From: Gymnodinialimonas sp. 57CJ19
GTDB taxonomy: Bacteria; Pseudomonadota; Alphaproteobacteria; Rhodobacterales; Rhodobacteraceae
Direction of reading: 5' to 3'
Length of the DNA: 64,000 bases
Assembly: GCF_038396845.1 (NCBI RefSeq)
Contig: NZ_CP151587.1
Location: 3,198,001 to 3,262,000 of the forward strand
Shown: positions 1-64,000 of the stretch, in pieces
Numbering within the stretch: position 1 is the stretch's first letter
Layout: each line of letters opens with the position of its first letter
Notes under the pieces: model-generated
What the model was told of the DNA's origin: nothing
The model's database searches: none
Seen by the model: only the letters and a program-made list of their open reading frames with translations
Program-made: the position numbers and the translations under genes

Positions 1-146
1 CAGGCGTTCAATGCCCAAGCGCCAAGCCAAACCGCCATCAACAAGGCCGCGCGCCAATCCAGAATTCCCACGATGACAATAGCAAGAACCGCACCGCCCA
101 TCCAAACCATGGGCCCGACAGCTTGGCGTGCCTGAACTTCACTCAC
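1..146 (-). CDS. ABC transporter permease, partial (N-terminus only)
   Basis: Reading leftward from a GTG at 146-144, preceded by GGAG, the frame stays open to the window edge. It encodes about 48 residues: a short polar start (VSEVQARQ) and then hydrophobic stretches (GGAVLAIVIVGI, AALLMAVWLG), as expected for the first membrane segments of a binding-protein-dependent permease. It lies 58 bases beyond the stop of another permease on the same strand. A second permease subunit of the same pyrimidine-locus importer is the natural reading, but too little protein is visible to prove the family. The periplasmic binding protein would be expected further left, outside the window. Confidence 0.6.
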   Translation of the reverse strand, partial: MSEVQARQAVGPMVWMGGAVLAIVIVGILDWRAALLMAVWLGAWALNA

Positions 147-204
147 CGCGTCGCTCCTTCATCTTGGCAAATACAACTCACTCCAACACCCGCCCCATGC
201 GCCT

Positions 205-1158
205 TCATCGATCCAGGCCCATCCGCCGCAACGTTGTCCGTTCCACGACCCCTAAAATGCTCACCAACACCGCTGCGCAGAGCGCCGCCATGAACAATGC
301 GCTCCAAATCTGGATCGTTTGGCCGTAGTAACTTCCTGTAAGCAACCGGGCCCCCAATCCGAACCGAGCCCCCGTTGGCAACTCAGCCACGATCGTGCCC
401 ACCAGTGCCGCCGCGATGCCCACCTTCAAAGAGGCGAACAAAAACGGGACCGAGGCCGGCAACCGCAATTTCCAGAATGTCTCGCCCCGGCTGGCCGAAT
501 AGGTCCGCAACAGGTCCAGATCCATTGCGCCGGGGCTTCGTAGCCCCTTCACCATGCCGACCACGACCGGGAAAAACGACAGATAGGCCGAGATCAGAGA
601 CTTCGGCACCAATCCCACCAAACCAATGGCATTCAAAACCACGATCACGATGGGCGCGATCGCCAGGATCGGGATGGTCTGCGAGGCAATCGCCCAAGGC
701 ATCACACTCATATCCATCGCCCGGTTATGAACAATCGCCACCGCCAACAACATGCCCGACAGCGTGCCGATCACAAAGCCCAACAGCGTCGGCGCGAGGG
801 TTTGGAAGGCATGGAACCACAGGCTTCTGGGGTTTGGGCGCAGCTCGCCGCGGCGCTCACGAAACATCGCCTCTCCGGCGGTGGTGTTCCACAGTTCAAT
901 CGCCACCTGATGCGGCGCGGGCAGCCGCGGCCGCTCTTGCCACATGGTGTCGGTAAACAGCTCTCCGGCGCTGACCTCCAGCCCCCGCCGCTCTGCCTGA
1001 TCCAAGGTCCACGCGCGGTTCATATTGTAGGCCGCCGCGTACCAGATCGCGACGATCACGCCGACCACGACCAGTACCGGCAACACCGCCCCGGTGATCC
1101 GGCGCATGGTCACGCAAAACGCGCAGGGTGCCGGGGCCGCGATATCACTCATAGGCAT
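205..1158 (-). CDS. ABC transporter permease of the pyrimidine-locus importer
   Basis: A 317-residue inner-membrane permease of the SsuC/TauC/ThiX type (BPD_transp_1). A first membrane segment at about residues 20-45 is followed by a periplasmic stretch of about 65 residues, then a five-helix core. An EAA-type loop is visible near residues 215-230 (LLRTYSASRGETFWKLRLPA), where the ATPase docks. The start overlaps the end of the ATPase gene; ATG at 1158 or at 1152 are both possible, so the two subunits are translationally coupled. Being last-but-one in the operon with dihydropyrimidinase, it probably imports uracil, thymine, dihydropyrimidines or ureido acids. Substrate is inferred from context only. 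Confidence 0.85.
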   Translation of the reverse strand: MPMSDIAAPAPCAFCVTMRRITGAVLPVLVVVGVIVAIWYAAAYNMNRAWTLDQAERRGLEVSAGELFTDTMWQERPRLPAPHQVAIELWNTTAGEAMFRERRGELRPNPRSLWFHAFQTLAPTLLGFVIGTLSGMLLAVAIVHNRAMDMSVMPWAIASQTIPILAIAPIVIVVLNAIGLVGLVPKSLISAYLSFFPVVVGMVKGLRSPGAMDLDLLRTYSASRGETFWKLRLPASVPFLFASLKVGIAAALVGTIVAELPTGARFGLGARLLTGSYYGQTIQIWSALFMAALCAAVLVSILGVVERTTLRRMGLDR

Positions 1159-1972
1159 GCCCCTCGCGCAGCCCTTCCCGGACCCGGTGGGCCAGCGCCA
1201 GAAACTCCGGCGTGTCGCGGATTTCCAAGGGACGCTCCCGGGGTAAATCGCTCTCGATCACATCGGTAATCCGCCCGGGGCGGGGCGACATGACCACGAT
1301 CTTGGTGCTCAGGTAGACCGCCTCAGGGATCGAGTGGGTCACGAACCCAATCGTCTTTTCCGTGCGTGCCCACAGCTTCAACAGCTCTTCGTTCAGACGG
1401 TCGCGCACGATCTCATCCAACGCGCCGAATGGCTCATCCATCAGCAGAATATCGGCATCAAAGGCCAACGCCCGCGCGATGGAGGCCCGCTGCTGCATCC
1501 CACCGGACAGCTGCCACGGGAACTTCTTCCCGAACCCTTCCAGATCGACAAGCTGCAAGACATGATCCACCCGCGCCTGTTGGTCGCTTTTGGAATACCC
1601 CATAATTTCCAGCGGAAGCTTGATGTTCTTCTCAATCGTCCGCCACGGGTAAAGGCCAGCCGCCTGAAAAACATAGCCGTAAGCCCGCTGCCGCCGCGCC
1701 TCGTCCGGTGACATGCCGTTGACGGTGACACTGCCGCCTGTGGGCTGTTCCAGCGCCGCGATCGTGCGTAAAAACGTGGTTTTCCCGCAGCCGGAAGGGC
1801 CAATGAAGGAAACGAAATCGCCCTTGTTGATATCCAACGAGACATCAGAAAGCGCCTGCACCGGCCCGTCGTTGGTCTGGAACGTGAGGTCAAGGGATTT
1901 GGCTTGGATAACGGGAGATCCCGCATCTGTCGCACCGGATGTATGAAGCTGATCGGTCAATACATTGCTCAT
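1145..1972 (-). CDS. ABC transporter ATP-binding protein
   Basis: A 275-residue cytoplasmic ATPase of the SsuB/TauB/NrtD family. Walker A (GPSGCGKTT) is at about 58-66, the Q-loop near 103, the signature LSGGMQQR at 155-162, Walker B (ILLMDEP) at about 175-181 with catalytic Glu180, and the H-loop His at 213. All nucleotide-binding elements are intact. It drives import through the permease(s) encoded directly downstream, whose start overlaps its stop. It sits 103 bases after dihydropyrimidinase on the same strand, which ties the transporter to pyrimidine catabolism. The gap contains strong GC hairpins. Confidence 0.92.
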   Translation of the reverse strand: MSNVLTDQLHTSGATDAGSPVIQAKSLDLTFQTNDGPVQALSDVSLDINKGDFVSFIGPSGCGKTTFLRTIAALEQPTGGSVTVNGMSPDEARRQRAYGYVFQAAGLYPWRTIEKNIKLPLEIMGYSKSDQQARVDHVLQLVDLEGFGKKFPWQLSGGMQQRASIARALAFDADILLMDEPFGALDEIVRDRLNEELLKLWARTEKTIGFVTHSIPEAVYLSTKIVVMSPRPGRITDVIESDLPRERPLEIRDTPEFLALAHRVREGLREGHAYE

Positions 1973-2003
1973 CGGGCGGACCCCGGCCGCGGGTGGGGGA
2001 GGA

Positions 2004-2052
2004 GCCCCCGCCCGGGGGAGCGGTCGGGGGCCGCCCGGCGTGTGGCCGGGCG
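2004..2052 (-). promoter_or_regulatory. GC-rich hairpins between hydA and the ABC transporter genes
   Basis: The 103-base gap between hydA and the ATPase gene holds a perfect 8-bp stem at 2032-2052 (CGCCCGGC, 5-base loop, GCCGGGCG), followed on the minus strand by overlapping C5/G5 runs (CCCCCGCCCGGGGG near 2007-2020) that can fold in alternative ways. No U-tract follows, so this is not a classical terminator. It could attenuate or process the transcript so that enzyme and transporter levels differ. Function is inferred. Confidence 0.35.
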
Positions 2053-2075
2053 AAACACAGGAAATACGGGTGCGG

Positions 2076-3539
2076 TCAAACCCCCGCCGGAATGTTCATC
2101 GGATCACGCTCGATCTTGCGGGGCGTGTTCAGCGCCTTCCACTTCGACAGAGCCTGCGTGGCGCTGGCGCTTGGGGGACGCTTCACAAACTTGCCCCTGC
2201 CCGGCTGCGGCTGGCTGTTCTGGCCAGCAGCCCAAACGACGTCGCCGCGCGATAGCGTGTAGCGCGGCGAGGCGCTGACTTCCATTCCCTCGAACACGTT
2301 GTAATCAAGGATGGATTTTGCCGTAGCCGTGGTGATCGTGCGGCCCAGTTTCGGGTCCCAGACCACGATATCTGCGTCACCGCCCACGTTGATACCGCCC
2401 TTCATCGGGTAGATGTTAAGGATCTTGGCGATGTTGCTGGACGTCACCGCGACAAATTCTTCCGGCGTCAGACGGCCTGTTTCCACGCCGTTGGTCCAGA
2501 GCATCGCCATGCGTTCTTCCAGACCGCCGGTGCCGTTGGGGATCATGCCGAAGTTGTCGACGCCCATGCGTTTTTGTTCGTCGCTGAAGGCCGCGTGGTC
2601 CGTCGCTACAACCTGCAACGATCCCGATGCCAAGCCCGCCCAAAGCCCATCCTGGTGGTCCTTGGACCGGAACGGAGGCGACATGACACGGCGGGCGGCG
2701 TATTGCCAATCCTTGTTGAAATACTCGGACTCATCGAGCGTCAAGTGCTGGATCAGTGGCTCGCCATAGACACGCATGCCTTTTTGACGCGCACGGCGGA
2801 TGGCCTCGTGGGCCTGCTCGCAGGACACGTGAACTATGTACAAAGGCGTACCGGCGGCGTCAGCGATCATGATGGCACGGTTGGCGGCTTCGCCCTCAAC
2901 CTCGGGTGGGCGGGAATAGGCGTGGCCTTCCGGCCCCGTCACCCCCATCGCCATATATTTCTGCTGCAGTTCCTGCACGATATCGCCATTTTCCGCATGG
3001 ACCAGCGGCAGCGCACCCAGTTCGGCGCAGCGTTTGAACGAGGCGAACATCTCGTCGTCCTCGATCATCAAAGCGCCCTTATAGGCCATGAAATGCTTGA
3101 AGGTGTTGATGCCGCGTTGGTTAACCACGGCGTCCATCTCGTTAAAGATATCTTCAGACCAGCCGGTTATCGCCATGTGGTAGGAAATATCGACGCAAAT
3201 CTGGTCCTTGGATTTGCGGTCCCACTCATCAATGGCGTTGAGAAGGGAGCCATCTTCACCGGGCAAACAGAAATCCACCAGCATTGTCGTGCCGCCAGCG
3301 GCAGCCGCGAAGGTGCCTGTCTCGAAGGTCTCCGCCGCTGTGGTGCCCATGAAGGGCATCTCCAGGTGCGTGTGGGGGTCGATCCCGCCGGGGATCACAT
3401 AAGCGCCCTCCGCGTCGATTACCTCATCTGCGGTCAGGTTCTCACCGATTGCAGCGATCTTTTCGCCTTCAATCAGTACGTCCGCCTTCCATTGACGGTC
3501 TGCGGTGACAATCGTGCCGCCCTTGATAACCTTGCTCAT
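2076..3539 (-). CDS. hydA: Dihydropyrimidinase (D-hydantoinase)
   Basis: A 487-residue cytoplasmic amidohydrolase that opens the dihydrouracil/dihydrothymine ring to N-carbamoyl-beta-alanine or its methyl homologue. The binuclear zinc site is complete: His57 and His59 in DPHTH, the carbamylated Lys154 (FMAYK), His181 (HAENG), His237 (IVHVS) and Asp314 (ATDHA). Length is normal for the family. It follows the small lipoprotein gene by 21 bases in an operon with the next enzyme of the pathway (carbamoyl hydrolase) and the aminotransferase. Hydantoinase activity is also usual for this family, but the preT/preA genes nearby favour the pyrimidine role. The call is firm. Confidence 0.96.
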   Translation of the reverse strand: MSKVIKGGTIVTADRQWKADVLIEGEKIAAIGENLTADEVIDAEGAYVIPGGIDPHTHLEMPFMGTTAAETFETGTFAAAAGGTTMLVDFCLPGEDGSLLNAIDEWDRKSKDQICVDISYHMAITGWSEDIFNEMDAVVNQRGINTFKHFMAYKGALMIEDDEMFASFKRCAELGALPLVHAENGDIVQELQQKYMAMGVTGPEGHAYSRPPEVEGEAANRAIMIADAAGTPLYIVHVSCEQAHEAIRRARQKGMRVYGEPLIQHLTLDESEYFNKDWQYAARRVMSPPFRSKDHQDGLWAGLASGSLQVVATDHAAFSDEQKRMGVDNFGMIPNGTGGLEERMAMLWTNGVETGRLTPEEFVAVTSSNIAKILNIYPMKGGINVGGDADIVVWDPKLGRTITTATAKSILDYNVFEGMEVSASPRYTLSRGDVVWAAGQNSQPQPGRGKFVKRPPSASATQALSKWKALNTPRKIERDPMNIPAGV

Positions 3540-3560
3540 GAAACCCCCTATTTTCGCATG

Positions 3561-3812
3561 TTACTGTGCCACCACGCAGATCATCCGCTGGTCGCGGGTC
3601 ATAAGCGGGATGTAGACGCTTTCGACCACGTTGTTGTGCAAGTACCAGTAGCAGCCGTCATCTTGCAGACGGACCGACGAGGTATCCTGGCCCGGCGCGA
3701 CAAGCACCAGCACTTCCTCGGGCAATGTCTCCGTTTGCCCCTCAGGCGTAGGCGACACACATCCAGCAAGCGCCAAAGTCGCTCCCATAGCCAACCAAAT
3801 CTTTGAATTCAT
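3561..3812 (-). CDS. Small lipoprotein within the pyrimidine operon
   Basis: An 83-residue protein starting MNSKIW, with a hydrophobic signal (LAMGATLALAGC) and a lipobox Cys at residue 17, so it should be a lipid-anchored envelope protein. The mature part is about 67 residues, with Cys47 and Cys79 as candidate disulphide partners. The start (ATG 3812-3810) overlaps the stop of the upstream carbamoyl hydrolase gene as ATGA, which argues for real translation and for coupling to the pathway. An upstream in-frame extension exists but would lie inside the hydrolase gene. I do not recognise the family. A role in substrate capture or envelope handling for the importer is only a guess. Confidence 0.75.
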   Translation of the reverse strand: MNSKIWLAMGATLALAGCVSPTPEGQTETLPEEVLVLVAPGQDTSSVRLQDDGCYWYLHNNVVESVYIPLMTRDQRMICVVAQ

Positions 3813-5059
3813 GTAACAATCTCCGCCGTCTCGACGACCGCGTGAAAGAGAACATTCGCACCGGCCGCTGCCCATTCCGGGCTGATTTCTTCGGCCTCGT
3901 TGTGACTTAGACCGTCCACGCAGGGACACATCACCATCGCTGTCGGGGCCACGTCATTGATCCAGCACGCATCGTGCCCTGCCCCGGATACGATATCCAT
4001 GTGCGAATATCCAAGTCTTTCAGCCGCTTGTCTAATCGCCGTGACACATTTGTCGTCAAAGGCGGGCGGGTTGAACTGGCCGACGATCTCGGCCTCGAAG
4101 GTGACGCCGATGTCTTCACACAGCTTTGGCGCGCGTTCCATCAGCCCGGCCACCATGCCTTCCAGCTTGTCGAGGATGTGTGTGCGCATGTCGATTGTGA
4201 ACACAACCTTGCCCGGAATGATGTTGCGAGAGTTCGGGTAGACATCCACATGGCCAATCGCGCCGACAGCATTGGGCTGGTTCTTCATCGCGATTTCATG
4301 GACCAGTTCCGTCACCAGCGCGAGGCCCCGGCCCGCGTTCTTGCGCATGTGCATGGGCGTAGAGCCGGTGTGGCTTTCCTTGCCCGTGATCGTACATTCG
4401 ATCCAGCGCAGACCTTGGCCGTGGGTGACCACGCCGATATCGACACCCTCAGCCTCAAGGATCGGGCCCTGTTCGATATGCAGCTCGAAGAAGGCGTGCA
4501 TCTTGCGGTCGCCGACGACTTCGTCGCCTTTCCAACCTATCCGCTCCAGCTCATCCCCGAAGCGTTTACCCTCGGCATCGACCTTGTCGTAGGCCCATTC
4601 CTGAGTGTGTTTCCCAGCGAAAACACCGGACGCGAGCATGGCGGGGGCGTAGCGCGTCCCCTCCTCGTTGGTCCAGTTGGTGACGACGATGGGATGTTTG
4701 GTTTTGATCCCCAAGTCATTCATCGTGCGGATAATTTCCAGCCCGCCAAGCACCCCCAGAACGCCATCGTATTTGCCGCCGGTGGGCTGCGTATCCAGGT
4801 GGCTGCCCACATATACCGGCAGCGCGTCCGGGTCGGTGCCTTCGCGCCGCGCGAACATGTTGCCCATCTGGTCCACGCCCATCGTGCACCCCGCAGCGTC
4901 GCACCAATCCTTGAACAAATGCCGACCTTCGCTGTCCTCATCGGTCAGGGTCTGGCGGTTGTTGCCGCCCGCGATACCGGGGCCGATTTTTGCCATCTCC
5001 ATCAGGCTATCCCACAGGCGGGCGCCGTCGATTTTCATGTTCTCTGCGGGGGCTGGCAT
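3809..5059 (-). CDS. Zn-dependent N-carbamoyl amino acid hydrolase (beta-ureidopropionase type)
   Basis: A 416-residue M20-family amidase of the hydantoinase/carbamoylase branch (HyuC/AmaB/PydC type). Metal and active-site motifs are GSHLDTQP with His87, KYDGV with Asp98, TNEEGTRY with Glu132/133, LHIEQGP with His194, and SHNEAEE with His386; GAGHDA near 360-364 fits the substrate-binding arm. It would hydrolyse N-carbamoyl-beta-alanine to beta-alanine, CO2 and ammonia. Between the aminotransferase (52-base gap) and dihydropyrimidinase, it fills the third step of the reductive pathway. Allantoate amidohydrolase has the same fold and cannot be excluded by sequence alone, but no ureide genes are nearby. 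Confidence 0.9.
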   Translation of the reverse strand: MPAPAENMKIDGARLWDSLMEMAKIGPGIAGGNNRQTLTDEDSEGRHLFKDWCDAAGCTMGVDQMGNMFARREGTDPDALPVYVGSHLDTQPTGGKYDGVLGVLGGLEIIRTMNDLGIKTKHPIVVTNWTNEEGTRYAPAMLASGVFAGKHTQEWAYDKVDAEGKRFGDELERIGWKGDEVVGDRKMHAFFELHIEQGPILEAEGVDIGVVTHGQGLRWIECTITGKESHTGSTPMHMRKNAGRGLALVTELVHEIAMKNQPNAVGAIGHVDVYPNSRNIIPGKVVFTIDMRTHILDKLEGMVAGLMERAPKLCEDIGVTFEAEIVGQFNPPAFDDKCVTAIRQAAERLGYSHMDIVSGAGHDACWINDVAPTAMVMCPCVDGLSHNEAEEISPEWAAAGANVLFHAVVETAEIVT

Positions 5060-5110
5060 ATTCTTCGTCCTTCGAATGCTGGCTTGGGGTGGGGGCGGTG
5101 CTGGAGCGCG

Positions 5111-6442
5111 CTAGTCCAAGTTGGTCAAGACGTCTCGCAACGTGCTAAACAGTTGATCTATCTCGGTCTTCGAGATGATGAGAGGCGGAGACATGGCAAT
5201 GATATCGCCCGTGGTGCGGATCAAAACGCCCTTGTCGTAGCAATCAAGGAAGGCTTGGAACGCGCGTTTTGTGGGCTCGCCCGCGATCGGCTCCAGCTCA
5301 ACCGCGCCGATAAGACCCTCTGACCGGATGTCGATCACGTGGGGGCAGTCGCGCAAGGAATGAACGCCATCGGCCCAATAGGGCGCAAGCTCGGCGGCGC
5401 GTTCAAACAGGCCGTCCTCTTTATAGGTCTCCAGCGTCGCCAGACCGGCGGCCGAGGCGATGGGATTGCCCGAATACGTGTAGCCGTGGAACAGCTCAAT
5501 CAGATGTTCGGGACCAGACATGAAAGCGTCGTGGATCTGCTTGGTGGCGAGCACTGCGCCCATGGGAATGACGCCGTTGGTCAGCCCTTTGGCGGTGGTA
5601 ATCAAGTCCGGCATGACGCCGTAATGTTCCGCCGCAAAGCTGGAACCCAAGCGCCCGAAGCCGGTGATAACCTCGTCAAAAATCAAGATAATTCCGTGCT
5701 TTGTGCAAATCTCGCGCAGCTTTTCGAGATAGCCTTTTGGCGGCATGAGAACACCGGTGGACCCGGCCATTGGCTCGACGATACAGGCGGCGATGGTCTC
5801 GGCACCGTGCAGGGCCACGATACGCTCCAACTCTTCGGCCAGGTGGGCGCCGTGCTCGGGCTGGCCTTTTACAAAGCGATTCTGGTCCGGCAGATGAGTA
5901 TGAGGCAGATGATCCACCCCGGTCAGGAGGGAGCCGAAGGTCCGGCGGTTGTTCACGATGCCACCGACGGAAATGCCGCCGAAGTTGACCCCATGATAGC
6001 CTCGCTCACGCCCCACCAGCCGGGTCCGCGTGCCCTGCCCGATGGCTTGTTGATAGGCGATGGCGATCTTTAACGCCGTCTCAACACTTTCCGAGCCAGA
6101 GTTGGTGTAGAACACATGCTCAAACGGTTTTGGGGCCATGTCGCGCAGGCGGTTGGCCAGCTCGAACGCTTTGGGGTGGCCCATTTGGAACGCGGGCGCA
6201 TAGTCCATCTCGGCGGCTTGCTTCTGGATCGCTTCAACGATGCGGGGCTGGTTATGGCCCGCGTTGCAGCACCAGAGACCCGCCGTGCCGTCCAACACCT
6301 GCCGCCCGTCGGCGGTGGTGTAGTGCATCTTGTCGGCACCGACGAACATGCGCGGCTGTTTCTTGAACTGCCGATTGGAAGTGAACGGCATCCAAAAGGC
6401 GCTAAGATCATTGGGAACCGGGTTGCTGCGGTCGAGAGCCAT
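5111..6442 (-). CDS. Class III aminotransferase (omega-amino acid/beta-alanine:pyruvate type)
   Basis: A 443-residue PLP enzyme starting MALDRSNPVP. An upstream in-frame ATG at 6517 would lie inside the RutR operator, and GGGGGGAAA precedes the 6442 ATG, so the shorter form is preferred and has the usual family length. PLP motifs: NSGSES near 114-119, Asp256 in FDEVITGFGR, and Schiff-base Lys285 in TTAKGLTNG. It likely converts beta-alanine plus pyruvate to malonate semialdehyde plus alanine, the final step after ring opening and decarbamoylation. It is the first gene of the leftward operon, with a perfect RutR box 68 bases upstream. The exact amino donor is inferred. Confidence 0.9.
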   Translation of the reverse strand: MALDRSNPVPNDLSAFWMPFTSNRQFKKQPRMFVGADKMHYTTADGRQVLDGTAGLWCCNAGHNQPRIVEAIQKQAAEMDYAPAFQMGHPKAFELANRLRDMAPKPFEHVFYTNSGSESVETALKIAIAYQQAIGQGTRTRLVGRERGYHGVNFGGISVGGIVNNRRTFGSLLTGVDHLPHTHLPDQNRFVKGQPEHGAHLAEELERIVALHGAETIAACIVEPMAGSTGVLMPPKGYLEKLREICTKHGIILIFDEVITGFGRLGSSFAAEHYGVMPDLITTAKGLTNGVIPMGAVLATKQIHDAFMSGPEHLIELFHGYTYSGNPIASAAGLATLETYKEDGLFERAAELAPYWADGVHSLRDCPHVIDIRSEGLIGAVELEPIAGEPTKRAFQAFLDCYDKGVLIRTTGDIIAMSPPLIISKTEIDQLFSTLRDVLTNLD

Positions 6443-6509
6443 GGCTATTTCCCCCCGCCGCACGGAGGCGGCAAAATTTTCATCTAACGCGCTTGTAGCG
6501 CGAAATCTT

Positions 6510-6525
6510 TTGACCAAATGGTCAA
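6510..6525. promoter_or_regulatory. RutR operator (perfect 16-bp palindrome)
   Basis: The sequence TTGACCAAATGGTCAA is two perfect 7-bp arms (TTGACCA/TGGTCAA) around AA. It matches the E. coli RutR binding motif, as I know it, at every fixed position. It lies 68 bases upstream of the aminotransferase start and 160 bases upstream of the divergent rutR gene, in the only intergenic space between them. RutR is released by uracil, so this site should repress the catabolic operon until uracil appears, and may also autoregulate rutR. Confidence 0.88.
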
Positions 6526-6684
6526 GAGCACGCTAGCAAATGAATCGTAGCAGTCAACGCTAACGATCCATTCGCGGGCACAAACCGCACCAAAACCCCG
6601 GACTTATTGTCCTCGATGGCTCGAATTCAGCATTCCGGGCCCAAAATTGCCGCCCCTTTGGGCACCAAATAAACAGGCGGACAG

Positions 6685-7296
6685 ATGACTGCGCAGAAAC
6701 CTCGGACCCGCATCCAAGAAAAGAACCGTGCCTTGGTGTTGGGGGCCGCGCTCGAGGTGTTTTCCGCCCACGGTTTCCGCGGCGCGACATTGGATGCGAT
6801 TGCCAAGGAAGCGGGGCTGTCGAAGCCAAATCTTCTATACTATTTCGCCTCCAAGGAAGAGATTCACGTCACCCTTCTGGCGGGCTTGGTGGACACTTGG
6901 CTGGACCCGTTGAGAGAGCTTCGCGACGACGGTGACCCGCAGCAAGAATTGCTGGCATATGTGCGGCGGAAATTGCAGATGAGCCGGGATCTCCCCCGCG
7001 AATCGAGGCTGTTCGCCCAAGAAATCGTGCAGGGTGCGCCGCGGATTGGCGACGGTCTTTCCACCGATTTGCGGTCCCTGGTGGATGAAAAGGCTGCCGT
7101 AATCCAAGGCTGGATGGAAGCCGGAAAACTCGCGCCGAGCGATCCGCACCACCTGATTTTCTCGATCTGGTCGCTGACCCAGCATTACGCCGATTTCGAC
7201 GCGCAGGTCCGCGCCGTTCTGGGGGAAGATCGCGACCCGCTGAAAGAGGCGGAAGGGTTTCTTGAAACGCTGTTCTCGCGGCTTCTTACGCCCTGA
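6685..7296 (+). CDS. rutR: TetR-family regulator RutR (uracil-responsive)
   Basis: A 203-residue TetR-type repressor. The N-terminal helix-turn-helix covers about residues 15-65 (LEVFSAHGFRGATLDAIA...GLSKPNLLYYFASKEE). The C-terminal ligand domain closely follows E. coli RutR as I remember it: SRDLPRESRLFAQE, LRSLVDEKAAVIQGW, and the very diagnostic GKLAPSDPHHLIFSIW followed by TQHYADF. Uracil or thymine should act as inducer. It is divergent from the aminotransferase operon with a perfect RutR box between them, and its 3' end overlaps by 11 bases the convergent VOC gene. GGCGGA precedes the ATG. Confidence 0.93.
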   Translation: MTAQKPRTRIQEKNRALVLGAALEVFSAHGFRGATLDAIAKEAGLSKPNLLYYFASKEEIHVTLLAGLVDTWLDPLRELRDDGDPQQELLAYVRRKLQMSRDLPRESRLFAQEIVQGAPRIGDGLSTDLRSLVDEKAAVIQGWMEAGKLAPSDPHHLIFSIWSLTQHYADFDAQVRAVLGEDRDPLKEAEGFLETLFSRLLTP

Positions 7297-7705
7297 TCTG
7301 CGTGGTATTGAAGTCTTCCAAATCCAGGCCATCAGCTTCGGACGCATGGAAATCAATGTGCAAATGGTTTCCGTCGGGGTCCCAAACGTTAACCTGAACC
7401 AGCGCCACATCGGGCACCCGCACAAAGCGCATTCCCTCACCCGCCTCTTGCAGACGCGCAATAAATTCGTGCAGGCCCTTGGCGCTGAACGCGGCATGTT
7501 CCAATGCCAGATCGTCGGCCTTCGGGGGCGTTTGATCCACGCCCACCAGATGCACGACAGGCACGTCGCCCGCATACATCCACGCACCGGGAAACGGGAA
7601 ACCGGGCCGAAACCCGTTTTCCAGCTGCAAAATATGCTCGTACCACGCGATCATCTTATCAAGCTGCGTCGTGCGCAGGTTCACATGGTCGAGCCGTTCA
7701 ATCAT
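7286..7705 (-). CDS. VOC-superfamily (glyoxalase/dioxygenase-fold) protein in the pre operon
   Basis: A 139-residue protein with one vicinal-oxygen-chelate domain: start IERLDHVNLRTTQLDKMIAWYE and end VWDPDGNHLHIDFH, which carries the usual metal-site pattern. His7 (LDHVNL) and residues in GNHLHIDF are candidate metal ligands. Its ATG overlaps the preA stop as ATGA, so it is co-translated with dihydropyrimidine dehydrogenase. No VOC protein is part of the described reductive pathway. It might handle a reactive by-product such as a semialdehyde or a substrate analogue, but the substrate cannot be read from sequence. Its tail overlaps rutR on the opposite strand. Confidence 0.82.
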   Translation of the reverse strand: MIERLDHVNLRTTQLDKMIAWYEHILQLENGFRPGFPFPGAWMYAGDVPVVHLVGVDQTPPKADDLALEHAAFSAKGLHEFIARLQEAGEGMRFVRVPDVALVQVNVWDPDGNHLHIDFHASEADGLDLEDFNTTQIRA

Positions 7706-9006
7706 TCCGCGGCCTCAACCCGGCCCGGATTGTTGATGTGGGTTGTCCAGTTTGCATAGTCTTTGCTGACTCTTTCACCGGTGCGCTCGTCCAACGCGCC
7801 CGCTTCAAGTTCCACCATCGTAATGCAGTTTTCAACCGGGCAGACGTTCACGCAGAGGTTACAGGCAACGCATTCGTCGTCCATCACCTCGAAAACGCGA
7901 TCCTCGGACATGGAGATTGCCTGATGCGAGGTGTCCTCGCAGGCCGCATAGCACCGGCCGCAGCTGATGCAGGCGTCTTGGTCGATCCTCGCCTTGGCCA
8001 CGTAATTCAGGTTCAGATACTGCCAGTCCGTCACGTTCGGCACCGCGCGACCCACCAGTTCATCCAGAGACATCTCTTTCTCATCAAGGAATTGCGACAG
8101 GCCCGAGATCATTTCCTGCACGATCTTGAAGCCGTAGGTCATCGCCGCCGTGCAAACCTGCACGTTGCCCGCGCCAAGGGTCATGAACTCTGCCGCATCG
8201 CGCCAAGTGGTGACGCCACCAATGCCCGAAATCGGCAAACCCTGGGTCTCAGCGCCCCGCGCAATTTCCGAAACCATCGACATGGCAATCGGCTTTACTG
8301 CCGGACCGCAATACCCCCCGTGAGAGCCTTTTCCGTCGATAGATGGCTCGGGCGACATCGTGTCGAGGTTGACCGAGGTGATAGAGTTAATGGTGTTAAT
8401 CAACGACACTGCGTCGGCCCCGCCCCGCTTGGCCGCGGCCGCCGGTTTGGTGATGTCGGTGATATTGGGGGTCAACTTCACGATCACGGGTTTGGAGTAA
8501 TATTGCTTACACCAGCGCGTCACCATTTCGATGTATTCGGGAACTTGCCCCACCGCCGCGCCCATGCCGCGCTCGGACATCCCATGGGGGCAGCCAAAGT
8601 TCAGCTCGATCCCGTCGGCGCCGGTATCTTCCACCAGGGGCAGGATGGCTTTCCACGCCTCTTCCTCGCAAGGCACCATGATTGACACGATGATCGCGCG
8701 GTCCGGGTAGTCGGCCTTGACGCGTTTGATCTCGTCCAGATTTGTATAAAGATCGCGGTCGGTGATCAGCTCGATATTGTTGAGCCCCAATAGCCGCCGA
8801 TCCGCGCCATAAATCGCGCCGTAGCGCGGGCCGTTCACGTTGACCACGGGCGGCCCTTCAGAACCGAGTGTTTTCCAGACGACCCCGCCCCACCCCGCCT
8901 CGAACGCGCGGCGGACGTTGTATTCCTTGTCAGTGGGCGGCGCAGAGGCCAGCCAGAAGGGGTTGGGCGATGTAATGCCGATGAAGTTAGAGGTCAGGTC
9001 AGCCAT
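7702..9006 (-). CDS. preA: NAD-dependent dihydropyrimidine dehydrogenase, FMN/Fe-S subunit
   Basis: A 434-residue catalytic subunit that reduces uracil and thymine to the dihydro forms. An FMN-binding dihydroorotate-dehydrogenase-like barrel spans about residues 1-310 (ELNFGCPHGMSERGMG at 134-149, VKLTPNITDI at 176-185, ISGIGGV at 259-265). It is followed by a 2x[4Fe-4S] ferredoxin domain with Cys346/349/352/356 and Cys379/382/385/389. It lies 3 bases after preT, its partner, and its stop overlaps the VOC gene. With hydantoinase, carbamoyl hydrolase and aminotransferase nearby, the complete reductive pyrimidine pathway is encoded. Confidence 0.95.
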   Translation of the reverse strand: MADLTSNFIGITSPNPFWLASAPPTDKEYNVRRAFEAGWGGVVWKTLGSEGPPVVNVNGPRYGAIYGADRRLLGLNNIELITDRDLYTNLDEIKRVKADYPDRAIIVSIMVPCEEEAWKAILPLVEDTGADGIELNFGCPHGMSERGMGAAVGQVPEYIEMVTRWCKQYYSKPVIVKLTPNITDITKPAAAAKRGGADAVSLINTINSITSVNLDTMSPEPSIDGKGSHGGYCGPAVKPIAMSMVSEIARGAETQGLPISGIGGVTTWRDAAEFMTLGAGNVQVCTAAMTYGFKIVQEMISGLSQFLDEKEMSLDELVGRAVPNVTDWQYLNLNYVAKARIDQDACISCGRCYAACEDTSHQAISMSEDRVFEVMDDECVACNLCVNVCPVENCITMVELEAGALDERTGERVSKDYANWTTHINNPGRVEAAE

Positions 9007-9009
9007 GAT

Positions 9010-10350
9010 TTATTCCTTACCCATCAGTGTTTTATGCATATCTTCGGCGGCGTCGCGCCCCTCGGCCACCGCGGTCACGGTCAAGTCCTCGCCGCCAGAC
9101 GCGCAATCGCCACCCGCCCAAACGCCGTCCACGCTGGTGCGGCCCGCGTCCGTCACGGTGATCTTGCCGCCATCTATCGCCAGCTTGTCCGGCGCGCCGT
9201 CCAATGTTTGGCCGATGGCTTTCAAAACCTGATCGGCGGGGATATCGAAGGTTTCCCCCGTGCCTGTCAGGCTACGGCCTTCTGCCTTGGTGTATTCGCA
9301 CCGTAGCGCGGTAGCAGCGCCGTTTCCAAGCACCTCGACCGGCATGGCGTTGAAAATGAACCGCACCCCCTTGGAGGCCGCGAGGTCTTGCTCGAACCGG
9401 CTGGCGGGCATGGCATCTCGTCCCCGGCGATAGACAAGCGTCACGCTTTCCGCACCCAGAAGCTTGGATTGGACCGCGGCGTCGATCGCCGTCATGCCGC
9501 CGCCGATCACCACGACATTGCGGCCCACAGGCAGCACACCAAGATCGCTCGTCTGGCGAAGATCGGCAATGAATTCAACAGCATCCGTCACGCCGGCGCG
9601 GTCTTCACCAGAAGCACGCAGGGCGTTGACGCCGCCCAAACCCATGCCAAGGAACACCGCGTCGAAATCTGATTGCAGGCCATCAAGGGTCAGGTCCGTC
9701 CCAAGGGCTTTGCCCGTTTCCAGGGTAATGCCGCCAATTTTCAGGAGCCAATCCACCTCGGCAGCAGCGAAATCGTCGGTACTTTTATAGCTGGCGATGC
9801 CGTATTCATTCAGACCGCCAGCCTTGGGCCTTGCGTCATACATCACCACATCGTGGCCCTTCATCGCAAGGCGGTGTGCGCAAGCTAGGCCCGCAGGCCC
9901 CGCCCCCACTACGGCTACGCGCTTGCCGGTTTCAGCGGCACGGGTAAACGGATGTATGCCCGCTGCCATCACGGTATCTGTGGCGTAGCGTTGCAATTGG
10001 CCGATCAACACGGGCTTGCCTTCTGCGGTTTCGCGCACGCAAGCCTCTTCACAGAGCGTCTCGGTCGGGCAGACGCGGGCGCACATGCCGCCCAGAATGT
10101 TCTGCTCCAGGATTGTTGTCGCCGCGGCCTCCGGCGTGCCGGTGGCGATTTGCCGGATGAACAGAGGTATATCAATGGATGTGGGGCAAGCCGTGATGCA
10201 GGGCGCATCATGGCAGAAATAGCACCGATCGGCGGCCACGAGGGCCTCGTGCCCATCCAGAGGGGCGTGCAGATCGGTGAAATTCTGCGCCAGCTCGGCG
10301 GCATCAAGACGCGCAGGCGCGATACCGGGAGTAAAGGGAGTGTTACGCAT
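9010..10350 (-). CDS. preT: NAD(P)H-oxidising flavoprotein subunit of dihydropyrimidine dehydrogenase
   Basis: A 446-residue FAD/Fe-S subunit of the glutamate-synthase-small-subunit family (PreT/PydX). N-terminal [4Fe-4S] ligands are Cys43/46/51/55 and Cys90/94/100/104. The FAD Rossmann motif GAGPAG is at 149-154 and the NAD(P) motif GGGMTA at 283-288. It passes electrons from NAD(P)H to the pyrimidine-reducing subunit PreA, encoded immediately downstream. It is the first gene of the preT-preA-VOC operon. A RutR-like palindrome lies 58 bases upstream of its start, in the space shared with the divergent accB gene. Confidence 0.94.
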   Translation of the reverse strand: MRNTPFTPGIAPARLDAAELAQNFTDLHAPLDGHEALVAADRCYFCHDAPCITACPTSIDIPLFIRQIATGTPEAAATTILEQNILGGMCARVCPTETLCEEACVRETAEGKPVLIGQLQRYATDTVMAAGIHPFTRAAETGKRVAVVGAGPAGLACAHRLAMKGHDVVMYDARPKAGGLNEYGIASYKSTDDFAAAEVDWLLKIGGITLETGKALGTDLTLDGLQSDFDAVFLGMGLGGVNALRASGEDRAGVTDAVEFIADLRQTSDLGVLPVGRNVVVIGGGMTAIDAAVQSKLLGAESVTLVYRRGRDAMPASRFEQDLAASKGVRFIFNAMPVEVLGNGAATALRCEYTKAEGRSLTGTGETFDIPADQVLKAIGQTLDGAPDKLAIDGGKITVTDAGRTSVDGVWAGGDCASGGEDLTVTAVAEGRDAAEDMHKTLMGKE

Positions 10351-10407
10351 AGGGCCTCGCTTGAAATCATGGCTTGGTCAGGAATCAGGCTGGCACGAGT
10401 TCAAAAA

Positions 10408-10423
10408 TTTATCAAATGGTAAA
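10408..10423. promoter_or_regulatory. Probable degenerate RutR operator upstream of preT
   Basis: TTTATCAAATGGTAAA matches the perfect box at 6510-6525 at 13 of 16 positions, keeps the same axis of symmetry and the AAATGG core, and 7 of its 8 mirror positions pair if one G-T is allowed. Longer A/T arms flank it. It sits 58 bases upstream of preT and about 190 bases upstream of accB, in the divergent intergenic region. It is the natural site for coordinate control of the pre operon by RutR. Confidence 0.6.
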
Positions 10424-10614
10424 ATTTTTACGTGACCGGTTTTTGCTCCGACGCCCGCGTGCGGGCGGTTTTGCTGCTATATTAGGCGAAAAGTGCAATG
10501 TTCCCGAAAAAGGGTCACCGCACGCGGCGGGTTTTCCCCAAGGCAACGCTGCGTTATAGCCGATATGACAGGAAGACCCATAGACATGGGCCAATGACAG
10601 ACGGTGAGAGCAAC

Positions 10615-11118
10615 ATGGCAGAAAAGACGCATGACAACGACGTAGCCTTTATCAAGGCACTGGCAGACGTATTGCGAGAGAACGAGCTGACTGAACTGCA
10701 TGTAAAGCGTGAATACGGCGAGAATGATTGGCTGAACGTCCGCGTCGCCAAACAGGCCGCAATGGCCGCGCCTGCGGTAGTGCAGGCCCCGGCAGCTGCC
10801 CCCGCTGCTGCGCCGGCGGCCCCTGCCGCTGCGGCGCCGGCCTCTCCGGCTGCTGCGCCCGCCGCTGCCGATCCGTCTCAGGCCGCAGGCGCCGTGACCT
10901 CACCCATGGTCGGCACCGTGTATTTGCAGGCAGAGCCCGGCACCCCGGCCTTCGTCAGCGTTGGCGACAAGGTCTCGGAAGGCCAAACCTTGCTGATCAT
11001 CGAAGCAATGAAAACGATGAACCATATCCCCGCACCCCATGCTGGCACCGTAAAGCGGATTGTCGTGGGCGATGGCGCCCCCGTCGAATTCGGCGCGCCG
11101 CTGATGATCATCGAATAA
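10615..11118 (+). CDS. accB: Acetyl-CoA carboxylase biotin carboxyl carrier protein
   Basis: A 167-residue BCCP starting MAEKTHDND, preceded by GGTGAGAG; an in-frame ATG seven codons earlier is the alternative. The N-terminal alpha-helical part (to about 55) is followed by an Ala/Pro linker of about 35 residues (75-90 percent Ala/Pro) and the biotinyl domain from about residue 95, with the biotinylated lysine in EAMKTMNHI. It carries the carboxyl group from AccC to the carboxyltransferase in the first step of fatty acid synthesis. It is followed 18 bases later by accC. The Ala/Pro swinging-arm linker is normal for the family. Confidence 0.94.
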   Translation: MAEKTHDNDVAFIKALADVLRENELTELHVKREYGENDWLNVRVAKQAAMAAPAVVQAPAAAPAAAPAAPAAAAPASPAAAPAAADPSQAAGAVTSPMVGTVYLQAEPGTPAFVSVGDKVSEGQTLLIIEAMKTMNHIPAPHAGTVKRIVVGDGAPVEFGAPLMIIE

Positions 11119-11136
11119 CTGAAAGGGTCCTGGCCC

Positions 11137-12483
11137 ATGTTCCGTAAGATCCTGATCGCCAACCGGGGCGAAATTGCCCTGCGTGTCATCCGCGCGGCCC
11201 GTGAAATGGGTGTTGAAACCGTCGCTGTGCACTCCACCGCTGACGCCGATGCGATGCATGTGCGCATGGCCGACGAAAGCGTGTGCATAGGTCCTCCGCC
11301 CGGCACCGATAGCTATCTGTCCATGTCCGCGATCCTCTCTGCCTGTGAGATCACCGGCGCTGAAGCGATCCACCCCGGCTATGGCTTCCTGTCCGAGAAC
11401 GCGAATTTCGTGCGGGCCGTTGAAGACCACGGCATCAAGTTCATTGGCCCCTCGGCCGAGCATATCTCGATGATGGGTGACAAGATCACCGCCAAGGAAA
11501 CCGCGAAGCGTTTGGGCATCCCCTGCGTTCCCGGCTCGGACGGCGGCGTGGCGACGATAGAAGAGGCCCGCGCCATTGGCGAAGAATTCGGGTATCCGGT
11601 CATTGTCAAAGCCACCGCCGGTGGCGGCGGGCGCGGCATGAAGCTGGCCAAATCTGCCGATGAGATTGACACCGCCTTCAAAGGCGCCCGCCAGGAGGCC
11701 AAGGCCGCCTTCGGCAACGATGAGGTCTATATCGAGAAATACCTTGGCACACCGCGCCATATCGAGGTGCAGGTGTTTGGCGATGGCAAAGGTAATGCCG
11801 TCCATCTGGGAGAGCGTGATTGCTCGCTCCAGCGCCGCCACCAGAAGGTGTTCGAAGAAGCCCCCGGCCCCTCCATCACCCCGGAATTGCGCGACAGCAT
11901 CGGCATGATCTGCGCCAACGCGGTGGCCGAACTGGGCTATGAAGGCGCGGGCACGATCGAGTTCTTGTACGAGAACGGTGAGTTCTATTTCATCGAGATG
12001 AACACCCGCTTGCAGGTGGAACACCCCATTACCGAAGCGATCATGGGCGTGGATCTTGTCCGCGAACAAATCCGGGTCGCGGCAGGTGAGCCGATGTCGT
12101 TCAACCAAGCCGATCTACAGGTGCAAGGCCACGCGATCGAGGTGCGGATCAACGCCGAGAAGTTGCCCAACTTCGCCCCCTGCCCCGGCACGATTACCCA
12201 ATACCACGCCCCCGGCGGGCTTGGTGTGCGGATGGATAGCGCGCTTTACGATGGCTACCGTATCCCGCCGTACTACGATTCGTTGATTGCCAAGCTGATC
12301 GTGCAGGGCCGTGACCGGCCCGAAGCTTTGGCACGTCTGAACCGCGCCTTGGGTGAATTGATCGTCGATGGCATCGACACGACGGTCCCGCTGTTTCACG
12401 AGCTGCTGCAAGCGGATGCCGTGCAAACCGGTGATTACACCATCCACTGGTTGGAACACTGGCTGGAAGAAAACATGTCCTAA
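11137..12483 (+). CDS. accC: Acetyl-CoA carboxylase biotin carboxylase
   Basis: A 448-residue ATP-grasp enzyme carboxylating biotin on AccB. It opens [20 protein letters not shown], has the glycine-rich ATP lid [10 protein letters not shown] near residues 162-171, the ATP/Mg site [12 protein letters not shown] near 285-296, and ends with the biotin carboxylase C-terminal domain. The length is the family norm. It forms an operon with accB. A strong intrinsic terminator lies about 105 bases after its stop, and the next gene (aat) has its own upstream space. Confidence 0.97.
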
Positions 12484-12946
12484 CGCGGTCTCGGGCCGGA
12501 TCATCTGATTTGGCCCGGTCCTCTGGCTTGAGTGCTGGCGCCTTGGCGCTCAGCGCAGGGCCTTTCAGCTTATTTGCTAGATGCTGACGGCCAGCCGATG
12601 CCCCTGTCCAGGGAATCGGCTGGCCGTCTTTTTCACGAACACGATGAAGCACTGAAGCGTCCGGCGGGGTGAGGCCCACGAACAATGCAATGCAATACAT
12701 CTTGCATAAGCGGCCCCCAAAGGGGCGCGAGGGGTGCAACCGAAAGCGTCTGCTTCACCGGCCACTGCACTTGAAAGCCCCTGCCCTGAACCAGAGCCTC
12801 AACGGAGCTTTGACGGGAGAGAATTAATCATAACAATCTTAATGCCCGGTTAAGCGCACGGCGAAATTTCATTCTCGGCCGGTTCCCGATCATAATGGGG
12901 GGAATTTTCCATGGGCTTTTGCGGCCACGCCCCTTAAAATTCAGAC
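12484..12946. other. 463-bp intergenic stretch between accC and aat
   Basis: Apart from the terminator at 12587-12633, no convincing gene is present. A 62-codon minus-strand frame near 12577-12765 overlaps the terminator and has no recognisable features. The part from about 12820 to 12946 is locally AT-richer (ATTAATCATAACAATCTTAA near 12822-12842) and is the probable promoter region for aat. A GGCCCCCAAAGGGGCGC-type hairpin lies near 12711-12727. A small RNA cannot be excluded but nothing supports one. Confidence 0.5.
12587..12633 (+). terminator. Intrinsic terminator after accBC
   Basis: A perfect 13-bp stem (ACGGCCAGCCGAT / ATCGGCTGGCCGT) encloses a smaller hairpin (CCCTG...CAGGG) and is followed by CTTTTT. 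It ends accBC transcription about 105 bases after the accC stop. Confidence 0.88.
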
Positions 12947-13585
12947 ATGGCCCATGATATGACCTCTGATGCCCGGCCCCGGTTAACCCCGGACCTGATG
13001 ATCCGGGCCTATGCCTCGGGCATTTTTCCGATGTCAGAAAGCGTGAATGACCCCGAGGTTTTTTGGGTCGACCCCCAATGGCGCGGTATTTTTCCATTGG
13101 AAAACTTCCACATCTCCCGCTCCCTGCGGCGCAGAATCAAACGGGGCGACTACAGCGTTCACGTGAACCGAGACTTCGCAGGCGTTGTGGCGGGCTGTGC
13201 GGACCGGGACGAAACCTGGATCAACGCCGATCTGACCGCGTGTTACGGAGCGCTGCACGCCCACGGCTTTGCGCATTCGGTCGAGATCTGGGACGACGAA
13301 GGGCTGGCCGGCGCGGTTTTTGGCATCGCGCTCGGGGGCGCGTTCTTTGGCGAAAGCATGTTTTCGCGCCGCACCGGAGGATCGAAACTGGCCCTTGCCC
13401 ATCTGGTCCACCGCCTGCACGCCGGGGGCTACACCCTGTTTGATACGCAATTCGTCACCGATCATCTGATCAGCCTTGGCGCGATCGAAATCCCAAGGGC
13501 GACTTACCGCGAAAAATTGACGGAAGCACTGGAGAAAGAAGCGGATTTCTTGCGCTTGCCGGAAGACGCGCCGCTGACGTTCTAG
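12947..13585 (+). CDS. aat: Leucyl/phenylalanyl-tRNA--protein transferase
   Basis: A 212-residue cytoplasmic enzyme that attaches Leu or Phe from aminoacyl-tRNA to proteins with N-terminal Lys/Arg, marking them for ClpS/ClpAP (N-end rule). Recognisable elements are the N-terminal GIFPM near residues 24-28, DPQWRGIFPL, the region AGAVFGIALGGAFFGESMF and FDTQFVTDHL near the C-terminus. Length fits the compact alphaproteobacterial form. ATG at 12947 or 12959 could serve as start. It converges on the DUF2155 gene, with one base between the two stop codons. Confidence 0.94.
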   Translation: MAHDMTSDARPRLTPDLMIRAYASGIFPMSESVNDPEVFWVDPQWRGIFPLENFHISRSLRRRIKRGDYSVHVNRDFAGVVAGCADRDETWINADLTACYGALHAHGFAHSVEIWDDEGLAGAVFGIALGGAFFGESMFSRRTGGSKLALAHLVHRLHAGGYTLFDTQFVTDHLISLGAIEIPRATYREKLTEALEKEADFLRLPEDAPLTF

Positions 13586-13586
13586 C

Positions 13587-14138
13587 CTAGGCCGCGCAGC
13601 GCAAGACCCAAACGTCGTAGCGCGAATGCTCCAACGCATTCAACGCCGGACTAGAAGCTATCATCCATCCAGAAAACAGGGTTTCCCCTTCCAGATCAAG
13701 CACTTCCAGAAACGCAAAGGCATCGCCTTCGGGGTTAGCTGAGGGATAGCGGCATTCAATCACGCGGATTGCGATGCGCCCGAAAACCACGGTTTGACCC
13801 ATGGAAAGCTCGATATCGGTGGGTTGTCCCAGCATTTTATCGAGGGCACGAAGCGATACCGTTGTGCCGGTTTCCGTGGCGGGTTGGCTGACCGAGGTGA
13901 CGGGGCCGCTGACACCGGGGAAGGTTTCAAACGTGCCGGCCGCGCCGGTCCCGAGGTTCAGCTGGATATCGCCGTTTTCCGCCCCTTCAGAGAGCGTCAG
14001 GCCAGTGCCGTCGCCGTCTCCGGTGTCCAGTTGGAATTCATCAAACGTGCCATCGCCGTCGATCACGTCAAATTGCTGCGCCATAGCGGGGGCAGCCAGA
14101 AGTAGTGCGGACAGGCCAAGGGTGGATACAAGTTTCAT
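13587..14138 (-). CDS. DUF2155 periplasmic protein
   Basis: A 183-residue secreted protein with a clear Sec signal (LSALLLAAPAMAQ, cleavage near residue 21). An acidic Gly/Asp-rich spacer (to about 80) precedes the DUF2155 domain (ALDKMLGQPTDIELSMGQ ... FSGWMIASSPALNALEH ... YDVWVLRC). The conserved GWM.AS.P.LN..EH.YDVW.L.C pattern is characteristic of this alphaproteobacterial family of unknown function. Its ATG overlaps the mlaD-like stop (TGATG), so the two are coupled and may act together in envelope maintenance. That role is inferred. Confidence 0.85.
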   Translation of the reverse strand: MKLVSTLGLSALLLAAPAMAQQFDVIDGDGTFDEFQLDTGDGDGTGLTLSEGAENGDIQLNLGTGAAGTFETFPGVSGPVTSVSQPATETGTTVSLRALDKMLGQPTDIELSMGQTVVFGRIAIRVIECRYPSANPEGDAFAFLEVLDLEGETLFSGWMIASSPALNALEHSRYDVWVLRCAA

Positions 14139-14593
14139 CAGTTATCCGCCGCCCCGCCCACAAACCGCAGGAGCAATGTGATGAGGCTGACTGAGGATTG
14201 CGTGTCGAGAAACTCGCCTCCTGCCTCAAGATTGAAGGGGGAGCCGCCGGGAATAACCTCTACATAAGAGCCGCCGAGCAGGCTTTCGGAGGAAATCGCA
14301 ATGGCGCTGTCGTCGGGAAGGACGATGGCGTTATCGACGGAAAAGGTAGTTTCCGCGAGGAAGGTCTGAGGATTCAGTTCCATCCCGGTGACCGTGCCGA
14401 TCTGAACGCCACCAAGGCGCACTTCCGTGCCTACGGAAATCCCCTCGGCCGAGCGGAAGGCGGCCAAAAGCTCATAACTGCCCGAGCCCGAGACGGTGCC
14501 GGGGCTTTGCGCATAGAGGAAAAATCCAACAGCGGCGGCCAGAACGGCGCCGCCAGTTGCGATTTCGGTGAAGGAATAATCAGTCTCGGCCAT
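14138..14593 (-). CDS. MlaD/MCE-domain outer-membrane lipid asymmetry protein
   Basis: A 151-residue protein with one N-terminal membrane anchor (GGAVLAAAVGFFLYAQ, about 13-28) and a single MCE domain (YELLAAFRSAEGISVGTEVRLGGVQIGTVTG at about 40-70). MCE proteins form hexameric rings that carry phospholipids across the periplasm. Residues SSESLLGGSYVEVIPGG follow the family pattern. No mlaE, mlaF or mlaC gene adjoins it, so the rest of the transporter must be elsewhere. It is the first gene of a two-gene unit with DUF2155 and is separated by 100 bases from the complex I gene on the same strand. Confidence 0.88.
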   Translation of the reverse strand: MAETDYSFTEIATGGAVLAAAVGFFLYAQSPGTVSGSGSYELLAAFRSAEGISVGTEVRLGGVQIGTVTGMELNPQTFLAETTFSVDNAIVLPDDSAIAISSESLLGGSYVEVIPGGSPFNLEAGGEFLDTQSSVSLITLLLRFVGGAADN

Positions 14594-14693
14594 GGGACGT
14601 AGGTATCCTGCCCACGGCCTGCCGCCAAGGGGGAATAGAGCAAGGGGTGTGGATCGGGCGGAGGCGGTTATTCCGGCGCCTTACCCGGGCGTC

Positions 14694-15071
14694 TTACTCC
14701 GGCGTCCAAGCCTCATAATCGCGGCGCGGGGCGGGTTGCTCGCGTCGGATCGAGCCTGCTGGCGCATGGGCCATGGCGGTGCCAGTCAGGTTTGGCAAAT
14801 GCGGCGTTTCCCAAGCCTTGTGAATCACGGGCTTGTCGGAGGGCGCCTCATCCCACGTGCGGTGAAGCCAGCCGTGCCATTCAGGATCAATGCGAGACGC
14901 CTCGACATCGCCATTGAAGATCACCCAGCGTTTGCTGTCATCGGAGGTGCGATAGAAAATGTTGCCTTGAGCATCCTCCCCCACTTTTTCGCCTTTGCGG
15001 GCGGTAAAAAGCTGAGTTCCGATGGTTTGACCGTTCCACCAAGTGAAAAGGCGATTGATGAGGCTGGCCAT
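14694..15071 (-). CDS. NADH:ubiquinone oxidoreductase accessory subunit, NDUFA12 family
   Basis: A 125-residue homologue of the complex I accessory/assembly subunit NDUFA12 (B17.2). The start MASLINRLFTWWNGQTIGTQ is chosen over an upstream in-frame start because the family begins here. Family motifs: GEDAQGNIFYR (E-D-x-x-G-N-x-Y-Y), RWVIFNG, EASRIDPEWHGWLH, and P.LTGT near residues 97-102. It binds the peripheral arm of complex I. It is encoded away from the nuo operon, as is usual in alphaproteobacteria, next to mlaD and DUF2155. Confidence 0.92.
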   Translation of the reverse strand: MASLINRLFTWWNGQTIGTQLFTARKGEKVGEDAQGNIFYRTSDDSKRWVIFNGDVEASRIDPEWHGWLHRTWDEAPSDKPVIHKAWETPHLPNLTGTAMAHAPAGSIRREQPAPRRDYEAWTPE

Positions 15072-15317
15072 GGGCTGTGATCCGCGCGGTTGGGTCGTTT
15101 GAGGGGGTTTTGCCCTGTTGCGGCGGCGGCGTCCAGTGCGCGTTGCGTCGCGCTTGGGGGAGAGGACGGATTGAGTTGTATTGGCCAAGATGAAGGAGCG
15201 GGCCGGGCGTTTCTTCATTGGCCGTTGCGCAGAACATTTGGTCTTCGATGGGGCGCAGATATTGCGGGCCGCGGGCCGGATGACCTACAAGCGGGCAAAT
15301 TTATCGGGAGAGACTTG

Positions 15318-16610
15318 ATGACAGATGGCCCCAGCTACGGCTTTGACACCCTTCAGATTCACGCAGGCGCTCGGCCTGATCCGGCGACGGGGGCACGGCA
15401 GACACCGATCTACCAGACCACGGCCTATGTGTTTCGCGATGCAGATCACGCGGCGGCTTTGTTCAACTTGCAGGAGGTGGGGTATATTTACTCGCGCCTG
15501 ACCAACCCCACGGTTGCCGTGTTGCAGGAGCGGATTGCCACCCTGGAAGGCGGCGCGGGGGCGGTGTGCTGTTCCTCGGGTCATGCGGCGCAGTTGATGG
15601 CCTTGTTCCCGTTGATGGCACCGGGGCGCAATGTGGTTGTCTCCACACGTCTTTATGGCGGCACGGTCACGCAGTTCAGCCAGACGATCAAGCGGTTTGG
15701 GTGGAATGCGAAGTTTGTCGATTTTGACGATCTGGATGCCGTGAAAGCTGCCATCGACGACGATACGCGGGCTATTTTTGGCGAAGCGATTGCCAATCCC
15801 GGCGGCTACATCATGGATGTACGCGCGGTGGCCGATATTGCCGATGACGCGGGCATTCCGTTGATCATCGACAACACCACGGCGACGCCTTATCTGCACC
15901 GCCCCATTGAGCATGGGGCGACCTTGGTTGTGCATTCCACAACGAAGTATCTGACGGGCAATGGTACCGTCACCGGCGGGTGTGTTGTCGATTCGGGTAA
16001 ATTTGACTGGGCCGCCTCGGACAAGTTCCCATCGCTGAGCGAACCGGAGCCTGCCTATCACGGGTTGAAGTTCGCCGAGACGTTCGGTCCGCTGGCCTAC
16101 ACCTTCCACGGAATTGCCATTGGTTTGCGTGATCTGGGCATGACGATGAACCCACAGGCGGCGCATTACACGTTGATGGGGATCGAGACGTTGTCCTTGC
16201 GCATGGAGCGCCATGTGGAGAACGCGCAGAAAATCGCCAAGTGGTTGGAGGATGATCCGCGGGTTGATTTCGTGACCTATGCGGGGTTGGAGAGCTCTCC
16301 CTACTACCACCGGGTGAAGGATGTTTGCCCCAAGGGGGCGGGTGCGTTGTTCACCTTTGCGGTGAAGGGCGGCTACGACGCTTGCCTGAAGCTGGTCGAT
16401 TCGCTGGAGATCTTCAGCCATGTGGCGAACCTGGGCGATACGCGGTCGCTGATCATCCATTCCGCGTCGACCACGCACCGCCAGTTGACGCCTGAACAGC
16501 AGGAAGCCGCCGGTGCGGCCCCCAATGTTGTGCGCGTTTCAATTGGCACGGAAGACGTGAACGACCTGATCGCTGATCTGGACCGAGCCCTGTCGGCGGC
16601 AACAGCGTAA
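15318..16610 (+). CDS. metY: O-acetylhomoserine sulfhydrylase (aminocarboxypropyltransferase)
   Basis: A 430-residue PLP enzyme of the Cys/Met metabolism family. The start MTDGPSYGFDTLQIHAG (ATG 15318, GGGAGAGA upstream) is preferred over a longer in-frame start at 15090. The PLP lysine is in VVHSTTKYLTGNG, and the Tyr/Arg phosphate contacts in YSRLTNPT are present. It makes homocysteine from O-acetylhomoserine and sulfide, for methionine synthesis. It is monocistronic, ending in a good intrinsic terminator. The 246-base upstream gap was inspected for a SAM riboswitch, and none could be recognised. Confidence 0.92.
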   Translation: MTDGPSYGFDTLQIHAGARPDPATGARQTPIYQTTAYVFRDADHAAALFNLQEVGYIYSRLTNPTVAVLQERIATLEGGAGAVCCSSGHAAQLMALFPLMAPGRNVVVSTRLYGGTVTQFSQTIKRFGWNAKFVDFDDLDAVKAAIDDDTRAIFGEAIANPGGYIMDVRAVADIADDAGIPLIIDNTTATPYLHRPIEHGATLVVHSTTKYLTGNGTVTGGCVVDSGKFDWAASDKFPSLSEPEPAYHGLKFAETFGPLAYTFHGIAIGLRDLGMTMNPQAAHYTLMGIETLSLRMERHVENAQKIAKWLEDDPRVDFVTYAGLESSPYYHRVKDVCPKGAGALFTFAVKGGYDACLKLVDSLEIFSHVANLGDTRSLIIHSASTTHRQLTPEQQEAAGAAPNVVRVSIGTEDVNDLIADLDRALSAATA

Positions 16611-16639
16611 GGGCTTCGTTAACCAATTCGACCCTAAAT

Positions 16640-16679
16640 GGGGGCGGTGTGGAGCATTCCATGCTGCCCCCTTTTTTTT
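16640..16679 (+). terminator. Intrinsic terminator after metY
   Basis: A GGGGGC/GCCCCC stem extended by GTGTGGA/TCCATGC pairs (with wobbles) closes a short loop and is followed by eight consecutive T. It lies 30 bases after the metY stop. Confidence 0.93.
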
Positions 16680-16844
16680 CACAGGCGCCCTCCCCCTTTT
16701 GCCATGCCCTTAAAAGGTTTAGTCTAAAACTTGCCGATCGAGGGTTCGGGGCGCTGTGAATGGTTTGCCCCAATCGGATTCCCCTGTAAGAGGGGGCGAT
16801 TGTGGCACCTGAGCCACGGCGCAGACGAAATATTGAGGCCTGAC

Positions 16845-19800
16845 TTGACTGTGAAAATCGCACTCTTCCTTTCGTCCGACGGCATTGCCTTGGCCCATCG
16901 TCAAGCCGCAGGCCATTGGGCGATGATCGGAGAGACGGCACTGGACGTGCCCGATCTAAGCGCCACGCTTGCGGGCCTGCGCGACCTTGCGGTGGAACGC
17001 GAGGGCGACGGGTTTGAGGCGCTCTTGGTGCTGCCTGACGACCAGATCCTCTACACCTCGCTGACCGCGCCGACCGCCGACCCTGAGCTGACCGCGTTTC
17101 GGATTGAGGAAGGGTTGGAGGGTCTGACCCCCTACGCCGTGACCGAGTTGGAATACGACTGGCAGGTTTTGGAAGAGGACCGGGTAAAGATCGCCGTGGT
17201 CGCCCGAGAAACGCTGGACGAAGCGCGCGGGTTTGCCGCGCAATACGGCTTCGCCGGCAAAGGGTTCGCCGCGATGCCCCCGATGGAGCGTTTCCCCGGC
17301 GTGCCGACTTTCGGGCTTGGGAAAGAGGCCGAAGCGATGGGCTTCAGCGCCGAGGGGATTGCCTTTGGCCCAGATACCCACGGCCAACCGGAAGTCCCTG
17401 CTGCGGAAACGCCCGTTGCGGCGGCTGCCGAGCAGGCGGAGCAAGACGCCGGCGAAAGCACCGTGACAGACGCCCCCGATCCCGAGGCTGCCCCCAAGGA
17501 TGACGCGCCCGAACTGTCGCTGGAGCCGCAGGGCGAGGCATCCCTACCGGTACCGCCATCTATAGAACCGCAAGACACCGTAGCCGAGCCGAATGCCGCC
17601 TTGGCCGAGGCTTTACAGGTTGCCGCAGAGGCTGAAGAAGAAACCACCGTTCAAGCCATTGAAGACCCCAGCGTTTCTGGCCCGATCACGGCATTGCCAG
17701 CAGACGACTCCCCGGCGCAGTTGCCCAACGTTGCGCCAGAATTGCCGTTGGAAACCATTGGCGACGCAGGCGACGGCGATGATCTGTTGCCCCCTGCCCC
17801 GTCGCCTGCCTCATTGCAGGCTCGGCAACGGGCGCGGGCGCTGCGCGAAACTTCGCCACCGACCGAGGCTCCGAAGAATGAAGACGTCCCAAAAGGCGAA
17901 GCGCCGCTGGAATCAGCGCCAAAGCCGGACGCCCCCGCAGATGGGCAATTCGTAGCACGTCGGGGGCCGACCGCTGCCCCCACAGGCTCGGACCGCGCGA
18001 TTGCGACGCCCACCGAGACCAGCGGCGCCGTGCCAGCACCCGACCGCGGGCGTGGCTCACTTGTTGGGCAACGCAGCTCGCGCCTTGGGCTGGCTCATCC
18101 CGATGATCCCGCCCGCAGCGCCCCAACGCCTACGTCACAGGACCACGCACCCGGCGCGGCCACACCACCTGCGGGTGCTACGCCAGCAGCGGCATCCGGT
18201 TCCCCGATGCCGCGCTTGGCCGAGCAATTGCAGCGCGTGCGCAACGCCAGCAAGGCCCGCCCCGAGGCCGCATCGGGCGAAACGCCGCCGCCGCGCCCCC
18301 GGGTGGAAATTGTGCCGCAACCACCATTGGGCGTCACCGGAGTCGCGGCGCAGCGCAAGCCCTCTCCGTTTGATGAACCGCCTGCCGGGTCGGCGAAATC
18401 CGCGACGCGCGGCGGGCGCCTTGCCGGGATATTGAAGCGTCGGTCCAACGCAAAGCCGGCCGAGGCGGACCCGCGCCCTGCCCCGCCTGTGGACACCGCC
18501 GCATCAGATGCAGCGCCTTCGCCGGAAACGACGGAAGTGGCGGCGCCGGCCCGTGGCAGTCTGCGGCGCCGTCAGAAGGCCACTGCCCCTGCGGTTGAGG
18601 GTGAAACAGCAAGCGATCGGACCTTTGCTTCGGGCCTATTGGCGCGCAAGGCGACCAAACCGACGGGCGGATCGTTCAGGACCGGCTTGGTCCTTACGGT
18701 AATCTTGCTTCTTTTGTTGGCGCTCGTGGCGATTTGGTCCGTGCTGTTCATGCCCGACAGCGCCGTCGCGCGCTTCATTGGCATCGGTCAGGATGACACC
18801 ACCATGGCCAGCGGCGTGCCCGCCCCCGTTGTGGGAACCGCACCGCCCGTCTTCGGCGTTTCCGAGACAGAGCAACCGACTTTTGCCGATGAGGCCGCAG
18901 CCGATGGCATCGTGCTGGAAGGCGATACGCCGGAACTCCCGGATATGGCCGCCAGTGATCCCGCCACGGACGCGGATATCGCCGAGCTACCGGATATTGA
19001 CGCAGACCTTGATCTGCCGCCGCTTCCCGTTATCGACCAGGGGCGCAACCCCTCGATCGAAGAAGCCGAAGCGCTTTACGCCGAGGACGGCATTTGGGCC
19101 CGGTCCCCCGAGCGGCCAGACCTGCGGCCCTTTGATCTGCTGGACCGCGTCTACACCGCCTCGATTGACCCTGAGGTCAGCGCCTTTGACGCGGTGGCCT
19201 TGCCTGATCCGGGCGTGAACCCCGGCGAAATTTTACGCCGTTTCCCCCCGCCGCCGGCCTTCGGGACCGAGTTCAACCTGACAGAGAATGGCCTGATCGC
19301 CGCAACGCCAGAAGGCGTACTGACGCCCGAGGGCGCTTTTGTCGTTTTAGGGGTGCCGCCTCGGGGCGCCGTTCCGCGCCCGCGTGAGGTGGCCGCGGCC
19401 GCGCCTGTGATTGACGCCGAGGATGCGATCCTTGCCGCCTTCCGCCCGGCCGAGCGGCCCGGTGGTCTTTCTGAAAATCGTGAACGGCAAATCCTGGGCG
19501 GACTGACGCAGGTGGAGTTGAGCGAACGCCGCCCTTCGGCCCGTCCCGCTTCGCCGCAGGAAACAGCCGCGCAGGCCTCGCTTTTCCCGGCCGAGGATGA
19601 AGCTTCCCCGACGGACCCCGATGCCGTGGATGAGGCTGTTGAACTGGCGCTTGCGGGCACAGAGCTGGCGATTGCGCGCTCCCTTTTGCCGCGTACCCGC
19701 CCCGGCAATATTGCCGAGATCGTGGCCGCCGCAGACCGCACCCCGACCGAGGCCCCCACCGCCGTTGCCGCCGCTGCCGTTTCGCCCGGCCCCGCGATTC

Positions 19801-20045
19801 CATCCAACGCCGATGTCAGCCGCGCCGCGACCGAGCGTAATGTGATCCGCCTGCGTAACGTGAATCTGATCGGCGTCAGCGGCACCTCTTCGTCGCGTCG
19901 CGCCCTTGTGCGCCTTGCCTCGGGCCGCTTTGTGCGGGTCACAGTCGGTGATCGCCTGGACGGGGGCCGGGTCGCCGCCATTGGCGAGACAACCCTGCAA
20001 TACGTGCGCAGCGGACGCACTGTGACGCTGGAAATTCCGGGCTAA
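16845..20045 (+). CDS. Large single-pass protein: GspL/PilM-like N-domain, disordered linker, PilP/GspC-like C-domain
   Basis: A 1066-residue protein. The TTG at 16845 is chosen because GAGG lies 6 bases upstream; GTG at 16851 is the alternative. Residues 1-175 resemble the actin-like cytoplasmic domain of GspL/PilM (VKIALFLSSDGIALAH ... RIEEGLEGLTPYAVTELEYDW ... KIAVVARETLDEA). About 180-610 is a Pro/Ala/Glu-rich, low-complexity linker. A single membrane segment lies near 613-636 (LVLTVILLLLLALVAIW). A second disordered stretch leads to about 1000-1066 (GTSSSRRALVRLASGRFVRV ... GRTVTLEIPG), which follows the PilP/GspC homology-region pattern. It suggests a pilus or secretion assembly component, but no such genes adjoin. 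Domain assignments are by eye. Confidence 0.7.
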   Translation: MTVKIALFLSSDGIALAHRQAAGHWAMIGETALDVPDLSATLAGLRDLAVEREGDGFEALLVLPDDQILYTSLTAPTADPELTAFRIEEGLEGLTPYAVTELEYDWQVLEEDRVKIAVVARETLDEARGFAAQYGFAGKGFAAMPPMERFPGVPTFGLGKEAEAMGFSAEGIAFGPDTHGQPEVPAAETPVAAAAEQAEQDAGESTVTDAPDPEAAPKDDAPELSLEPQGEASLPVPPSIEPQDTVAEPNAALAEALQVAAEAEEETTVQAIEDPSVSGPITALPADDSPAQLPNVAPELPLETIGDAGDGDDLLPPAPSPASLQARQRARALRETSPPTEAPKNEDVPKGEAPLESAPKPDAPADGQFVARRGPTAAPTGSDRAIATPTETSGAVPAPDRGRGSLVGQRSSRLGLAHPDDPARSAPTPTSQDHAPGAATPPAGATPAAASGSPMPRLAEQLQRVRNASKARPEAASGETPPPRPRVEIVPQPPLGVTGVAAQRKPSPFDEPPAGSAKSATRGGRLAGILKRRSNAKPAEADPRPAPPVDTAASDAAPSPETTEVAAPARGSLRRRQKATAPAVEGETASDRTFASGLLARKATKPTGGSFRTGLVLTVILLLLLALVAIWSVLFMPDSAVARFIGIGQDDTTMASGVPAPVVGTAPPVFGVSETEQPTFADEAAADGIVLEGDTPELPDMAASDPATDADIAELPDIDADLDLPPLPVIDQGRNPSIEEAEALYAEDGIWARSPERPDLRPFDLLDRVYTASIDPEVSAFDAVALPDPGVNPGEILRRFPPPPAFGTEFNLTENGLIAATPEGVLTPEGAFVVLGVPPRGAVPRPREVAAAAPVIDAEDAILAAFRPAERPGGLSENRERQILGGLTQVELSERRPSARPASPQETAAQASLFPAEDEASPTDPDAVDEAVELALAGTELAIARSLLPRTRPGNIAEIVAAADRTPTEAPTAVAAAAVSPGPAIPSNADVSRAATERNVIRLRNVNLIGVSGTSSSRRALVRLASGRFVRVTVGDRLDGGRVAAIGETTLQYVRSGRTVTLEIPG

Positions 20046-20101
20046 CCTGCTGAAAATGCGCCGCGATCCGCCGCGCACGATCCCCTGCAGCCGCAAGGCC
20101 C

Positions 20102-21490
20102 CTACAGCAGCAGCAGCGCCGCCAGGCCCAGGAACGCGAAGAAGCCGACAATATCTGTCACCGTGGTCACAAACGCGCCCGAGGCCAGCGCCGGGTCAAT
20201 CCGCAAGCGGTCCAACACCACAGGCACCAAGATGCCCGCAAGGCCCGCCACCAACAGGTTGATGATCATCGCCGCGCCGATCACGACGCCCAACATCACG
20301 GTTCCAAACCACACGATGCCCACGATCCCCATGATGACCGCAAAGATGGCGCCGTTAATCAGGCCGACGCCCGCCTCCCGCGCCACCACGCGCATCAAGT
20401 TGGAGGGGGTCAAATCCTTCGTCGCAATCGCCCGCACGGCCACCGTCAACGATTGAGTGCCCGCGTTTCCGCCCATGGATGCCACGATCGGCATCAGGAC
20501 CGCCAAGGCCACGATGGTTGCCAAGGCAACCTCGAATTGAGCAATCACCAGCGAGGCGATGATCGAGGTGACAAGGTTCACAAACAACCACGGGAAGCGC
20601 TGTTTCGTGGTTTCAATCACCCCGTCAGAAAGGCTCGATTCCTCGCCCACACCGGCAAGGCGCAGGATGTCTTCCTCGGCCTCCATATCCAGAACAATCA
20701 TCGCGTCATCGATGGTGATGACGCCCACCAAACGGCCATCGTCATCAACGACGGGAGCCGTGATCAGGTGGTATTGGTTGAAGGCATAGGCGACTTCTTC
20801 TTCCGGCAGGTTTGCCTGAATGGGACGAAAACTGTCCTCTGTGATGTCGTGCAGCTTCACCCCGCGCACCGTCGCCAGAAGGCGCCCCAACATCACGTAA
20901 CCCGTTGGCTTCATACGAGGATCTGTCAGGATGACGTGGTAGAATTCTTCCGGCAAATTTCCGGCCTGATCGCGAATGTAATCTATCGCCTCGCCCACCG
21001 ACCAATGCTCGGGGACGGCCACGATCTCTCGCTGCATAAGGCGGCCGGCGGTATCTTCAGGGTAGTTCAGCGCCGCTTCCACGGCGGCCCGATCCGCCGG
21101 TTCCAACGCCTCAAGGATCACCTCAGCCTGGTCATCGCCGGCGTCTTCCAACAGATCGACCACATCGTCCGAGTCCAACTCGCGCACGGCCACGGCGATC
21201 TGCGTATCAGGCAGCAGCGTCAGAACCTCTTCGCGCAGGCCTTCTTCAAGTTCGGACAGAACCTCGCCGTCGATGCCCTTGGACCAATGCGTTAACCAAT
21301 CTTCGCGCTCGGCGCTGGTCACCTGTTCCAACAAGTCGGCAATGTCAGCAGGATGGAGCGGTTCCATCAACGCATCGATGGCGGCCACATCGTGGGCTTC
21401 TAGGGCATCACGCAGGCGGGCGCGCAGGGATTTATCCAGCGCATAGGTGTCGCGTGCATCGTCGGTGGACTCGTCTACATCTACGGCCAT
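20102..21490 (-). CDS. mgtE: Magnesium transporter MgtE
   Basis: A 462-residue Mg2+ channel of the MgtE family. The order of parts is the N-domain (about 20-140: helical, LHPADIADLLEQV, repeated acidic DDVVDLLEDAG), two CBS domains (about 145-265, LITAPVVDDDGRLVGVITIDD) and a five-helix membrane part (from about 295) including the conserved pore region MPIVASMGGNAGTQSL. All elements are intact. The N/CBS domains sense cytoplasmic Mg2+ and close the pore. It is transcribed divergently from guanine deaminase with an 87-base gap. No Mg riboswitch is seen in that short space. Confidence 0.95.
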   Translation of the reverse strand: MAVDVDESTDDARDTYALDKSLRARLRDALEAHDVAAIDALMEPLHPADIADLLEQVTSAEREDWLTHWSKGIDGEVLSELEEGLREEVLTLLPDTQIAVAVRELDSDDVVDLLEDAGDDQAEVILEALEPADRAAVEAALNYPEDTAGRLMQREIVAVPEHWSVGEAIDYIRDQAGNLPEEFYHVILTDPRMKPTGYVMLGRLLATVRGVKLHDITEDSFRPIQANLPEEEVAYAFNQYHLITAPVVDDDGRLVGVITIDDAMIVLDMEAEEDILRLAGVGEESSLSDGVIETTKQRFPWLFVNLVTSIIASLVIAQFEVALATIVALAVLMPIVASMGGNAGTQSLTVAVRAIATKDLTPSNLMRVVAREAGVGLINGAIFAVIMGIVGIVWFGTVMLGVVIGAAMIINLLVAGLAGILVPVVLDRLRIDPALASGAFVTTVTDIVGFFAFLGLAALLLL

Positions 21491-21577
21491 GGGGTGCCCC
21501 CTGTTTTTCGCTCATAAACCGCCTAACATGGGGGCTCTAGAAGGGCTATCACCGAGAAAGAAAAACCGGAGACTACC

Positions 21578-22867
21578 GTGCAAGAACATTTGATCCTTGG
21601 CCAAGTCCTGTGCTTTGACGGCGACCCTCGCAAGCTGGGGCTGGACACTGTGCACCATGAAAGCGCAGGCGGCGTCCTGATCCGCGACGGCATGATTGCC
21701 GATGTCGGCGATGGCGCGGCTTTGCGGGCGGCGCATCCATCGGTGCCCGTCACAGACCACGGGTCCGACGTGATCTTGCCGGGCTTTGTGGACGCCCACA
21801 CCCACTACCCCCAAACGGCGATGATCGCATCATGGGGCAAGCGGCTGATTGACTGGCTCAACACCTACACGTTCCCCGAAGAAGCCCGCTTTGACGACCC
21901 CGCCTATGCCGCCGATATCGCGGGCCGCTATCTGGATCTTCTCACGGCCAACGGCACCACCACCGTCGCCAGCTACGCCACGATCCACCCCGCCTCGGTC
22001 GATGCCTTCTTTGCGGCAGCCCAAGCCCGCAATATGCGTGCGTTGACCGGCAAGACCTGTATGGACCGCAACGCGCCCGACAACCTGCGCGACACCGCGC
22101 AATCGGCCTATGACGATAGCCGCGCGCTGCTGCAAAAGTGGCACGGGCAAGACCGCCTCGGCTACATCATCACGCCGCGGTTCTCGCCCACCTCCACGCC
22201 CGAGCAACTCAGCGCCTTGGGGTTGCTCTGGGCTGAACACCCCGATTGCCTGATGCAAACCCACCTGAGCGAGCAGGTGGACGAAATCGCCTGGGTGCGC
22301 GACCTCTTCCCCGATGCGCGCGACTACCTGGATACCTACGAGGCCCACGGGCTGCTTGGAGCAAAAGGCCTCTATGGCCACGCTATCCACCTCAAACCCC
22401 GCGAAATCAGCCGCTTATCCGAGGTCGGCGCCGCGCTGATCCATTGCCCGACCTCCAATACCTTCATCGGCTCGGGCCTGTTCGACATGTCCCTTGCCGA
22501 TAAGCTTCCCGTCGGTCTCGCGACGGATACCGGCGGCGGTTCCAGCTTCTCGATGTTGCGCACCATGGCCGCCGCCTATGAGATCGGCCAGCTGCGCGGC
22601 GAGGCGCTCCACCCGGCAGAACTGCTTTGGCGCGCCACCGGCGGTTCCGCCGAGGCGCTCCACCTGTCGGACAAGATCGGCCGCGTCGCGCCAGGGTTCG
22701 AGGCCGACCTCTGCGTCCTCTCCCTCTCCTCCACCCCCGCCATTGCCCAACGCTCCGCCCGCGCCACCACGATATGGGAGGCGATCTTCCCCACCATCAT
22801 GATGGGCGACGATCGCGCCATCACGCAAACTTATGTCGCCGGCACACCGGTCACCTCGGTTCCGTAA
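21578..22867 (+). CDS. guaD: Guanine deaminase
   Basis: A 429-residue amidohydrolase converting guanine to xanthine and ammonia. The zinc motif DAHTHYPQ is near residues 71-78, followed by the family-specific MIASWGKRLIDWLNTYTFPEE. Downstream are MQTHLSEQVDEI (His metal ligand), HAIHLK, and LATDTGGGSSFSML (Asp ligand). The start is a GTG at 21578, since the upstream region lacks an in-frame ATG close by. It adds purine salvage/catabolism to the pyrimidine genes at the left of the window, though it is not linked to them. It converges on glmM. Confidence 0.95.
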   Translation: MQEHLILGQVLCFDGDPRKLGLDTVHHESAGGVLIRDGMIADVGDGAALRAAHPSVPVTDHGSDVILPGFVDAHTHYPQTAMIASWGKRLIDWLNTYTFPEEARFDDPAYAADIAGRYLDLLTANGTTTVASYATIHPASVDAFFAAAQARNMRALTGKTCMDRNAPDNLRDTAQSAYDDSRALLQKWHGQDRLGYIITPRFSPTSTPEQLSALGLLWAEHPDCLMQTHLSEQVDEIAWVRDLFPDARDYLDTYEAHGLLGAKGLYGHAIHLKPREISRLSEVGAALIHCPTSNTFIGSGLFDMSLADKLPVGLATDTGGGSSFSMLRTMAAAYEIGQLRGEALHPAELLWRATGGSAEALHLSDKIGRVAPGFEADLCVLSLSSTPAIAQRSARATTIWEAIFPTIMMGDDRAITQTYVAGTPVTSVP

Positions 22868-22899
22868 TTCCTCGTTCTTGAAATATCCCGGGGGGCGGG

Positions 22900-22958
22900 G
22901 ATTTGCCTGCAAATCACCGCATTGGGGGCAGCGCCCCCAGCACGCGGCGAAGCCGCGT
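22900..22958. repeat. Cluster of three hairpins between convergent guaD and glmM
   Basis: Three perfect short inverted repeats follow one another: GATTTGC-CT-GCAAATC (22900-22915), GGGGGC-AGC-GCCCCC (22924-22938) and ACGCGGC-GAA-GCCGCGT (22942-22958). They fill the space between two convergent stops. There is no T-tract, so they may act as transcript 3'-end stabilisers or belong to an extragenic palindrome family rather than being a classical terminator. Confidence 0.6.
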
Positions 22959-22999
22959 TCATGCCGTCTTCACCCCGGGGCGATACGCCCGCAGGACCT

Positions 23000-24343
23000 C
23001 TAAACCGCGTCCTCGACCGCGCCGACGATATCATCGACCACCGCCGTCATCAGCGCCTCATCTTCCGCCTCAGCCATCACGCGGATCAGGGGCTCCGTGC
23101 CGGATTTACGGATCAGCAAACGCCCGGTTCCGGTCAACCTCTGCTCGCCCGCCGCAATCGCGGCTTTCACGCCGGGCGTGTCCAAAGGCGTCGCGCCAAG
23201 CTCGAACCTGACGTTCTTCAACAGCTGCGGCACGGTCTCGAAACTATGGGCCAACGCGCTGGCCTTTTGCCCCGTCCGGACCATTTCCGCCAGGAATTGC
23301 AGACCCGCGATCAAGCCGTCACCGGTCGTCGCATAATCAGTCATCACGATGTGGCCCGATTGCTCTCCGCCCAGGTTCAGCCCATTGGAGCGCATCGCTT
23401 CCACCACGTGGCGGTCGCCCACAGCGGTGCGATGCAACGTGATCGCAGATTCCGCCAAATATCGCTCCAACCCCAGATTGGACATGACCGTGGCCGCCAG
23501 AGTGCGCCCCTTCAGGCGGCCTTCATCGGACCAGCGCTTGGCAAAAAGGGCCATGATCTGGTCGCCGTCGGCAACATTACCCTTCTCGTCGATCAAAATG
23601 ACCCGGTCAGCGTCGCCATCAAGGCAAATGCCCACGTCCGCGCCCACTTCCCGGATCTTTGCCGCTGCCGCCTCGGGCTTGGTGGAGCCGCAGCCGAGGT
23701 TGATGTTGAGCCCGTCAGGCTCCACCCCAAGCGGGATCACATCGGCGCCCAATTCCCACAGCACCTCTGGCGCCGCCCGGTAGGCCGCACCGTTTGCGCA
23801 ATCAATCACGACCTTTATCCCATCGAGGGTCAAGTCGCTGGGAAAGGTGGATTTAACCCGCTCCAGATACCGGAAGCGCCCGTCATCAATGCGCTTGGCA
23901 CGGCCAATGTTCGTGGATTGGACCAGATCGACGCCGTCCAAGGTCATCGTCTCAATCGCCAGCTCGGCTTCGTCATCCAGTTTGAACCCATCGGGGCCGA
24001 AGAACTTGATGCCGTTATCCACCGCCGGATTATGGCTGGCCGAGATCATCACGCCCACATCCGCCCGCATCGACGGTGTCAGCATCCCCACCGCAGGGGT
24101 CGGCACCGGCCCCAGCAACAGCACATTCATTCCGGTCGAGGTAAACCCCGCCGTCAGCGCATTCTCGATCATGTAGCCTGAAAGCCGCGTATCCTTCCCG
24201 ATCACAACCCGATGCGCCGCCGAGCCATCGCGCCGGAAGAAGCGCCCTGCCGCCGCCCCCATGCGCAGCGCCATTTCGGCGGTCATCGGATAGGTGTTGG
24301 CTTGGCCTCTTACACCGTCGGTGCCAAATAATTTACGCGTCAT
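23000..24343 (-). CDS. glmM: Phosphoglucosamine mutase
   Basis: A 447-residue phosphohexomutase interconverting glucosamine-6-P and glucosamine-1-P for UDP-GlcNAc, feeding the peptidoglycan and lipid A pathways whose later genes are at 53-64 kb. The catalytic phosphoserine is Ser103 in ISASHNP. The metal loop DGDADR, the sugar-binding GGEQSGH and the phosphate-binding [12 protein letters not shown] are all present. It starts [13 protein letters not shown], the family norm. It is 34 bases downstream of folP on the same strand, a common glmM-folP pairing. Confidence 0.97.
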
Positions 24344-24377
24344 TCCAGTTCCAATACCTTCGCTTTAACCAATCAGG

Positions 24378-25388
24378 TCACTGCCCACGATGAACCGCGC
24401 GCCAAAGCGCGATCATCTGAGTGTGCATCTCAATATCATGGACGCGCAATATCTGAACGCCCTGCCCCAAGGCCCATAGGCCAATGCCCGCCGACCCTGG
24501 TCCCCGCTGGTCAGCCAGCGGTTGAGCCGCAATCGTCCCGATAAACCCTTTGCGTGACACGCCAAGCAAGATGGCGCAGCCAAGGCTGTGGAACAGTGAC
24601 ACCCGCTGGATCAGCGCAAGGTTCTGCGGTTGTGTCTTGCCAAAGCCGATGCCCGGATCGACGATAATCCTGTCGCGGGCCACACCAGCGGACACGGCCA
24701 TTTCAATGGCGTCTTGCAGCCCGTCATATACATCCAACAGAACGTCCGAATAGGCAGATGCGGCCATCGCTTGCATGGTGTCCGGGGTGGCGATGGAATG
24801 CATCAGGATCAGCGGTGCGCCTATGGCGGCGGCTACATCGGCCACTTCCGGGTCATACCGCAGGCCCGACACGTCATTCAGAATATGCGCGCCTGCCGCC
24901 ATGCCAGCCCGCGCCGCGGCTGATTTGCGGGTATCAAGGCTAATTACCGTGCCGACGCCTTGCAACGCCTCGATCACCGGGGCGGTGCGGGCAATTTCCT
25001 CCTCAGGCGTCACGAAAGCCGCACCGGGGCGCGTAGATTCGCCGCCAATGTCGATAATCTCGGCCCCCTCGGTCACCATCTGACGCGCCCGTGCCACGGC
25101 GGCCTCCAGCTCGATATGGTGCCCCCCGTCCGAGAAACTGTCGGGCGTCGTGTTCAGAATCCCCATGGTCCGAGGTTCGTCAAGCGACAGCGCACCGAGC
25201 GGGGCACGCGGTGCGCTCATCCGGCTCAGCACGTCTTCCGGCACGTCGGACAAGGGCACGATCTGCGCGGGTCCCCCACGGGACAGCCTCTCAACCCGGT
25301 CAAACCAAGCCCAACCGCCCGCCAAAGGCAGGGCGGCGACGGGGCGCGCGGGGTCAATGCTGGGGATGGCTCGCCAATAATAGGTCAT
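24378..25388 (-). CDS. folP: Dihydropteroate synthase
   Basis: A 336-residue enzyme joining pABA to dihydropterin pyrophosphate in folate synthesis. Start MTYYWRAIPS; an in-frame ATG 14 codons upstream is less likely. An N-terminal extension of about 75 residues precedes the TIM barrel with the signature MGILNTTPDSFSDGG, then DIGGESTRPGA, LILMHS, and DPGIGFGKT and SRKGFIG. All substrate loops are intact. The extension is seen in relatives as far as I know and has no known role. It is followed by glmM; folB, an earlier step of the same pathway, lies 545 bases upstream, beyond a GNAT gene on the other strand. Confidence 0.95.
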   Translation of the reverse strand: MTYYWRAIPSIDPARPVAALPLAGGWAWFDRVERLSRGGPAQIVPLSDVPEDVLSRMSAPRAPLGALSLDEPRTMGILNTTPDSFSDGGHHIELEAAVARARQMVTEGAEIIDIGGESTRPGAAFVTPEEEIARTAPVIEALQGVGTVISLDTRKSAAARAGMAAGAHILNDVSGLRYDPEVADVAAAIGAPLILMHSIATPDTMQAMAASAYSDVLLDVYDGLQDAIEMAVSAGVARDRIIVDPGIGFGKTQPQNLALIQRVSLFHSLGCAILLGVSRKGFIGTIAAQPLADQRGPGSAGIGLWALGQGVQILRVHDIEMHTQMIALWRAVHRGQ

Positions 25389-25496
25389 GGCGCGAAATAT
25401 CGCCCGATGCGGCGCGACACAAGTGTGCACAAACTATGTGCAGTATACCCGCGAATGCGGGGTCGCGCTCTGCCCGGATCTCTGGCACCAAGTGGC

Positions 25497-25940
25497 ATGG
25501 CACAAACACCTACTTTTCGGACCCAACGGCTCACCGGCCGTCCCCCTGTTCCAGAGGCGGCGCCGCTTTATGGGCGCTTGTTCGGCGACAGCGCCAAAAA
25601 TGACCTGAGCCGCGATATTCAGGACTGGAAGCGCCATTCCATCGCGCCTTGGCGCCTGTCTCATGCGGGCAATGAAGTGGGCGTCGGCGGCTTCCGCATT
25701 GGCTTTGCCGACAACGGTCTAGAGGTTCTTTTCCATTTCATACCAGAGGTTTGGGGCCAAGGCCTTGCCAGCGAATTTCTGAGGGCTGCCCTCGATTACG
25801 GGCGCGTTGATCTGCGCGAAGATCGCTTCTTTGGCTATGTGGAGCGCGACGACAACGCCTCGGTCCGCGTGATGCAAAAGGCCGGATTTGTTCCCGCGCA
25901 GAACGAGGCAGACAAACGCCTGTTGATGCGCCTTACGTAA
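25497..25940 (+). CDS. GNAT-family N-acetyltransferase
   Basis: A 147-residue acetyltransferase of the RimJ/RimL-like type that modifies an amino group with acetyl-CoA. It starts MAQTPTFRTQRLTGRPP, has the beta-bulge FHFIPEVWGQGLASEFL containing the acetyl-CoA pyrophosphate loop (W-G-Q-G-L-A, about 81-86), and ends with NASVRVMQKAGF, typical of the family. The substrate is unknown. It lies alone on the plus strand between folP and folB, and its last 8 bases overlap the end of the convergent folB gene. Confidence 0.88.
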   Translation: MAQTPTFRTQRLTGRPPVPEAAPLYGRLFGDSAKNDLSRDIQDWKRHSIAPWRLSHAGNEVGVGGFRIGFADNGLEVLFHFIPEVWGQGLASEFLRAALDYGRVDLREDRFFGYVERDDNASVRVMQKAGFVPAQNEADKRLLMRLT

Positions 25941-26853
25941 GATCGGGCATCGCATCGGCGGCGAAGGCATCGGGGCCCGTTTCACCTTCGGCCCCCAGGG
26001 TAATGACCCGTTGCGCCTCAAACGCATCGCCAAGCCACATGGCCAGCGCGACGGGATCGGTCACATCGGTGCCCGGCCCCTCTACCGCATCAAGGACCAG
26101 TTTGGAGGGGGCCCAAACGCTGATTTTCCCTTGTTTCATCGCCCAATCAAGCTCTGTCCGGCTGTCCACGACAACGCATCGGGCGTCCCTTGCCGCCAGG
26201 ACCCAGGCCGATTGCTCAATCGCCAACAGCGCGATCCGCCGTTGGGGCATGGCGTGGGCGGCTTGCGGGGCGGCCACCTTGGGGGCGTCGACACATAGGA
26301 TCAACGGCGCTTCGGCCTTCTCCAATGCGTCCAACAAGGCAGGAAGGTCGGTCCGGTGAATAGCGGCATCGGAGAGGTAGACCACGATGGGATGGGGGGC
26401 GGCTTCGGCCAGCAAACGCAGGCGGCGACGGCCTTCGGGCGCTTGGCGGAGGATTTCGACCCCCAAAGTATAGGGCCCCCGGTCCAACTTGCCGATCCGC
26501 ACGAAGACCCGCGCGGCCAAGGGGTGTTCCAGAATGCTGTCGGCGATACGCGCGGCGAGGGTTTCCAGCAAGTTCACCCTCTCGGCGGCCAGGGCGGCGT
26601 CAATCGCTTCGGCGATGGTGTCGTAGCTCAGGATGCGATCCACATCATCGGTGGCGCTTTCTGCGCGGGTCTCGACCTCGACCACCACATCGAACTGGAT
26701 CTTCTGGGTCACGCCCCTTTCGGCCTGAAACGCCCCGATCTCCACCTCGCGCACATGGTCCGTCATCGAGATACGGTCGCGCGGCGTGCCGTCGGCGGTC
26801 GCCTTGGCCCGTTCAGAGGGATGGCTAAAAGCTTGGGAAATCTCGTCAGACAT
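25933..26853 (-). CDS. folB: Dihydroneopterin aldolase fused to an amino-acid-kinase-like domain
   Basis: A 306-residue protein. Residues about 28-145 are a FolB domain (VREVEIGAFQAERGVTQKIQ, LLETLAARIADSIL, VRIGKLDRGPY), which cleaves dihydroneopterin in folate synthesis. The remaining 150 residues are not part of a normal FolB of about 120 residues. They have a strand-helix pattern and the stretches GKISVWAPSKLVLDA and TDVTDPVALAMWLGDAFEAQ, reminiscent of the amino-acid-kinase-fold proteins of the MfnE type. A kinase motif is incomplete at the N-terminal side, so the second domain may be regulatory. Start MSDEIS is chosen over an upstream in-frame start at 26910. Domain two is inferred by eye. 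Confidence 0.82.
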   Translation of the reverse strand: MSDEISQAFSHPSERAKATADGTPRDRISMTDHVREVEIGAFQAERGVTQKIQFDVVVEVETRAESATDDVDRILSYDTIAEAIDAALAAERVNLLETLAARIADSILEHPLAARVFVRIGKLDRGPYTLGVEILRQAPEGRRRLRLLAEAAPHPIVVYLSDAAIHRTDLPALLDALEKAEAPLILCVDAPKVAAPQAAHAMPQRRIALLAIEQSAWVLAARDARCVVVDSRTELDWAMKQGKISVWAPSKLVLDAVEGPGTDVTDPVALAMWLGDAFEAQRVITLGAEGETGPDAFAADAMPDLT

Positions 26854-26952
26854 GGGCGTGCGCCTTGGATTGGGACAAGGCTCGTCTAACACGAGAAAAT
26901 CGCGCCGCAAGGGCCAGCTTGCGGCGACTATACCGCCAATTCCGACGCGAAC

Positions 26953-27642
26953 TCAGTATTGCTGGCGGTAGAACTGGTGGATGCCGATGGCAGCTGTTTG
27001 CGGATAAACGCTTGCCCAACGGGGGTTTACCCAATCGGCGTGGTAATGGGTGGCCCCCGCCGTCAGGTCGCGCGGGGCGTCGTCAATCATGATCCGCGCG
27101 ATATGGCCAAGACGGTGCATCGCGGTCTCGTCCGTCATCTCTTCCGAGCGTCCGTCGCAGGTATAGGTGAACTGGCAGGCGAACTGGCGGCCCGTACCTT
27201 GGGTGATGACGCCGCAGATCGTGTCGGGGTAATTCCCCGCATCAACGCGGTTCAAGATCACTTCAGCGACGGCGTATTGGCCGGCAATCGGCTCCCCCCG
27301 TGCTTCAAAATAGAGCGCTTCCGTCAAGCATTGCCATTGGGCGTTGCCGCGCGGGGTGCGCAATGCGTCCAACTCGGCGGCATCCATGATCCGGGGGTCG
27401 TCGCCCGCGAGCGCCGCGTCATAGGCAGAACCGATCTGGCGCAAGCGTGTGGCTGTCAGCGACGAAAGAGAGGCCGCCTCCATCCCCATCAACTGATCCA
27501 GCACGCCGGAAAGCCCGTTGGCCGCGGTCGATGTACTCAGCGTCACATCCGTGGCCGACATGTTTTGCGCGTTGGCACCTGAGGCGGCGCAAACAATTAA
27601 AAAGCCCGCGCCAAACGCGGACAGAATCCGTAGTTTCATCAC
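26953..27642 (-). CDS. SleB/CwlJ-type cell wall hydrolase, secreted
   Basis: A 229-residue protein with a signal peptide ([19 protein letters not shown], cleavage near 25) and a C-terminal Hydrolase_2 domain of the SleB/CwlJ family (about 100-225): [29 protein letters not shown] with the catalytic Glu in [27 protein letters not shown]. In spore formers this family degrades cortex peptidoglycan. In alphaproteobacteria it is a general periplasmic muramidase or transglycosylase-like enzyme of unclear role. It is monocistronic, downstream of ppdK on the same strand. Confidence 0.9.
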
Positions 27643-27801
27643 TGCACCCTTCCAAGGGAAAAAGCCGGTCCCGTTCTATTGCGGGTCCTGGCTGATCTCG
27701 TTGGCGGGTAGTTAACTCAAATTTTAGGAACGGCAAAATCGGCCCTGAGTCCTGTGTTGGCCCGTATGAGGCCCACTAGATTTAGAGGACACGCCTTAAA
27801 G

Positions 27802-30339
27802 CTATACCTTAACGTCCCCCAGCAAGCCCTTGTCTTGGATGGAGAATTGAGCGGCTGCAAGCTTTGCCACCGGCACCCGGTACGGAGAGCACGACACATA
27901 GTCGAAACCCGCCTTGCGCGAGAACTCAACCGACTCTGGATGGCCGCCGTGTTCGCCGCAAAGCGCCAGGGTCAGTTCGGGCCGCACCGAGCGCCCCCGC
28001 TCAGCGCCCAGAAGCACCAACTCCCCCACACCGTCCATGTCCAACTCTCGAAACGGATCCTCCGGGAAGACCCCCTGTTGCACGTAGGCGGACATGAAAC
28101 GGCCCGCATCATCGCGGCTGAGGCCATAGGTCATTTGGGTCAAGTCATTGGTGCCGAACGACAAAAACGCCGCATGTTCGGCGATCTCTCCGGCCCGCAG
28201 GGCAGCACGCGGCGTTTCAACCATGACGCCAAGGCGATAGGTGAAATTCACGCCGGTTTTGTTGCGCACTTCGGCAGCAATACCGTCAATGGCGGCTTTC
28301 ACAATCTCCACTTCACGGCGGGCCGTGACCAGGGGGATCATGATCTCTGGGACGATCGGCGCGCCTTTCTTGGAGGACGCAACGGTCGCCTCAAAAATCG
28401 CGCGGGCCTGCATGTCATAGATCTCAGGCACGGTAATGCCCAAGCGGACCCCACGCATCCCCAACATCGGGTTGAATTCCTGCAACGCCTCAATTCGCTG
28501 CGCCACACGGCTCACCGGTATGTCCAGCGCTTCCGCCAAGGCGCGGATGCCATCGCGGTCACGGGGCAGGAATTCGTGCAAGGGCGGGTCAAACAGGCGG
28601 ATTGTGACGGGCTGGCCCTTCATCAACTCGAACAATTTGGTGAAATCTTCCCGCTGCATCGGCAGCAAGCGATCAAGGGACGCCGCGCGATCCTGGGCGT
28701 TCTCGGCAAAGATCATCTCGCGCATCACTGTCATGCGCGTGGCGTCGAAGAACATATGCTCGGTCCGGCACAGGCCGATCCCGTCCACCCCGAAACTCTG
28801 CGCCATGGCCGCATCTTCGGGCGTGTCTGCGTTGGCGCGAATACCAATATCACGGGCCTCATCGGCCCAATCCATCAGTTTGGCGAAGGCACCGCCCAGG
28901 GCGGGTTCGATCATCTCCGCCGCGCCGACGAGCACTTCCCCCGCCGAGCCGTCAATGGTGATGATATCGCCCTCATGAAACACCCGACGCCCCGGCACCG
29001 TGATGGTTTTCTTGCGCGCATCCAGTTGCAGGCTCGTCGCGCCCGCCACGCAGGGCAGGCCCAAACCGCGGGCAATGACCGCCGCATGGGAGGTCACGCC
29101 ACCGCGTTCTGTCAAAATCGCCTGTGCCGCGTGCATTCCTCGAATATCCTCGGGCGAGGTTTCGCGGCGCACCAGAATACAAGGCTCCCCCTGCGCGGCG
29201 GCAGCGGTGGCACCGGCGCTTGAGAACACGATCTTACCGGTCGCGGCACCGGGGGCGGCGGGAATGCCCGTGGTCAGCAAATCACGATCCCCGCCGGGTT
29301 TGACCTGCCGGTGTAGCAATCCGTTGAGCGTATACGGGGGAATGCGCATCAACGCCTCTTCCCGAGAAATCACGCCGGTTTCCGAGAGGGCGACGGCGAT
29401 TTCAACCTCACCGCGGGCTGAACGGGGGGTGCGTATGGCATCGAGGATCGACAGTTCCCCATCCATCAACGTGAATTCGATCTGCATTTCTTCGCGCAGC
29501 CGGTGACGCATCACACCGTGGGCATTGCGCAGGGCTTGCAATTGCTCGGGCGCGACATCTTCCAAGGCAGCGCCACGGGGGTCGCTTTCGATAAATTGCG
29601 CCGCCCCTTCTGTCAGCGCCTGACGCCCCTGCCCGCGGGGCAGATATCGCCCGGTAACTTGAGGTTCCCCGGTGTCGGAGGAAACGAACTGAATGACCCC
29701 TGCCCCGGAAATCCCCTGCGCCGGGCCAAGCGCCATCTTCTGCACTACAAGGCCAAGCCCCGCATCGGCGGGCGCCCCTCGGGCTTGCCGCAAGAGCCGC
29801 GCCGTCGTCCCTTCCCACGCCCGCGCCATGGAGCGCAGAACTTCCGCCAATTGCACCGTGGGGTCCTGCGGAAACGGCTCTTCCATCTCGGCCTCATAGG
29901 CCGCCTTGGCGATTCTTGGGGTGATGGGGTTTTCAAAATCATCGGCATCAAGGCGATGGACGTGCACCGCGTAGGAGCGGATGAAATTCGTATAGACCGC
30001 GCCCGCCACGTCGGGGCCGTGGGTTTGCGCCAGCGCGTCATGGGTGGCGTCACACATGCCGACATTCAGGATCGTGCCCGGCCCGCCCCAATCGGGCGTT
30101 TCCGAAGACGACCGCACAGACAAGAGCGCACCGGAGCCAAACAGGCCCACCAGCGATTCCAGATCAGGCATCCGCCCTTCCGCGATCGCGCGCACTGTAT
30201 CGAAGCTGAGCGCGACCGTTGGCGGCACGGGCATATCCAGCCGCACCAACCGCTGAAGGCACTTCGCACGGTTCCCATGCCGGTCCTTGCGGATATCGGC
30301 GGTGGGTGTGATCTCGGTGAAGTCAGGCGTGGTAAGCAT
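27802..30339 (-). CDS. ppdK: Pyruvate, phosphate dikinase
   Basis: An 845-residue enzyme interconverting pyruvate, ATP and phosphate with PEP, AMP and PPi. The nucleotide-binding part is at the N-terminus (LLSVRSSSETPDWGG at about 71-85). The phosphorylated His418 lies in GGVTSHAAVIARG. The C-terminal PEP/pyruvate barrel holds GTNDLTQM and the catalytic Cys in SCSPYRVP near 823. Length is slightly short of the usual 870-900, owing to a shortened N-terminal domain. It provides PEP for gluconeogenesis from organic acids. No dedicated PPDK regulator gene adjoins. It lies between glyS and the SleB gene. Confidence 0.95.
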   Translation of the reverse strand: MLTTPDFTEITPTADIRKDRHGNRAKCLQRLVRLDMPVPPTVALSFDTVRAIAEGRMPDLESLVGLFGSGALLSVRSSSETPDWGGPGTILNVGMCDATHDALAQTHGPDVAGAVYTNFIRSYAVHVHRLDADDFENPITPRIAKAAYEAEMEEPFPQDPTVQLAEVLRSMARAWEGTTARLLRQARGAPADAGLGLVVQKMALGPAQGISGAGVIQFVSSDTGEPQVTGRYLPRGQGRQALTEGAAQFIESDPRGAALEDVAPEQLQALRNAHGVMRHRLREEMQIEFTLMDGELSILDAIRTPRSARGEVEIAVALSETGVISREEALMRIPPYTLNGLLHRQVKPGGDRDLLTTGIPAAPGAATGKIVFSSAGATAAAAQGEPCILVRRETSPEDIRGMHAAQAILTERGGVTSHAAVIARGLGLPCVAGATSLQLDARKKTITVPGRRVFHEGDIITIDGSAGEVLVGAAEMIEPALGGAFAKLMDWADEARDIGIRANADTPEDAAMAQSFGVDGIGLCRTEHMFFDATRMTVMREMIFAENAQDRAASLDRLLPMQREDFTKLFELMKGQPVTIRLFDPPLHEFLPRDRDGIRALAEALDIPVSRVAQRIEALQEFNPMLGMRGVRLGITVPEIYDMQARAIFEATVASSKKGAPIVPEIMIPLVTARREVEIVKAAIDGIAAEVRNKTGVNFTYRLGVMVETPRAALRAGEIAEHAAFLSFGTNDLTQMTYGLSRDDAGRFMSAYVQQGVFPEDPFRELDMDGVGELVLLGAERGRSVRPELTLALCGEHGGHPESVEFSRKAGFDYVSCSPYRVPVAKLAAAQFSIQDKGLLGDVKV

Positions 30340-30458
30340 GGGCCGGGTTCCGGGTTAACATTCGCGAACGATACAGTCGGAGCCATGACTGTCCAGTTAA
30401 CCGGGCAATCATGTGACAGTTTTGTGCAGAAGTGTTGCTGCGGCGCGGCGTAGGCGGA

Positions 30459-32546
30459 TTACCCCTCGATCTTGGTCAAATCCGCCACCGAGCCACAGGT
30501 TTGCGTAATATCGTGCAGCAAGTTCAACCGGTTACGGCGGATGATATCGCTGTCGGCGTTCACCTGAACGGCCTCGAAGAAGGCATCAATGGGGGCACGG
30601 AGCTTGGCCATCTCGCCCATGGCGGCTTCAAACTGCTCCTCGGCCACCGCTGGCGCGATGGCTTTCCTCGCCGCTTCAAGGGCGTCGAACAGGGCCGTTT
30701 CCTCAGCCGTTTCGGCGTATTTGGCGTCCGCACCGAAGCGATATTCCACCCCGTCCTTCTGCTCGGCTTGGGCAAGGATGTTGGCGGAACGCTTGTAGCC
30801 CTGGATCAGGTTTTCGCCGTCGGGCGTGTCGAGGAAGGATTGCAACGCGCGGGCGCGCTTTACGAGAAGATCCAGCACATCGTCATTAGCACCGCCTAGG
30901 CACGCATCAATAACGTCATGGCGAATGCCTTGATCGCGAAGCAGAACTTTTAGGCGATCATGGAAGAATCCGATCAAGTCTGCGGAAAGTTCAATAGCGT
31001 CCTGAGGTTCTTTGTCATAGCCGCCTTCAAACGCCTTTATCATCAAAGCCTGAAGCGAGAATTGCAGGCCGTTCTCAAGCGCCAGACGAATAACCCCCAG
31101 TGCCGCACGGCGCAGCGCAAACGGGTCTTTCGACCCGGTAGGCTTCTCATCAATCGCCCAGAAGCCTGTCAGCAGGTCCAGCTTGTCGGCCAGCGCCACG
31201 GCGACGCTCAACGGCGCTGTGGGGACGTCATCGGTGGGGCCGAGGGGGGCGTAATGCTCTTCGGCCACGGCGGCGATTTCGGGGGCGAGGCCCGCTTCCA
31301 AGGCATAGTATTTCCCCATCGTGCCTTGCAGCTCGGGGAACTCATAGACCATTTCCGACGACAGATCGGCCTTGGCGATGCGGGCGGCAGTCTCGGCCGC
31401 CGTTGGGTCCGCGCCGACCATGGGGGCGATTTCGCGGGCCAAGGCGGCGATGCGCTCCACCCGTTCCGACTGGCTGCCCAAGCGGCGCTCAAACGTGACG
31501 TTCTTCAACGCCTCGCGCCATGCGCCCATACCGTCGCGCGCAATGCGCAAGTCGTTGTCCCAGAAGAACTTTCCGTCTGCCAGACGGGCGAACAGCACCT
31601 TGGAGTTACCGGCGATGATCGTGGCTCCGGCATCGGCCGTGTCGCGGTTGGCAACCGTGATAAAACGCTCAATCCGGCCCGTGGCGGGGTTGCGGACCGA
31701 GAAGAACTTCTGGTGTTCGCGCATGGAGGTTTGCAGCACTTCGGCGGGCAGGCCCAGGAAATCTTCGGCAATCTCGCCCATCAAGACGACGGGCCATTCC
31801 ACAAGGCCCGCGACCTCGGCCAGAAGGCCGGCGTCTTCCACAACCTCCAGCCCCGCCGCGAAGGCCATGTTGGTGGCATCGTGCCAGATCGCATCGGCCC
31901 GGTCCTGGGCCGACAGAACCACATGGGCGGCCCGCAGTTTGGAAGAGTAATCATCGAACGAGGACACCGCAAAGCGGCCCGGTGCCATGAAACGGTGGCC
32001 TTCGGTCGTGTTGCCTGCCGTGATGCCGTCCACGTCGAATGGCACCACTTCCGAGCCATCTTCGCGCGACAGAATGCACAGGATCGACTGCAACGGGCGC
32101 ACCCACTTCAGGCTACCCGAGCCCCAGCGCATGGACTTGGGCCAAGGGAACGTGCGGATCACTTGCGGGATCAACTCGGCGATGATGACCTGCGCCTCGC
32201 GGCCCTCGGTCGTGACTTTGGCATAGTAGAAGGTGCCCTTCTTTTCTTCGCGTTCTTCCAGCGCATCACGCGACACCCCTGCCCCGCGCAGGAAGCCTTC
32301 CAACGCTTTCTCCGGCGCGCCGACCTTGGGGCCACGGCGTTCTTCGGACGTGGTGGGCGAGGATTCCGTCAGCCCCTCAACGGTCAGGACAAGGCGGCGG
32401 GGCGTGACGAAAGTGCCCGCAGAGGCGTAGGTCAACCCTGCCTCCACCAGACCATCGGTCACCATCCGCTTGAGGTCCGCACTGGCGCGAGCCTGCATTC
32501 GGGCGGGTATTTCTTCGGAAAAGAGTTCCAGCAGAAGGTCGGGCAT
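30459..32546 (-). CDS. glyS: Glycyl-tRNA synthetase beta subunit
   Basis: A 695-residue beta subunit of the bacterial heterotetrameric GlyRS. It begins MPDLLLELFSEEIPARMQ, the standard family opening, and contains FPWPKSMRWGSGSLKWVRPL and a long HD-like/helical middle, with a C-terminal tRNA-binding region. It works with the alpha subunit GlyQ, encoded upstream on the same strand. A DUF6446 gene lies between them. Length is the family norm. Confidence 0.97.
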   Translation of the reverse strand: MPDLLLELFSEEIPARMQARASADLKRMVTDGLVEAGLTYASAGTFVTPRRLVLTVEGLTESSPTTSEERRGPKVGAPEKALEGFLRGAGVSRDALEEREEKKGTFYYAKVTTEGREAQVIIAELIPQVIRTFPWPKSMRWGSGSLKWVRPLQSILCILSREDGSEVVPFDVDGITAGNTTEGHRFMAPGRFAVSSFDDYSSKLRAAHVVLSAQDRADAIWHDATNMAFAAGLEVVEDAGLLAEVAGLVEWPVVLMGEIAEDFLGLPAEVLQTSMREHQKFFSVRNPATGRIERFITVANRDTADAGATIIAGNSKVLFARLADGKFFWDNDLRIARDGMGAWREALKNVTFERRLGSQSERVERIAALAREIAPMVGADPTAAETAARIAKADLSSEMVYEFPELQGTMGKYYALEAGLAPEIAAVAEEHYAPLGPTDDVPTAPLSVAVALADKLDLLTGFWAIDEKPTGSKDPFALRRAALGVIRLALENGLQFSLQALMIKAFEGGYDKEPQDAIELSADLIGFFHDRLKVLLRDQGIRHDVIDACLGGANDDVLDLLVKRARALQSFLDTPDGENLIQGYKRSANILAQAEQKDGVEYRFGADAKYAETAEETALFDALEAARKAIAPAVAEEQFEAAMGEMAKLRAPIDAFFEAVQVNADSDIIRRNRLNLLHDITQTCGSVADLTKIEG

Positions 32547-32607
32547 GGGAAGCGTCCTATTGATCGTCAGGCGCGGGCAATCGCGCGAATGGGGTTATCG
32601 GCGGCAC

Positions 32608-33063
32608 CTATTCCAGCGTGCCGTTAAGTTGGGTCCAGGCGAAGCCGCGCCCGTCGGGGAAGATGGCAACCACGCGGTCCACGCCACGGGCGAAGTCGAA
32701 TTGGCTCATGTAGGCCTGCGCCGCGCCGCTCTCCAGCGCCCCGCCAATAGCGGAGGCATCAAAGCAATCGAACCACGCGGGCGGGAACAGAGGCGTGGGG
32801 TCGGCGTAGGGTGTGGCATCGGCCAGAGGGGCCATATCATCCAGCGTGAAACAGGCCCGGTAGCGCAACGGAGAGGTCGCGGCGTCAATGCCTTGCGCGT
32901 CCGAGATCGCCAGCGGCACCAGCGTGCCGTCTTCGGCCTGAACTGTCAGAGAAACCTCTTCCAACGGCGCATAATAGGCGCGGGTGTTGGTGTACCAAAG
33001 ACCCACGCCAAACAGGATCGTGGACAGCACGATCACCACCACGATGATGCGGCCCGAGGTCAC
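32608..33063 (-). CDS. DUF6446 membrane-anchored protein between glyQ and glyS
   Basis: A 151-residue protein starting with GTG at 33063, which overlaps the glyQ stop (GTGA). It has one N-terminal membrane helix ([19 protein letters not shown], about 5-23) and a periplasmic domain with [30 protein letters not shown] and [19 protein letters not shown], which match the DUF6446 family as I know it. Cys residues in RACF and DCF may form a disulphide. Function is unknown. Coupling to glyQ is unexpected for an envelope protein and is kept in relatives, so it may only mark a stable gene order. Confidence 0.82.
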
Positions 33064-34007
33064 GCGGCACCTGCCGCAGTTGTCACATCCGCGCCGCCTG
33101 CTGCCGTTTGCACGAAGGCATCGGCGCACATCTTCGTCAAGGCACGGACCCTGCCAATGTAGGCTTGGCGTTCCGTGACCGAGATCACGCCACGGGCATC
33201 AAGAAGGTTGAACATATGGCTCGCCTTGATCGCTTGGTCGTAGGCGGGGTGGACCATGATGATAAGTTTGCCGGTCTTTGGGTCCACGGCGTCGTGGGAC
33301 AACAGTTGCTGACACTCGGCCTCGGCATCCTCAAAGTGGCGCAACAAGGTCTCGGTGGTGGCCGCGTCGAAGTTGTGGCGGGAGTATTCCTCTTCCGTCT
33401 GGCGGAACACGTCGCCGTAGGTCAGCGCGATCGGCGCATCGGGGTCGTTGTAGGGCATGTCCATGACGTGATCGATGCCAAGGATATAGATCGCCAAACG
33501 CTCCAACCCGTAGGTCAACTCGCCCGAGACGGGGTGGCAATCGTGGCCGCCAACCTGTTGGAAATAGGTGAACTGAGACACTTCCATGCCGTCACACCAC
33601 ACTTCCCAACCCAAGCCCCAGGCGCCAAGGGTGGGGCTTTCCCAATCGTCTTCCACGAAACGGATGTCGTGCAGATCGGTATCAATTCCGATGGCCCGCA
33701 AGCTGCCAAGGTAGAGGTCCTGCAGGTCGGGCGGGCTTGGTTTGATGATGACCTGATACTGATAGTAATGCTGCAAGCGGTTGGGGTTCTCGCCATAGCG
33801 CCCATCGGTGGGGCGGCGCGAGGGCTGCACATAGGCCGCCGTCCACGCCCGGTCGCCCAACGAACGCAGGGTTGTGGCAGGATGAAACGTGCCTGCGCCA
33901 ACTTCCATATCGTAGGGCTGCATGATCGCGCAGCCCTTGGCCGCCCAATACGCCTGTAGGCGCAGGATGATCTCTTGGAACGAGCGGGGGGTGGTTGCCT
34001 CAGTCAT
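33060..34007 (-). CDS. glyQ: Glycyl-tRNA synthetase alpha subunit
   Basis: A 315-residue class II synthetase subunit. It shows [19 protein letters not shown] near the start, [15 protein letters not shown], motif 2-like [21 protein letters not shown], and [18 protein letters not shown]. It activates glycine and partners with the beta subunit encoded 514 bases downstream. The DUF6446 start overlaps its stop. It is divergent from the SPOR/peptidoglycan-binding protein gene, with a 253-base gap that must hold both promoters. Confidence 0.97.
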
Positions 34008-34260
34008 CGGTGAACGGCTCCGGTATAGCGGGTTTGGCGCGATGACTAGACGGGGCGCGGGCCGTGGTCAACAAAGCGACCCGATCCAAAGCGCCGATGC
34101 GGCGATGGCGCATATCGGCCACGCTAGGGGCATCACTTGCGGAAAACTATTGCAAAACAGGGTGCAATCGACGCAAAGCCCCGGTACGTTCAGGACTGGA
34201 TCGCGCGGGTCACGTAGGGCCAAGCGTGTTGAGAATTACATACAGGGTTACGGGATAATC

Positions 34261-36009
34261 ATGGCGATGCGTTTTTTGCAGGGGCTTATGGCCCTGAGTT
34301 TTGTGGTTTTTGGGTTTGTTGGCAGCGCACAGGCGCAGAACCAAGTCTGGGTTCAGATCGAGGCGCATCAAAGCCTTGCCGCCGCCGAACAACGGGTACG
34401 CGCCTATGCGCAACTGGTCGAAAACGTGAACGGTTTTCGCGCCACCACCGGTCTTTACGCCGTGGCCCTTGGCCCGTTTGACCCGGAAACCGGGCAGTTG
34501 GTGATCCAGCGTCTGCTCGGCCAAGGTCTGATCCCACGCGATAGTTTCCTGGAAGATGGCGATCTTTATGCCTCGCAATTCTACCCCGTTGCTGCGGGCG
34601 ATCTGGACCAAACAACCCCGCTTGTTGAGGAAGAGACTGCCGAGGAAATCGTCGTCGAAGAGGTGGTTGAAGAGGTCGTCGTCCCAGACGAGACCCCGCA
34701 ACAGGCCCGCCAGTCCGAGGCCGCCCTGACCCGCGAAGAGCGCGACCAGCTGCAAATCGCCCTGCAATGGTTCGGCTTCTACAATGGCCGCATCGACGGC
34801 GCCTTCGGCCCCGGTACGCGCGGCTCCATGCAGGCGTATCAGACCGACCGCGGGATGGAGCCTTCGGGAATCCTCACCACCCGTCAACGGGCGCAGTTGC
34901 TTGGCGAATATCAGGGCGAGTTGAACGCCCTGGGCATGCGCAACGTGCTGGACCAACGCGCGGGCATCCAGATGGATCTGCCCATGGCGATGGTGAATTT
35001 CGGCAGCTACAACTTCCCCTTCGCCCAATATGACGAAATCAACGACAGCGGCGTGCGCGTCATGTTGATCAGCCAGCCGGGCGACCGGGCGACGCTGTTT
35101 GGCCTCTACGAGATCATGCAAACCCTCGACATCGTCCCCCTTGAGGGCGAACGGGAGCGTGGCAACGACAGCTTCGTGCTGACCGGCCAATCGCCTGAGC
35201 TGCGCTCTCATACCGAAGCGCGGCTGGTGAACGGCGCGGTCAAGGGCTTCACCCTGATTTGGGAGCCTTCCGCCGACGACCAGATCGCTCGTGTTCTGCC
35301 GATGATGCAGGCCAGCTTCCAGGCCGTTGAAGGCTCGCTTGACCCGGCAGCGGTGCCTGAGGGGCTGGATGAAAGCATCGACATGGTCTCTGGCTTGACC
35401 GTGCGCCGACCCGATATCGTGCGCTCTGGCTTCTATCTGGATGCCCAAGGCTCGGTCCTGACAACGACGGAAGTGATCGGCCAATGCGGTCAGATCCTGA
35501 TCGACAACGCCTATGAGGCAACGGTCAGCTTCCGTGATGAGGCTTTGGGCATTGCCGTCTTGACCCCCAACCAACAGCTTGCCCCATTGGGGTTTGCCCA
35601 GGTGGCCGATGCACCTTCGCGTCTGCGTGCAGAGATCGCCGTGGCGGGTTTCCCCTTTGGCGGCGCGTTGTCTTCGGCCTCCACCACCTTCGGCACCTTG
35701 GCGGACCTGCGCGGCGTGAACGGTGAAGAAACCGTACAACGCCTTGCCGTAGACACCGCCGATACCGAGGCCGGCGGCCCGGTTCTGGACCTGTCGGGCA
35801 ATGTCATTGGCGTGGTTCTTCCGGGCACTGTGGGCAACCGCACCCTGCCCTCCGATGTGACGCTGGCGTTGCGCTCGGACCAACTGGTGCCTGTTTTGCA
35901 AGGCGCGGGCATTGGCCTGACGCTGGCGCAGCCCGTGGGCGCATTGAACCGCGAAAACATCAGCCGTGAAGCCGCAGACATGACGGTTCGGGTCAGCTGC
36001 TGGAACTAA
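34261..36009 (+). CDS. Secreted SPOR-like/peptidoglycan-binding protein with inactivated trypsin-like domain
   Basis: A 582-residue protein with a signal peptide (LMALSFVVFGFVGSAQA, cleavage near 25). About 25-110 is SPOR-like, then an acidic Glu/Val linker (120-140), then a peptidoglycan-binding domain at about 155-225 (LQWFGFYNGRIDGAFGPGTR). Residues about 380-570 follow the trypsin/DegP fold: SVLTTTEVI, GIAVLTP and AGGPVLDLSGNVIGV. However, the expected catalytic His, Asp and Ser are Glu404, Gly430 and Ala504. So it is probably a pseudoprotease that binds wall and protein partners. The start has MAMRFLQ with an upstream longer frame rejected because it lacks a signal. Confidence 0.83.
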   Translation: MAMRFLQGLMALSFVVFGFVGSAQAQNQVWVQIEAHQSLAAAEQRVRAYAQLVENVNGFRATTGLYAVALGPFDPETGQLVIQRLLGQGLIPRDSFLEDGDLYASQFYPVAAGDLDQTTPLVEEETAEEIVVEEVVEEVVVPDETPQQARQSEAALTREERDQLQIALQWFGFYNGRIDGAFGPGTRGSMQAYQTDRGMEPSGILTTRQRAQLLGEYQGELNALGMRNVLDQRAGIQMDLPMAMVNFGSYNFPFAQYDEINDSGVRVMLISQPGDRATLFGLYEIMQTLDIVPLEGERERGNDSFVLTGQSPELRSHTEARLVNGAVKGFTLIWEPSADDQIARVLPMMQASFQAVEGSLDPAAVPEGLDESIDMVSGLTVRRPDIVRSGFYLDAQGSVLTTTEVIGQCGQILIDNAYEATVSFRDEALGIAVLTPNQQLAPLGFAQVADAPSRLRAEIAVAGFPFGGALSSASTTFGTLADLRGVNGEETVQRLAVDTADTEAGGPVLDLSGNVIGVVLPGTVGNRTLPSDVTLALRSDQLVPVLQGAGIGLTLAQPVGALNRENISREAADMTVRVSCWN

Positions 36010-36019
36010 ACCTTAGCCG

Positions 36020-36038
36020 CGCGCCTTCTTCAGGCGCG
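36020..36038 (+). repeat. Short hairpin after the SPOR/peptidoglycan-binding gene
   Basis: CGCGCC and GGCGCG flank a 7-base loop, followed by TCAAAAG. It lies 11 bases after the stop and before the true terminator, and may stabilise the 3' end. Confidence 0.4.
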
Positions 36039-36059
36039 TCAAAAGTCTGAATACATAAC

Positions 36060-36089
36060 AAAGCCGGGCGCATGATACGCCCGGCTTTT
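36060..36089 (+). terminator. Intrinsic terminator of the SPOR/peptidoglycan-binding gene
   Basis: AAAGCCGGGCG and CGCCCGGCTTT form a perfect 11-bp stem with a 7-base loop, followed by a T-rich tail (TTTTCCTTTT). Confidence 0.93.
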
Positions 36090-36221
36090 CCTTTTGGTGT
36101 GTCACAAACGGGACCCATACACAGGGGACAGAAGGACGTGTTGGGCAAGTACACACCGCAAGGATGGCTGCTGCCTGCACGAATGGCCCGCACGAACACG
36201 CGGACCATCCGAATATCTGGC

Positions 36222-36782
36222 TTAAGCGGCAGGCAACATTACTGTGTCGATCACGTGGATCACGCCATTGGACTGGTCCACATCGGGGATCGTGACCGTG
36301 GCGACTTGGCCCTGCTCGTCGGTCAATGTGATCATGTCGCCGTTCATTTCAGCGGTCAGGGTGCAGCCGCCGAGGGTCTCAACCGGGTGCGCGCCGCCGT
36401 CATCTGCGATCATGCCGCCAATGGCGTCAGAGAACACTTCCGCGCCCACAACGTGGCAGGTCAGGATTTCGACCAGTCGGTCGCGGTTTTCAGGCTCGAG
36501 CAACGCAGCCACGGTGCCTTCAGGCAGCGCGGCGAATGCGTCATCGGTGGGCGCAAATACGGTGAACGGACCGTCGCCTGCCAGCGTGTCCACAAGGCCT
36601 GCTTCCACAACCGCTGCGACCAGCGTTGTGTGGATGGGCGAGTTGCTGGCGTTCTCGACGATGTTCATTTCCATCATCATGTCAGCGCCGCCAACCTGTG
36701 GGTTCGCGTGGCCATCGGCGAAAGCTGCGCCGGAAAGAAGAGCTGCTGCGGACAAAGTTGCTGCAAAGGATTTGATTGTCAT
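36222..36782 (-). CDS. Fasciclin-domain secreted protein
   Basis: A 186-residue secreted protein with a signal peptide (FAATLSAAALLSGAAFA, cleavage near 22) and one fasciclin (FAS1) domain from about 40: TLVAAVVEAGLVDTLAGDG, then PFTVFAPTDDAFAALP and NGVIHVIDTVMLP, the standard H1 and H2 boxes. Cys residues in LTCHVV and GGCTLT may pair. FAS1 domains mediate adhesion or ligand binding. It is third in line after an ECF sigma factor and its RskA-type anti-sigma factor on the same strand, 142 bases from the latter, and is the likely regulon member. The gap holds inverted repeats. Confidence 0.93.
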   Translation of the reverse strand: MTIKSFAATLSAAALLSGAAFADGHANPQVGGADMMMEMNIVENASNSPIHTTLVAAVVEAGLVDTLAGDGPFTVFAPTDDAFAALPEGTVAALLEPENRDRLVEILTCHVVGAEVFSDAIGGMIADDGGAHPVETLGGCTLTAEMNGDMITLTDEQGQVATVTIPDVDQSNGVIHVIDTVMLPAA

Positions 36783-36847
36783 TGTGAGTGTTCCTCAGTT
36801 GGTTGCCGGGTCGCTGCCCGGAGACATGAGAAGCCACGAAAAGACGG

Positions 36848-36886
36848 TTCATCTTGTTTCAAAAAAGATGAAATATTCTGATGAAC
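36848..36886. repeat. Inverted repeats upstream of the fasciclin gene
   Basis: TTCATCTT and AAGATGAA (36848-36855 and 36865-36872) are a perfect 8-bp pair around 9 bases, and a third element, GATGAAC at 36880-36886, mirrors GTTCATC at 36847-36853. The region is AT-rich, unlike its surroundings. It could be an operator, promoter region or transcript hairpin. Confidence 0.5.
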
Positions 36887-36924
36887 GATTTGTGATCTTG
36901 GAAAAGTCGTTTCCGACCAGCACC

Positions 36925-37656
36925 TTACAGCGCAACAAGCGTGCCCAAGGCAAGAACATCGCCAGTCGGATCACCCGTGGGCGAGCCGCCCAAAGGCTCA
37001 TCAGTGATGGCCAGCGCCGCCCCCACCGTGAACAGCGCATCCAAATCCGCGTCAGGGGTCAGGGTGGTCAGCGCGTCGTCGTCCAAAATACCCAACGACA
37101 CTGGCGCATTGTCGCCCACAATCACCCACAGCTCCTGCGAGCGGTCTGCGGCCATGGTGCCCGCCACCCGGCGCACTTGCAGCACGCCAGAGGGCTCTCG
37201 GGTTACGGCAAGTCCCAGGGTGGAGCCTTCAAGGGGCACCAGATGGGTCATCAACAACGTCCCCGCCGGGATGCCCGTTTCCGGCACATCGGTGGTGGGG
37301 AGCTGGATATTGGTCAAAACGGCAAAGCCCACCGCCGCAATCGCCAGTGCCGAGGTTGTGACCGACAGCCCGCGCCAGAAGCCCACGCGGTCCCATAGGC
37401 TGCCGCGGGTGGTTTCGGTGCTGAAAACCTGCGCCTCGATGCTGTGTAGAACACGGGCGGGCGGGGCCACGGGCGCGACCTCCAGATCAGCCATCGTGGC
37501 GAAATAGACCTCCCATTGGCGGATTTCTTTGGCCAACACGGGCTCGGCCCGCAGCCGCGCTTCAAACGCGGTGCGCTCAACGGGCGACAGCAGGCCGAGC
37601 ACATACTCAGCCGCCAGCGGGTCCGTCTCAGGCGGTATGTCGGTCCGGTCGCTCAC
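36925..37656 (-). CDS. Anti-sigma factor, RskA/ChrR-like
   Basis: A 243-residue membrane protein starting at a GTG (37656) that overlaps the sigma factor stop (GTGA). The cytoplasmic anti-sigma region (about 1-70: DPLAAEYVLGLLSPVERTAF) has no HxxxCxxC zinc motif. One membrane helix lies at about 103-125, and the periplasmic C-terminal part follows RskA: GTMAADRSQELWVIVGD and LAITDEPLGGSPTGDPTG. It should hold the adjacent ECF factor at the membrane until a periplasmic signal triggers proteolysis. Coupled translation keeps the pair balanced. Confidence 0.9.
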   Translation of the reverse strand: MSDRTDIPPETDPLAAEYVLGLLSPVERTAFEARLRAEPVLAKEIRQWEVYFATMADLEVAPVAPPARVLHSIEAQVFSTETTRGSLWDRVGFWRGLSVTTSALAIAAVGFAVLTNIQLPTTDVPETGIPAGTLLMTHLVPLEGSTLGLAVTREPSGVLQVRRVAGTMAADRSQELWVIVGDNAPVSLGILDDDALTTLTPDADLDALFTVGAALAITDEPLGGSPTGDPTGDVLALGTLVAL

Positions 37657-38195
37657 GACGCGAGGCACTCCTTCAAACTGTTCAGACTGCGGCGCAGCCA
37701 TGTTTTCATCGTGTTTAGCGGCACATCGTACCGCAAGGCCATGTCCTGATACGACTGCCCTTCCAGATAGACGCCGCGAACGGCGTTGGCGCGGTCCGCG
37801 TCCAGCTCCGCCAGGCAATCCACGATCCGGCCCGCTTCACTGGCCGCAATCGCCGTCTGCTCGGGCGTGGCGCCGAGGGCCGAGAGCGTCACGATGTCAT
37901 CGACATCGTCCGTCGCGGGACCCTGTGCGCGCAATCGGTCAATCGCCGCGTTGCGTGCAATCGTAATCATCCATGTCATCGGACTATGCCCGGTCACCCG
38001 GTAACGGTCCGCCTTGTTCCAAATCTTGACGTAAACATCCTGCAAAACATCTTCCGCGCCAGCTCGGTCCTTTAAGACACGCAGGATCACCCCGAAAAGT
38101 TTCGCAGAGGTTGCCGAATAGAGGGAAGAAAAAGCCGAACGGTCGCGCAATTGGATGCGCGCCATCATTTCCTCAAGGTCCTGCGGCGTTGTCAT
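37653..38195 (-). CDS. ECF sigma factor, SigK/RpoE-like
   Basis: A 180-residue group 4 sigma factor. Start [16 protein letters not shown]; an upstream in-frame extension is unlikely. Region 2 is at about 20-90 ([55 protein letters not shown]), and region 4 at about 125-175 ([31 protein letters not shown]). Its stop overlaps the anti-sigma start. SigK-RskA pairs in mycobacteria control fasciclin-like proteins (MPT70/83), and here a fasciclin gene follows. The target promoter sequence could not be fixed. Confidence 0.92.
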
Positions 38196-38331
38196 GGGCC
38201 TACCCAAAGCACAGCTTGCGCCAGGTTGCCAGTCACGAGTGTTCCTGTTGTCACGGCGCCCTCCCCCTTGCAGCGCCGCGTTATTTAATGCATTTCGAGC
38301 GGAAGGCAATTTCCAGATTTTTGAGGGCACC

Positions 38332-39321
38332 ATGGCCGACGGCAACAGCTTGAGCATCGACGCGAAACCCACCGAAGAGTTCTCGGTCCGTGAGGTGTTC
38401 GGCATCGACACGGATATGAAGGTCAAGGGTTTTGCCGAGCCGACTGACCGCGTGCCCGAGATTGATCCGACCTATAAGTTTGATCCCGACACCACCTTGG
38501 CGATCCTTGCAGGCTACGGCTACAACCGCCGCGTTATGGTGCAGGGTTACCACGGCACCGGCAAATCCACCCACATCGAGCAAGTTGGCGCACGTCTGAA
38601 CTGGCCCACCGTGCGGGTAAACCTCGACAGTCACATCAGCCGGATCGACCTGATCGGTAAAGACGCCATCAAGCTGCGCGACGGCAAACAGGTGACAGAA
38701 TTCCACGAAGGCATCCTGCCTTGGGCGCTGCGCAATCCCGTGGCCATCGTGTTTGATGAATACGACGCGGGCCGCGCCGACGTGATGTTCGTGATCCAGC
38801 GCGTGTTGGAAACCGACGGCAAGCTGACCCTCATGGATCAGAACGAGATCATCACCCCAAACCCCTATTTCCGCCTTTTCGCCACGGCCAACACCGTGGG
38901 CTTGGGCGACACGACGGGTCTGTACCACGGCACCCAGCAGATCAACCAAGCGCAGATGGACCGTTGGTCTCTTGTCGCAACGTTGAACTACCTGTCCCAT
39001 GATGCGGAGGTGAACATCGTTCTCGCCAAGCAGCCCCACTACAACACCGAGGCCGGTCGCAAGACGATGAGCCAGATGGTGACGGTGGCGGAGCTGACCC
39101 GCACGGCATTCATGAACGGAGAGCTTTCCACCGTCATGTCGCCTCGGACTGTCATCAACTGGGCCCAGAACGCTGAAATCTTCCGCGACGTGGGCTATGC
39201 CTTCCGCGTGTCGTTCCTGAACAAATGTGACGAGTTGGAGCGCCAGACCGTGGCCGAGTTCTACCAGCGTTGCTTCGATGAAGAGCTGCCCGAAAGTGCC
39301 GCCTCCATGAGCCTTGGCTGA
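38332..39321 (+). CDS. cobS: Cobaltochelatase subunit CobS
   Basis: A 329-residue AAA+ ATPase of the aerobic cobalt-insertion complex (CobNST) for B12 synthesis. Start [18 protein letters not shown]. Walker A GYHGTGKS is at 72-79, Walker B VAIVFDE at about 137-143. The MoxR-like sensor stretch [13 protein letters not shown] and the C-terminal [12 protein letters not shown] are present. It assembles with CobT as a ring and inserts cobalt with CobN, not seen in the window. CobT follows after five other genes. It overlaps the next frame by 8 bases and is divergent from the sigma factor. Confidence 0.96.
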
Positions 39322-39667
39322 TCGGAACGATACTACACCCGCGTCCGGCAATTCGGGCGCGGATCATCTCGGCCGTAACCCTGTTGTAACGCCGTCGAAA
39401 AAGCCGCGAACGTCGCTTTGGGTCGGTGTCACCATCGCATTTCTCGCGGTTCTGCAATTTGGCCCGTCGCTTGCGATCATCGTGCAGCGGGACATGATGG
39501 GCCAAATGGATTGGGCGGGCTACATTGGCTACCAATTGGGCAGCCTGTTCGTTCCTTTGGTGATCGGGTGCCTAGGTTTGCTGTTCCGGCGAAACCGAGG
39601 GCTTGGTTACTTCGTGGTTTCTTTTATGGTGTTCGTGTTCGCGAGCCTTGGAAGCACACTCGCCTGA
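39314..39667 (+). CDS. Small membrane protein after cobS
   Basis: A 117-residue product whose only available start near the reading frame is TTG at 39314, overlapping the cobS stop by 8 bases. It shows three hydrophobic segments: [41 protein letters not shown] and [19 protein letters not shown]. No family is recognised. The coupling to cobS and the membrane pattern favour a real gene. A role with cobalt uptake is possible but unsupported. The weak upstream Shine-Dalgarno keeps the confidence moderate. Confidence 0.55.
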
Positions 39668-39763
39668 AGTATCGGGCACCTAACGTATCGGGCGCCCCAC
39701 TTATCGGGCGTCTAGAGCATCAGGGCTTGCAGCACCAAGTGTGCAACCAAAGCTGGGAACGTT

Positions 39764-40693
39764 ATGGGCCTGAGATACCTCATTTCCCTCGTCGCGCTGG
39801 TCTTGACTGTGGGCGCGCTGAATGCGGAGGGACTTCGCCCGCCCGCCTTTTCCACTCGCCCTGCGGCGCTTGCTGACATCCGCGCTGCGATTGCGTGGTT
39901 CGGGGCCCATTGCGCGATGAACGCCCGCGAGATCGACCACTACGGCGCATCGGTAAGCCTCGCTTCGCTGTCGGAAGAAACCGGCGTCGCGCTGGAGGAG
40001 ATCACCCGTTTGGCCCAGGCACGGGGCCGAGAGAACGCCGTTGCCGTCGCCGTATTGCACGCCGGTGGGGAGCCCCCGCGCAATCCGCCGGAACCGTTCC
40101 TCTCGCTGCTGCGCCAAGTTCAATCCGATTGCCAGGATTTTGAGCGTATGCGCAATGTCCTCCGCCACGAAATGGCGCGGGACGTTTTGCCCGAGGTTGC
40201 TTTGGAGGACGGAGAGAGGGAGCTTGGGGATTTGCTGGACCCACAGCGCTTCGACCAAGGCCGCGCGACCCGCATGGGCTATGTCCTGGCAGCGGTGGAC
40301 GACGTATTGCAGGCCGGACAATTTGAAACCGAATTGCGCGACCTCGCCCGCCTGATCTCGGGCCAAGAGGACCTTGAGCTTGCAGATATCGCAGGCATCC
40401 CCTCAGGCGTACAACGGCGCTGGATTGCGGCGGAATTGCTGCTGCCCGCCCCTGAAATCATCACCGACCTGACAGCTGCTGAAGCATCAGACCTTTTGCA
40501 GCGTATCGAGACTTCCCCGGAAGGGGCGCTGACCCGGTTTTACGTCCGAGTGCTGATCGCCAACCCCGAGGCCAGCCGACGGGCCACCCTGACCCAAGGC
40601 GGGTCCGGTGTGCTGACCTTTCAGGAATACCCGTCGGATCTGACCTGCCACCCGATTGGCGATAGCGCCGCCTTGCGTTGCCAGTCGTCCTGA
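39764..40693 (+). CDS. Secreted protein of unknown function
   Basis: A 309-residue protein with a signal peptide (MGLRYLISLVALVLTVGALNA) and no recognised domain. It is alpha-helical and rich in Ala, Leu and Arg, with three Cys in the mature part (in AHCAM, SDCQD and LTCHP) and a fourth in ALRCQSS near the end, suggesting disulphides. A helix-rich core spans about 100-230. The C-terminal TFQEYPSDLTCHPIGDSAALRC is compact. It lies 96 bases after the small membrane protein and 72 before the lipoprotein, in one direction, so all may be one transcript with cobS. Confidence 0.75.
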   Translation: MGLRYLISLVALVLTVGALNAEGLRPPAFSTRPAALADIRAAIAWFGAHCAMNAREIDHYGASVSLASLSEETGVALEEITRLAQARGRENAVAVAVLHAGGEPPRNPPEPFLSLLRQVQSDCQDFERMRNVLRHEMARDVLPEVALEDGERELGDLLDPQRFDQGRATRMGYVLAAVDDVLQAGQFETELRDLARLISGQEDLELADIAGIPSGVQRRWIAAELLLPAPEIITDLTAAEASDLLQRIETSPEGALTRFYVRVLIANPEASRRATLTQGGSGVLTFQEYPSDLTCHPIGDSAALRCQSS

Positions 40694-40765
40694 CGGCAGG
40701 CTTCGGGGCAAGGGGCGTGGGTTTTCCCCTCGACCCGCGGCAGCTCCTTGGGTCACATTTGCCCG

Positions 40766-41245
40766 ATGAAACACCTCGCTCTTCTGCCCGTTCTATTCAT
40801 CGCGGCCTGCCAGCCCACCTATAATCCCGGTCAAACTGTGACCCTTGCGGGCGGGGAGACCTGCACCGTGCTTGGCCCGGACCCGCAGGGCACACGGCTT
40901 GATTGTGCGACCCGTGGGGTGATTATCGCGGATATCCAAACGCCCGATATCAATGCGCAACTCAACCCTGAAATCGCGCCGGGCGTGCGGCTTGGCGACA
41001 TTCCCGGCGTGCCCAACATCCCGGTCATTCCGCAAACCGAGGCAGAGGCCGCCTGCCGGGCGGGCCAATACGCCCAGAACCGGGTGCGGGGTGAGGTACG
41101 GGGCGCCGTGGAGGGCGCCGTGCTGGAAGCGGCGGGCTTGCCGGGCAACACACTGGGACTCATCCGTCGCAGCCAAGACATCGCGCGCCGCATCGAAGGA
41201 CGCCCCTCAGCGCCCGCCCCCGTCGACCCTTGCGCCGGATTGTGA
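40766..41245 (+). CDS. Lipoprotein of unknown function
   Basis: A 159-residue lipoprotein starting MKHLALLPVLFIAACQP, with the lipobox Cys at residue 15. The mature N-terminus is followed by a short beta-rich part with two Cys (GETCTVLG, LDCATRG), then Pro/Ile-rich PGVPNIPVIPQT and a helical, Arg/Gly/Ala-rich C-terminus. The upstream ATG at 40748 would add six residues and is not preferred. No family recognised. It follows the secreted protein in the same direction. The palindrome array at 41259 begins 13 bases after its stop. Confidence 0.75.
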   Translation: MKHLALLPVLFIAACQPTYNPGQTVTLAGGETCTVLGPDPQGTRLDCATRGVIIADIQTPDINAQLNPEIAPGVRLGDIPGVPNIPVIPQTEAEAACRAGQYAQNRVRGEVRGAVEGAVLEAAGLPGNTLGLIRRSQDIARRIEGRPSAPAPVDPCAGL

Positions 41246-41258
41246 CGCCAGCGCAGGG

Positions 41259-41346
41259 CAGGAATTTGCAAATTCCTGTCCAACGCCCTTGCAAGGGCGT
41301 TAATCAGAGCCTTGCAAGGCTCTGCACAGGCTTTTGCAAAAGCCTG
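41259..41346. repeat. Array of four perfect 20-bp palindromes centred on TTGCAA
   Basis: Four self-complementary 20-mers lie almost back to back: CAGGAATTTGCAAATTCCTG (41259-41278), AACGCCCTTGCAAGGGCGTT (41282-41301), CAGAGCCTTGCAAGGCTCTG (41305-41324) and CAGGCTTTTGCAAAAGCCTG (41327-41346). Centre spacings are 23, 23 and 22 bp. All share the TTGCAA core, but the outer arms differ and each is fully paired, so symmetry rather than sequence is kept. The array lies between the lipoprotein and the dehydratase gene. It may be a binding array for a dimeric protein or a REP-like element. Confidence 0.9.
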
Positions 41347-41393
41347 CCGCGCGCCCGTTGACCATCGCGCGTGACGGGTCCATCGTCGCGCCC

Positions 41394-42332
41394 ATGACAC
41401 ATCCTATGCCTGACGCCATTTCGGCCGCCGCCCCGTTGATCGCCCCTTATATTCGCCGCACGCCAATTCTTTCAGTGGAAGCGCATGCGCTCGGTCTGCC
41501 CTGCCCCGTGACTTTCAAGCTGGAGCACACACAGATCACCGGATCGTTCAAGCTGCGCGGCGCGTTTTACAACATGTTAACCCGGGATGTGCCCCCCACC
41601 GGTGTGGTGGCCGCGTCAGGCGGCAACCATGGCGCCGCCGTGGCTTACGCGGCTACAACGCTCGGCCATCAAAGCCGCATCTACGTCCCGTCGTTGATCG
41701 CGAAAGAGGAGAAACTGCGCCGGATGCGCGGCTTTGGCTGCGAGGTCGTGTTGACTGAAGGCTCCGTGGGGGCCTGCATGGACGAATATGCCGCCTACGC
41801 GCAGGCCTCTGGTGCGCTCTCGGTGCATCCCTATGACACGATCCCGACGCTCACCGGCCAGGGCACATTAGCCCGGGAGATCGAGGCGCAGATGGACGGA
41901 ATTGACACGATCTTTGTATCCACCGGCGGCGGCGGCCTCATTGGCGGTATTTCCGCATGGTTCCGGGACCGCGTGAAGATCGTCTCGGTCGAGACCGAGG
42001 GAACGAACACGCTGGAGAAATCCATGCGTGAAGGTCCAGACATCGACGTTTCCGCCAGCGGGGTCGCAGCGGGGTCTTTGGGCGGGCCAAGGCTTGGCGT
42101 CGATAGCTTTGCCTTGATCCGAGAGTTTGTGGACGAGGCCGTGATCTTGCCGGACTCGGATGTCTTTGATGCCGCCAACCGCTTGTGGGAGGCCACCCGC
42201 CTGATCGGAGAGCCGGGCAGCGCCGTGGCGTTGGCGGCGCTGACCTCGGGCGCCTATGTGCCAGAGAAGGACGAGAAAGTTTGCGTCGTGCTCTGCGGCG
42301 GCAATGCCGAGCCCGATTGGTTCGTCCAGTAG
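41394..42332 (+). CDS. Threonine/serine dehydratase-like PLP enzyme
   Basis: A 312-residue fold type II PLP enzyme. Start MTHPMPDAISAA. The PLP lysine is in ITGSFKLRGAFYN (SxKxRGA), the substrate Asn loop is ASGGNHG, the phosphate loop STGGGGLIGG, and a C-terminal VVLCGGNAEPD. It probably deaminates threonine or serine to an oxo acid. It lacks a regulatory ACT domain, so it is the short catabolic type. Related ectoine-utilisation and serine racemase proteins look similar, so the substrate is uncertain. A palindrome array ends 47 bases upstream of its start. It stands in a cobS-cobT interval whose genes share direction. Confidence 0.88.
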   Translation: MTHPMPDAISAAAPLIAPYIRRTPILSVEAHALGLPCPVTFKLEHTQITGSFKLRGAFYNMLTRDVPPTGVVAASGGNHGAAVAYAATTLGHQSRIYVPSLIAKEEKLRRMRGFGCEVVLTEGSVGACMDEYAAYAQASGALSVHPYDTIPTLTGQGTLAREIEAQMDGIDTIFVSTGGGGLIGGISAWFRDRVKIVSVETEGTNTLEKSMREGPDIDVSASGVAAGSLGGPRLGVDSFALIREFVDEAVILPDSDVFDAANRLWEATRLIGEPGSAVALAALTSGAYVPEKDEKVCVVLCGGNAEPDWFVQ

Positions 42333-42463
42333 CGGCGATTAACAGCATAGGCGCATGTCGCGACGCGCCCTGCCCATCGCCACGCGCAAAACGCTGCGGG
42401 TTTTCCAGCCTTGGCCTGCGCTGCCGCGCCGGTCAAAGTGGCGTTTTATGTCAAGGATATCCC

Positions 42464-43123
42464 ATGCGTTTTCTGTCCCTTGCAGCCCTCGCCCTTGTTC
42501 CCCTGCCCGCCACGGCGCAAACCTCGGCGGAAATGGAAGTCCTTCCACGCCTGATCGCCAGTGCCTGCTTTGATCTGGTGGAAGAGCGTCACGGCTGCGA
42601 GACCGTCGTGCTCCTGACGTCAGAAACGGAACCGGACACCGCCGACCTGCTGATCTTCTCGGACCGCCGTGCCAACGCGCCGCACGAAAGCCTTGCCGTG
42701 GCGCGCAACATTGCTTTCAATGGACCGATGTTTGGCCAATCTCCCAGCCTTGCGCAGGCTGAGAATGGATCGCTACAAGTGATCGAAGAGCAAATCGGCA
42801 TCGGCCGCTTTACCTGGACAAATGAATTAACCATCGCCTACCGGGACGGGGCCTTCGTGATGGCGGGGCAGACCTATTCAACCTATGATCGGATCATGGG
42901 CGGATCGTATAGCTGCGATACAAACTTGCTGACCGGAGACTGGATCGCTTCGGCCGAACGTCCCGACCCCGACGAAACCCAAGACGCGCCGATCTTCGAT
43001 GTGACCGAGCGCGGACAGATTGCCGGGGCCCATATCGCGTTGTCGCAATGGAACCCGGAACAAAGCCGCCCGCAACCCTGCGACGATGTCTTTACCGCGT
43101 GGTACGAGGCAGCCCCGCAGTGA
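42464..43123 (+). CDS. Secreted protein of unknown function upstream of cobT
   Basis: A 219-residue protein starting MRFLSLAALALVPLPATAQ, an evident Sec signal with AQ cleavage near residue 19, preceded by AAGGAT. An upstream frame exists but overlaps the dehydratase gene. Four Cys (ASACFD, HGCETV, YSCDTN, QPCDD) in the mature region suggest two disulphides. The sequence reads as a compact beta-rich domain. No family was recognised. It precedes cobT by 63 bases in the same direction. Confidence 0.78.
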   Translation: MRFLSLAALALVPLPATAQTSAEMEVLPRLIASACFDLVEERHGCETVVLLTSETEPDTADLLIFSDRRANAPHESLAVARNIAFNGPMFGQSPSLAQAENGSLQVIEEQIGIGRFTWTNELTIAYRDGAFVMAGQTYSTYDRIMGGSYSCDTNLLTGDWIASAERPDPDETQDAPIFDVTERGQIAGAHIALSQWNPEQSRPQPCDDVFTAWYEAAPQ

Positions 43124-43186
43124 TTTTACGCCCCTGCTTCAGTCGCAGGTCTTGCTCTTGGCCCCGTGTCGGTCCAGATATCAGGG

Positions 43187-45067
43187 ATGAGCAAGTTCAA
43201 CCCCTCCGATAATCCCGCTGACCCGTTCAAGAAGGCCCTTGCCGACGCGACGCGGGTGATGGCCGATGATCCCGATCTCGCCGTGACCTATACCGTTGAT
43301 CCCCCCGGGCTCAGCGCCGACAGCGTCCGCTTGCCTCAGGTCAGCCGCCGGATGACCCGCGAGGAGGTTCTACTGGCCCGTGGCACCGCCGATGCATTGG
43401 CCCTGCGCCACAAATATCACGACCAAGGCACCGCTGCGCGGTACGCGCCGCAAGGGGCGATGGCCCGCGACCTGATGGACGCGATGGAAAACGCCCGCTG
43501 TGAAGCCATGGGCGCCCGCGACATGCCCGGCACCGCAGGCAACATCGACGCGAAAATCGGCCACGATGCCCGCCGCAAAGGCTACGGCGAAATTCGCGAA
43601 GCATCAGACGCCCCCCTGTCCACTGCGGCGGGCTACCTGATCCGCCACCTTGCCACGGGCCGCGATCTGCCGCCTGAGGCGAGCAATGTGATGGAGCTAT
43701 GGCGTGGCTTTATCGAGGACCGTTGCGACGGCACTTTGGAAGACCTGCAAGACGTGCTGTCTGACCAAAAGTCCTTCGCCAAATTCGCCCGTCAGTTGAT
43801 TGACGATCTGGGCTACGGCGACCAGTTGGGCGATGACCCCGATGATATGGACGACGAGGCCGAAGACGACGCCGGCGAAGACACAGAAGACGACGCCCCC
43901 GACAGCACCGGCGAAGACGACAATGATGACGAAGAGGCAGAGGCCTCTCCCGAGCAGTCGCAAGAGGAACAGCAGGACGAGTCCCAAGCCCAGGTCGAGA
44001 TGGACGACAACGGCGATATGGACGAGGCGGAAGAGCAGGAAATGCCCGACGGCGAAGCGCCGCAGGAACCTCTGCCGCCTGCACCTCATTCCGAGGCAGA
44101 TCCCGGCTATACGGTGTTCTCGACCGAGAATGACGAGGAAATTGCCGCCGAAGACCTTGCCGAGGCACAAGAACTGGAACGCCTGCGGGCCTATCTGGAT
44201 CAACAGCTCGATCCGCTGAAGGGCGCTGTGTCGCGCCTTGCCAACAAATTGCAGCGCCGCCTTCAGGCGCAACAGAACCGATCCTGGGAATTTGACCGCG
44301 AGGAAGGCATTCTTGATGCGGGCCGCCTGGCGCGTGTGGTGGCCAACCCCACAACACCCCTGTCCTTCAAGGTCGAAAACGATACCGAATTCCGCGACAC
44401 GGTGGTGACGCTGCTGCTCGATAACTCGGGCTCCATGCGGGGCCGCCCGATCTCTATCGCGGCGATCTGTGCCGATGTTCTGGCCCGCACGTTGGAGCGG
44501 TGTGGCGTGAAGGTAGAGATCCTGGGCTTCACCACGCGGGCGTGGAAGGGCGGCAAGGCACGGGAAGAATGGTTGGCCGAGGGTCGCCCGCAACAGCCCG
44601 GGCGCCTGAACGACCTGCGCCACATCGTCTATAAATCGGCCGATGCGCCGTGGCGGCGCGTGCGCGATAATCTGGGCCTGATGATGAAAGAGGGTCTGCT
44701 GAAGGAAAACATCGACGGCGAAGCGCTGGAATGGGCGCACCGCCGGATGGTGGGCCGCACCGAAGCGCGCAAGATCCTGATGGTGATCTCGGACGGGGCG
44801 CCGGTGGACGACAGCACGTTGTCGGTAAACCCGGCCAACTATCTGGAAAAACACCTGCGCGACGTGATCGCCATGGTCGAGAAACGCCGCGCGGTGGAGC
44901 TTCTGGCAATCGGCATTGGCCACGACGTGACCCGCTACTATGAGCGGGCGGTGACGATCACCGACGCCGAGCAATTGGCGGGCGCGATTACAGAACAACT
45001 GGCGTCGTTGTTTGATACCGACCCACGGGCGCGCGCGCGCGTAATGGGGATGAAACGGGTCGGCTAG
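43187..45067 (+). CDS. cobT: Cobaltochelatase subunit CobT
   Basis: A 626-residue partner of CobS. The start [14 protein letters not shown] is preferred; an in-frame start 7 codons earlier exists. The N-terminal domain is followed by a long acidic stretch (about 215-305: [15 protein letters not shown] and similar), then a C-terminal von Willebrand A domain with a MIDAS motif LDNSGSMRG at Asp412. It stimulates and regulates the CobS ATPase ring that, with CobN, inserts cobalt into hydrogenobyrinic acid diamide. The acidic linker and MIDAS domain are typical. Confidence 0.95.
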
Positions 45068-45247
45068 GCCCCCCTGACCGGCGCCTCGTCGGCGCCTCTT
45101 ACAACGGCCCCGCGATATTGGCCCTCCAACCGGGCCCGCCGCCCTTTCAGGGCTGCATCGACAACGACGCCTCAGGCCACCTCCCTTGCGCCCGCGCCTT
45201 CGGCTTGGGCGCGGTGGCCCCTGCGGGGCGCTGAACAAAGGTTAAGC

Positions 45248-47059
45248 ATGTTCCAAGATTTCACCGCATCGACCCGGCCCGAAGATGGCCCCCCGCGCCT
45301 TGCCGCCCTAAGGGCGCAGATTGCCAAGGTCGGGTTGGATGGCTTTCTTGTGCCACGCGCCGATGCCCACCAAGGCGAATACGTGGCCGACTGCGATGCG
45401 CGACTGGCGTGGGTGACGGGTTTCACCGGATCGGCCGGGTTTGCCGCCGTGCTGCCCGATGTGGCGGGTGTTTTCGTGGACGGACGCTACCGGGTGCAGG
45501 TGCGGGCGCAGGTGGCCGATGTCTTTACCCCCGTGGATTGGCCCGAGGTCCAACTGGCCGAATGGCTCCGCTCGGCCCTGCCCCAAGGCGGCAAGGTCGG
45601 GTTTGACCCCTGGCTGCATACGGGGCGCGAGATTGCGACGCTGGAAACGGCGCTTGGCGGCTCAGGCGTTGAACTGGTCCCCTCGAACAATCTGGTGGAT
45701 GCGATCTGGACAGACCGCCCGGCCCCGCCCGCTGCCCCGATCACGATCTTTCCCGATGATATTGCCGGAAGAACCGCCGCTGAAAAACGTGCAGCCTGTG
45801 CCGAGGCTTTGCGCGATGCCGGCCACGGGGCGGCGGTGCTGACCCTGCCCGATGGGATTTGCTGGCTGCTCAACATCCGAGGCTCGGACATTGCGCGTAA
45901 TCCTGTGGTCCAAGCCAATGCGATCTTGTTTGACGATGGCACCCTGCGCCTTTTCCTCGACGACGCGCGACTGACGCCAGACCTGCGGGCGCATCTGGGG
46001 CCTCAGGTGCACACTGCCCCCCCGTCCAGCTTTCCCGCTGCCTTGGAAGGGCTGGAAGGCACCGTGCGCCTGGATACCGCCAGCGCGCCCCACGCGATTT
46101 CGGAAATCCTGCAAGACGCGGGCGTGGATATCGCCGCCGAGCGCGACCCGACGGTCTTGCCCAAGGCCCGCAAAACCGACGCCGAGATCGCCGCCACAGG
46201 CACCGCACACCTGCGCGACGCCGTGGCGATGGCGCGGTTCCTGCATTGGTTCGATGAAACCGCACCCACCGGCACCCTGACGGAAATCGACGTGGCCAAA
46301 CAACTCGAGAGCTTCCGGCGCGACACCGGCGCGTTGAAAGAGCTCTCGTTTGACACCATCGCAGGCGCCGGCCCCAACGGCGCGATCGTCCATTACCGGG
46401 TGACAGAGCAGACAAACGCCCAGGTCGTGCCCGGCCAATTGTTCCTGATCGACAGCGGCGGGCAATACGAGGACGGCACCACCGATATCACGCGCACCCT
46501 GCCCGTCGGCACGGTCGGGGATGAGGAACGCGAGTGCTTCACGCTGGTCCTGCAAGGGATGATCGCTGTGCACCGCACGCGCTTTCCCAAGGGTGTCGCC
46601 GGGCAGCATCTGGATGCGCTGGCCCGTGCGCCCTTGTGGTCCACTGGACGCGATTATGACCACGGCACCGGCCACGGCGTTGGCGTCTATCTGAACGTGC
46701 ACGAGGGGCCGCAGGGCCTGTCGCGCCGCAGTGACGTGCCACTGGAGCCGGGGATGATTGTTTCAAACGAGCCGGGCTACTACCGTGAAGGGGCCTTTGG
46801 CATTCGGATCGAGAACCTGATCTACGTGGTGGACGCTCCCGAAGGGGCCGATCCGCACCGCAAGATGTTTGGTTTCGAGACCCTGACATTCGCCCCCATC
46901 GACCGCCGCCTGATTGTGACCGAAAGGCTCTGCGTTGCGGAACGGGACTGGCTCAACACCTACCACGCCGATGTTCTGGCCCGCGTCACACCGCTGTTAC
47001 AGGCCGGGGGCTACACTGCCACAGCCGCCTGGCTGAAGGCCGCCTGCGCGCCGATTTAG
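45248..47059 (+). CDS. pepP: Xaa-Pro aminopeptidase (aminopeptidase P, M24)
   Basis: A 603-residue metalloprotease with two creatinase-like N-terminal domains and a C-terminal pita-bread M24 domain. Dinuclear metal ligands: LIDSGGQYEDGTTDITR (two Asp), GTGHGVG (His), SNEPGYY (Glu) and IRIENLIYV (Glu). It removes the first residue from peptides with proline in position two. The long three-domain form, about 600 residues, is the eukaryote-like type that also occurs in alphaproteobacteria. It follows cobT by 180 bases, with a CCGCGCC hairpin in between, and is likely monocistronic. Confidence 0.93.
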   Translation: MFQDFTASTRPEDGPPRLAALRAQIAKVGLDGFLVPRADAHQGEYVADCDARLAWVTGFTGSAGFAAVLPDVAGVFVDGRYRVQVRAQVADVFTPVDWPEVQLAEWLRSALPQGGKVGFDPWLHTGREIATLETALGGSGVELVPSNNLVDAIWTDRPAPPAAPITIFPDDIAGRTAAEKRAACAEALRDAGHGAAVLTLPDGICWLLNIRGSDIARNPVVQANAILFDDGTLRLFLDDARLTPDLRAHLGPQVHTAPPSSFPAALEGLEGTVRLDTASAPHAISEILQDAGVDIAAERDPTVLPKARKTDAEIAATGTAHLRDAVAMARFLHWFDETAPTGTLTEIDVAKQLESFRRDTGALKELSFDTIAGAGPNGAIVHYRVTEQTNAQVVPGQLFLIDSGGQYEDGTTDITRTLPVGTVGDEERECFTLVLQGMIAVHRTRFPKGVAGQHLDALARAPLWSTGRDYDHGTGHGVGVYLNVHEGPQGLSRRSDVPLEPGMIVSNEPGYYREGAFGIRIENLIYVVDAPEGADPHRKMFGFETLTFAPIDRRLIVTERLCVAERDWLNTYHADVLARVTPLLQAGGYTATAAWLKAACAPI

Positions 47060-47166
47060 AACCAACTCTGGCGCGGGCTCAGGCCCGCGTCAGGGCCGCG
47101 CCTTGTGCCTGCCGCATGTCGCAGGGTACATACAGCGCTCAATCAGACATTATATGGGAGTAATTC

Positions 47167-47508
47167 ATGGCCGATCACATCTCGATCCGCTCAGCATCCG
47201 GCACTTGGGTCGTCCGCGCCAGCGGTGCCGTTCTGGGCGAAAGCTCTGCCGCGCTGGAACTGATTGAAGGCGATATGCCGGCGGTCATCTATTTCCCCCG
47301 CGAAGACATCGGGATGAGTTTTCTGGAGCAGACCCAGACATCGACCACCTGCCCGCACAAAGGCACAGCGACCTATTTCACTGTAACCGGCCCCGATGGC
47401 GACGCCGTCGATGCCGCGTGGAGCTACGAGACACCGCTTGACGGTGTGAAAGAGATTGCGGGCCACATTGCGTTTTACACCGACCGGGTGGCGGTCGAGA
47501 AGCTCTAG
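47167..47508 (+). CDS. DUF427 domain protein
   Basis: A 113-residue single-domain protein. Motifs AVIYFPREDIGMSFLEQTQTS, CPHKGTATYFTV and AAWSYETP are those of DUF427 (a small SH3-like beta barrel). No enzymatic activity is established as far as I know. ATG at 47167 has TGGGAG upstream. It is convergent with the next gene, whose stop is 11 bases away. Confidence 0.93.
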   Translation: MADHISIRSASGTWVVRASGAVLGESSAALELIEGDMPAVIYFPREDIGMSFLEQTQTSTTCPHKGTATYFTVTGPDGDAVDAAWSYETPLDGVKEIAGHIAFYTDRVAVEKL

Positions 47509-47518
47509 CGCGTATTGC

Positions 47519-48586
47519 TCAGCGGTTCAGAAGGAACCCAAGACGTCCGCCGTTCAGGGCATTGAGAAAAACCTCATAGGCGGCATTGCTTGCCGCGCCG
47601 TCGTCGCCCCAATCGCTGCGCATGGTCAGCGTGATGGACCCGCCGCCTGCGGAGATTTCCGGTTCGGCCGGGGATGGCAATTCGCTCAGGATTGGCCACG
47701 CCTCGCGCAGTCGAACGGCCAGGGATTCTGCGTCCACACCCTCGGCAAGGGCCAGAACCATCGCAGCGCCCTCTGTCTCTCGGTTGGCGAAATCGGCCAG
47801 GGCCAAAGCTTCGACCGGGCCCGCCTCTGCGCCGGTGATCGGCAACTCGGCCCCGTTGCGCAGCCAGCAACGGACCGAGACGACACCGCCCAGATTACCC
47901 ACCCGCCGCAAGCCGCCAAGCAATGTCTGCGCATCGGCGCGGGCGGCGAGGTTCGCCCCCGTGGGCGCGCGCACCGCATCCAGCGCCGTCCACCCTGTAG
48001 CCCAGATCGCGCGATCCCCCAAGAAAAGCATCCGCAGGGGCAAGCCTTGATCGCCCCCGAAGGGATGGGCCGGATCACGCGCGAATGTATCTGCGGCGTA
48101 GTCGGTATCCCCGTGCCAAAGCACCGGGGCGCCGCCGCGGTCGTCTTCGGAAAGTCCGTTTGAAAACAACGCGCCCCGCAGGCGCATTTCGCTGTCGGGG
48201 AAGATATCCATCGCACCCACGCGCACCGTGCCTGCGGACACTTCCCATGTTTCCACCCAGTCGAGCGCCGTCAGCCCCACGGCAGCGCGGATCGCCGCAT
48301 CCTCGGTTCCTTCGATGATGTCGCGTTGCAAGGGCGCGGCAGAGCGGAGCGCTGCAAACCGGTTTGGCGTGTTCGGGTTGCGCCCTGCCTGAGCGCCGCG
48401 CACCGCGATCCAGCGCACCGCATCGCCATTGCCGTAGCCCGCAATGATTGGCCCCTCCGCGCCGTCCAGCACCGCTTGCGGCACGCTGGAAAGCACGGTT
48501 TGCAACCGACCCGCCGCGCCCTGAGCAGCGGAGGTTTGGGCGCTGAGTAACAGCAGAGCGAGGGCGAAAAGAATCCGGATCAACAT
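47519..48586 (-). CDS. Secreted protein of unknown function
   Basis: A 355-residue protein with a signal peptide (MLIRILFALALLLLSAQTSA). The start at 48586 is preferred; 48598 and 48622 are alternative in-frame ATGs. The mature part has no recognised domain, is Ala/Gly/Leu-rich and shows a pattern of alternating strands and helices; only one Cys (VSVRCWLR). It lies 63 bases after the ClC channel stop on the same strand, so may be co-transcribed. It ends next to DUF427. Confidence 0.7.
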   Translation of the reverse strand: MLIRILFALALLLLSAQTSAAQGAAGRLQTVLSSVPQAVLDGAEGPIIAGYGNGDAVRWIAVRGAQAGRNPNTPNRFAALRSAAPLQRDIIEGTEDAAIRAAVGLTALDWVETWEVSAGTVRVGAMDIFPDSEMRLRGALFSNGLSEDDRGGAPVLWHGDTDYAADTFARDPAHPFGGDQGLPLRMLFLGDRAIWATGWTALDAVRAPTGANLAARADAQTLLGGLRRVGNLGGVVSVRCWLRNGAELPITGAEAGPVEALALADFANRETEGAAMVLALAEGVDAESLAVRLREAWPILSELPSPAEPEISAGGGSITLTMRSDWGDDGAASNAAYEVFLNALNGGRLGFLLNR

Positions 48587-48649
48587 GGCTGCAAGCATGC
48601 CGTGTCCCAGCCCATTCACCAAAGAAATAATCTGTTTCCGAATGCCAAG

Positions 48650-50338
48650 TTAACTGTGTTCTTCCGCCGCCGTTGCCGCCAGCGCCTTGTTGTAGGCTTT
48701 CAGGGCATCGACGTGGAACAATGCCCCTTCAAGGGCCGGTGGCCCGCCTGTGGGAGACAATTGCACCACCGGCAAGAAGTCGAGGCCGGTGCGTTCAAAG
48801 ATCGGCAAAGCCCGTTCAAGTGTCGCATTGGTGTCGGTGAAAATGCCCTGCTCGATCAAGGTCAGCAAACGTTCCTGCGGGGCGGAATTTTCGTGGGTCA
48901 TGGGGCGCATCACGCGACCCACACGGAACATCGCCAGCAGATAGGCCTGCGGGCCGGCGGCAAGGTGGATATTGCGCCGCTCCAGCTGGGTCAGGAAGAA
49001 GCTGCGATGGACCATCTTGGACGCGACCGCCGTGGACATCGACACGGCGACCATCACCGCCAGACCGGTTTGCCAATCGCCCGTCAGTTCAAACACGATC
49101 AACGTGGTGGAAATCGGCGCCCCTAGAACCGCCGCCGCGACCGCCCCCATGCCGGCCAGTGCGTAAAGGGTCTCTGAGCCCGACACATCGGGGAAAATCC
49201 CCGTCGCCACCAAGCCAAAGGCCAGGCCCGAAATCGCCCCGATCATCAGAGAGGGCGAGAACACGCCGCCCCCCATGCGCCCCCCTACGGTGATCGCCGT
49301 GGCGATCGCCTTCAGGATCGCAAAGACGATGGCCTCCCATAGAAACAATTCTCCCGTCAGGGCGGCGGAAGTCGTCTCGTACCCCACGCCGATGATGTGG
49401 GGGAACCAGATGGCGATTGCGCCCAGGGCGAGGCCCGCGATTGCGGGGCGCAGATAGCGGGGCAGCTTTGTGCGTTGCTGCAGCGCGTTGCCCACGTCTT
49501 CGGCCCAGAAGGTGCCGCGCATGAACAAGACAGCGATGAACCCGCACAGGATGCCAAGGATCAGAAAAGCAGGAAGCTCTACGTAAAAGCGCAACATGCT
49601 TTCGCTTTCCAAGGTGAATTCGGTGACATCGCCAAACTCCAGCCGGTTAATCACCGTCCCCGCCGCGCTGGCAATGACGATGGGGGCAAAGGCATGGACC
49701 GCGAAGTGGCGCAGAACAACTTCAAGGGCAAAAATGGCGCCCGCGATTGGCGCATTGAAGCTGGCCGAGACGGCGGCCGCCACGGCGCAGCCCAGAAGAT
49801 CGCGCCCGGTGATGCCATCGGCGTTGATCCAGCGCGATATCTTCGAAGAAATCACCGCAGCCAAATGCACCACCGGCCCTTCGCGGCCCGTGGAGCCGCC
49901 GGTTCCAAGGGTCACGAGGGATGCGAGCGCCGAGCCGATGCCCGCCCGCCCTTCAACCCGGCCATCATTGAGGGCCGCGCCCTCGATGACATCGGCCACG
50001 GCGCGGACCCGGCCATCGGGCGTAAACTTGTATAAGATAAGGCCTGTCACCAAACCACCGACTACCGGAATGATCAGGATCATCCACCAGGGAAGTCCCT
50101 GTGCGAAACTGTGCAGTGTCCGGACATCCTCGACGCCGTAGAGCGTTTCCTGCAACCAGCTGATGCCTTTACGGAACCCCAAAGCGGTGAAGCCCGCCGA
50201 CACGCCGATCGCCAGTGCGATTAACCAGAATTGGAACTGGCTCGGTCCCTTTTCCAACAACAACGACCAGATGCCCCGCAAGGCGGTGACGCTTCTGGAG
50301 GCTTGGGCTTGAATCAGACCGCGCGGATCAATGGCCAC
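48650..50338 (-). CDS. ClC-family chloride channel/antiporter with CBS domains
   Basis: A 562-residue ClC transporter with about ten membrane helices (40-440), the selectivity motif GREGP with gating Glu153, and GGGVFSPSLMIG in the second half. A C-terminal CBS pair occupies about 460-560 (VMRPMTHENSAPQERL, FTDTNATLERALPIFER). The retained Glu points to Cl-/H+ exchange. CBS domains bind nucleotides and modulate transport. It starts at ATG 50338, downstream of the recN region with a 197-base gap that includes a nested hairpin. Confidence 0.93.
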   Translation of the reverse strand: MAIDPRGLIQAQASRSVTALRGIWSLLLEKGPSQFQFWLIALAIGVSAGFTALGFRKGISWLQETLYGVEDVRTLHSFAQGLPWWMILIIPVVGGLVTGLILYKFTPDGRVRAVADVIEGAALNDGRVEGRAGIGSALASLVTLGTGGSTGREGPVVHLAAVISSKISRWINADGITGRDLLGCAVAAAVSASFNAPIAGAIFALEVVLRHFAVHAFAPIVIASAAGTVINRLEFGDVTEFTLESESMLRFYVELPAFLILGILCGFIAVLFMRGTFWAEDVGNALQQRTKLPRYLRPAIAGLALGAIAIWFPHIIGVGYETTSAALTGELFLWEAIVFAILKAIATAITVGGRMGGGVFSPSLMIGAISGLAFGLVATGIFPDVSGSETLYALAGMGAVAAAVLGAPISTTLIVFELTGDWQTGLAVMVAVSMSTAVASKMVHRSFFLTQLERRNIHLAAGPQAYLLAMFRVGRVMRPMTHENSAPQERLLTLIEQGIFTDTNATLERALPIFERTGLDFLPVVQLSPTGGPPALEGALFHVDALKAYNKALAATAAEEHS

Positions 50339-50458
50339 GGGACAGGCTCACTTTCTGGCGCGGAACGCATCTGGGGGACACCGAGGGGCAACGCCGCGCG
50401 GCCGCCTCCCCTGAATACCATTACTTTAAAACGGTAGAGAAAGCTTAAGGATTTGGAA

Positions 50459-50505
50459 AGCCACAGCCCTGGAAATTCAGTGTTTTCCGACAATTGGGTG
50501 TGGCT
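50459..50505. other. Nested stem-loop between recN and the ClC gene
   Basis: AGCCACA (50459-50465) pairs with TGTGGCT (50499-50505), and CCC with GGG beside a one-base bulge. Inside is GGAAA...TTTTCC. On the transcribed strand it lies between the recN stop and the ClC start. No U-tract follows. It may be a weak terminator or a leader structure. Confidence 0.35.
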
Positions 50506-50535
50506 GTCCGGCACGGCGGGGGGGGTATCGGGGGC

Positions 50536-52185
50536 CTACCCCTTGAGCAGAGCCCGTGCCGCGTCTTTTGCAGCGTCGGTTATCGTGTCGCCAGCAACCA
50601 TGCGGGCAACTTCCTCCACGCGCTGGTCGTCGGACAGGGGCACCACGCGGCTGAAAGTCACGCCCTTTTCCACCGTCTTGGCCACTTGCCAATGATGCGC
50701 CCCAAGGGCCGCCACCTGCGGCGAATGGGTCACGACCAACACTTGCCCGCCCGAGGCCAGATCGGCCAAGCGCCGCCCAACGGCATCGGCTGTGGCTCCG
50801 CCGACGCCCCGGTCAATCTCATCAAAGATCATCGTTAACCCGGCCTGGTCCGAGGTCAGGCAGACCTTCAGCGCCAAAAGGAACCGCGACAGCTCTCCGC
50901 CCGAGGCGATGCGGTTCAGCGGGCCAGAGGGTGCGCCGGGGTTGGTGGCCACGGTGAAAGTGATCGTGTCCACGCCGTCAGGCCCGGCGGGGGCCTCTTC
51001 GCGGCGGGTTTCAAAGACGGCACGGTCCATCTTCAGAGGCGCAAGCTCAGCCCCCATGGCGCGATCGAGCTTCAGCGCGGCTTTCGCACGCGCCGCCGTA
51101 AGCTTATCCGCCGCCCCTTTATAGGCGGCGTCTTCGCGGTCACGGGTTTTGGTTAATTCTGCAATCTCGGCTTCTCCGCCATCAAGCGCGGCAAGACGTT
51201 GACCCAGTGTCTCGGCCAAACCGGCCAAATCATCAGCCAGCACGTTGTGCTTCCGTGCCAACCCGCGCAGGGCGAAAAGCCGTTCTTCCGTCATCTCCAA
51301 CTCGGCCGGGTTGAACTCCAGCCGTTCCGCGAAACTGGCGACGCCGGCTTGCGCCTCGCCCAATTCCACCAGGGCGCGCTCCAGCGCGGCCATGGGCATT
51401 TCCAAGCGGCCCTCGGCGTGCTCCACCACCCCGTCGAGCCATCGGCTCGCGTCGCTCAACGCGCCTTCGGCGCCGTTCAGGCCAAGGGCGGTGATCGCCT
51501 GGGCCACATCTTCGCGCATCTTTTCGGCCGCTTGCATCATCCGGCGCTTGGCGTCCAACTCCGCTTCTTCGCCGTGCTCGGGGGCCAGCTTGGTAAGCTC
51601 AGCGACCGCGTGGCGGAGAAATTCTTCCTCCTCGCGCATTTCCACAAGCCGTTTTTCCGCCGCCGCCAGTGCCTTGCCCGCGGCCGCCTTGCTGCGCCAA
51701 GCGGTGGCCACCTTGCCGCGCAAGCCGTCGAGGTTGCCGTATTCATCCAGCATTGCGCGGTGGTTCCTGGGGTCCAGCAGCCCCTTGTCGTCCTGTTGGC
51801 CGTGTAGCTCTACCAACACATCGGACAAGGCACGCAAAACCTCGCCACTGACGCGCCGGTCGTTGACCCAAGCGGTTTTGCGACCTTCAGGCGTGTTAAT
51901 GCGGCGCAGGATCAGCTCGTCCGAGGCTGGCAAGCCCGCTTCATCCAATACGGCATAAGCGGGGTGGCCTTCGGGCAGATCGAACTCTGCCACCACTTCG
52001 CCCTGCGCCGCGCCCGTGCGCACCAGATCAGCGCGGCCCCGCCAGCCAAGCACAAAGCCCAAACTGTCGAGCAAAATCGACTTTCCCGCCCCGGTTTCCC
52101 CGGTCAACACATTGAGCCCCGGCTGAAACGCGAGTTCCAGACGGTCAATAATCAACATATCGCGGATATCGAGATGGCGCAGCAT
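50536..52185 (-). CDS. recN: DNA repair protein RecN
   Basis: A 549-residue SMC-like ATPase. Start MLRHLDIRDMLIIDRLELAF. Walker A GETGAGKS is at 29-36, a long helical coiled-coil middle about 150-370 follows, then the signature GGELSRFLLALK and Walker B LTMIFDEIDRGVGG. An upstream start at 52221 is less likely. It helps repair double-strand breaks with RecA, holding DNA ends together. It is the last gene of the division cluster, 60 bases after bamD, an order common in this family. Confidence 0.95.
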   Translation of the reverse strand: MLRHLDIRDMLIIDRLELAFQPGLNVLTGETGAGKSILLDSLGFVLGWRGRADLVRTGAAQGEVVAEFDLPEGHPAYAVLDEAGLPASDELILRRINTPEGRKTAWVNDRRVSGEVLRALSDVLVELHGQQDDKGLLDPRNHRAMLDEYGNLDGLRGKVATAWRSKAAAGKALAAAEKRLVEMREEEEFLRHAVAELTKLAPEHGEEAELDAKRRMMQAAEKMREDVAQAITALGLNGAEGALSDASRWLDGVVEHAEGRLEMPMAALERALVELGEAQAGVASFAERLEFNPAELEMTEERLFALRGLARKHNVLADDLAGLAETLGQRLAALDGGEAEIAELTKTRDREDAAYKGAADKLTAARAKAALKLDRAMGAELAPLKMDRAVFETRREEAPAGPDGVDTITFTVATNPGAPSGPLNRIASGGELSRFLLALKVCLTSDQAGLTMIFDEIDRGVGGATADAVGRRLADLASGGQVLVVTHSPQVAALGAHHWQVAKTVEKGVTFSRVVPLSDDQRVEEVARMVAGDTITDAAKDAARALLKG

Positions 52186-52245
52186 AGATTGTGTGTTGCC
52201 CAAAGCAGGCGGAACGGTCAAGCGCTTACGGCATTCCCGCCCGAC

Positions 52246-53151
52246 TTACAGCCAATCCCCACGCACGGTCTGCTGCCAGACTTCGCGCAGCCAGTTTTCT
52301 CCGGCGGCTTCCAATGACAGCCCCTGCCCCGTCAACTGACGGTAAGCGTCGTCATAGAACGGCGAAGACTGGAAGTTGTAGCCAAGGATCGCGCCAGCGG
52401 TTTGCGCCTCTTGCGTCAGACCGAGTGCAAGGTAGGCTTCCACCAGACGCAACAGGGCTTCCGGCGTGTGCGACGTGGTTTGGAATTCCTCTACCACAAC
52501 CCGGAACCGGTTGATCGCCGATGTGTAATGTTCGCGGCGCAGGTAGTAGCGGCCCACTTCCATTTCCTTGCCCGCCAGATGGTCAAAGGCGAGGTCAAAG
52601 CGCAGGATCGCGTCTTGGGTGTATTCGCTATCGGGATACCGCTCGATCACGACACGGAGCGCTTGCAGCGCCTGATAGGTCACGCCCTGGTCACGGCCCA
52701 CTTGGTCGATCTGGTCATAATAGGACAGGGCAAGAAGATACTGGGCATAGGCCGCGTCTTCGTTGCCGGGGTAGAAATCAAGGTAGCGTTGGGCCGCCAC
52801 ACGGGCTGCCTCATAGTCGCCATCCTCGTGATAGGCAAAGGCCGCCATGATCAGCGCCCGCTCGGCCCATGTGGAATATGGGTGCAGACGCTCCACCTCG
52901 ATAAACAACTCGGCTGCATTGTCGGCGCGACCGTTTTCCAGCTCAAATTCGGCTTGCTGATAGATCGTCTCGGCGTCCAGCTCTTCCAAAGGGATGTTCG
53001 CATTGCGCCCGGCAAAGAAACCGCCGCCGCCATTGCCGCTGAACAGGCCGGTGCCAAGGAAACCATTGCCTCCACCACCGCCGCCACAGCCCGCCAAAAC
53101 GAGCGTCAGCCCAAGGGCTGCACCGGAAAGTCGAAAGCGGTTGGTTGTCAT
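52246..53151 (-). CDS. bamD: Outer membrane assembly lipoprotein BamD
   Basis: A 301-residue lipoprotein of the BAM outer membrane assembly complex. Signal with lipobox LVLAGC (Cys22). Right after it comes an unusual Gly-rich linker (GGGGGGNGFLGTGLFSGNGG). The TPR-type repeats start at about 58: ETIYQQAEFELENGRADNAAELF, LHPYSTWAERALIMAAFAYH, and further repeats to about 280. It binds BamA and BamC-like partners to fold outer membrane proteins. It lies between lpxC and recN on the same strand. Confidence 0.94.
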   Translation of the reverse strand: MTTNRFRLSGAALGLTLVLAGCGGGGGGNGFLGTGLFSGNGGGGFFAGRNANIPLEELDAETIYQQAEFELENGRADNAAELFIEVERLHPYSTWAERALIMAAFAYHEDGDYEAARVAAQRYLDFYPGNEDAAYAQYLLALSYYDQIDQVGRDQGVTYQALQALRVVIERYPDSEYTQDAILRFDLAFDHLAGKEMEVGRYYLRREHYTSAINRFRVVVEEFQTTSHTPEALLRLVEAYLALGLTQEAQTAGAILGYNFQSSPFYDDAYRQLTGQGLSLEAAGENWLREVWQQTVRGDWL

Positions 53152-53288
53152 GCGATTAGCCTCAAACCCATAGTCCTGAGCCCGATCCCGGACCCTGTCG
53201 GCACTGCTCTAGCACATTCCTTTTGCGGGCAAAATCCCTCAACCGACACGAAGATGCACCGAAGTGATAACGTGATGTTGTGGCCACG

Positions 53289-54209
53289 TCATGCGACGTG
53301 CGCAAGATCTGCTGATTTTACGCCAACGCCGGGCAATGCGGCCGCCTGATCCGGCGTGCATTCCACGAAACGCACCGCTCCCGGCGTGGCGAAAAGATTG
53401 CGAAGCAACTGGTTCGTAACCATGTGGCCCGCCCGGAAACCGGTGTAACAGCCCAGAATGGGAGCACCGGCCAAGGCCAAATCCCCCAATGCGTCCAACA
53501 TCTTATGGCGCACGGCCTCATCCGCATGGCGGAAGCCACCGGGGCTGAGGACGTCGTCGCCATCCACGACGACTGCATTGTCGTAGGTCCCGCCCAGGGC
53601 AAGGCCCGCCTCGTGCATCATGTCCACGTCGGCGCGGCGGCAGAAGGTGCGGCTGTCGCACAATTCGCGCACGAAACGGCCATTGGCCAAATTGGCGATC
53701 CGCCGCTGATAGCCGATCGCCTTATCGCTGAATTCGATGGTGTAATCCATCTCCAGCCCGCGGGAGGGCGACAACTCGGCCCAGGCGTCGCCATCTTCGG
53801 CGCGAACGGTCTTGAGGATTTCCAGCGCGTGGATTGGCGCGGATTGGCGCTGGATACCTGCATCGAGGATCGCGCGCACGAAGGGCGCGGCAGACCCATC
53901 GAGGATCGGAAGCTCGGGGCCATCCACCTCGATCAGGGCGTTATGGATACCAGAGCCGATCAGGGCGGCCATGATATGTTCGACAGTGGAAACTTCGGTC
54001 CCATCTTCGGCCACCAACTTGGTGCACAGGCGGCTTTGGGGGACAAGATCGTAGCGGGCGGGGATCATTGCGGCATCGTCCAGGTCGGTGCGGCGGAACC
54101 AGATGCCGACGTTGGCGGCTTGCGGCAACATGCTGACACGAGTCAAACGCCCGCTGTGAAGACCGACCCCACTGAATGTGGCTTTTCTGCGAAGTGTTGC
54201 CTGCATCAA
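53289..54209 (-). CDS. lpxC: UDP-3-O-acyl-N-acetylglucosamine deacetylase
   Basis: A 306-residue zinc enzyme for the committed step of lipid A synthesis. Zinc ligands are His78 (STVEHIMAAL), His235 (RHKMLDALGD) and Asp239; the catalytic His262 is in GFRAGHMVTNQLL. Start MMQATLRRKATFSGVGLHSG, the family norm. It occurs after ftsZ and before bamD on the minus strand, as in many relatives. Its level is normally controlled by FtsH proteolysis via the C-terminus. The upstream 284 bases hold the ftsZ terminator. Confidence 0.97.
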   Translation of the reverse strand: MMQATLRRKATFSGVGLHSGRLTRVSMLPQAANVGIWFRRTDLDDAAMIPARYDLVPQSRLCTKLVAEDGTEVSTVEHIMAALIGSGIHNALIEVDGPELPILDGSAAPFVRAILDAGIQRQSAPIHALEILKTVRAEDGDAWAELSPSRGLEMDYTIEFSDKAIGYQRRIANLANGRFVRELCDSRTFCRRADVDMMHEAGLALGGTYDNAVVVDGDDVLSPGGFRHADEAVRHKMLDALGDLALAGAPILGCYTGFRAGHMVTNQLLRNLFATPGAVRFVECTPDQAAALPGVGVKSADLAHVA

Positions 54210-54444
54210 ACTGCCCGCTCTTCCGTCCCAACAAATTCCGCGGCGTCGATTGCGTAAGACGCTCTGCCGGAAGCGGCTCTGGCGCTAAAAGGTTAACGCA
54301 TGGTTTCCGCTGTATATGGGGGTAACGGGGGGCAGCGCTAGGAGCAACTCAAGCTTTATGACGCCTTGCAACAATGGGTGGCGGTGTGGGCGAAAACTTG
54401 CCTACATCTTGTGGGTAACTCTGTAACACTCTGTACTTAATACG

Positions 54445-54471
54445 AAAAAGACCGGCGCGAGGCCGGTCTTT
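54445..54471 (-). terminator. Intrinsic terminator of ftsZ
   Basis: On the minus strand GAAAGACCGGC pairs with GCCGGTCTTTTT around a 5-base loop, ending in Ts, 22 bases after the ftsZ stop. The stem is perfect and also ends with Ts on the plus strand. Confidence 0.92.
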
Positions 54472-54493
54472 CCTGTCACAATGTGACTGCAAT

Positions 54494-56158
54494 TTAGTTC
54501 GCTTGGCGGCGCAGGAAGGCGGGAATTTCAATCCGCTCCTGATCGGGGTCAACAACGCCATCATCCGCCGCGTGATGCTGAGGCGCCGGCGCGGGGGCCG
54601 GAGCCGCCATTGTGGGCTGACGACGTTCGGCCGGGGCCGCGCCATCTTCGCCGGTGCCCGTCATACGGTTGATGAGCGAATTTATGCCGAAGCCGCGTTT
54701 CTGAGGCTGTTCACCGCCAAAACCACCCTGCTGCTGAGGTGCTGCTACGGGTGCAGCCTGAGGTGCGCGGGGCGTATCACGCTGGATGGCAGCACGCAGA
54801 CGGGCCAAAGCTTCGGGCGTTGGGGCACCGCCGGCGGCGGGCTTGGGGGCCACGTAGCCCTGCTGATCTTCAGCCGCGACAGCCACCGGAGTGGGTTGCT
54901 GCGGTGCAGGTGCAGGTGCGGGTGCAAAAGCGGCAGGCGCCGGCGCGGGTTGATAGGCAGGCGCTGGCACGTCGTCTTCGGCGACCAGATCCGGTTCTGC
55001 CTCGGCGGGGGCCTCAAAACTTTCAAACAAGGAGGGCTCGGGCGGCGTTTCCGCGGCGGCTTCCTCATACTGCTCCACCTCTGCGGTGGGTGCGGCGGCC
55101 GGCGCTGGTTTGGCCTCTGCGGCGGCGGCGACGGCGGAGCCCGTGGCGTAGAACTGACGCGAAGGCATTGGCACTTCTTCCTGACGCTCTGCCGCGTCAA
55201 TGCCGGTTGCCACAACGCTGACGCGCATCTGGCCTTCCATCGCCGTATCCAGGGTAGAGCCGACGATGATGTTCGCCTCTGGGTCCACCTCTTCGCGGAT
55301 GCGGTTGGCGGCTTCGTCCAACTCGAACAAGGTCAGGTCGTACCCACCTGTAACATTGATCAACACGCCACGCGCACCACGCAGGCTGATCTCGTCCAGC
55401 AGCGGGTTGGCGATCGCCTTCTCGGCGGCCTGCATGGCGCGGTTGTCGCCATCGGCCTCGCCCGTGCCCATCATGGCCTTGCCCATTTCGTTCATCACAG
55501 CGCGAACATCGGCGAAGTCGAGGTTGATAAGACCGGGGCGAACCATCAGGTCCGTCACACCTTTAACACCTTGATAAAGCACATCATCCGCCATGGCGAA
55601 GGCTTCGGTGAAAGTGGTTTTTTCATTCGCCAGACGGAACAGGTTCTGGTTCGGAATGATGATCAGCGTATCGACGACCTTTTGCAGGGCTTCGATGCCC
55701 TCATCGGCCTGACGCATCCGCTTGGTGCCTTCAAACTGGAACGGCTTGGTTACAACACCAACGGTCAGAACGCCCAACTCCCGCGCGGCTTGCGCGATAA
55801 TTGGTGCAGCGCCGGTGCCGGTGCCGCCGCCCATGCCCGCGGTGATAAACGCCATGTGGGCGCCCGCGAGGTGGTCGACGATCTCTTCGATGCTTTCCTC
55901 AGCGGCGGAAGCGCCAACCTGAGGGCGTGCCCCTGCGCCGAGACCTTCGGTCACGCGCTGACCCATCTGGATACGCGCGTGCGCGGTGGATTGCTGCAAT
56001 GCCTGAGCGTCGGTGTTGGCAACAACAAACTCACAGCCATCAAGCTGTTGGTCGATCATGTTGTTCACGGCGTTGCCGCCTGCGCCACCGACACCGAAGA
56101 CGGTGATACGGGGTTTCAGCTCGGGTTGAGCGTCGGTCATGGTAAGATTCAGAGTCAT
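54494..56158 (-). CDS. ftsZ: Cell division protein FtsZ
   Basis: A 554-residue tubulin-like GTPase forming the Z ring. The GTP-binding signature [10 protein letters not shown] is at about 110-119; the N-terminal [14 protein letters not shown] and T7 loop NLDFADVR are present. A long Pro/Ala-rich linker from about 335 to 535, with polyalanine and Gln, connects to the C-terminal peptide [10 protein letters not shown], which binds FtsA and other partners. Long linkers are typical of alphaproteobacterial FtsZ. ATG at 56158 or 56140 can serve. It is separated from ftsA by 193 bases, probably holding its promoter. Confidence 0.97.
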
Positions 56159-56351
56159 GGATACTGTCCGCCTGTTCTTGTCCTGGCCCCCGATCTTCTG
56201 GTCGGAATTGCCGAATTTGCCTCATTTATTGAAGGCCAGCGTACCGCCGTTCCCCTGCGTCGTCACGCAGAAAATACGCCCCATGCGCGAAATGTGGCCG
56301 TTTTGTGGCGAATTTATCGGCGATTTAGCGGTCTGACCCCATATGCAGGGG

Positions 56352-57680
56352 TCACCAGTTGTCGCGGAACCATTTTACAGCGCGACGAACGGACCGTGCA
56401 GGCAGCCTGTCGGCGGGCAAATCGAAGTCCCACCACTCGTCCTGAGGGCTCGCTGCAAACAGCGCCAAACCGACACAGGCCGAGAACGCCGAGCCATAGG
56501 CCGACTGCGGCAGGCCCGCCACCCGCATGGGCCGCCCCAGGCGCACCTGGTTGCCCAGAATGCGCGAGGCAAGACCATCAAGGCCGGGGATCTGACTGCC
56601 GCCCCCGGTCAGGACGATCCGTTGCGACGGCAGATGTTCAAACCCTGCCGCATCCAGCCGCGCCCGCACGTCTTCAAGGATTTCTTCGACCCGAGGGCGC
56701 ATGACGCCGATCAACTCGGCCCGTGATACGGTGCGGCGGTCGTGGTGCCAATCACCGGTGTCGCTGTCCAACTCGATGATCTCTCGGTCATCCAGACCCG
56801 TGGCCATGAGACCGCCGAACTTGGTTTTGATCCGCTCGGCCATATCCACGGGGATATGCAGACCTTGGCTGATGTCGCGCGTGATATGGGCCCCGCCCAT
56901 GCGCACGGTATCGGCAAAGATCATGTGTTTTTTCATGAAGATCGACAGGCTCGTGGCTCCTGCCCCAAGGTCGATGCAGGCCGCCCCCAGTTCTTGCTCG
57001 TCCTCCACCAGTGAAGACATGGCCGCGACATAGGGCGCAGAGGCCACGCCCGCCAGTTCCAGATCACAGCGTTTGACGCAGTGTAGAAGCGTCTCGATCG
57101 CGTGGCTGTCCACGGTCAGCAGATGCATGTCACACGACAGGCGGTTGCCCACATGGCCGCGCGGGTCCGACAGGCCCGAGCGATTATCGAGAGAGAAGTT
57201 CACCGGCTGCGCATGCAGCACTTCGCGCGACGCGCCGATATCGGGCATGTCGCAGACGGACAACACGCGGCCAATATCGTGATCTTCCACGGCGCCGGTT
57301 TGCAAATCGACTTCACCGGTCAGGCCATAGCTGCGCGGCCGTGCACCGGAAAGCGAGACGATCACGTGATCGACACGGGCGTTGGCCATTTTCTGGGCGG
57401 TTTGCACAGCGGTGCGGATGGCACGCTCGGTTTCTTGCACCGTATCAATCTCGCCAAACTTGACGCCGCGCGACCGGGTTGTTGCCGCGCCGATCACCCG
57501 GAACGAGGATTGCCCGGCCATGGCGCCGATGCCGTCATCCTCAGGCTCGGTGCCGTCGAATTTCAGCACCAGACAGGCCACCTTGAAGGTGCCGATGTCC
57601 AATACGGCAATCACGCCGCGTCGCATGGCTTCGGTACGTTTGGCCCGCATGGCCCGTTGTGTTTGATAGAGAAGATTCAT
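56352..57680 (-). CDS. ftsA: Cell division protein FtsA
   Basis: A 442-residue actin-like ATPase that tethers FtsZ to the membrane. Phosphate-1 loop VLDIGTFKVACLV is at about 27-39, the 1C domain contains GLTGEVDLQTG, and phosphate-2 has CIDLGAGATSLSIF. Adenosine motif VLTGGGSQIPGL is near 365-376. The C-terminus ends in amphipathic RRAVKWFRDNW, which targets the membrane. Its ATG overlaps the ftsQ stop (ATGA), coupling the two. Confidence 0.97.
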   Translation of the reverse strand: MNLLYQTQRAMRAKRTEAMRRGVIAVLDIGTFKVACLVLKFDGTEPEDDGIGAMAGQSSFRVIGAATTRSRGVKFGEIDTVQETERAIRTAVQTAQKMANARVDHVIVSLSGARPRSYGLTGEVDLQTGAVEDHDIGRVLSVCDMPDIGASREVLHAQPVNFSLDNRSGLSDPRGHVGNRLSCDMHLLTVDSHAIETLLHCVKRCDLELAGVASAPYVAAMSSLVEDEQELGAACIDLGAGATSLSIFMKKHMIFADTVRMGGAHITRDISQGLHIPVDMAERIKTKFGGLMATGLDDREIIELDSDTGDWHHDRRTVSRAELIGVMRPRVEEILEDVRARLDAAGFEHLPSQRIVLTGGGSQIPGLDGLASRILGNQVRLGRPMRVAGLPQSAYGSAFSACVGLALFAASPQDEWWDFDLPADRLPARSVRRAVKWFRDNW

Positions 57681-58642
57681 CCGCTCGTGTCCCCATCGGA
57701 TCTTTCAGCCGCCAGCGTACGCATACGCTGTAGCTCTTCCATTGCATCATCGGTCAACCGCACGGTCGGGCGACCGGGGTTGCGTAAATCAACTGCTGTC
57801 ACGTCCCGCGACAGGATTTCACCCACATCATGAAGCGCCAGCACACGGTCCAGCGCGGCAGTCGCTCCGAATTCGGGCAGCATGATCCGCGTTTCGTTGG
57901 TCAGCACCACATCCCACCGCCGTTGCCCCATACGCACAAGCCCATGGACGCGGTCGCCAAGAATGGCTGCCGCCTCGATCAGCGCCAGCGCCTCGGTCAC
58001 GGCCAGATCGGCCCCCTCCCCGCCCAGAAGCGGCAAAGGGTCTTCAATCTCTCGGGTGCCGAAGCCCGCAACGAAGTGACCTTCTTCGTCGATGATGCTC
58101 AGCCCCTCATGGGTCAGCCACAGGGCGGCGGGGATACGTTCGTCGATGCGCACGGCCAGATAGCCGCCGGACTGAATGCGCAGGTCAGCGCTGCGCACGG
58201 GGGGCAACGCCTCCAGGCGGCCGCGCAATTCATCAAGGTCCAGATCGAAGGACGAGATCGGCAGGTCCAGCGCAAGGGCGGCGCGGACCTCTTCCGTGAC
58301 ATCATCGGAGGCACCGTCGATCCCCAGCACGTTTACGCGAAACTCTGGCCGGTTCTCAACCTCGCGGCGGATCTCATAGGCGGCCTCAAACAAACCGTTA
58401 ATGCGGGCCTCATCGCTGAGATACCAGGCAACGGCAGCAAACAGCGCGAACAGCGGGATGCCGATGTTGAGCGCTTTGCGGAAGATCGGCGTGAGCCAAA
58501 GGCGGGTCACACGGTAGCTGAGCTTGGAGGGGGCCGGATCATGGGGGGCTGCGCCGCCGGACCCGTTGCGACGGGGAATGATCGACCGAACGGAGGTGCG
58601 TTGAATGTGACGAGGCGCCTCGCCTGCTATTACCGGTCGCAT
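57677..58642 (-). CDS. ftsQ: Cell division protein FtsQ
   Basis: A 321-residue single-pass protein. Start MRPVIAGEAPRHI overlaps the ddl stop by 13 bases. A basic cytoplasmic tail of about 70 residues leads to the membrane helix (IGIPLFALFAAVAWYL, about 64-80), the POTRA domain (FRVNVLGIDGASDDVTEEVRAAL) and the FtsQ/DivIB domain (ALWLTHEGLSIIDEEGHFVAGF). It organises the divisome through FtsB/FtsL. The cytoplasmic tail is relatively long. Confidence 0.95.
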   Translation of the reverse strand: MRPVIAGEAPRHIQRTSVRSIIPRRNGSGGAAPHDPAPSKLSYRVTRLWLTPIFRKALNIGIPLFALFAAVAWYLSDEARINGLFEAAYEIRREVENRPEFRVNVLGIDGASDDVTEEVRAALALDLPISSFDLDLDELRGRLEALPPVRSADLRIQSGGYLAVRIDERIPAALWLTHEGLSIIDEEGHFVAGFGTREIEDPLPLLGGEGADLAVTEALALIEAAAILGDRVHGLVRMGQRRWDVVLTNETRIMLPEFGATAALDRVLALHDVGEILSRDVTAVDLRNPGRPTVRLTDDAMEELQRMRTLAAERSDGDTSG

Positions 58643-59595
58643 GACGCATCCTCCACCAACCAAGCGCAGAGTTTACCAAAGCTCATGCCCGTCGCCTGCG
58701 CCTGTTCGGGCGTCAGGGATGTGGGCGTCATGCCAGGCTGCGTGTTCACCTCGAGGATAATCAAACCATCAAGGCCGCGTGCCTCATCCCAGCGGAAATC
58801 GGTACGGCTGACACCCTTGCAACCGAGCGCCGTATGCGCCCGCAGGGCCATGTCCATGCAGGCATCCCAGATCTCTTGCGGCACCTGCGCCGGCACCACA
58901 TGGCGCGAGCCGCCGGGTTTGTATTTCGCATCGTAGTCGTACCAGCCATCGGTAAGGATATCGGTCACGGTCAAAGCGCCGGGATCGCCGGGCTTGTCGC
59001 CCAGGACAGAGACCGTCAGCTCGCGCCCTGGCGCAAAGGTTTCAACCATCACCTCGGCGGGCATATCGTCGGACAGCTGCGGCGGGCCGTTGGCGGCCTC
59101 GTTCACCAAATAAACCCCGACGGAGGAGCCTTCATTATTGGGTTTCACCACATAGGGCGCAGGCATCACATGAACGGCGCAGACATCTTCCTTGCGGGCA
59201 ATCACGCTTTCGACCACCGGCAAGCCATGGGCCTTCAGAGCCACTTTGGCGCGGGTCTTGTCCATGGCGAGGCTTGAGGCCAGAACGCCCGAGTGGGTGT
59301 AGGGAAGGCGCAACCACTCCAACATGCCCTGGACGCAGCCATCTTCGCCCCATCGACCGTGGAGCGCATTGAACACAACATCAGGTTTAATTTCGGACAG
59401 ACGTGCGCATAGCGCGGCCCCGGCGTGGACCTCGCCCGGATCAACTTCGATAACGTCAAATCCCTCTCCGCGTAACGCCTCGGCGCACCCTTGACCGGTG
59501 CTAAGCGACACCTCGCGTTCCGCAGAGGGGCCACCCATCAAGACGACGACACGAGATGGAAGGCTGCTCAACCCTGCCACCGCTTCTGTCCTCAT
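58630..59595 (-). CDS. ddl: D-alanine--D-alanine ligase
   Basis: A 321-residue ATP-grasp ligase making D-Ala-D-Ala for peptidoglycan. Motifs: VLMGGPSAEREVSLS, HGRWGEDGCVQGMLE, PYVVKPNNEGSSVGVYLV, SRTDFRWDE and ILEVNTQPGMTPTSL. All ATP and Mg sites are present. Its stop lies inside the ftsQ start region. Upstream is the 179-base space with two copies of a 44-bp repeat, dividing it from murB. Confidence 0.97.
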   Translation of the reverse strand: MRTEAVAGLSSLPSRVVVLMGGPSAEREVSLSTGQGCAEALRGEGFDVIEVDPGEVHAGAALCARLSEIKPDVVFNALHGRWGEDGCVQGMLEWLRLPYTHSGVLASSLAMDKTRAKVALKAHGLPVVESVIARKEDVCAVHVMPAPYVVKPNNEGSSVGVYLVNEAANGPPQLSDDMPAEVMVETFAPGRELTVSVLGDKPGDPGALTVTDILTDGWYDYDAKYKPGGSRHVVPAQVPQEIWDACMDMALRAHTALGCKGVSRTDFRWDEARGLDGLIILEVNTQPGMTPTSLTPEQAQATGMSFGKLCAWLVEDASCDR

Positions 59596-59668
59596 TTTGT
59601 CCGGCTGATACGTTGCCTGCCGGATCGATTATCCCCGCTTATGCGGAGCCTTGCGTTGTTCTTTTGTT

Positions 59669-59770
59669 GCGCAGCTTGATCCGAAAACCGGTTCCCACTT
59701 TTCGGGCTGCGCTGTCTTTTCTTACCGCGCAGCTTGATCCGAAAACCGGTTCCCACTTTTCGGGCTGCGC
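59669..59770. repeat. Tandem copies of a 44-bp palindromic intergenic repeat
   Basis: Two copies of a 44-bp element (59669-59712 and 59727-59770) lie 14 bases apart. Both begin GCGCAGC, contain TTGATCCGAAAACCGG and CCACTTTTCGGG and end GCTGCGC, so the ends can pair; the centre ACCGGT is itself a palindrome. The copies look identical. The core CCGAAAACCGGTTCCCACTT recalls extragenic repeats common in alphaproteobacteria. They fill most of the ddl-murB gap. Confidence 0.9.
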
Positions 59771-59774
59771 GTGG

Positions 59775-60710
59775 CTATTCTGTAGTCCCACCGGGTGTGC
59801 CGACCCGCATGATTTCCCACACTAGTTCTATGCCTTGGGATTGGAAAACCCTTTTTCGCACTTCTTCGCCTAATCCTTCGAGATCTGCGGCAGTTGCGCC
59901 ACCTTTGTTCACGAGAAAGTTGGAATGCATCTCGCTCATCTGTGCGCCGCCAAGGGTGGCACCGCGCATACCGGCGTCGTCAATGACCTTCCAGGCCTTG
60001 AGATCATGGGTGTCATCGGCCCGCCCGGTGGAGCTGAAGCCAGCGGGATTGCGAAAGGTCGATCCGGCGGTCAGGGATTTGGTGGGTTGGGTGGCATCGC
60101 GTTTGGCCAACTGCTCCTCCATCCTTGTGTGCAACACAAGGCTGTCCTCGCCGCTACCACGCAGGGTGACCGACACGATCGTCGCGCCTTCGGGAATGTC
60201 TGTCTGGCGGTAGGCGAAGGTAATGTCGTCGGCGGTCAGCGTGACAGGCGTGCCATCGCGCAGGATCACCTCGGCGCTTACGAAATGATCCGCCACGTAA
60301 GAGCCGTAGCACCCCGCGTTCATCCTTAGCGCCCCGCCCAGAGATCCCGGGATGGTGCGCAGAAACGTCAGATCAATCCCCGCGTCCGCTGCCGTACGCG
60401 CCAATCGGGCATCCAGGGCAGCCGCCCCGGCGGTGACCGTGTCACCTTCCACTGAAATATCCATGAACGGACGGCCCAGTTTGACGACCACTCCGGGCAT
60501 TCCACCGTCGCGCACGATGAGGTTGGAGCCGACGCCCATGGGAAATACCGGCACCTCGGGATCAAGCGCCTTGAGGAAATCGCTCAGATCATCGGCATCG
60601 GCGGGTTGAAACAGCCATTCCGCCGGGCCGCCTACGCGCAACCATGTGAGCGAAGAGAGGTCTTTGCCAGCGGTCAGACGCCCGCGCGGGGTGGGAAGGT
60701 GATCTGTCAT
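59775..60710 (-). CDS. murB: UDP-N-acetylenolpyruvoylglucosamine reductase
   Basis: A 311-residue FAD enzyme reducing enolpyruvyl-UDP-GlcNAc to UDP-MurNAc. Motifs: [56 protein letters not shown] and [20 protein letters not shown]. Start ATG overlaps (ATGA) the stop of the first mini membrane gene, so the murC-to-murB string is translationally coupled. Its stop is 4 bases beyond the repeat pair. Confidence 0.97.
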
Positions 60711-60991
60711 TCCGGCTCTGTCTCCTTGCGCAAGCGGCGCACCAGCACCCCAAGTCCGCCCGCCAAAAACGCGCAGGCGGTGAAGGGCACCATTAATCCG
60801 AACAGGATGTAAATACCCACCAAGGCTTCGTCCATGTCTTCGCTATAGACCAGCGTCAGCATCAGAAGACACAGCCCCGTGCTGACGCCCCAAAGCGCGA
60901 ACAGCATCCAGCGCGTGCCGATGCGGGCGGTGATGTATCCCGCCAAGATGCCTGCAATCGCGGCGAAGCCCACGAACAGCTCTGTATTCAT
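60707..60991 (-). CDS. Mini membrane protein 5 of the murC-murB interval
   Basis: A 94-residue product starting [20 protein letters not shown], with three hydrophobic segments ([66 protein letters not shown]). Its start overlaps the preceding DUF2484 gene (ATGA), and its stop overlaps murB. It is the last of five coupled small genes and has no recognised family. Its placement suggests a link with peptidoglycan precursor handling or divisome insertion, but that is inference. Confidence 0.75.
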
Positions 60992-61257
60992 CGGGGCAGG
61001 TCTCCGTCCCCTGCCCCGGACATCGCGCGGCGCAGGTGATGGGCGGCGCGTTTCAAGGGCCAGCGCAGGATGGACGCGCCGGCGGCAAACACGACAACGC
61101 CCCAGAACGGGCCAGACTGATAGGTCACCCACCCCAAAAGCGGGATGCCCGTGGCAATCAGCACCCAAGCGACCGGCCATTGAATGCGGCGTGGGCCCAT
61201 GGCCGCAAGGCAAGCAAGCAGCGCCCAAACACAAGCAAGGATCAGGGAAATAGGCAT
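60988..61257 (-). CDS. DUF2484 mini membrane protein (copy 2)
   Basis: An 89-residue protein with three membrane segments. CVWALLACLAAMGPRRIQWP, GIPLLGWVTYQSGPFW and RWPLKRA resemble the other DUF2484 copy directly upstream on the same strand: both have CVW...AA/AM.P.R.QWP, a Tyr-Gly pair and R.PL. ATG overlaps the upstream gene by one base (TGATG). Function unknown. Confidence 0.8.
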   Translation of the reverse strand: MPISLILACVWALLACLAAMGPRRIQWPVAWVLIATGIPLLGWVTYQSGPFWGVVVFAAGASILRWPLKRAAHHLRRAMSGAGDGDLPR

Positions 61258-61526
61258 CAGGAAGCGCCCCCTTCGTCCGTCCGAGCACTCACACGAGCGC
61301 GGGCGTGTTTATAGAAGTATCGCAGAGGGTTGCGGTACATGGAGACGACGGCAAGCACGATGACCGCCGTCCAGATCCAGCCATGGGTATAGCCCACGAA
61401 AACCACCATCGGCACAGACAGCACCAAAAGCGGAAAGCCAAACGGCCATTGCAAGCGCATCGGCATCATCGCCACGATGGCCGAAGCCACGACCCAGACG
61501 CAAACGAGGGTTAATGCGAGGCTCAT
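61257..61526 (-). CDS. DUF2484 mini membrane protein (copy 1)
   Basis: An 89-residue protein, paralogue of the next gene: MSLALTLVCVWVVASAIVAM, PMRLQWPFGFP, VGYTHGWIW, RNPLRYFYKHARARV. It shows three membrane segments and a basic tail. It arose with its neighbour by tandem duplication, yet identity is limited, so the event is old. ATGA overlaps the preceding gene. Confidence 0.8.
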   Translation of the reverse strand: MSLALTLVCVWVVASAIVAMMPMRLQWPFGFPLLVLSVPMVVFVGYTHGWIWTAVIVLAVVSMYRNPLRYFYKHARARVSARTDEGGAS

Positions 61527-61846
61527 GTGACGTGCCTTTGTCGGGTCCGCATGCCCAGAAAACTGCCGGTAATCGCCGAGACTATGGTTAGCCCCGCAAA
61601 GGTCACGGCACCAAGGAACATGTAACCCGCCGCGCCGAATGACGTGTCAGTCGGGGAAAAGGATGGCGCGGCCTCCGTCGGCGTTTCCGGGAAGAGAAGC
61701 GGGATATAAGCCAGCAAGAACGGCAGGTTCAACGCCGCCACCAGCGCAACAACGGCAGCGCCGAAGCGCGCGCCAAAGGCTTTCGTGACCCCGAAAGCCA
61801 GCACCCCGGCAGCAAGGATCAATGCAAGGGCCAGTGCGAGTTTCAT
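61523..61846 (-). CDS. Mini membrane protein 2 of the murC-murB interval
   Basis: A 107-residue protein with segments LALALALILAAGVLAFGV, AAVVALVAALNLPFLLAYIPLLF and GYMFLGAVTFAGLTIVSAI, and a basic C-terminus (MRTRQRHVT). No family recognised. ATGA overlaps both neighbours. It is transcribed with murC and the other small genes. Confidence 0.72.
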   Translation of the reverse strand: MKLALALALILAAGVLAFGVTKAFGARFGAAVVALVAALNLPFLLAYIPLLFPETPTEAAPSFSPTDTSFGAAGYMFLGAVTFAGLTIVSAITGSFLGMRTRQRHVT

Positions 61847-62184
61847 GACGGATCATCTTGCTTATGGTTGCGGCGATAGGCGGCGCGGCCGATCAGCACT
61901 GCGACCCCGGTCCAGATGGTGCCGGGCACCAGCACGAGGAACGTCCAAAGCGCCTCTGGCAGCCCGGTGCGCTGGCGGTGGGCTATGGTCTCTCCGCCAA
62001 AAATCTCGGGCGCGATGGGGGCGTTGCCGGGATTTAGCGCGCCGGACAATGAAACCGCCGTCCAAAGCACCATGGCCCCAAGGATCAAAAGGCCCGGCAT
62101 CACGCCGCTGCGCGTCACCCACATCAGCGCAACAACGCCGGGCAGGATGATCACGATAAGGGCGAGGACCAGGGTGTCCGTCAT
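61843..62184 (-). CDS. Mini membrane protein 1 of the murC-murB interval
   Basis: A 113-residue protein with membrane segments [37 protein letters not shown] and [20 protein letters not shown], and a basic tail ([10 protein letters not shown]). The start overlaps the murC stop as ATGA. No family recognised. First of five small genes. Confidence 0.72.
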
Positions 62185-63605
62185 CCGGCGGCCTTTTGGT
62201 TATCAAGATCGGCGAGGCGTGCAGGCAAACCGTTGGCCCAAGCAGAGATCGTACCAGCCCCAAGGCACACGACCATATCGCCCGGTTGCGCCTGTTCACG
62301 CACCAGACGCTCCAAATCATCTTCGCTGTCGATGGCGCGGGCATGGCGGTGGCCGTGGCGGATCATGCCTGCCACCAGATCATCGCGCGATGCGCCCTCG
62401 ATCGGGTCCTCTCCGGCGGCATAGACTTCGGCGATGGCGACAACGTCGGCCTCCGAGAAACAACCGCAGAAGTCTTCAAACAGAGAATGCAGACGCGAAT
62501 AGCGGTGCGGCTGGTGGACGGCGATGACGCGGCCATCACTGGCCTGACGCGCGGCCTTGAGGACAGCGGCGATTTCCACCGGGTGGTGGCCGTAGTCGTC
62601 GATGACGGTGATGCCGCCAACCTCGCCCACCTTGGTGAACCGTCGGTTCACCCCCTTGAACCCGTCCAAAGCTTCGCGGATTTCATCGGCCTTCATGCCC
62701 AGATGCCGCGCCACGGCCACTGCCGCCAAAGCGTTGGAGACGTTGTGATCGCCCGGCATCGGCAAGGTGCAGCCTTCGATAACCATGTCTTCTGCCTGAA
62801 GCGCGATATCAAAACAGGCCACGCCGCCTTTGTAATGCAGGTTGACCGCACGGACGTCGGCCTGTGCGTTAAAGCCGAACGTCACCACGCGGCGGTCGGT
62901 GATTTTACCCACGAGGGTTTGCACCTCGGGGTGGTCGGTGCAGCAGACGGCAAGGCCGTAGAACGGGATGTTGGAGACGAAATCGAGAAAGCCCTGACGC
63001 AGGTTCTCGATGCTGCCCCAATGCTCCATATGCTCGGGGTCAATGTTGGTGACGATGGCAATGGTGGCGGGCAGACGGTTGAAGGTTCCGTCGCTCTCAT
63101 CGGCCTCCACCACCATCCAATCGCCTTGCCCCACCCGCGCGTTGGAGCCGTATGCATGGATGATCCCGCCGTTAATCACCGTCGGATCAACGCCGCCGTG
63201 GTCCAGCAACGTGGCAACCATCGTGGTGGTCGTGGTCTTACCGTGGGTCCCGCCAACCGCGATGTTGGAGCGTAGGCGCATCAGTTCGGCCAGCATCTCG
63301 GCCCGGCGCACAATCGGCAGACCACGGGCGCGCGCGGCGTCGTATTCCGGGTTGCCCGGTTTGATCGCCGACGAGATCACCACAACCTCTGCGCCTTCAA
63401 GGTTCTCGGCCTGCTGCCCCACAAAGACCCTGGCCCCAAGGCTTTCCAGACGCTTGGTGATCGGCGTGGCTTTCAGGTCAGACCCCTGCACGTCATAACC
63501 GTGGTTCAACAACACTTCGGCGATGCCCGACATGCCAATGCCGCCGATCCCTACAAAATGGATCGAACCGAGTTGGGTAGGTAATTTGGTGACAGCGGCG
63601 TTCAT
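62181..63605 (-). CDS. murC: UDP-N-acetylmuramate--L-alanine ligase
   Basis: A 474-residue Mur ligase adding L-Ala to UDP-MurNAc. N-domain [18 protein letters not shown] binds UDP, the ATP loop GGTHGKTT is at about 118-125, and [15 protein letters not shown] plus EADESDGTF are central. [11 protein letters not shown] is the C-terminal Mur signature. It follows murG by three bases and is coupled to the five mini membrane genes. Confidence 0.98.
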
Positions 63606-63608
63606 GGG

Positions 63609-64000
63609 TTACCCTTTCGGCGTGGTGTTGGGGGCGAGGCTTTCGACAAGCTCGACAAGACGCTCGGTCGCGTCGGGTACTGCAACAGACAGGGCCGCAA
63701 TCGACATCTGCGTGGCGGCCTCGGGCTGGCTGAGGATTTCGGCGATGGTCTGGGCCAGAGTTTCCGGCGTGAACTGTGCCTCGGGCATCAGCACGGCGGC
63801 GCCTGCCTCGACCGGGCCCCGGGCGTTGGCGGTCTGCTCATCGCGCACGGCGATGGCCAGCGGCACGTAGATCGCCGGGCGACCGACCACGTTGATATCG
63901 GCCACCGACGAGGCGCCCGAGCGGCAGATAACAAGCTGCGCCTCGGACAGGCGGCGGGGCATTTCGTGCAGGAAGGTATCCACCTCGACCCGCATCCCCA
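63609..64000 (-). CDS. murG: MurG glycosyltransferase, C-terminal part (runs off window)
   Basis: The visible 129 or more residues are the C-terminal Rossmann half of Mur[22 protein letters not shown] (the GxxS/T UDP-GlcNAc loop) and [20 protein letters not shown] with the Gln/Glu contacts, ending in a helix. It converts lipid I to lipid II at the inner face of the membrane. An ATG at 63995 is internal, and the frame continues beyond the window. murC is 3 bases downstream. Confidence 0.94.

Follow-up and report, generated by a model that had tools for sequence, protein, structure and literature searches.

Short arrays of TTGCAA-centred palindromes near stop codons in Gymnodinialimonas and related genera as a possible gene-end signal

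Described palindromic repeats and the array of the window

The REP and BIME elements are clustered short palindromes which are extragenic, lie mostly downstream of genes in convergent or codirectional arrangement, and are plausibly transcribed (PMC3733652). REP families are sorted by the consensus of stem and loop, and CGTC REPs, of which CGTC-1 has 8-bp stems and 4-nt loops, are common in Alphaproteobacteria (PMC3733652). Hairpin clusters devoid of a U-trail have been proposed as termination units (PMC8355165): these are generic predicted hairpins of inter-operon regions, at least two of them being adjacent and close behind a stop codon, with stems mostly of length 4–10 and no need for poly-U. 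In the terminators of B. cereus, stems are kept by paired changes, with 76–87% of the changed stem pairs being single-sided and about 5% of the pairs being G-U (PMC5381666). A palindrome (AGCCTTGCAAGGCT) has also been reported in the oriV of the Paracoccus plasmid pMARC4, upstream of the replication iterons (PMC3832669).

The window analysed here is a stretch of 64,000 nucleotides of Gymnodinialimonas sp. 57CJ19 (contig NZ_CP151587.1, positions 3,198,001 to 3,262,000). Its own genome (3.86 Mb) is referred to as G000, and 12 other species of the genus as G001–G012. Positions 41259–41346 of the window hold four perfect 20-bp palindromes with arms of 10, all centred on TTGCAA and none assigned to a strand: palindrome 1 (CAGGAATTTGCAAATTCCTG, 41259–41278), palindrome 2 (AACGCCCTTGCAAGGGCGTT, 41282–41301), palindrome 3 (CAGAGCCTTGCAAGGCTCTG, 41305–41324) and palindrome 4 (CAGGCTTTTGCAAAAGCCTG, 41327–41346). 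They are separated by two spacers of 3 nt (41279–41281 and 41302–41304) and one of 2 nt (41325–41326). The original prediction, made from the letters of the window, of four such palindromes 22–23 bp apart is borne out, with measured centre-to-centre spacings of 23, 23 and 22 bp, and so is its claim that chance is very unlikely: the base composition leads one to expect 0.11 20-bp palindromes of this kind and about 3e-14 four-membered clusters per window. Apart from these four, the longest palindromes in the window are two with arms of 7. The TTGCAA word itself is not enriched (16 observed against 18.7 expected, counted in the window only), and a DNA uptake sequence, which would be a fixed word in great genome-wide excess, is not supported by this count.

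The array begins 13 nt behind the TGA codon (41243–41245) of an ORF on the + strand (40766–41245), which from its N-terminus is read as a putative small lipoprotein and for which no NCBIfam match was found at 1e-5. The downstream gene, on the same strand, codes for a serine/threonine dehydratase (41394–42332; NF006094, E 1.5e-120) with its ATG 47 nt beyond the array, ORF tools placing the start earlier, at a TTG inside the array. The dehydratase is present in all 13 genomes of the genus, and its alignment begins at residue 1 or 2 in 12 of them.

The arrays are extragenic palindromic repeats, REP-like in location and different in anatomy. They share with the REP and BIME elements the clustering of short palindromes, the extragenic place downstream of genes and the plausible transcription, and their 8-bp stems and 4-nt loops resemble those of CGTC-1, but here one loop recurs almost unchanged on freely variable stems, unlike in families sorted by stem and loop (PMC3733652). 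They also differ in having no clear GTAG or CGTC tag, and Y1_Tnp, the domain of the RAYT transposases associated with GTAG REPs, is missing in most array-bearing genomes of the genus. A terminal CGTC was found on 2, 2 and 0 of the 136, 116 and 138 hairpin-strands in G000, G002 and G004, respectively, and a terminal GTAG on 0, 2 and 0 of them, with about 1.4–1.6 expected in each case; TGTC beside the stems is slightly above expectation (5, 3 and 3). Like the hairpin-cluster terminators, the arrays consist of adjacent hairpins close behind a stop codon that lack poly-U. They differ from these terminators by one conserved loop, near-perfect palindromy, a spacing of 22–23 bp and the recurrence of the array at some two dozen places in a genome. 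Paracoccus belongs to the same bacterial order as the organism of the window. The pMARC4 palindrome has the same centre and a similar arm, but a single palindrome is reported rather than a gene-end array, and the comparison covers the palindrome itself (PMC3832669).

No description of this element was found among titles and abstract starts, a coverage outside of which many subscription journals lie. TTGCAA, “palindrom” and “Rhodobacter” were not found together in one paper, no REP term occurs among the best 15 of 495 matches to Rhodobacteraceae names, and in passages of PMC2267715 and PMC3733652 none of the Rhodobacter-type genus names looked for came up. Rfam gave no match over the gathering cut-off in the window, and for nine array loci a single match far below it (mir-266, 35.9 versus 80 bits), which was taken as chance.

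Distribution of the arrays and their position relative to genes

Pairs of TTGCAA cores 10–40 nt apart occur 48 times in G000, against once for a reversed control pattern. The 26 stretches outside the window which cover these matches comprise 22 arrays of 2–4 palindromes and 4 chance pairs, so that G000 has 23 arrays with that of the window included, dispersed from 33 kb to 3.85 Mb and carrying 26 different arms. The commonest arm is that of palindrome 3, carried by 8 of the 68 elements. The partition signal that had been suggested for the array is not supported by this dispersal and by the place at gene 3' ends. A parS-like site, expected as few near-identical copies clustered near the origin or par genes, is likewise not supported, as judged by the spread of the arrays and the variety of their arms. 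When selected on cores alone, 70 cores in G000 lie 20–28 bp apart. Six of these belong to chance pairs, in which no more than 3 of the 7 arm positions match. Of the remaining 64, 62 are paired at all 7 positions and 2 lack the outermost pair only. All 7 arm pairs are also found in 53 of 54 cores in G002 and 64 of 68 in G004, sets which, G000 alone having been selected on two TTGCAA cores only, leave out those core pairs that by eye were not palindromic (3 of 38 and 2 of 43, respectively). The pairing percentages of alignment A1 hold by construction, its palindromes having been picked for perfect arms. A few hairpins have broken arms, the worst keeping 4 of 7 pairs (L105, in G004), which counts against a role as 3'-end hairpins. 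A looser palindrome pattern matches 71 places in G000, compared with 4 for its control, and among the matches listed, those outside arrays are one lone palindrome and four non-palindromes. The lone one (G000:C1:335221-335238) is a perfect TTGCAA palindrome and possibly a remnant.

Two arrays of G000 about 1 Mb apart, L056 (2983–3048) and L063 (2958–3023), agree in all three palindromes and in their order but not in their spacers, and lie behind different genes, DapB-like and an MFS transporter. This sharing suggests that arrays may be copied. Some arrays of G004 are double (L107, L117 and L125), with two palindrome pairs split by a GC-rich stretch, which in L107 and L125 seems able to form a hairpin of its own. 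An outer closing stem around the arrays was also considered, as GCGC...GCGC flanks looked complementary by eye, and was rejected: the mean pairing of real flanks in the four sets (4.17, 4.37, 5.17 and 5.00) is no better than that of swapped ones (4.61, 4.63, 5.02 and 5.10).

With a codon-usage gene caller, the nearest stop codon is at most 30 nt from the array for 21 of 23 arrays in G000, 18 of 19 in G002 and 20 of 22 in G004 (59 of 64 in all; each genome has one array with an 11-nt overlap with the stop), the counts for G000 and G002 not being independent, as these genomes are close and their array sites largely the same. One of the misses in G000 (L053) lies 7 nt from the stop of a LysR-type gene overlooked by the gene caller. 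The second miss, L066, is a real exception, as are L093 and L106, its orthologues: none of the three sits behind a called stop codon, which counts against a 3'-end role; an ORF does end 26 nt before L066, and was not counted since it overlaps a called gene on the other strand. With these three exceptions, adjacent hairpins are found at most 80 nt behind a stop codon. The arrays lie between convergent genes in 9, 7 and 9 cases in G000, G002 and G004, respectively, that is for 9 of the 22 classified arrays of G000 compared with 3 of the 38 gaps in the window (p 0.005). At codirectional sites the array follows the upstream stop, and in some of them the downstream start is also near (47 nt in the window, 30 nt for L062). 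The neighbours of the G000 arrays are mostly housekeeping genes, with some names being an interpretation of domains: RuvA, DapB, DnaB, class II ribonucleotide reductase, penicillin-binding proteins, aconitase family, NtrC-type regulator and thiolase. No functional theme was seen among the flanking proteins, of which 20 were searched against Pfam and 5, including two of the window, against NCBIfam, and aragorn, run without a positive control on the given array loci, found no tRNA beside them.

At the locus of the window, the array precedes the dehydratase gene in G000, G002, G004, G007 and G012, and is absent in the other eight of the 13 genomes. Palindrome 1 is identical in G002, G004 and G012, while in G007 its arms pair around a centre with one extra base. 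In the latter genome, palindrome 2 reads CACCATCTTGCAAGATGGTG, with changes mirrored on both arms, and palindrome 4 has an outer A-T pair in place of C-G. In G012 the arms are perfect and two centres have changed (palindrome 3 to ATGCAA, palindrome 4 to TTGAAA). The same-looking upstream gene end (compared by eye) is followed by a short array-free stretch in G001, G005, G006 and G008, which indicates that the cassette is dispensable there and counts against the 3'-end reading. The sequence upstream of the dehydratase looks different in G003, G009, G010 and G011.

In a wider search, a covariance model was made for pairs of adjacent palindromes, with G000 and G004 as training data. It matched 52 of 394 genomes of the family (393 genera) at E 1e-4, an approximate count given that at most 16 candidates were scored per genome with strict filters and rough E-values. 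A mixed-loop model matched 3 of 289 genomes in a class-wide sample, all in the family and including that of the window. Matches occur in 8 of the 13 genomes of the genus: seven array-bearing ones (G000, G002, G003, G004, G007, G011 and G012), with 32–88 matches counted on both strands, and G008 with 2. In G001, G005, G006, G009 and G010 the mixed-loop model gave no match at E 1e-4, other loop types included. In a one-gene tree with mostly weak support, the array-bearing G003 falls among array-free species, which together with the orthologous sites suggests repeated wholesale loss of the arrays. Such arrays thus recur among relatives, as the original prediction had proposed to check, and their place is kept at stop codons, often between convergent genes, with the locus of the window shared by four other species; this is contrary to the outcome (no arrays in relatives and an unconserved locus) that it had named as evidence against itself.

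The 27 loci from other genera, which rank among the best of a search trained on TTGCAA, have centres TTGCAA (45), TTCGAA (7), TTCCAA (3), TTGGAA (3) and TTCAAA (1), two further ones being taken as script miscalls. The centre is mostly TTNNAA with NN being GC, CG, CC, GG or CA, a variation that would fit a loop. The commonest 2-nt spacer in these genera is GC (13 of 20). In alignment A2 (L141, L142, L145 and L147, about 1501–1542), it often completes an extra TTGCAA where two palindromes join, so that the word appears every 11 bp. The rule of position is weaker here, only 15 of 26 arrays having a stop within 30 nt, which again counts against action at 3' ends.

Evolution of arms, centres and spacers

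Between G000 and G002 (18 orthologous arrays, 413 arm pairs), 410 pairs are unchanged, 2 differ in both arms and 1 in a single arm. In spacers of equal length, 20 of 93 positions differ. Between G000 and G004 (13 orthologous arrays, 245 arm pairs), the corresponding counts are 232, 12 and 1, with 26 of 37 positions differing in equal-length spacers and 5 spacers of changed length. The arms are far more conserved than the spacers in both comparisons (nominal p 6e-17 and 2e-21, respectively). The centre is unchanged at all 354 positions in G002 and has changed at 1 of 210 in G004, where it is more conserved than the arms (25 of 490 nt changed, p 0.0017). Changes are both-sided, and still paired, in 14 of the 16 changed arm pairs, with a change in L056 appearing in both comparisons. 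Elements were matched if a minimum of 6 arm positions out of 7 were paired, and badly broken hairpins could escape this matching. All 59 G000 elements were matched where the array has an orthologue in G002, and 35 of 38 where it has one in G004. As in the B. cereus terminators (PMC5381666), stems are kept by paired changes, but with only 2 of 16 changes single-sided and only 2 G-U among 1302 in-array arm pairs. Both of these G-U are outermost, and 2 further A-C pairs correspond to G-U on the other strand. Departures are often in the loop (ATGCAA, TTGAAA, TTGGAA, CTGAAG, TTTCGCAAA) or at the stem end, with the stem still paired.

Seven arrays were examined in G003, of which four are at sites orthologous to G000 arrays, with arms partly or largely different. 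The seven arrays contain 18 cores, 14 of them with every one of the 7 arm positions paired and the other 4 with 6 paired. Another site in G003 (L194, about 1490–1535, TTGCAATTTCATGTAACATGAAATTGCAA) is a long inverted repeat that fits the core-pair pattern and is not an array of the TTGCAA family. Within one array, equal arms are found in none of the 75 pairs of G000 and none of the 66 of G002, compared with 3.35 and 3.45 in shuffles (P 0.026 and 0.023, not independent), and in 2 of 81 pairs in G004 (P 0.12). No avoidance is seen in other genera.

The claim that the arms differ with each change mirrored holds inside the array of the window and for nearly all changed pairs between orthologous arrays. 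That selection on symmetry, rather than simple duplication, underlies it is well supported by these sequence comparisons, according to which relatives would keep the symmetry rather than the letters: arms change nearly only in mirrored pairs, spacers drift, and arms are rarely shared within an array. The near absence of G-U indicates that both strands or the DNA itself may be constrained, or that template switching, which can create and repair hairpin stems (PMC8794818), would quickly repair the arms.

Possible roles of the arrays

The near-constant loop, the mirrored variable stems, the departures in loops and at stem ends, and the place behind stop codons argue for hairpins acting at transcript tails. 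The reading we favour, with a probability of about one half, is that the array of the window is a 3'-end hairpin cassette which defines and protects mRNA ends. If the upstream gene is transcribed through it, the mRNA tail behind the stop codon would fold into a row of short hairpins with 8-bp stems and a UGCA tetraloop, 2–3 nt apart. Transcription would end further downstream, by Rho or another way independent of a U-tract, and exonucleases would trim the transcript back to the hairpins; alternatively, the hairpin cluster itself could help termination. The conserved loop would be recognised by a factor, and template switching between arms in replication may help keep the palindromes perfect. 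Since stems and loop read alike on both strands, one cassette could serve two convergent genes. The mean energy of a single hairpin in G000 is -8.7 kcal/mol, and all local hairpins are present in the RNA MFE structure of 16 of 23 arrays in G000, 11 of 19 in G002 and 12 of 22 in G004. The MFE of the window array pairs palindromes 1 and 4 together, which, like the lower shares in G002 and G004, counts against this reading. The near absence of G-U at codirectional sites also counts against a 3'-end role, as it is not predicted by plain selection on single-stranded RNA.

It is possible, though doubtful, that the palindromes rather act as double-stranded DNA, bound or extruded as cruciforms, for a nucleoid protein, gyrase or another topology factor at gene ends. 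DNA-level binding by topology factors has been proposed for the BIMEs of E. coli. Such a role would fit near-perfect symmetry with almost no G-U even at codirectional genes, as well as the enrichment between convergent genes. It would also fit the spacing of 22–23 bp, tight in all four array sets (G000, G002, G004 and other genera), which puts the sites roughly on one face, and the GC spacer of other genera, which often completes a TTGCAA 11 bp away. However, arms that are widely different yet exactly mirrored are needless for a dimer reading sequence, the two central bases vary in other genera, also asymmetrically, and the arrays of the genus are strongly biased to stop codons over promoters. 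Of the phased array for a dimeric protein that had been envisaged, the period is real, while the exact mirroring of 25–26 distinct arms per genome fits stem pairing better.

An unlikely explanation is that of a selfish or decaying REP-like repeat, copied and tolerated at gene ends, whose palindromes would be perfected without function by template switching, which is able to make and mend hairpin stems (PMC8794818). Non-orthologous arrays do share arms (three between L056 and L063, and other loci repeat the same order), and presence among species is patchy. At E <= 0.001, Y1_Tnp (PF01797) was found in 2 of the 13 genomes of the genus, both array-bearing (G007, over the cut-off, and G003, below it), but not in the array-rich G000, G002, G004, G011 and G012. 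Arms and centre far more conserved than spacers, with the centre, which stem repair does not mend, changing least, count against a repeat of this kind, as do the orthologous sites in G000, G002, G004 and partly G003. Further, an exact search of a viral contig collection for the 18-bp core of the palindrome that is commonest gave no match, and no phage or plasmid record holds an array, the best matches having E of at least 3. The idea of mobile-element hairpins is weakened by these orthologous sites, by the lack of a clear REP tag and by the viral, phage and plasmid searches, and is kept alive by the Y1_Tnp matches of G007 and G003.

Ordinary intrinsic bidirectional terminators with a U-tract, suggested by the hairpin shape and the position behind stop codons, are very improbable, since the longest T-run in the 12 nt behind any of the 64 arrays is 3 on either strand, and a search of 32000–51999 for terminator-like sites gave 29, none of which is the window array. 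A conventional site of this type was found at 36060–36088, on both strands and between two ORFs, with a 13-pair stem on the - strand.

Returning to the 3'-end cassette, a more general proposal, which we put forward tentatively, is that hairpins with a constant loop (TTGCAA, generally TTNNAA) and variable stems form a family-specific gene-end system read by a dedicated trans-acting factor, acting on the loop in the RNA of either strand or in extruded DNA, and that sister species lost essentially all arrays through losing this factor. Because arrays are nearly all-or-none among sister species, a partner protein could be sought by simply comparing which proteins are present or absent alongside them. 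The arrays also offer a clean natural test of whether symmetry is due to selection or to template switching, as loop, stem and spacer are separately scorable and hardly any G-U intermediates occur. Taken together, the results point to an undescribed kind of gene-end signal in which symmetry is kept while the letters change. If it is indeed a 3'-end signal, it would be a compact strand-symmetric element, setting two convergent mRNA ends without a U-tract in many genera of one family.
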